From contig CAMWUM010000003.1 in assembly GCA_947177435.1 (NCBI GenBank), positions 1 to 20,929 on the forward strand: a stretch of 20,929 nt of DNA, in the 5' to 3' direction. Within the stretch, counting starts at the first letter, position 1; each line of letters begins with the position of its first letter. The notes beneath the pieces are model-generated. The model did not search any database, had not been told where the DNA came from, and was given only the letters and a program-made list of their open reading frames with translations. Made by a program: the position numbers and the translations under genes. Positions 1-20,929 of this stretch are shown one piece after another. Origin of the DNA: an uncultured Muribaculaceae bacterium (GTDB taxonomy: Bacteria; Bacteroidota; Bacteroidia; Bacteroidales; Muribaculaceae).

Positions 1-413
1 CTGTAGACATTGTCGACGGCGTGGACGACGCCACCAAGACTGTCGTCAAAAAAGAAGTCGAAATTGTCGAAGATAAGCCCAAAGTGGAAGAAACTTACGA
101 CCTCGCCAACGTGCAGCAGAAGCCCGAATTCCCCGGCGGCGACAAGGCGATGTATGAGTTCATGAACAAGAACATCCATTATCCCCCGGCCGCTCAGGAA
201 GACGGCATCGAAGGCACTGTCGTTGTCCAATTCACCATTGGCAAGGACGGTCAGGTGACCGGCGCGAAGGCTGTCCGCAGCCCCCACGAGTCCCTCTCCA
301 ACGAGGCCGTGCGCATGGTAATGTCGATGCCTAAGTGGACCCCCGGCCGTAACAATGGCCAGGCCGTGAAGGTAAACTACACCCTCCCCGTCCGCTTCAA
401 GCTCAGCAAGTAA
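1..413 (+). CDS. TonB-family energy transducer, C-terminal part (cut by the left window edge)
   Basis: The reading frame is open from base 3 to the TAA at 411-413, so the start lies outside the window; a GTG at 21 is in frame but is probably internal. The visible 137 residues begin with a charged Val/Lys/Glu-rich linker, as in the periplasmic spacer of TonB proteins. A TonB C-terminal domain follows, with the Bacteroidales hallmarks PEFPGGDKAM, NIHYPPAAQEDGIEGTVVVQ, a FTIGKDGQV strand, SMPKWTPG and the ending YTLPVRFKL. In this family the domain contacts TonB-dependent outer-membrane receptors and passes on energy from the ExbB/ExbD proton channel. The N-terminal membrane anchor, or a BlaR/M56-type sensor domain, cannot be seen, so the full architecture is unknown. 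A strong terminator follows 17 bases after the stop. Confidence 0.9.
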   Translation, partial: VDIVDGVDDATKTVVKKEVEIVEDKPKVEETYDLANVQQKPEFPGGDKAMYEFMNKNIHYPPAAQEDGIEGTVVVQFTIGKDGQVTGAKAVRSPHESLSNEAVRMVMSMPKWTPGRNNGQAVKVNYTLPVRFKLSK

Positions 414-430
414 TACCCACTACTGACAAT

Positions 431-460
431 AATAGGGGCGTCCACTTGGGCGCCCCTATT
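431..460 (+). terminator. Intrinsic terminator after the TonB-family gene
   Basis: A perfect 10-bp inverted repeat, AATAGGGGCG (431-440) and CGCCCCTATT (451-460), encloses a 10-base loop. The A/T part of the stem and the TATT that follows supply U-rich RNA. With one bulge the pairing can extend outward to about 426-467. The repeat is symmetric, so it may work on both strands. It separates the TonB-family gene from the AT-rich island downstream. Confidence 0.85.
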
Positions 461-494
461 TATTGTGCGTAGCGGAAAAATTTTTGTTGATTTG

Positions 495-526
495 TTTGTG
501 TATGACTTTGCAATTGCTTAACTTTG
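495..526 (+). promoter_or_regulatory. Bacteroidetes-type promoter for the nucleotidyltransferase/HEPN genes
   Basis: TTTG at 495-498 and TAACTTTG at 519-526 match the Bacteroidetes -33 (TTTG) and -7 (TAnnTTTG) elements, with a 20-base spacer. Transcription would begin near 531-534, leaving a leader of about 35 bases before the ATG at 568. Assignment rests on consensus matching only. Confidence 0.7.
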
Positions 527-567
527 CCATATAATTGCATAAATTATTATGAAACAATACATCCAGA

Positions 568-906
568 ATGGATACTATGGATAAATACGAACGAATGCTT
601 GATGCATTGAGAACCAAAGCGGCAGAGGTACTGCCTAAGGGGTCTCGGCTGGCTTTGTACGGATCACGTGCCAGAGGAGATTCGCATACGGATTCCGATT
701 GGGATATCCATGTGCTTATACCGGGTGATGAGAAACTGTCATGGGATTTGTGGGATAGGTATGCCTGCCCGTTTTCAGACGTAGGGCTTAAGTTTGACGA
801 GATAGTTAATCCTCGCCTGTATTCTTTTGCGGGATGGTTAAAACGCAGGCTTTTGCCCTTCTATCGCAATGTAGAGGCTGATGCCGTAATTATTTATCAA
901 AATTAA
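568..906 (+). CDS. MNT-type nucleotidyltransferase, probable antitoxin partner of the HEPN gene
   Basis: The 112-residue protein is a minimal nucleotidyltransferase of the polymerase-beta superfamily. It shows the GSRARG signature at residues 32-37 and the metal-binding S-D-W-D at 43-46, with D77 in KFDEIV as a likely third acidic residue. In MNT/HEPN pairs such as MntA/HepT, the MNT protein adds AMP to the HEPN toxin and silences it; that role is inferred here from family and context. The HEPN gene starts 4 bases after this stop. ATG 568 is the first in-frame start after the promoter; residue 4 is another Met that could serve. The gene is more AT-rich than the nuo and atp genes and uses ATA, AGA and TTA codons that they largely avoid, which suggests transfer. 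Confidence 0.87.
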   Translation: MDTMDKYERMLDALRTKAAEVLPKGSRLALYGSRARGDSHTDSDWDIHVLIPGDEKLSWDLWDRYACPFSDVGLKFDEIVNPRLYSFAGWLKRRLLPFYRNVEADAVIIYQN

Positions 907-910
907 GATA

Positions 911-1306
911 ATGACGTTGTTATCATCAGAAAAAGAAGCAATCCTAGAATATCGCATAGAGCGGGCTTATCAGGCACTGAAGGAGGCGAAAGACAACGCA
1001 TCGCTTGGTAATTGGAATCTGTCGGTCAATAGATTGTACTATGCTGTGTTTTATATGGCTTTGGCGGTTAATCTAAATAATGGCGACAGCGCTCGTACTC
1101 ACAATGGCGTATATAGTCTGTTTTGTAAGCGATACGTTGCTGCTGACGTGTTGTCGAGAGAGGATGGTGTGTTGTATCGAAGGTTGTTCTCTATGCGGCA
1201 GTCAGGGGATTATGACGATATGTTTGATTGGGTTCAGGAGGATGTAATGCCATTGATCCCCAAGACCGAATCTTTGATAAACTCGATGAGAAAGCTTATT
1301 ATTTAA
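911..1306 (+). CDS. HEPN domain protein (UPF0332-like), probable toxin partner of the MNT gene
   Basis: The 131-residue, mostly helical protein matches the HEPN family once called UPF0332. The hallmarks are a helix with NRLYYAVFYMALAV (residues 40-53), THNGVYSLF (63-71) and R96-Q-S-G-D-Y101-D near the C-terminus, the R-x3-DY signature of this subfamily. Many HEPN proteins are RNases with an R-x4-6-H active site. No such histidine is seen after R96, so RNase activity is uncertain; H64 lies elsewhere in the fold. The gene starts 4 bases after the nucleotidyltransferase and shares its AT-rich composition, so the two form one transcription unit. It could be a toxin, or a non-catalytic partner of the nucleotidyltransferase. 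Confidence 0.85.
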   Translation: MTLLSSEKEAILEYRIERAYQALKEAKDNASLGNWNLSVNRLYYAVFYMALAVNLNNGDSARTHNGVYSLFCKRYVAADVLSREDGVLYRRLFSMRQSGDYDDMFDWVQEDVMPLIPKTESLINSMRKLII

Positions 1307-1320
1307 ATTGTTTGGGTTTT

Positions 1321-1617
1321 ATGGAGAAATTGAATTTTGCCGGCGTGGTTGTCGGGCTATGCACTTTCTTGATCATCGGGGTGTTTCACCCCCTGGTAAT
1401 CAAGGGATACTATTATTTAGGGTTGAAGTGCCGTTGGATTTTCTTGGCAGCGGGCATCGTGGCGCTTGCGGCATGTCTGTTTGTCGAGAATACCATTGGT
1501 TCGATACTCCTTGGAGTGACTGCGTGCAGTTGCTTTTGGAGCATCCTCGAGGTTAACGAGCAGAAAAAGCGAGTGGAGCGCGGTTGGTTCCCCGCCAATC
1601 CCAAGCACAAGAAATAG
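1321..1617 (+). CDS. DUF4491 family small membrane protein
   Basis: A 98-residue protein with three hydrophobic segments (about residues 6-26, 37-52 and 57-75) and a basic tail. It closely resembles the DUF4491 family of Bacteroidales as I recall it: an N-terminal NFAGVVVGL, the stretch FLIIGVFHPLVIKGYYYLG, the central KCRWIFLAAGIVALAACLFV, and the ending EQKKRVERGWFPANPK. No function is known to me. The frame stays open upstream into the HEPN gene (to 1228), but 1321 is chosen because family members begin about here and the upstream part would overlap HEPN coding sequence. It starts 14 bases after the HEPN stop and probably shares its transcript. GC content rises toward that of the chromosome within this gene, so it may be native. 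Confidence 0.85.
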   Translation: MEKLNFAGVVVGLCTFLIIGVFHPLVIKGYYYLGLKCRWIFLAAGIVALAACLFVENTIGSILLGVTACSCFWSILEVNEQKKRVERGWFPANPKHKK

Positions 1618-1658
1618 CCGCTGGTGTTGAAAAACGAGCGAAAAATTGTTAGCGGAAA

Positions 1659-1691
1659 TTTGGGGAATGTTAAGAAAATTTCGTACTTTTG
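1659..1691 (+). promoter_or_regulatory. Promoter of the nuo-atp-nuo superoperon
   Basis: TTTG at 1659-1662 and TACTTTTG at 1684-1691 fit the Bacteroidetes sigma-ABfr consensus fully, with a 21-base spacer. The start of transcription is expected near 1696-1699, giving a leader of about 130 bases before nuoA. It is the only full consensus promoter I find between 1618 and 19380. Confidence 0.8.
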
Positions 1692-1700
1692 CGGCAGAAT

Positions 1701-1781
1701 TCTATGCTAAATAATGCGCATAGAGACGGAAAAACACATAATCACGTGGCCATCAGAGTGATGCGTCGCGGTTATGTGTTT
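1701..1781 (+). promoter_or_regulatory. Structured 5' leader of nuoA with two hairpins
   Basis: The first hairpin pairs TCTATGC (1701-1707) with GCATAGA (1718-1724) and lies at the predicted 5' end of the RNA. The second pairs AAACACATAA (1732-1741) with TTATGTGTTT (1772-1781), a perfect 10-bp stem over a 30-base loop that contains the palindrome CACGTG (1743-1748) and a small ATCAC/GTGAT pairing. The right arm runs into TGTTTTTGG, so the second hairpin could act as an attenuator; alternatively either could protect the RNA or bind a regulator. No known riboswitch was recognised. The rest of 1618-1827 holds only the promoter and an A-rich start region. Confidence 0.5.
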
Positions 1782-1827
1782 GTTTTTGGCGCATATTGAC
1801 TGAGAAGAAACAAAAAGAGATAGATAT

Positions 1828-2205
1828 ATGACATCATTAGGCATTTTCGGCGCTGAGAACGGCGTGATGGCGTTGGTGGCACTGCTCACCGGCGCTGGCC
1901 TTGTGTTTTTGGCCCTGTGGATTGCGGGGCTGATTTCGCCAAAGTCTTACAACCGGCAGAAGGGTGAGCCTTACGAGTGCGGCATCCCGACGCGCGGCGA
2001 GAGCATGTCGCAGTTCAAGGTGGGCTACTACCTGTTTGCGATCCTGTTCCTGATGTTTGACGTTGAGACCGTTTTTCTCTATCCTTGGGCCGTGAAGATG
2101 CGCGCCTGGGGCGCTGACGGCCTGCTGGCCATCGCGATTTTCTTCGCAATCATAGTGCTGGGCCTCGTTTACGCCTGGCGGAAAGGAGCATTGGAATGGA
2201 AGTGA
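1828..2205 (+). CDS. nuoA: NADH-quinone oxidoreductase (complex I) subunit A
   Basis: A 125-residue membrane subunit of the complex I proton pump, sited near the quinone channel at the junction of the membrane and peripheral arms. It has three membrane segments (about residues 10-32, 66-86 and 93-115). The family signature is in the TM1-2 loop and TM2: PYECGIPTRGESMSQFKVGY, then LFLMFDVETVFLYPWAV, including the conserved Cys of the loop and the acidic D-V-E. Length is normal (about 115-150). The ATG lies in an A-rich, SD-less context typical of the phylum, and no earlier in-frame start is plausible. It is the first gene of the superoperon and overlaps nuoB by 10 bases. Confidence 0.97.
   Translation: MTSLGIFGAENGVMALVALLTGAGLVFLALWIAGLISPKSYNRQKGEPYECGIPTRGESMSQFKVGYYLFAILFLMFDVETVFLYPWAVKMRAWGADGLLAIAIFFAIIVLGLVYAWRKGALEWK
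2182..2188 (+). promoter_or_regulatory. Shine-Dalgarno sequence of nuoB
   Basis: AAAGGAG lies inside the end of nuoA, 7 bases before the nuoB ATG at 2196. Few other starts in this window have such a site, as is usual in Bacteroidetes. It supports ATG 2196, and thus the 10-base overlap with nuoA, over the later Met codon at 2217. Confidence 0.65.
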
Positions 2206-2807
2206 CGACCAAAAGCATGCCCTACGAGGCATGGAAAGACAATGAATACATCGAGAACCTGGTAAAGGAGCTGCAGGAGTCTGGCACCAACGTGATCGTG
2301 GGCCAGTTCGACAAGCTCATCAACTGGGGCCGAAGCAACTCCATCTGGCCGCTGACGTTCGCCACGAGCTGCTGCGGCATTGAGTTCGTGTCGCTGGGCG
2401 CGGCCCGCTTCGACATGGCCCGCTTCGGCTGGGAGGTGGCTCGTTCGAGCCCACGCCAGGCCGACTTCATGATGGTGGCCGGCACGATCGTACACAGAAT
2501 GGTGCCCGTGTTCCGCCGCCTCTACGACCAGCTGGCTGAGCCTAAGTACGTGATTGCCTGCGGCAGCTGCGCGATTTCGGGCGGCCCGTTCCGTAATTCT
2601 TACCACGTGGCCAAGGGCATCGAGGACATCGTGCCCGTCGACGTGTTCGTGCCCGGCTGCCCGCCCCGTCCCGAGGCTATGATCTACGGCATCATGCAGC
2701 TGTCGCGCAAGATTAAGGTGGAGCGCTTCTTCGGCGGCGTCAACCGCCAGCAGAGCCAGGAGCAGTTCCTGCGCGAGCATCCGGTCGAAGGCCTCGACGT
2801 GGAATAA
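2196..2807 (+). CDS. nuoB: NADH-quinone oxidoreductase subunit B (N2 cluster subunit)
   Basis: A 203-residue peripheral-arm subunit that binds the terminal [4Fe-4S] cluster N2, from which electrons pass to quinone. All four ligands are visible: the adjacent C59-C60 in FATSCCGIEF, C125 in CGSCAISGG, and C155 in PGCPPRPEAMIYG. The helix MARFGWEVARSSPRQAD and the strand FMMVAGTIVHRM are also typical. A further C122 precedes the third ligand. Length is usual. The gene overlaps nuoA and has its own Shine-Dalgarno site, which suggests translational coupling. Confidence 0.97.
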   Translation: MEVTTKSMPYEAWKDNEYIENLVKELQESGTNVIVGQFDKLINWGRSNSIWPLTFATSCCGIEFVSLGAARFDMARFGWEVARSSPRQADFMMVAGTIVHRMVPVFRRLYDQLAEPKYVIACGSCAISGGPFRNSYHVAKGIEDIVPVDVFVPGCPPRPEAMIYGIMQLSRKIKVERFFGGVNRQQSQEQFLREHPVEGLDVE

Positions 2808-2854
2808 GGCCGCAATTAACAATGTAAACCAATCACGCAAATATTCACCGAGAT

Positions 2855-4489
2855 ATGGCAAACATACAGGAAAAGATAGCGAAGCTCTTCCCCGAGGCCG
2901 TCTGCGAGCAGTTCGACACGCTGCAGGTGACCATCCCCGACAGCCGCTGGCACGATCTGGCCGTGGCTCTCAAGGAGGATCCGGACCTTTGCTATGACTA
3001 TCTGATCACCATCGTGGGCATGGACTGGAAGACGTCGATGGGCTGCGTATATTATATGATGTCGACCACACGCGGCAACGACGTGATCGCCGTAAAGGTG
3101 CTCGCCACCGGCGACCGCGAGATGCCGATGATCCACTCCGTGTACGACGTGTGGGCCGTGGCCACTCTCTATGAGAGGGAGGTGTACGACTTCTTCGGCA
3201 TCGTGTTCGTCAACAACCCCGACATGCGTCGCCTGTTCCTCAACATCGACTGGATCGGATACCCCCTGCGCAAGGATTACAACGACGATCCCAACATCAA
3301 CCCCGCCACCACCCGCAGCGAGCGTCAGAGCGATTTCACCCAGAGCTGGGTGGAGGAGCCCGACGGACGCATCGTCAAGACCGAGCCCCGCATCTTCGCC
3401 GAGGATGACTTCGTGGTCAACATCGGTCCGCAGCACCCCTCGACCCACGGCGTGCTCCGCTTCCGCACTGCTGTCGATGGCGAGACCATCAAGAAGATTG
3501 ACGTGTACATGGGCTACATCCACCGCGGCGTCGAGAAGCTCAGCGAGAAGCTGACCTACCAGCAGACGCTGCCCTTCATGGACCGTCTCGACTACTTCTC
3601 GGCCCACAATTACCACCATGGCCTGTGCCGTCTGATCGAGCGTGCCGCCGGCATCACCATCAGCCGCCGCGCCGAGGTGATACGCGTGATGATGGACGAG
3701 CTTTCGCGCATCGCTTCGCACTGCCTGTTCATGGGCACGTTCTGCATGGACCTTGGCGCCACCTCGATGCTCTTCTACACCCTGCGCGTCCGCGAGCAAA
3801 TCCTCGACATCATGGAGCGCACGTGCGGCGCCCGCATGACGTTCAACTACGATTGCATCGGCGGCGTGATGCAGGATCTCGACTCCAACTTCCAGCAGGA
3901 CGTAAAGGACCTGCTGGCCGTAATCCCCGCCAATATAAAGGAATACAACAAGGTGTTTGTCGGCAACGTCATCGCCAAGCAGCGCATGGAGGGCATTGGC
4001 CACCTGTCGAAGGAAGACGCCATCGCCTACGGCGTGACCGGCCCCTCGGGACGCGCCTCGGGCTGGAGCTGCGACCTGCGCAAGATACGCCCCTACAGCA
4101 TCTATCCCGAACTCGAGTTTGACGAGGTGCTTGCCACCGAAGGCGACGCTATGGCTCGCTTCAAGGTGCGCCTCGAGGAGATTGTGCAGTCGGCCCGCAT
4201 CCTCGAGCAGCTGGTCGACAACATCCCCGAAGGCGAATACTGCGTCAAGGTGCCCAAGGTGCTCAAGCTGCCCGTGGGACACTGGTGGGAGATGGTCGAG
4301 GGATGCCGCGGCGTCTTCGGCCTCTACCTCGAGAGCGACGGTTCGACCCAGCCTTACCGCCTGAAGATCGCGCCTCCGTGTCTGCCGGCTGCCGGCGTGG
4401 TGGACCACATCACCCGCGGCATGAAGATCGCCGACCTGATCGCCATCGGCGGCTCGCTCGACTACATCATCCCCGACATGGACCGTTAA
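2855..4489 (+). CDS. nuoCD: NADH-quinone oxidoreductase fused subunits C and D
   Basis: A 544-residue fusion of the two subunits that form much of the quinone site of the peripheral arm. The N-terminal NuoC domain (about 1-150) carries the 30-kDa signature: YEREVYDFFGIVF from Y106, MRRLFL, and PLRKDY near 138-143. A linker of about 40 residues leads to the NuoD domain, which opens with NIGPQHPSTHGVLRF from N189. GYIHRGVEKL, the quinone-site helices and the conserved ending GGSLDYIIPDMDR follow. Such CD fusions occur in Bacteroidetes and in enterobacteria. No frameshift is seen at the junction, so the fusion is real. A 47-base gap separates it from nuoB and 31 bases from nuoH. Confidence 0.96.
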   Translation: MANIQEKIAKLFPEAVCEQFDTLQVTIPDSRWHDLAVALKEDPDLCYDYLITIVGMDWKTSMGCVYYMMSTTRGNDVIAVKVLATGDREMPMIHSVYDVWAVATLYEREVYDFFGIVFVNNPDMRRLFLNIDWIGYPLRKDYNDDPNINPATTRSERQSDFTQSWVEEPDGRIVKTEPRIFAEDDFVVNIGPQHPSTHGVLRFRTAVDGETIKKIDVYMGYIHRGVEKLSEKLTYQQTLPFMDRLDYFSAHNYHHGLCRLIERAAGITISRRAEVIRVMMDELSRIASHCLFMGTFCMDLGATSMLFYTLRVREQILDIMERTCGARMTFNYDCIGGVMQDLDSNFQQDVKDLLAVIPANIKEYNKVFVGNVIAKQRMEGIGHLSKEDAIAYGVTGPSGRASGWSCDLRKIRPYSIYPELEFDEVLATEGDAMARFKVRLEEIVQSARILEQLVDNIPEGEYCVKVPKVLKLPVGHWWEMVEGCRGVFGLYLESDGSTQPYRLKIAPPCLPAAGVVDHITRGMKIADLIAIGGSLDYIIPDMDR

Positions 4490-4520
4490 GCCATTAGCAA
4501 TCTAACAATACACAGCGACA

Positions 4521-5627
4521 ATGATACTCACTGACATAACTGAGACCCTCAATTTCGCCAACGTCACCTCGGCTATCGACAACCTGCTCGAGCAGACCTG
4601 GGGGCTGCCCTCCTGGGCCGCCACCACCATCGAGTGCGTGCTGGTGGGCGTGGGCTTGCTCCTGGTCTACGCGCTGCTGGCCCTGTTCTACATCCTGTAC
4701 GAGCGCAAGATCTGCGCCTACATTCAGTGCCGCGTCGGCCCGGTGCGCGTCGGCCCGTGGGGCTTGCTGCAGTCGTTCGCCGACATGTTCAAGATTCTCA
4801 TCAAAGAGCTCATCGACCTGAAGAACGTCGACAAGTTCCTCTTCGCCTTGGCTCCCTACTTGGTGATTATCGCCTCGATGATGGCCTTCGCCGTGCTGCC
4901 CTGGGGCCGCGGCCTGCAGATCATCGACTTCAACATCGGCATCTTCTTCCTGGTGGCCGTGAGCTCGATTGGTGTGCTCGGCATCCTGCTGGCCGGCTGG
5001 TCGTCGGCCAATAAGTTCACCCTTATCGGCGCTATGCGTTCGGGCGCGCAGATGGTCAGCTACGAGCTGTCGATCGGCCTGTCGGTGCTGACGATGGTAT
5101 GCCTGTCGGGCACCATGTCGATTACCGGCATCGTTGAGGGCCAGAACCGCCTCTGGTACCTGTTCCAGGGCCACATCCCCGCTATCATCGCATTCGTAAT
5201 CTACCTGATTGCCGCCACGGCCGAGACCAACCGCGGCCCGTTTGACCTCCCCGAGGCAGAGAGCGAGCTGACGGCCGGCTACCACACCGAATACTCCGGC
5301 ATCCACTTCGGCTTCTTCTACTTGGCTGAGTACCTCAACCTGTTCGTAGTGTCGGGCGTGGCCTCGCTGTTGTTCCTCGGCGGCTGGCAGCCCCTGCACA
5401 TCCCCGGTTGGGAAGGATTCAACGACGTGATGAACCACGTGCCCTCGATCGTATGGTTCCTGATCAAGTGCTTCGTCATCTCGTACATCATCATTTGGTT
5501 TAAGTGGACATTCCCCCGTCTGCGCATCGACAGCCTGCTCAAGCTCGAGTGGAAGTATCTGCTGCCCATCAACCTCTTCAACCTCGTGCTGATGGCTATG
5601 ATTATCTTCTGCGGCTGGACACTGTAA
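4521..5627 (+). CDS. nuoH: NADH-quinone oxidoreductase subunit H
   Basis: A 368-residue membrane subunit with about eight transmembrane segments that forms most of the quinone entry chamber and couples quinone chemistry to pumping. Signatures are [14 protein letters not shown] (61-74) with the following [20 protein letters not shown], and the acidic loop from A234, [17 protein letters not shown], followed by GYHTEYSG. Length is slightly above the usual 325-350. In Bacteroides, as I recall, nuoI follows directly; here nuoH is followed after 38 bases by atpD, so the ATP synthase cluster begins at this point. A weak 7/8 match to a -7 element lies in that gap but lacks a partner element. Confidence 0.97.
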
Positions 5628-5650
5628 AAGCCAATACTATTGCAAACTAA

Positions 5651-7168
<1,518 letters not shown>

Positions 7169-7199
7169 TACATTAGCAACCAATCCATTTCACAGCGCA

Positions 7200-7436
7200 A
7201 TGACACTGAAAATCATTTCGGCGGAAAAAGTAGAATTCGAGGGCCAGGCCCAGAGCGTGACCCTGCCGGGCACGATGGGAGCATTTACCGTGCTTGACCA
7301 TCACGCCTCGCTCATCTCCACCCTCGCCAAGGGCAAAATCGCATACCGCGACGAGGCCGGCCATGATGCCGAGCTCGAAGTGCCCGGCGGCCTGGTTGAC
7401 GTCGACAACAACGTAGTGTCTGTGTGCATCTTTTAG
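7200..7436 (+). CDS. atpC: F1Fo ATP synthase subunit epsilon, short form
   Basis: A 78-residue protein covering only the N-terminal beta-sandwich of epsilon (LKIISAEKVEFEGQAQSV, LPGTMGAFTVLDHHASLIS, GGLVDVDNNVVSV). The usual 130-140-residue epsilon adds a C-terminal helical hairpin that can extend into F1 and block ATP hydrolysis; that part is absent. The stop is followed after 4 bases by atpB, and no continuation is seen in another frame, so this is not a recent truncation. Short epsilon subunits are, as I recall, usual in Bacteroidetes. It should still link gamma to the c-ring, but epsilon-type inhibition is not expected. Confidence 0.93.
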   Translation: MTLKIISAEKVEFEGQAQSVTLPGTMGAFTVLDHHASLISTLAKGKIAYRDEAGHDAELEVPGGLVDVDNNVVSVCIF

Positions 7437-7440
7437 CGGC

Positions 7441-8697
7441 ATGAATCGTCTACTATTTATATTAGCAATCGCAGTGGCCGCTCTGGCTGCTCCTTTCCGC
7501 GCTGCGGCCAACGAGGCCGGCAAAAGCGACGATCCCAAGGACCACGCCAAAGAGATAATCTTTGAGCACCTGGGCGACGCATACGGATGGGAGGTGCCTT
7601 TCGACCACCACCACCGCATCCCCCTGCCGTGCATAGTGCTGCCCAAGGAGGGCGGCGTGTGCGTATTCTCATCTGCCCGCGTGCAGCATGGCGAGTACAT
7701 GTGCGACAAGGGCATGTTCAAGATTGCCACTGAGGCTGAAGCCGAGCAGTACCACGTGCGTGCCGGCAAGCTCGTGCAGGTAATCGAGGGCCCCGACGGC
7801 TCGGTGGAGTACTACCGCCCCTGGTGGTTCGACTTCTCGATCACCAAGAACGTGGCCGCGCTCATCATCTCTTGCCTGCTCGTGGGCGGACTGATGCTCT
7901 GGCTTGCCCGTTGGCACCGCCGCAAGGGCCTCAAGGCACCGCGCAAGGGCCTGGGCGCTATCGAAGCCCTCGTCGACTTCATCTACAAGGGCGTGATTGT
8001 GAGCACCCTGGGCGAGAACGCCAAGCGCTTCGCTCCGTACCTGCTCACGGCATTCTTCTTCATCTTCGGCATGAACCTGCTGGGCCTGGTAGTCATCTTC
8101 CCCGGCGGCGCCAACCTTACTGGCAATATCGCCGTGACCTTGGTGATGGCCGTGCTTACGTTCGCAGTCACCAACATCTTCGGCACCAAGGAGTACTGGA
8201 AGGAAATCTTCTGGCCCGATGTGCCCCTGTTCCTCAAATTCCCGCTGCCGATCATGCCCGTGATTGAGGTGTTCGGCATGTTCACCAAGCCTGCGGCCCT
8301 GACTGTGCGTCTTATGGCCAACATGATGGGCGGCCACATGATCGTGATCGTGCTCACGCTGCTCATCTTCATCTTCTATTACATGAGTCCCGTGGCCGGC
8401 GGCGCCACCACCGTGGTGTCGGTCATCTTCTCGGTGTTCATGCTGCTGATCGACGTGCTGGTGAGCTTCATCCAGGCCTACGTGTTCACCATGCTCTCCA
8501 CCATCTTCATTTCGCTGGCCCAAGTCAAGGAGCACCACGCGGCCCCCGCTGCCGAGTGCGACCCCGCCGACGCCGACTGCCAGCAGATGAGCGCTGAAGA
8601 GCTCGAGCGCATGCGTCGCACCCAGCGAGTGCACGAGCAGGAACTGCACGCCGCACGCAAAGAAGCCCTCAAGAAAAAGGGCGAAACCGCAAACTAA
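7441..8697 (+). CDS. atpB: F1Fo ATP synthase subunit a, with N- and C-terminal extensions
   Basis: The proton-channel stator subunit, 418 residues against about 270 in E. coli. Residues 1-24 look like a signal peptide (LLFILAIAVAALAA, cleavage near AAA-N). A periplasmic domain of about 110 residues follows, with HHHRIPLPCIVL and three Cys, a Bacteroidetes-type extension. The channel core follows with about five membrane segments. The essential Arg is R290 in TVRLMANMMGGH, and Q345 in IQAYVFTML matches E. coli Q252. H299 and D338 occupy the places of E. coli E219 and H245, a swapped acid/base pair. After the last helix (STIFISLAQV) comes a charged tail of about 55 residues with CDPADADC. The gene starts 4 bases after atpC; no atpI-like gene precedes it. 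Confidence 0.95.
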   Translation: MNRLLFILAIAVAALAAPFRAAANEAGKSDDPKDHAKEIIFEHLGDAYGWEVPFDHHHRIPLPCIVLPKEGGVCVFSSARVQHGEYMCDKGMFKIATEAEAEQYHVRAGKLVQVIEGPDGSVEYYRPWWFDFSITKNVAALIISCLLVGGLMLWLARWHRRKGLKAPRKGLGAIEALVDFIYKGVIVSTLGENAKRFAPYLLTAFFFIFGMNLLGLVVIFPGGANLTGNIAVTLVMAVLTFAVTNIFGTKEYWKEIFWPDVPLFLKFPLPIMPVIEVFGMFTKPAALTVRLMANMMGGHMIVIVLTLLIFIFYYMSPVAGGATTVVSVIFSVFMLLIDVLVSFIQAYVFTMLSTIFISLAQVKEHHAAPAAECDPADADCQQMSAEELERMRRTQRVHEQELHAARKEALKKKGETAN

Positions 8698-8992
<295 letters not shown>

Positions 8993-9007
8993 TAACAAGC
9001 TCGTTCA

Positions 9008-9505
9008 ATGGAACTATTCACGCCTGATTTCGGCCTGATCTTCTGGATGTTCGTATGCTTTGGCATCCTCTTCCTCATCCTGTGGAAGTATGCCTGGCCT
9101 ATGATCATCAAAGGCATGGAGACTCGCGCCGACCTTATCGACAAAGGTGTGGAGTATGCGCAAAACGCCAAAGAGCAGCTTGACAACGCCCACCTTGAGG
9201 CCGGCAAAATCACCGCCGAGGCCCGCAAACAGCAGGCCGAGATACTCCGCGAGGCCGACAAGATGAAAAACCAAATCGTCGAAGAGGCGCGCGGCGAGGC
9301 TCAGAAGGCTGCCCAGAAGGTGATGGACCAGGCCAACGAGGCCATCCGCCAGCAGCAGAAGGAGGCCGAGCAGGCCCTGCGCGACCAAGTGAGCGAGTTC
9401 GCCCTGCAGATCGCCAACAAGGTGGTCAAGCAGCAGCTCGCCGACGACAAGGCGCAGGCCAAGCTCGTAAGCTCGCTCCTCGACGAGATGGACCAGAAAA
9501 ATTAG
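9008..9505 (+). CDS. atpF: F1Fo ATP synthase subunit b
   Basis: The peripheral stalk subunit, 165 residues. An N-terminal membrane anchor (about residues 8-28, LIFWMFVCFGILFLILW) precedes a long Ala/Glu/Lys/Gln-rich helix (about 35-150) with coiled-coil character, such as EARKQQAEILREADKMKNQ, and a short delta-binding end. Only one b gene is present, so a homodimer is expected. Length is usual (155-170). It starts 15 bases after atpE and is followed after 6 bases by atpH. Confidence 0.96.
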   Translation: MELFTPDFGLIFWMFVCFGILFLILWKYAWPMIIKGMETRADLIDKGVEYAQNAKEQLDNAHLEAGKITAEARKQQAEILREADKMKNQIVEEARGEAQKAAQKVMDQANEAIRQQQKEAEQALRDQVSEFALQIANKVVKQQLADDKAQAKLVSSLLDEMDQKN

Positions 9506-9511
9506 CAGCCG

Positions 9512-10060
9512 ATGGACCAAGGACTCATACCCCGCAGATACGCCAAGGCCCTGTACCGCGCTGCTGTCGACAAAGGGTGCCAACAGGAGCTGTATGCCAA
9601 AATGCAGCTCCTGGGCGACGCCTTTGCCGCCGAGCCCAAACTGGGCGAGACGATGCGCAACCCCTTTGTGGCCGACGCCGACAAGGCACAGCTGATACTG
9701 GCTGCGGCGCAGGCCGGCGACAAAACCCCGCTGCTGGCCGACTTCGTCAAGCTCCTCGAGCAGAACGGACGCATCGGCATGGTGCGCGACATCGCCGCGG
9801 CTTACTGCCTGATCTACCGCAAGGAGAGCAACATCTACCGCGTGGAGGTGGTGAGCGCTGCGGCTATGGACCCGGCCCAGGAGGAGAGGCTCAAGCAGCT
9901 TATCCTCTCGCACCTGCGCGGCGGCTCGATGGAGTATACATCTCGCATCGACTCCAGCCTAATAGGCGGTTTCGTGGTCAACATCGACAACGAGCGCCTC
10001 GACGCCTCTGTCAAAAACGAATTGAAACAACTGCGTCTTAAACTTTTAAGCAACAAATAA
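9512..10060 (+). CDS. atpH: F1Fo ATP synthase subunit delta
   Basis: The 182-residue OSCP/delta subunit that joins the b stalk to the top of F1. The N-terminal helical bundle begins LIPRRYAKALYRAAVDKG and includes NPFVADADK. The C-terminal domain has the family pattern YRVEVVSAA, followed by SRIDSSLIGGFVVNIDNERL and a final basic helix. Length is normal. It sits in the canonical place between atpF and atpA, 6 and 9 bases away, without overlap. Confidence 0.96.
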   Translation: MDQGLIPRRYAKALYRAAVDKGCQQELYAKMQLLGDAFAAEPKLGETMRNPFVADADKAQLILAAAQAGDKTPLLADFVKLLEQNGRIGMVRDIAAAYCLIYRKESNIYRVEVVSAAAMDPAQEERLKQLILSHLRGGSMEYTSRIDSSLIGGFVVNIDNERLDASVKNELKQLRLKLLSNK

Positions 10061-10069
10061 GCGAATACA

Positions 10070-11644
10070 ATGATTAATCCCAGCGAGATATCGGAAGTAT
10101 TGAAACAACAGCTCGAGAACGTTAACCAGAAGGTGTCGTTCGAGGAAGTGGGCTCGGTGCTCGAAGTCGGCGACGGCGTGGCACACGTCTACGGCCTCGA
10201 CAACGTGCGCGCCAACGAGCTGGTCGAATTTGAAAACGGCGTGAAGGGCGTAGCCCTCAACCTTGAAGAGAGCAACGTCGGCGTGATTTTGCTCAACAAT
10301 GTCAACAAAATCACCGAAGGCATGACCGTGCGCCGCACCGGCGAAATCGCTTCCATTCCCGTTGGCGAAGGCCTGCTCGGCCGCGTAATCAATGTGCTGG
10401 GCGAGCCGATTGACGGTCGAGGCCCCATCTCGGGCGACCTCGTGCGCATGCCCCTGGAGCGCAAGGCTCCCGGTGTCATCTACCGCCAGCCCGTAAACCA
10501 GCCGCTGCAGACCGGCATCAAGGCCATCGACTCGATGGTGCCCATCGGCCGCGGCCAGCGCGAGCTTATCATCGGCGACCGCCAGATCGGCAAGACCGCC
10601 ATCGCTATCGATACCATCATCAACCAGCGCCCTAACTACGAGGCCGGCAAGCCCGTGTACTGCATCTATGTGGCCATCGGACAGAAGGCTTCGTCGATCG
10701 CCGCGCTCGTTGAGACCCTGCGCCAGCACGGCGCGCTCGACTACACCGTGGTCGTGGCCGCTTCGGCCTCCGACTCGGCCTCGATGCGCTACTATTCGCC
10801 CTTTGCCGGCGTAGCCATCGGCGAGTACTTCCGCGACACCGGCCGCGATGCCCTCATCGTATACGATGACCTCTCGAAGCAGGCCGTGGCTTACCGCGAA
10901 ATCTCGCTGATCCTCAAGCGCCCCTCGGGCCGCGAGGCATACCCCGGCGATATCTTCTACTTGCATTCGCGTCTGCTCGAGCGCGCTGCCAAGATTATCA
11001 ACAACCAGGAGATCGCATCCAAGATGAACGACCTGCCCGCCGTGCTCAAAGACAAGGTCAAGGGCGGCGGCTCGCTCACCGCGCTCCCCATCATCGAGAC
11101 CCAGGCAGGCGACGTATCGGCTTACATCCCCACCAACGTCATCTCAATCACCGACGGACAGATTTACCTTGAGACGGCCCTCTTCAACCGAGGCATCCGC
11201 CCGGCCATCAACGTGGGCATCTCCGTGTCGCGTGTCGGCGGCAACGCCCAGATCAAGTCGATGAAGAAGGTGGCCGGCACCTTGAAGATCGACCAGGCAC
11301 AGTTCCGTGAGCTCGAGTCGTTCACCAAGTTCGGTGGCGACATCGACCCCGTAACCGCCCGCGTCATCGACAAGGGCCGCAAGAACGAGCGCCTGCTCAT
11401 CCAGCCTCAGTATCACCCCGTGGCAGTGGCCGATGAAGTGGCCCTGATCTACTGCGGCGTCAACGGCCTGCTCAGCAACGTGCCCCTCGACAAGGTGGCC
11501 GAGTTTGAGAAGGAATTGCTGCGCCTGTTGCACGCCAAGCACGCCGATGACGTGCTGGCCGTCATCGCCAGCGGCAAGCTCACTGACGACTGCACCGCCA
11601 AGCTCACCGCCGCCGCCAACGAAATCGCTGCCGGCCTGGCATAA
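10070..11644 (+). CDS. atpA: F1Fo ATP synthase subunit alpha
   Basis: The non-catalytic nucleotide-binding subunit of F1, 524 residues. The barrel domain contains [20 protein letters not shown]. The P-loop GDRQIGKT is at 169-176 (K175). The alpha signature [17 protein letters not shown] is present, as are [20 protein letters not shown] and [17 protein letters not shown]. Length is usual for Bacteroidetes. A GC-rich hairpin follows the stop before atpG, the widest break inside the atp cluster (69 bases). Confidence 0.98.
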
Positions 11645-11653
11645 CATCCTATT

Positions 11654-11678
11654 GCCCGCGGGGCCGGTCCCCGCGGGC
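11654..11678 (+). promoter_or_regulatory. GC-rich hairpin between atpA and atpG
   Basis: A perfect 10-bp inverted repeat, GCCCGCGGGG (11654-11663) and CCCCGCGGGC (11669-11678), closes a 5-base loop (CCGGT). No T run follows; the next 35 bases are A-rich and nearly free of G. It is therefore not a classical terminator. It may be an RNA-processing or stabilising element that sets relative levels of the messages on either side, or a weak partial terminator. Confidence 0.7.
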
Positions 11679-11713
11679 TCATAAACATTAAAAAACAAAA
11701 CAATCCACTGCCA

Positions 11714-12598
11714 ATGGCAACATTGAGAGAACTTAAGGGACGTATCGGATCGGTAGCCTCGTCTGAGAAAATCACGGGCGCCATGAAGATGATTTCGTCG
11801 GCTAAAATGCACAAGGCCGAGGGCGTGCTGCGCAAGCTCGTGCCTTTCCGCAATCAAATAGAGGCCATCATTGGCAATCTGATGAGCGCCGACGCCCAAT
11901 TCTCGTCGCCCTTGACCGAAGAGCAGACTGTCGAGAAAGTGGCAATCGTGGCCTTTGGCAGCGACGACGGCCTGTGCGGCGCCTACAACGCCAACATGGC
12001 CAAGAGCGTAAAGGCCCATATGGCCGACCTGCGCAAGCGCTACGGCCAAGGCCTGAAGATCGACCTCTACCCCGTGGGCAAGAAGATGGAGAAGGCCCTG
12101 ATCAAGATGTCAGGCCCCAACACCGGCCTGGTCACCGGCCTGGAGGTCAACTCCAAGAGCGAAGGTGAGAGCATCAAGCGATTCTACCAGCGCCTGATGG
12201 ACCTCTTCGTGAGCCGCCAGGTCAACAAGGTCGACCTGGCCTATATGCACTTCCGCTCGCTCAGCCGCCAAGAGCCCGTGGCCGAGCAGATGCTGCCCGT
12301 GCAGCAGAGCATGTTCGCCTCGCAGCAGGGCAAGGCTTCGGGTCGCCCCTACCTGTTCGAGCCCGGTCCGCAGGCCATCTTTGAGGCTGTGCTGCCGATG
12401 TTCACCCTGGCGATGCTCACCGACGTGTTCTGCGAGAACCGCGCCAGCGAGCAGGCCGCCCGCGTGATGGCAATGCAGAGCGCCAACGACAACGCCAAGA
12501 AACTGCTCGACCAGCTGCAGCTCGAATACAACAAGCTGCGCCAGCAGGGCATCACCAGCGAGCTGCTCGACATCGTCGGCGGCCAAGTGAGGGACTGA
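11714..12598 (+). CDS. atpG: F1Fo ATP synthase subunit gamma
   Basis: The rotor shaft subunit, 294 residues. The N-terminal helix of the coiled coil reads LRELKGRIGSVASSEKITGA then MKMISSAKM. The middle Rossmann-like part contains FGSDDGLCGAYNANM. The C-terminal helix ends with the family signature AMQSANDNAKKLLDQLQLEY, then RQQGITSELLDIVGG. Length is normal. It closes the nested ATP synthase set; nuoI begins 69 bases on. The hairpin upstream suggests its expression may be set separately from atpA. Confidence 0.97.
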   Translation: MATLRELKGRIGSVASSEKITGAMKMISSAKMHKAEGVLRKLVPFRNQIEAIIGNLMSADAQFSSPLTEEQTVEKVAIVAFGSDDGLCGAYNANMAKSVKAHMADLRKRYGQGLKIDLYPVGKKMEKALIKMSGPNTGLVTGLEVNSKSEGESIKRFYQRLMDLFVSRQVNKVDLAYMHFRSLSRQEPVAEQMLPVQQSMFASQQGKASGRPYLFEPGPQAIFEAVLPMFTLAMLTDVFCENRASEQAARVMAMQSANDNAKKLLDQLQLEYNKLRQQGITSELLDIVGGQVRD

Positions 12599-12667
12599 CG
12601 CCCGACATTGACTTAGGAAACAAGAATAAAGACAACATACATTCACTTACTCTTCACAATATCTATA

Positions 12668-13432
12668 ATGGGTAGCGTAACAGAATATTTCAAGGGACTT
12701 GGCTCTGGCATCTCAAGCCTGGTGAAAGGCATGCAGGTGACCGGCCATGAACTTTTAAAGAAGAAGATTACAGAGTACTATCCCGAGGACCGCGACACCT
12801 ACAAGTGGCCTGAGCGCTTCCGCGCGATCCTGCGCCTGAAGTACGACGACGAAGGCCGCCACAAGTGCATCGCTTGCGGCACCTGCGAGCGCGTTTGTCC
12901 CAACGGCACGATCCACCTCGACATCAAGACAGTCGACACCTGGGATGGCAAGAAGAAAAAGAAGCTCGACAAGTACATCTACGACCTCGGCAGCTGCACA
13001 TTCTGCCAGCTGTGCGTTACCAACTGCCCCACCAACGCTCTCGACTTCAGCAACGACTTCGAGCAGGCAGTGTTCACACGCGACAAGCTCGTAAAGCAGC
13101 TTAACTATCTGCCCGAGTTGCCCGAGCCCGAGCCCACCGAGGAAGAGAAGGCCAAGATTCTGGCCGAGCGTGAGGCCAAGGTGGCAGCCGCCAAGGCAGC
13201 CGCAGCCGCTAAGGCAGCAGCCGGAGCCCCCGCTCCCGCAGCCAAGCAGCCCGCCGGCACGCCCACCGTGGCAGCCGCAGCGCCCGCAGCATCGGCCATC
13301 GATAAGACGCGCGCAGCCGTCGAGGCCGCCCGCAAGGCAGTGGCCGCAGCCGCCACCCCCGAGGACAAGGCTAAGGCCGAGGCCAAGCTTGCCAAGCTCG
13401 AGAGCATCCTCAAAGCCAAGGAGGCCGAGTAA
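12668..13432 (+). CDS. nuoI: NADH-quinone oxidoreductase subunit I with a long Ala/Lys-rich tail
   Basis: The ferredoxin-like subunit carrying clusters N6a and N6b, 254 residues against about 160-180 usually. The first motif is C67-IA-C70-GT-C73-ERV-C77-P and the second C110-TF-C113-QL-C116-VTN-C120-P, so both [4Fe-4S] sites are complete. From about residue 149 the conserved domain gives way to PELPEPEPTEEEKAK and then about 100 residues rich in Ala, Lys and Glu, with a Pro/Ala hinge (GAPAPAAKQPAGTP) and a predicted helix at the end. The frame stays intact and codon use matches the domain. No NuoE, F or G gene is present, so NuoI is the likely entry point for electrons. The atp cluster ends 69 bases upstream. 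Confidence 0.95.
   Translation: MGSVTEYFKGLGSGISSLVKGMQVTGHELLKKKITEYYPEDRDTYKWPERFRAILRLKYDDEGRHKCIACGTCERVCPNGTIHLDIKTVDTWDGKKKKKLDKYIYDLGSCTFCQLCVTNCPTNALDFSNDFEQAVFTRDKLVKQLNYLPELPEPEPTEEEKAKILAEREAKVAAAKAAAAAKAAAGAPAPAAKQPAGTPTVAAAAPAASAIDKTRAAVEAARKAVAAAATPEDKAKAEAKLAKLESILKAKEAE
13180..13240 (+). repeat. Low-complexity GCA/GCC/AAG codon run inside nuoI
   Basis: Irregular repeats of GCAGCC and AAGGCAGCC encode the first Ala/Lys-rich block of the NuoI tail, about residues 172-191. The units are imperfect and mix GCA, GCC and GCT codons. Such a run can change length by slippage, so tail length may vary among strains. Confidence 0.55.
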
Positions 13433-13460
13433 AACGTAAATAATTAAACAAACAATAGAT

Positions 13461-13982
13461 ATGAATTCAGTAGGAAGTATCATCCTGTACGCGATTGTCA
13501 CCCTGGTGATGGTCGTATGCTCGGTGCTCACTGTCACCACGCGCAAGATCCTGCGCGCGGCCACGTATCTGCTCTTCACCCTCTTCGGCGCGGCCGTGCT
13601 CTATTTCATGCTCGGCTACGAATTCCTGGGCGGCGTGCAGATTGCGGTCTACGCCGGCGGCATCGTGGTGCTGTTTGTCTTCGCCATCTTGCTCACGGGC
13701 AAGCCGGCCGACAATGCGGAGAGGCTCACAGCCAAGTCAACTTTCCTCGGAGTCTTTGCGGCTCTGGCCATGCTGGGCGTAGGCGCGTGGGCTCTGTGCA
13801 GCCGCGTGACCCGCATGCTCACCGGCGCGGCCATGCCCGAAAAGGCTCAGGAGACTGTCGACCAGATCGGTGAGCAGCTGCTCAGCAGCGGCCATGGCGG
13901 ATACCTGTTGCCTTTCGAGGCCATCAGCGTACTTTTGTTGGCATGTATAATCGGTGGCGTAGTGATCGCCCGCAAACGTTGA
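13461..13982 (+). CDS. nuoJ: NADH-quinone oxidoreductase subunit J
   Basis: A 173-residue membrane subunit with about five transmembrane segments, next to the quinone channel and the first antiporter-like unit. The conserved TM3 region is YEFLGGVQIAVYAGGIVVLF, which in complex I structures holds a pi-bulge linked to coupling. TM1 (AIVTLVMVVCSVLTV) and the last helix (AISVLLLACIIGGVVIA) are clear. Length is usual (165-185). nuoK starts 7 bases after its stop. Confidence 0.95.
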   Translation: MNSVGSIILYAIVTLVMVVCSVLTVTTRKILRAATYLLFTLFGAAVLYFMLGYEFLGGVQIAVYAGGIVVLFVFAILLTGKPADNAERLTAKSTFLGVFAALAMLGVGAWALCSRVTRMLTGAAMPEKAQETVDQIGEQLLSSGHGGYLLPFEAISVLLLACIIGGVVIARKR

Positions 13983-13989
13983 CGCAGCT

Positions 13990-14301
13990 ATGGAGATTAC
14001 ATTGATTTTTTGGCTTGTGCCTTCACTGATCATGTTCTGCTGCGGCGTCTACGGCTTCATCACCCGCCGCAACATGATCGCGATGCTCATATCGCTCGAG
14101 CTGATGCTCAACTCGGTCGATATCAACTTCGCCCTGTTCAACCGCTACTTGTTCCCCGGCCAAATGGAGGGCATGTTCTTCTCGCTCTTCGCCATCGCCC
14201 TGGCCGCAGCCGAGACTGCGCTCGCCATCGCGATTATCCTCAACATCTTCCGCAAAGTGAAGAATGTCGACGTACAAGGTCTTGACACAATGAAATTCTA
14301 A
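13990..14301 (+). CDS. nuoK: NADH-quinone oxidoreductase subunit K
   Basis: A 103-residue, three-helix membrane subunit homologous to MrpC. The two acidic residues of the proton path are present: E37 in LISLELMLNSVDINF and E75 in ALAAAETALAIAI. Two adjacent Cys (FCCGVYGF) lie at the end of TM1. Length is normal. It is packed between nuoJ (7 bases) and nuoL (5 bases), which suggests coupled translation. Confidence 0.97.
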   Translation: MEITLIFWLVPSLIMFCCGVYGFITRRNMIAMLISLELMLNSVDINFALFNRYLFPGQMEGMFFSLFAIALAAAETALAIAIILNIFRKVKNVDVQGLDTMKF

Positions 14302-14306
14302 GCGCT

Positions 14307-16247
14307 ATGAGTCCTACAATTCCTATTCTTATACTCGCCATCCCCTTGTTCATGTTCCTGCTGCTGGGACTGCTGGGCATGAAGATGAGCCACAAGCTGG
14401 CTGGATGGCTGGGCTGCCTGGGCATGGGCACCACCCTGGTGCTCGCCTACTGCACGGCCTACACTTACTATTTTGGCGGTGACTTCGTCGGCGCCAACGG
14501 CGAAAGGCTGATGTCGGTGGTCTTCAACGAGACCTGGCTGGCCTTCACCGACAAGCTCGTCATCAGCATGGGCTTCATGCTCGATTCGATATCGGCGCTT
14601 ATGCTGGTGGTGATCACCACCATCTCGTTCCTGGTGCACCTCTATTCGCTGGGGTACATGGAGGGCGAGAAGGGCTTCCAGCGCTATTACGCATTCCTGT
14701 CGCTGTTCAGTTTCTCGATGCTGCTCCTCGTCGTTGCCACCAACATCTTCCAGATGTACATTGGCTGGGAGCTCGTGGGTGCGTCGTCTTACCTGCTGAT
14801 CGGCTTCTATTACACCAAGCATTCGGCCGTGTCGGCCTCGAAGAAGGCGTTCATCGTCACCCGCTTCGCCGACCTTGGCTTCCTGCTCGGCATCCTCGTC
14901 CTGTCGTTCACCACTCAGACATTCGACTTCGCCGAGCTTTGCGGCAATCCGACGGCTCAGGTCACTGCCTTCGCCGGCAAGACCTTCATGGGTTGCTCGC
15001 TGCTCACCTGGGCGCTTATCCTCATCTTCACGGGTGGTATGGGTAAGTCGGCCATGATGCCTCTGCACATCTGGCTGCCTGACGCCATGGAGGGCCCGAC
15101 CCCCGTTTCGGCCCTTATCCACGCCGCCACGATGGTTGTGGCCGGTGTCTACTTGGTGGCCCGTATGTTCCCGCTTTACCTCTGGTCGTTCGACGCCACC
15201 ACGTTCATCGTAGTCGTGGGCGCCATCACCGCCTTCTACGCCGCCATGGTGGCCTGCGCTCAGATCGACATCAAGCGCGTGCTCGCGTTCTCGACCATCT
15301 CGCAGATTGCCTTTATGATGGTTGCGCTCGGCGTGGCCAGCGAGGGCGAGGGCCAGGTATGCCACCACGGTCTGGGCTATATGGCCTCGATGTTCCACAT
15401 GTTTACGCACGCTATGTTCAAGGCCCTGCTCTTCCTTGGCGCCGGCGCCCTGATCCACGCAGTGCACAGCAACGACTACACCGCCATGCACGGCCTGCGC
15501 AAGTTCATGCCCGTCACCCACATTACCTTCCTGATCGGCTGCTTGGCCATCGCCGGCATCCCGCCCTTCTCGGGCTTCTTCTCGAAGGATGAGATTATGG
15601 CTGCCTGCTACGCCTGGCATCCCGTCATCGGCGTGTGGATGTCGGTTGTCGCCGGTCTGACGGCCTTCTATATGTTCCGCCTCTACTACCTTATCTTCTG
15701 GTGGAAAGAGCACAAGATCGAGCACGGCCACAAGCCCCACGAGGCTCCGCTGCCCATGCTCATCCCGCTGGTGTTCCTCGCCGCCGTATCGTGCGTGGCC
15801 GGCTTCATTCCCTTTGGCCACTTCGTCAGCTGGAATCACCTGCCCTATGACATCCACCTCGACTGGACCATCGCCGGCATCAGCGTGACCATCGCAGTAG
15901 TGGCCATCGTGATCGCCACGGTGATGTACCGCAAGGAGAACCCCCTGCCCGCCAAGATGAAGGCCCTGCTGCCCGCGCTCTGGGACTGGTGCTACCACCG
16001 CTTCTACTGGGACGAGCTCTATATGTTCATCACCCACAAGATCATCTTCAACGGCATCTGCCGCCCCATCGCATGGTTTGACCGCCACATCATCGACGGC
16101 ACCATGGACGCAATGGCCACCATCACCAACAAGGCTTCTGTCGCCATCCGCGGCTTGCAGTCAGGCCAGGTGCAGATGTACGTTTGGGTTTACCTCATCG
16201 GCGCGCTGCTGCTCTGCGGCCTGGGCGTAATGGCAGTTATCCTATAA
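14307..16247 (+). CDS. nuoL: NADH-quinone oxidoreductase subunit L
   Basis: The distal antiporter-like proton-pumping subunit, 646 residues. The charged residues of the central axis are in place: E155 in GWELVGASSYLLIG, K247 in GGMGKSAMMPLHIWLPDAM, K323 in DIKRVLAFSTISQ, K372 in MFKALLFLGAG, and K427-D428 in FSGFFSKDEIM. After the core come the segments that form the long lateral helix and the final TM anchor (VWVYLIGALLLCGLGVMAV). Length is slightly above E. coli (613). It is followed after 35 bases by nuoM. Confidence 0.97.
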   Translation: MSPTIPILILAIPLFMFLLLGLLGMKMSHKLAGWLGCLGMGTTLVLAYCTAYTYYFGGDFVGANGERLMSVVFNETWLAFTDKLVISMGFMLDSISALMLVVITTISFLVHLYSLGYMEGEKGFQRYYAFLSLFSFSMLLLVVATNIFQMYIGWELVGASSYLLIGFYYTKHSAVSASKKAFIVTRFADLGFLLGILVLSFTTQTFDFAELCGNPTAQVTAFAGKTFMGCSLLTWALILIFTGGMGKSAMMPLHIWLPDAMEGPTPVSALIHAATMVVAGVYLVARMFPLYLWSFDATTFIVVVGAITAFYAAMVACAQIDIKRVLAFSTISQIAFMMVALGVASEGEGQVCHHGLGYMASMFHMFTHAMFKALLFLGAGALIHAVHSNDYTAMHGLRKFMPVTHITFLIGCLAIAGIPPFSGFFSKDEIMAACYAWHPVIGVWMSVVAGLTAFYMFRLYYLIFWWKEHKIEHGHKPHEAPLPMLIPLVFLAAVSCVAGFIPFGHFVSWNHLPYDIHLDWTIAGISVTIAVVAIVIATVMYRKENPLPAKMKALLPALWDWCYHRFYWDELYMFITHKIIFNGICRPIAWFDRHIIDGTMDAMATITNKASVAIRGLQSGQVQMYVWVYLIGALLLCGLGVMAVIL

Positions 16248-16282
16248 TCCTATGGCGCTAATCCTATAAAATACTTTTTGCG

Positions 16283-17791
16283 ATGTTATTTTCAAATCCG
16301 TTAATATACTTTGTGGTGATACCCCTGCTGATGCTGGCCGGGCTGTCGCTGTGCAAGAATATAAAGCAGATACGCGCCGTGGCCGTGATCGGTTCGATCG
16401 GTCTTTTGGCCCTCTCGACCGTGCTGTTGGTCAAGTACCTGGCCATGCCGCCCATCAACGGCGACCACCAGATGGCCTGGGAAGGCTCGTGGCAGTGGTT
16501 CCCCCAGCTCAACATCTGCCTGTCGGTGGGCGTTGACGGCATCTCGCTGGCCATGCTCCTGCTTTCGTCGATAATCGTGTTCGCCGGTTCGTTCGCATCG
16601 TGGACCATCAACCAGCCCAAGGAGTTCTTCCTCTGGCTCATCCTGCTGTCGACGGGCGTGTTCGGCTTCTTTATCTCGACCGACCTGTTCACTATGTTTA
16701 TGTTCTACGAGGTCGCCCTCATCCCGATGTACCTGCTGATCGGCGTATGGGGCTCGGGCCGCAAGGAGTACTCGGCCATGAAGCTCACCCTGATGCTTAT
16801 GGGTGGCTCGGCCTTCCTGATGCTCGGCCTCATCGGCATCTATTACAACTCGAGCGTTGACGGCCAGCACACCTGGAATCTCCTCGAGATTGCCCGCAAC
16901 CACGCCATCACCCCCGAGTGGCAGCGTCTGCTCTTCCCGCTCACGTTCGTCGGCTTCGGCGTGCTGGGCGCCATGTTCCCCTTCCATACATGGAGCCCCG
17001 ACGGTCACGCTTCGGCCCCCACGGCAGTGTCGATGCTCCACGCAGGCGTGCTTATGAAGCTCGGCGGCTACGGCTGCTTCCGCGTGGCCATCTATCTGAT
17101 GCCTGAGGCTGCCCACGAGCTCGGCTGGATTTTCCTCGTGCTCACCGGTATCTCGGTAGTGTACGGTGCGTTCAGCGCATGCGTTCAGACCGACCTCAAA
17201 TACATCAACGCATACTCGTCAGTGTCGCACTGCGGCCTGGTGCTCTTCGCCATCCTGATGTACAACCAGACGGCTATGACCGGCGCCATCATGCAGATGC
17301 TCTCGCACGGCCTAATGACCGCCCTCTTCTTTGCCCTGATCGGTATGATTTACGGACGTACCCACACCCGCGACATTCGCGAGATGGGCGGCATGATGCA
17401 GATTATGCCTTACCTGTCCGTCTGCTACGTGATTGCCGGTATGGCGTCGCTCGGTCTCCCCGGCCTCAGCGGCTTCGTGGCTGAGATGACGATTTTCGTA
17501 GGCTCGTTCGCCCACACCGACACATTCCACCGCGTGTTCGTGATCATCGCCTGCTGCTCGATCGTGATTACCGCAGTCTACATCCTGCGCGTTGTCGGCA
17601 AGCTGCTCTTCGGCCCGGTGCACAACGAGCATCACCGCCAGCTCACCGACGCCACCTGGTGGGAGCGCCTGTCAACCGCCACGCTCATCATCTGCGTGGC
17701 TGCCATCGGCTGCTTCCCCAACTTCTTCGCCAACCTGATCAAGCCCACCTTTGTCGAGGAAATCTTCAAAGTGTTCCAGTACAATTCGTAG
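16283..17791 (+). CDS. nuoM: NADH-quinone oxidoreductase subunit M
   Basis: The middle antiporter-like subunit, 502 residues. E143 in FYEVALIPMYLLIG matches E. coli E144, and K259 in MLHAGVLMKLGGYG matches K265. The TM7 lysine (E. coli K234) is replaced: the segment reads GFGVLGAMFPFHTWSPDGH and L228 stands in that place by hand alignment. Other conserved parts are TDLKYINAYSSVSHCG and the TM12 region GLPGLSGFVAEMTIFVG, whose Glu matches E. coli E407. Length is usual. The ATG at 16283 follows an in-frame gap of 35 bases after nuoL. Confidence 0.97.
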   Translation: MLFSNPLIYFVVIPLLMLAGLSLCKNIKQIRAVAVIGSIGLLALSTVLLVKYLAMPPINGDHQMAWEGSWQWFPQLNICLSVGVDGISLAMLLLSSIIVFAGSFASWTINQPKEFFLWLILLSTGVFGFFISTDLFTMFMFYEVALIPMYLLIGVWGSGRKEYSAMKLTLMLMGGSAFLMLGLIGIYYNSSVDGQHTWNLLEIARNHAITPEWQRLLFPLTFVGFGVLGAMFPFHTWSPDGHASAPTAVSMLHAGVLMKLGGYGCFRVAIYLMPEAAHELGWIFLVLTGISVVYGAFSACVQTDLKYINAYSSVSHCGLVLFAILMYNQTAMTGAIMQMLSHGLMTALFFALIGMIYGRTHTRDIREMGGMMQIMPYLSVCYVIAGMASLGLPGLSGFVAEMTIFVGSFAHTDTFHRVFVIIACCSIVITAVYILRVVGKLLFGPVHNEHHRQLTDATWWERLSTATLIICVAAIGCFPNFFANLIKPTFVEEIFKVFQYNS

Positions 17792-17823
17792 GCATCATCA
17801 CCCTTTAAAAACGCTAAAGCAAA

Positions 17824-19290
17824 ATGGATTACTCACAGTTTTTGGCAATGAAGCAAGAGATTGCGCTCCTTGTGGTCTTTCTGCTTGTCTTCTTGTATGA
17901 CACATTCATGCCGCAGCGCAGCGGCAAAGGCTTGCCAGTGTTCGCGACGGTGCTGATGCTTATTGCCACCATCGGAGGCTTCTGCAGCTGCTGCCTGGGC
18001 GGCACCTGCTCGCTGTCGGCCTTCTCGGGCATGTACGAGACCAGCGCCGCCATTGTGGCCATAAAGAACATCCTCAACATCGGCGTGGTCATCGTCCTTA
18101 TCCAGTCGATACGCTGGGCCAACGGCCCCGACATGGCCGTGCGCCGCGGAGAGTTCTACGAGTTGCTGCTCGTCACGCTCTTCGGCATGTACCTTATGAT
18201 TTCGGCTCGCCACTTCCTGCTGTTCGTTATCGGTCTTGAGAGCGCATCGCTCCCGCTGGCCGCTATGGTAGCCCTCGACAAGAAGCGCTACGAGAGCAGC
18301 GAGGCAGCCATCAAGTACATGCTAACCGCCGTATTCTCGTCGGCCATCTTCATGATGGGACTGTCGTTTGTATACGCTCTGTGCGGTTCGCTCTACTTCG
18401 AGACCATCTACATCAACCTGGCCGCCCAGATGAGCCCGCTGCTGATCCTGGCTATGGCCTTCGTGCTGGCCGGCGTCGGCTTCAAGCTCTCGCTCGTGCC
18501 CTTCCACCTCTGGACCGCCGACGTTTACCAGGGCGCTCCCACCTCGGTGACCTCCTACCTGTCGGTCATCTCCAAAGGCGCTGCCGCTTTTGCCCTCCTC
18601 GTGATTCTGGCCCAGGCTTTCGGCACGGTTTACAGCCAGGTATGGAGCTGGATGCTCTACGCCCTGATCATCCTGACCATCACCGTCGGCAACCTCTTCG
18701 CCATGCGCCAGCGCAACATGAAGCGCTTCCTGGCATTCTCGTCAGTGTCGCAGGCCGGCTACATCATGCTCGGCGTGATCGGCTTCAATGGCACGGCTAT
18801 GGCTGCCCTGATGTTCTACATCCTTGTCTACATCTTCTCTAACCTTGGCGCCTTCGGCGTGATCCAAGCCATCGAGAACAACTGCGGCAAGGTGAGCATG
18901 GACGATTACAAGGGCCTGTACAAGACCAACCCGCGCTTGTCGTTCGCTATGATGCTGGCGATGTTCTCGCTCGCAGGCATTCCTCCGTTCGCCGGCTTCT
19001 TCTCGAAGTTCTTCATCTTCACCGGCGCACTGGCACAGGGTTCGACAGCGATGTACGTGCTGGTGCTCATCGCCTTGATCAACACCATCATCTCGCTCTA
19101 CTATTACCTGCTCGTAGTGAAGGCAATGTTTATCAGCCCCGACGAAAGCGTCATCCCCACGTTCCGTTCCTCGTGCAGCGAGCGCCTGGGCATGTGGATT
19201 GCCGTGGCCGGTATCATCTTCCTCGGCATCGTAAGCTGCGTCTACAACTGGCTGCTAGGCATCGGCGCCCACACCGCCATCTTCCAGTAA
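17824..19290 (+). CDS. nuoN: NADH-quinone oxidoreductase subunit N
   Basis: The antiporter-like subunit nearest NuoK, 488 residues. The key charged residues are kept: E139 in VIGLESASLPLAAM, K221 in VGFKLSLVPFHLWTADVYQG, K251 in ISKGAAAFALL, and K395 in FAGFFSKFFIF. The stretch LFAMRQRNMKRFLAFSSVSQ is also typical. The N-terminal part has a cysteine cluster, C54-S-C56-C57-LGGT-C62, in the loop after the second hydrophobic segment, where I recall no such pattern in NuoN. It is the last gene of the superoperon; a strong hairpin follows 15 bases after the stop. Confidence 0.96.
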   Translation: MDYSQFLAMKQEIALLVVFLLVFLYDTFMPQRSGKGLPVFATVLMLIATIGGFCSCCLGGTCSLSAFSGMYETSAAIVAIKNILNIGVVIVLIQSIRWANGPDMAVRRGEFYELLLVTLFGMYLMISARHFLLFVIGLESASLPLAAMVALDKKRYESSEAAIKYMLTAVFSSAIFMMGLSFVYALCGSLYFETIYINLAAQMSPLLILAMAFVLAGVGFKLSLVPFHLWTADVYQGAPTSVTSYLSVISKGAAAFALLVILAQAFGTVYSQVWSWMLYALIILTITVGNLFAMRQRNMKRFLAFSSVSQAGYIMLGVIGFNGTAMAALMFYILVYIFSNLGAFGVIQAIENNCGKVSMDDYKGLYKTNPRLSFAMMLAMFSLAGIPPFAGFFSKFFIFTGALAQGSTAMYVLVLIALINTIISLYYYLLVVKAMFISPDESVIPTFRSSCSERLGMWIAVAGIIFLGIVSCVYNWLLGIGAHTAIFQ

Positions 19291-19305
19291 GCCATCCCCC
19301 ATACT

Positions 19306-19345
19306 CAACAAGGGCAGTGTCGCCGCAGCGGCACTGCCCTTGTTG
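19306..19345 (+). terminator. Terminator of the nuo-atp-nuo superoperon
   Basis: A perfect 14-bp inverted repeat, CAACAAGGGCAGTG (19306-19319) and CACTGCCCTTGTTG (19332-19345), flanks a 12-base loop (19320-19331). It lies 15 bases after the nuoN stop. The downstream sequence is AT-rich (GGAAATATTCAA) but has no pure T run, so efficiency is uncertain and some readthrough into the ferritin gene is possible. Confidence 0.8.
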
Positions 19346-19379
19346 GAAATATTCAATAACAACTTAACCCCCTAACTCC

Positions 19380-19901
19380 ATGTTATCGCCAGCTATTGAA
19401 AAAGCTCTCAATGAGCAAATCAACGCCGAGTTTTGGTCGGCTTACCTCTACCTGGCCATGAGCTGCGACGCCGAGGCCGCAGGCAAGCCCGGCATCGCCA
19501 ACTGGTTCAAAATCCAATTTCAGGAAGAGCAGGCTCATGCTCAGATTTTCATCAACTATGTCAATGCCCGCGGCGGCCGAGTCACTCTCATGCCCATCGC
19601 CGAGGTGCCCGCCAAGTGGGAATGCCCGCTGTGTGCCTTCAAGGATACGCTCGAGCACGAGCAGAAGGTTACGGCTATGATCAACAATCTCTATGCCCTG
19701 GCTGAGAGCGAGCACGACTACGCCACCCGCGAGATGCTCAACTGGTTCATCTCGGAGCAAGTGGAGGAGGAAGAGAACGCCAAGACGCTCATCGACAAGT
19801 TCACGCTCATCGGCAATGACGGCATGGGCATCTATATGCTCGACCAGGAGCTGGGCGCTCGGACATACGCTGAGCCTGCACCTCTGGCCAGCGGCAACTA
19901 A
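19380..19901 (+). CDS. ftnA: Ferritin (bacterial non-heme type)
   Basis: A 173-residue four-helix ferritin that should oxidise Fe(II) and store iron in a 24-subunit shell. The ferroxidase residues fall at the standard numbers: E17, E50, H53, E94, Q127 and E130. Other family hallmarks are LNEQINAEFWSAYLYLAMS and EHEQKVTAMINNLY. Unlike the usual W-x-S-P-L sequence in the BC region, this protein has W80-E-C82-P-L-C85, a CPLC motif. The ATG at 19380 is 34 bases past the superoperon terminator. No consensus promoter is seen in that short gap, so the promoter may overlap the hairpin or depend on readthrough. ssb follows 3 bases later. Complex I needs many Fe-S clusters, so iron storage nearby fits, but a functional link is not shown. 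Confidence 0.96.
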   Translation: MLSPAIEKALNEQINAEFWSAYLYLAMSCDAEAAGKPGIANWFKIQFQEEQAHAQIFINYVNARGGRVTLMPIAEVPAKWECPLCAFKDTLEHEQKVTAMINNLYALAESEHDYATREMLNWFISEQVEEEENAKTLIDKFTLIGNDGMGIYMLDQELGARTYAEPAPLASGN

Positions 19902-19904
19902 GTT

Positions 19905-20225
19905 ATGAATAAGGCCATCCTTATGGGATACGTGGGGCGCGACCCAGAGATACGATATATCGAGTCGCGCCCCTTGGCTTCGTTCTCGCTCGCCACCACC
20001 GAGCGGGCCAGGCGCGGGGCCAACGGCGCCGAGATACCTGAGCGCACCGAGTGGCACAATATCGTGATGTTTGACCAGAACGCCGAGATAGCCGAAAAGT
20101 ACGTGCGCAAGGGCACGCGGTTGCTGGTCGAGGGCAAGATACGCACGCGCGTGTGGGAGGACCGCAACGCGCTCAAGCGCCAGGTGACAGAAATTTATGT
20201 CGACCATTTCGACATACTTAAATAG
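19905..20225 (+). CDS. ssb: Short single-stranded DNA-binding protein
   Basis: A 106-residue OB-fold protein: NKAILMGYVGRDPEIRY, TEWHNIVMF, and LLVEGKIRTRVWED are standard SSB elements. Bacterial SSB usually has 150-180 residues, with a flexible tail and an acidic tip (DDDIPF type) that recruits partner proteins; here the protein ends at VDHFDILK with neither. It may be a second, accessory SSB that coats DNA without recruiting the replication and repair partners. It starts 3 bases after the ferritin stop and is likely co-transcribed with it. Confidence 0.92.
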   Translation: MNKAILMGYVGRDPEIRYIESRPLASFSLATTERARRGANGAEIPERTEWHNIVMFDQNAEIAEKYVRKGTRLLVEGKIRTRVWEDRNALKRQVTEIYVDHFDILK

Positions 20226-20270
20226 GGTAGGGGACGTTAAACCTTGGGCCGCGGTGGCGGTCTAAGGGAT

Positions 20271-20929
20271 ATGACCAAAAACAAGATGCAGATGAAACGA
20301 CTGACGCTCGCCCTGTGCGCAGCCATTCTGGCTTGCGCATGCGCCTGGGCCGACGGCGGATTCGCCGACGAAACGATAACGTACAAGGTTATGTTCAAAT
20401 GGGGCCTGATAAACAAGCGGGCCGGCACGGTGAAGATGTCGCTCCGCAACGACGGCGACATGTACCAGTGCATGCTCGCGGCCTCGACAGCCTCGTGGGC
20501 CGACGATTTTTACAAGGTGCGTGACACGCTCACCTGCACCATCCGCAAAGCCGGTTTTGAGCCCATCATATACGAGAAGCGTTCGCACGAAGACCAGATG
20601 TACGAGCACAACATCGTGTCCTATTTCCGCGAGGGTGGAGTCACCAAGGCCAACTGCTCGACTTACCGCACGAAGAAAGGCAAGGTAAAGCGTGACGAAA
20701 AGAAGGTGCTCGAGGGCGAGGGTGTGACGCTCGACATGTTCTCGGCATATTATTACATGCGCAATCTTCCTTACCAGGATTGGAGCCCCGGGCACACATT
20801 TAAAATGAACGTCTTTTCTGGCCGTGAAAAAGAACTGCTCACGATCAAATATCACGGCATCGAGCAGATCACGTTTGACGACAAGACGTATGACTGTTAT
20901 CACATCACTTTCCTGTTCACTTCCGACGG
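20271..20929 (+). CDS. DUF3108 family exported protein (3' end outside the window)
   Basis: The frame runs open from ATG 20271 to the window edge, 219 codons without a stop. Residues 1-27 look like a signal peptide: basic MTKNKMQMKRL, hydrophobic LALCAAILACACA, and a signal-peptidase-I type A-W-A end at 25-27. The Cys at 22 or 24 leaves a lipoprotein possible but less likely. The mature part starts DETITYKVMFKWGLINKRAG and continues with MFSAYYYMRNLPYQDWSPG and a MNVFSGREKELLTIKYHG strand, the pattern of DUF3108 beta-barrel-like envelope proteins. Function is unknown to me. Met codons at residues 6 and 8 are alternative starts; an in-frame TAA at 20238 bounds the N-terminus. The gap from ssb is 45 bases, with no clear promoter. 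Confidence 0.85.
   Translation, partial: MTKNKMQMKRLTLALCAAILACACAWADGGFADETITYKVMFKWGLINKRAGTVKMSLRNDGDMYQCMLAASTASWADDFYKVRDTLTCTIRKAGFEPIIYEKRSHEDQMYEHNIVSYFREGGVTKANCSTYRTKKGKVKRDEKKVLEGEGVTLDMFSAYYYMRNLPYQDWSPGHTFKMNVFSGREKELLTIKYHGIEQITFDDKTYDCYHITFLFTSD

Follow-up and report, generated by a model that had tools for sequence, protein, structure and literature searches.

An ATP synthase operon nested between nuoH and nuoI of the complex I operon in Muribaculaceae and related Bacteroidales families

In the window, a 20,929-nucleotide stretch of DNA from an uncultured Muribaculaceae bacterium, a complete ATP synthase operon lies inside the complex I operon, between nuoH and nuoI, and this nesting is a real, old and clade-wide rearrangement. 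Complex I is among the main producers of the proton gradient and ATP synthase is the main consumer; the two operons usually occupy separate loci. The simplest history would be a single ancient relocation in the common ancestor of at least seven Bacteroidales families, in which the atp operon (atpDCBEFHAG) entered a contiguous nuo operon as one block, exactly between nuoH and nuoI; the pattern is observed directly, and the event itself is what we infer from it. In Muribaculaceae, the resulting 18-gene block most likely works as a single transcription unit of about 17.5 kb. Taken as a whole, the proposal of an ancient block move into nuo together with one message in Muribaculaceae seems to us likely. 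The features of the window are as follows.

1659..1691, + strand: Bacteroidetes-type promoter TTTG-N21-TACTTTTG before nuoA, 10/10 consensus positions
1828..2205, + strand: nuoA; NCBIfam, below curated cut-offs
2196..2807, + strand: nuoB; NCBIfam, over cut-off
2855..4489, + strand: nuoCD (fused C and D); NCBIfam NuoC and NuoD in one ORF, PRK06075 (NuoD) over cut-off
4521..5627, + strand: nuoH; NCBIfam, over cut-off
5628..5665, + strand: nuoH-atpD junction, 38 bases; no exact promoter box, no hairpin, one-mismatch box at -31 of atpD (chance level)
5666..7168, + strand: atpD (beta); TIGR01039, over cut-off
7200..7436, + strand: atpC (epsilon, short, 78 aa); TIGR01216 positions 2-76 of 130, below cut-off
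7441..8697, + strand: atpB (a); TIGR01131, over cut-off
8741..8992, + strand: atpE (c); TIGR01260, over cut-off
9008..9505, + strand: atpF (b); TIGR01144, over cut-off
9512..10060, + strand: atpH (delta); TIGR01145, over cut-off
10070..11644, + strand: atpA (alpha); TIGR00962, over cut-off
11645..11713, + strand: atpA-atpG gap, GC-rich hairpin without T run; -24.1 kcal/mol, z -4.0
11714..12598, + strand: atpG (gamma); TIGR01146, over cut-off
12599..12667, + strand: atpG-nuoI junction, 69 bases; no box even at one mismatch, no hairpin (-1.3 kcal/mol)
12668..13432, + strand: nuoI with long Ala/Lys/Pro-rich tail; NCBIfam NuoI below cut-offs, best to residues 17-166 of 254
13461..13982, + strand: nuoJ; NCBIfam, below cut-offs
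13990..14301, + strand: nuoK; NCBIfam, over cut-off
14307..16247, + strand: nuoL; NCBIfam, over cut-off
16283..17791, + strand: nuoM; TIGR01972, over cut-off
17824..19290, + strand: nuoN; TIGR01770, over cut-off
19305..19346, + strand: hairpin after nuoN, 19 pairs, no T run; -36.0 kcal/mol

The NCBIfam matches and open reading frames confirm the gene order of the original prediction, nuoA-B-CD-H, atpD-C-B-E-F-H-A-G and nuoI-J-K-L-M-N, on the + strand at 1828-19290. Gaps lie between -10 and 69 bases, with atpA-atpG and atpG-nuoI both at the upper limit, so that the maximum of 69 bases given earlier also stands; a single strand and short gaps are as expected of one 18-gene operon. By the NCBIfam matches, the 11-subunit, NuoEFG-less complex I set is complete (nuoA-B-C-D-H-I-J-K-L-M-N, with C and D fused), and all eight structural genes of an F-type ATP synthase are present. 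The view that an intact atp operon landed between nuoH and nuoI, damaged neither side and was long kept agrees with these data. The window corresponds to contig C3 in an assembly of 311 contigs, in which atpD over the family cut-off occurs as a single copy; this favours relocation over duplication, although the assembly is no more than 79% complete. The matches of nuoA, atpC, nuoI and nuoJ stay below the curated cut-offs, yet no better reading of these genes was found. In addition, an Rfam search of the window gave no match over the gathering scores.

Synteny of the nuoH-atpD and atpG-nuoI junctions was searched for in Bacteroidales genomes, as had been suggested with the original prediction. 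All 36 genomes of the same genus have atpD next after nuoH, with 31-147 bases between the two matches. In 27 of the 36, those with both genes on one contig, nuoI follows 6.8-7.4 kb after nuoH; the other nine have no strong NuoI match, or have NuoI on a different contig. The order sample comprised 295 Bacteroidales genomes, with a NuoH-like match at E 1e-60 in 114, and dropping six with only weaker, paralogue-like NuoH matches left 108 NuoH-bearing genomes. The nested order is found in 22 of these 108: nuoI lies 6.7-7.5 kb from nuoH in 21, and the 22nd (G226) has each junction on its own contig. In 84 of the 108, nuoI lies within 500 bases of nuoH, and two genomes (G220 and G240) were assigned to neither class. 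For families f1, f22, f28, f60, f68, f88 and f109, these 22 are all the NuoH-bearing genomes seen; NuoH-bearing genomes only were counted, and members without NuoH could exist. Family f1 includes Candidatus Amulumruptor (Muribaculaceae according to NCBI) and a Muribaculaceae record, f22 a Barnesiella record, f28 Candidatus Caccoplasma, f60 Coprobacter secundus and f88 Candidatus Gallibacteroides, and in a 117-locus tree f109 clusters with Barnesiella sp. An22. Two nested genomes (G328 and G295) are one-contig assemblies.

Among the named genomes, the best 80 of 557 comprised 48 with both junctions, 15 with nuoH-atpD before a contig end, 16 with nuoH adjoining nuoI and one with a contig end after nuoH. 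Both junctions were present in the isolates Coprobacter secundus, Barnesiella sp. An22 and Paramuribaculum intestinale; the non-nested genomes among these best 80 include Odoribacter, Butyricimonas, Culturomica, Alistipes and Rikenellaceae records. In a class sample of 295 genomes, 51 carry NuoH other than G000 and G057, and nuoI lies within 557 bases of nuoH in 46 of them; no atp gene was found in the four stretches examined of the remaining five (G593 was left out, and the G597 stretch stops about 600 bases past nuoH). Outside the seven families, no nested order was seen in the NuoH genomes examined from the class sample, and viral contigs scanned with a relative's NuoH gave no match. The recurrence in all 36 same-genus relatives and across seven families means that the nesting is neither genome-specific nor an assembly artefact. 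What does not stand is the idea of an event in this particular genome, the nesting being long established in a clade that comprises at least seven families.

Within the order sample, each of the 22 nested genomes has both junctions, whereas the genes upstream of nuoA in the window were found within 2.5 kb of nuoA in none of 53 relatives with enough sequence, though the block persists. This points to cohesion, but not to which force maintains the block. Farther upstream, four nested loci (L153, L154, L155 and L162) contain TonB-like matches. In G271, nuoJ-N do not follow nuoI in the stretch examined, and NuoL with two adjoining paralogue matches lies about 1 Mb away, which shows that the block can break. 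A neutral accident, which would be compatible with one message, is one of the competing explanations: the operon landed by chance, did no harm and was kept because operon breakage is harmful, giving co-expression without benefit. A single origin accounts for the distribution, many relatives keep separate operons and the block is broken in G271, all as such an accident would have it; the persistence of both junctions, set against the absence of the upstream neighbours, speaks the other way, and we hold this explanation to be a serious one without quite favouring it.

Transcription signals were then compared over 71 nested loci, namely the window, 30 genome-sample loci and 40 named loci (the 48 with both junctions minus eight copies of genomes already included). 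The promoter consensus and its -7 box TANNTTTG are of the Bacteroidetes type, and the consensus promoter predicted in front of nuoA was recovered with a 10/10 match at 1659-1691. In the 200 bases ahead of nuoA, the exact -7 box was seen in 50 of 67 nested loci against 10.5 expected; for atpD the figures are 5 of 71 against 6.4, and for nuoI 2 of 70 against 2.6. Similarly, at least nine of the ten consensus positions are matched before nuoA in 39/67 loci (12.3 expected), before atpD in 6/71 (3.9 expected) and before nuoI in 1/70 (0.5 expected). The box is therefore overrepresented in front of nuoA but, taking the nested loci together, not in excess at either junction, a pattern that agrees with one long message in Muribaculaceae. 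One-mismatch boxes before atpD are at chance level (31/71 loci, 38.5 expected), and they give no signal even before nuoA (44/69, 42.7 expected). Exact boxes before nuoL show a modest excess (14/69 loci, 5.0 expected); none lies within 100 bases, all being more than 100 bases off and thus inside nuoK or further up. In both f88 loci (L130 and L131), an exact box precedes atpD by 51 bases, and neither has one within 200 bases of nuoA; f88 may well start atp independently. The scan covers Bacteroidetes-type boxes, and promoters of other types would escape it. Sigma-70 type promoters are not usual for Bacteroidetes; a site of this type at atpG-nuoI, among the three best, was set aside because it overlaps the nuoI start codon, and an additional weaker site was seen at the nuoH-atpD junction. 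For Muribaculaceae, one promoter, before nuoA, is the best reading of these sequences.

The median junction gap is 40 bases for nuoH-atpD (71 loci) and 58.5 bases for atpG-nuoI (70 loci), both exceeding most gaps within the atp block; the nuoL-nuoM and nuoM-nuoN gaps were left out of this comparison because the paralogues cross-match in many loci. A hairpin at atpG-nuoI was counted if the local fold was -8 kcal/mol or stronger, with named loci assigned to families by the 117-locus tree and the rest counted as f1. On this basis, the hairpin is present in 2/3 loci of f22, 5/6 of f109, 2/3 of f60 and 6/6 of f68 (together 15/18), and in 0/2 of f88, 0/6 of f28 and 3/44 of f1. The three f1-counted loci (L186, L192 and L226) diverge basally within the f1 group, and some of the hairpins carry T runs, for example those of L117 and L153. 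Barnesiella has a terminator-like hairpin between atpG and nuoI, the sequence of which differs from one species to the next, whereas the roughly 50 bases ahead of nuoI vary little, and f28 leaves just 6-17 bases between the two genes. Meanwhile, four of five separate atp operons, one of them of f106, have a strong hairpin within about 100 bases after atpG; in the fifth (L133, likewise of f106) that place is taken by a promoter-like box and a coding-like stretch. The simplest account would be that a terminator came along with atp and was later lost in Muribaculaceae and Caccoplasma. As to the end of the block, the original prediction had a terminator-like hairpin after nuoN; the hairpin is there (19 pairs, -36.0 kcal/mol), and without a T run it is not a classical intrinsic terminator. 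The hairpin of the atpA-atpG gap, absent from that prediction, recurs at -9 kcal/mol or stronger in seven of 70 nested loci.

One nuoA promoter, no clear junction promoter and no atpG-nuoI hairpin make a single unit the most likely arrangement in Muribaculaceae. It would carry a proton-pumping quinone reductase and an ATP synthase, and the shared expression of nuo and atp is likely in this family. Transcription could then not lower nuo without lowering ATP synthase, and the nuo:atp ratio would be left to translation, RNA decay and processing, perhaps, to speculate, at the atpA-atpG hairpin. The Barnesiella hairpin and the f88 atpD boxes mean that full read-through is not to be assumed across the clade. 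In f22, f109, f60 and f68, and in the three of 44 f1-counted loci, the atpG-nuoI hairpins could end the message, or they may reduce or cleave it ahead of nuoIJKLMN.

These same signals could be read as three adjacent transcription units, nuoA-H, atpD-G and nuoI-N, with a hairpin ending the atp message and the nesting being only geographic. Hairpins in f22, f109, f60 and f68, some with T runs (L117, L153), exact boxes 51 bases before atpD in f88 and the approximately 50 little-changed bases before nuoI in Barnesiella agree with such an arrangement. However, there is no excess of exact boxes before atpD (71 loci) or nuoI (70 loci), the window has no hairpin at atpG-nuoI, and f28 leaves hardly any room there (6-17 bases). 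A further contrast is Bacteroidales SIG115 (L230), which like the window has nuo and atp on the same strand, with atp directly after nuo; its operons lie side by side and are not nested, and by eye the gap of about 300 bases between them holds a T-run hairpin and an exact promoter box. We regard three units as improbable and keep the single Muribaculaceae unit as the preferred reading. Across the nested families, the comparison suggests an operon fusion whose regulatory scars have been erased stepwise. A tentative version, on the unlikely side in its full detail, would have the families at successive stages: atp entered with its own promoter and terminator; f88 keeps atpD boxes; Barnesiella, Coprobacter and basal lineages keep a hairpin valve before nuoIJKLMN; Muribaculaceae and Caccoplasma erased both, so that proton pump and ATP synthase would be tied to a single message, the ratio being fixed after transcription.

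Phylogenetic trees were constructed from nuo and from atp genes, with supports given as FastTree local values. The nested loci are monophyletic with two nuo gene sets, at 0.994 (30 of 48 loci nested) and 1.0 (28 of 42), and with the atp gene set, at 0.994 (30 of 35). A larger tree used 117 of 121 loci, the other four being without a needed gene; it places 88 loci in a single clade (support 0.998) that holds no non-nested intruder and includes several genomes entered twice, one-junction loci and L216, where the contig ends after nuoH. Monophyly in both nuo and atp trees makes one ancient relocation the simplest history. L230 was considered as an intermediate of nesting and ruled out, as it falls outside the nested clade. 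A first nuo tree, in which G314 stood with f30, was replaced by trees from more complete gene sets; missing genes were probably the cause. Spread of the nested block between families by horizontal transfer rather than descent would suit the patchy occurrence of nuo in the order (a NuoH-like match at E 1e-60 in 114/295 genomes); however, the nested families group in the same way whether nuo or atp genes are used, and monophyly holds for most sampled families, with f60 as the main exception among the nested ones, so that we consider transfer very unlikely. An assembly artefact or chimaeric contig, conceivable for one contig of a 311-contig, 79% complete assembly, is ruled out for practical purposes by the independent assemblies, nuoH-atpD being present in 36/36 same-genus genomes and both junctions in three isolates and in one-contig assemblies.

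The absence of an NADH module was scored by a NuoF search, which gave no match over the cut-off in any of 25 genomes of the window's genus (weak partial matches only, the window's own genome being incomplete) or in any of 41 genomes in all. The complex I of this genus is therefore probably not an ordinary NADH-driven pump. The c subunit of the window's ATP synthase appears to lack the sodium motif that would mark sodium rather than proton specificity.

In the accessible portion of a previous study, the nuo operon of B. fragilis is, like that of the window, without nuoEFG, an 11-subunit organization common to Prevotella copri, and it is described as making no contribution to NADH oxidation, its donor being reported as unknown (PMC7002350). 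The same portion describes the operon as poorly expressed in anaerobic rich medium and gives it ten consecutive locus tags, three genes fewer than in E. coli, and unlike the window it mentions no atp genes within the operon (PMC7002350). The premise of the original prediction, that Bacteroides has a nuo operon free of atp genes, is consistent with these ten consecutive tags. If regulation of B. fragilis nuo is typical, the nesting would stop nuo from being silenced by transcription alone without ATP synthase. The B. fragilis atp locus starts with beta and epsilon, as does that of the window; in the part of the source at hand no nuo neighbours are mentioned and the word NADH is absent, whereas the window's atp genes lie between nuoH and nuoI (PMC4154653).

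The nesting of complex I and ATP synthase operons seems to be previously undescribed, no description appearing among the matches listed in open PMC titles and abstract openings (most subscription papers and all bioRxiv preprints lie outside that set). A clade of gut bacteria in which the two have been joined since its common ancestor offers a natural experiment on whether the nuo:atp ratio must be transcriptionally tuned, with a ready-made comparison between separate-operon relatives, nested lineages with the hairpin and nested lineages without it. In super-operons or uber-operons, functionally linked operons are joined in one neighbourhood, and the window likewise joins functionally linked operons.

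In Candidatus Amulumruptor (locus L116 and contig C11 of genome G271), both atp junctions, nuoH-atpD and atpG-nuoI, are retained, and a distance of about 1 Mb separates NuoL from nuoI. In contrast to the nested order of the window, the atp genes of L230, a locus from another Bacteroidales lineage (SIG115), directly follow nuoN on the same strand, and the nuoN-to-atp gap (17300-17610 of L230) carries a terminator-like hairpin together with a box matching the Bacteroidetes-type -7 promoter consensus. Among nested relatives, an exact match to the same consensus was found 51 bases 5' of atpD in both loci examined (L130 and L131) of the family that includes Candidatus Gallibacteroides. In six Barnesiella loci (L114, L115, L117, L153, L154 and L155), about 50 little-changed bases precede nuoI in the atpG-nuoI gap.

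The block is flanked in the window by the following features:

568-1306, two small ORFs, upstream of the block
19380-20225, genes for ferritin and a single-stranded DNA-binding protein, downstream of the block

The upstream ORFs resemble a nucleotidyltransferase and HEPN-type pair, and a search of the 2.5 kb next to nuoA in 53 relatives did not find them. Between this pair and the block, the nuoA leader (1731-1789) shows, as read by eye, a possible attenuator: an inverted repeat with a T-rich segment after it.

Two subunits of the block have peculiarities. NuoI (12668-13432) bears a long tail rich in Ala, Lys and Pro past its ferredoxin-like part, and the nuoI open frame varies widely in length across relatives. 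AtpC (7200-7436) seems to lack the C-terminal regulatory domain, because the predicted protein has only 78 aa and the epsilon model was matched over its first part only.
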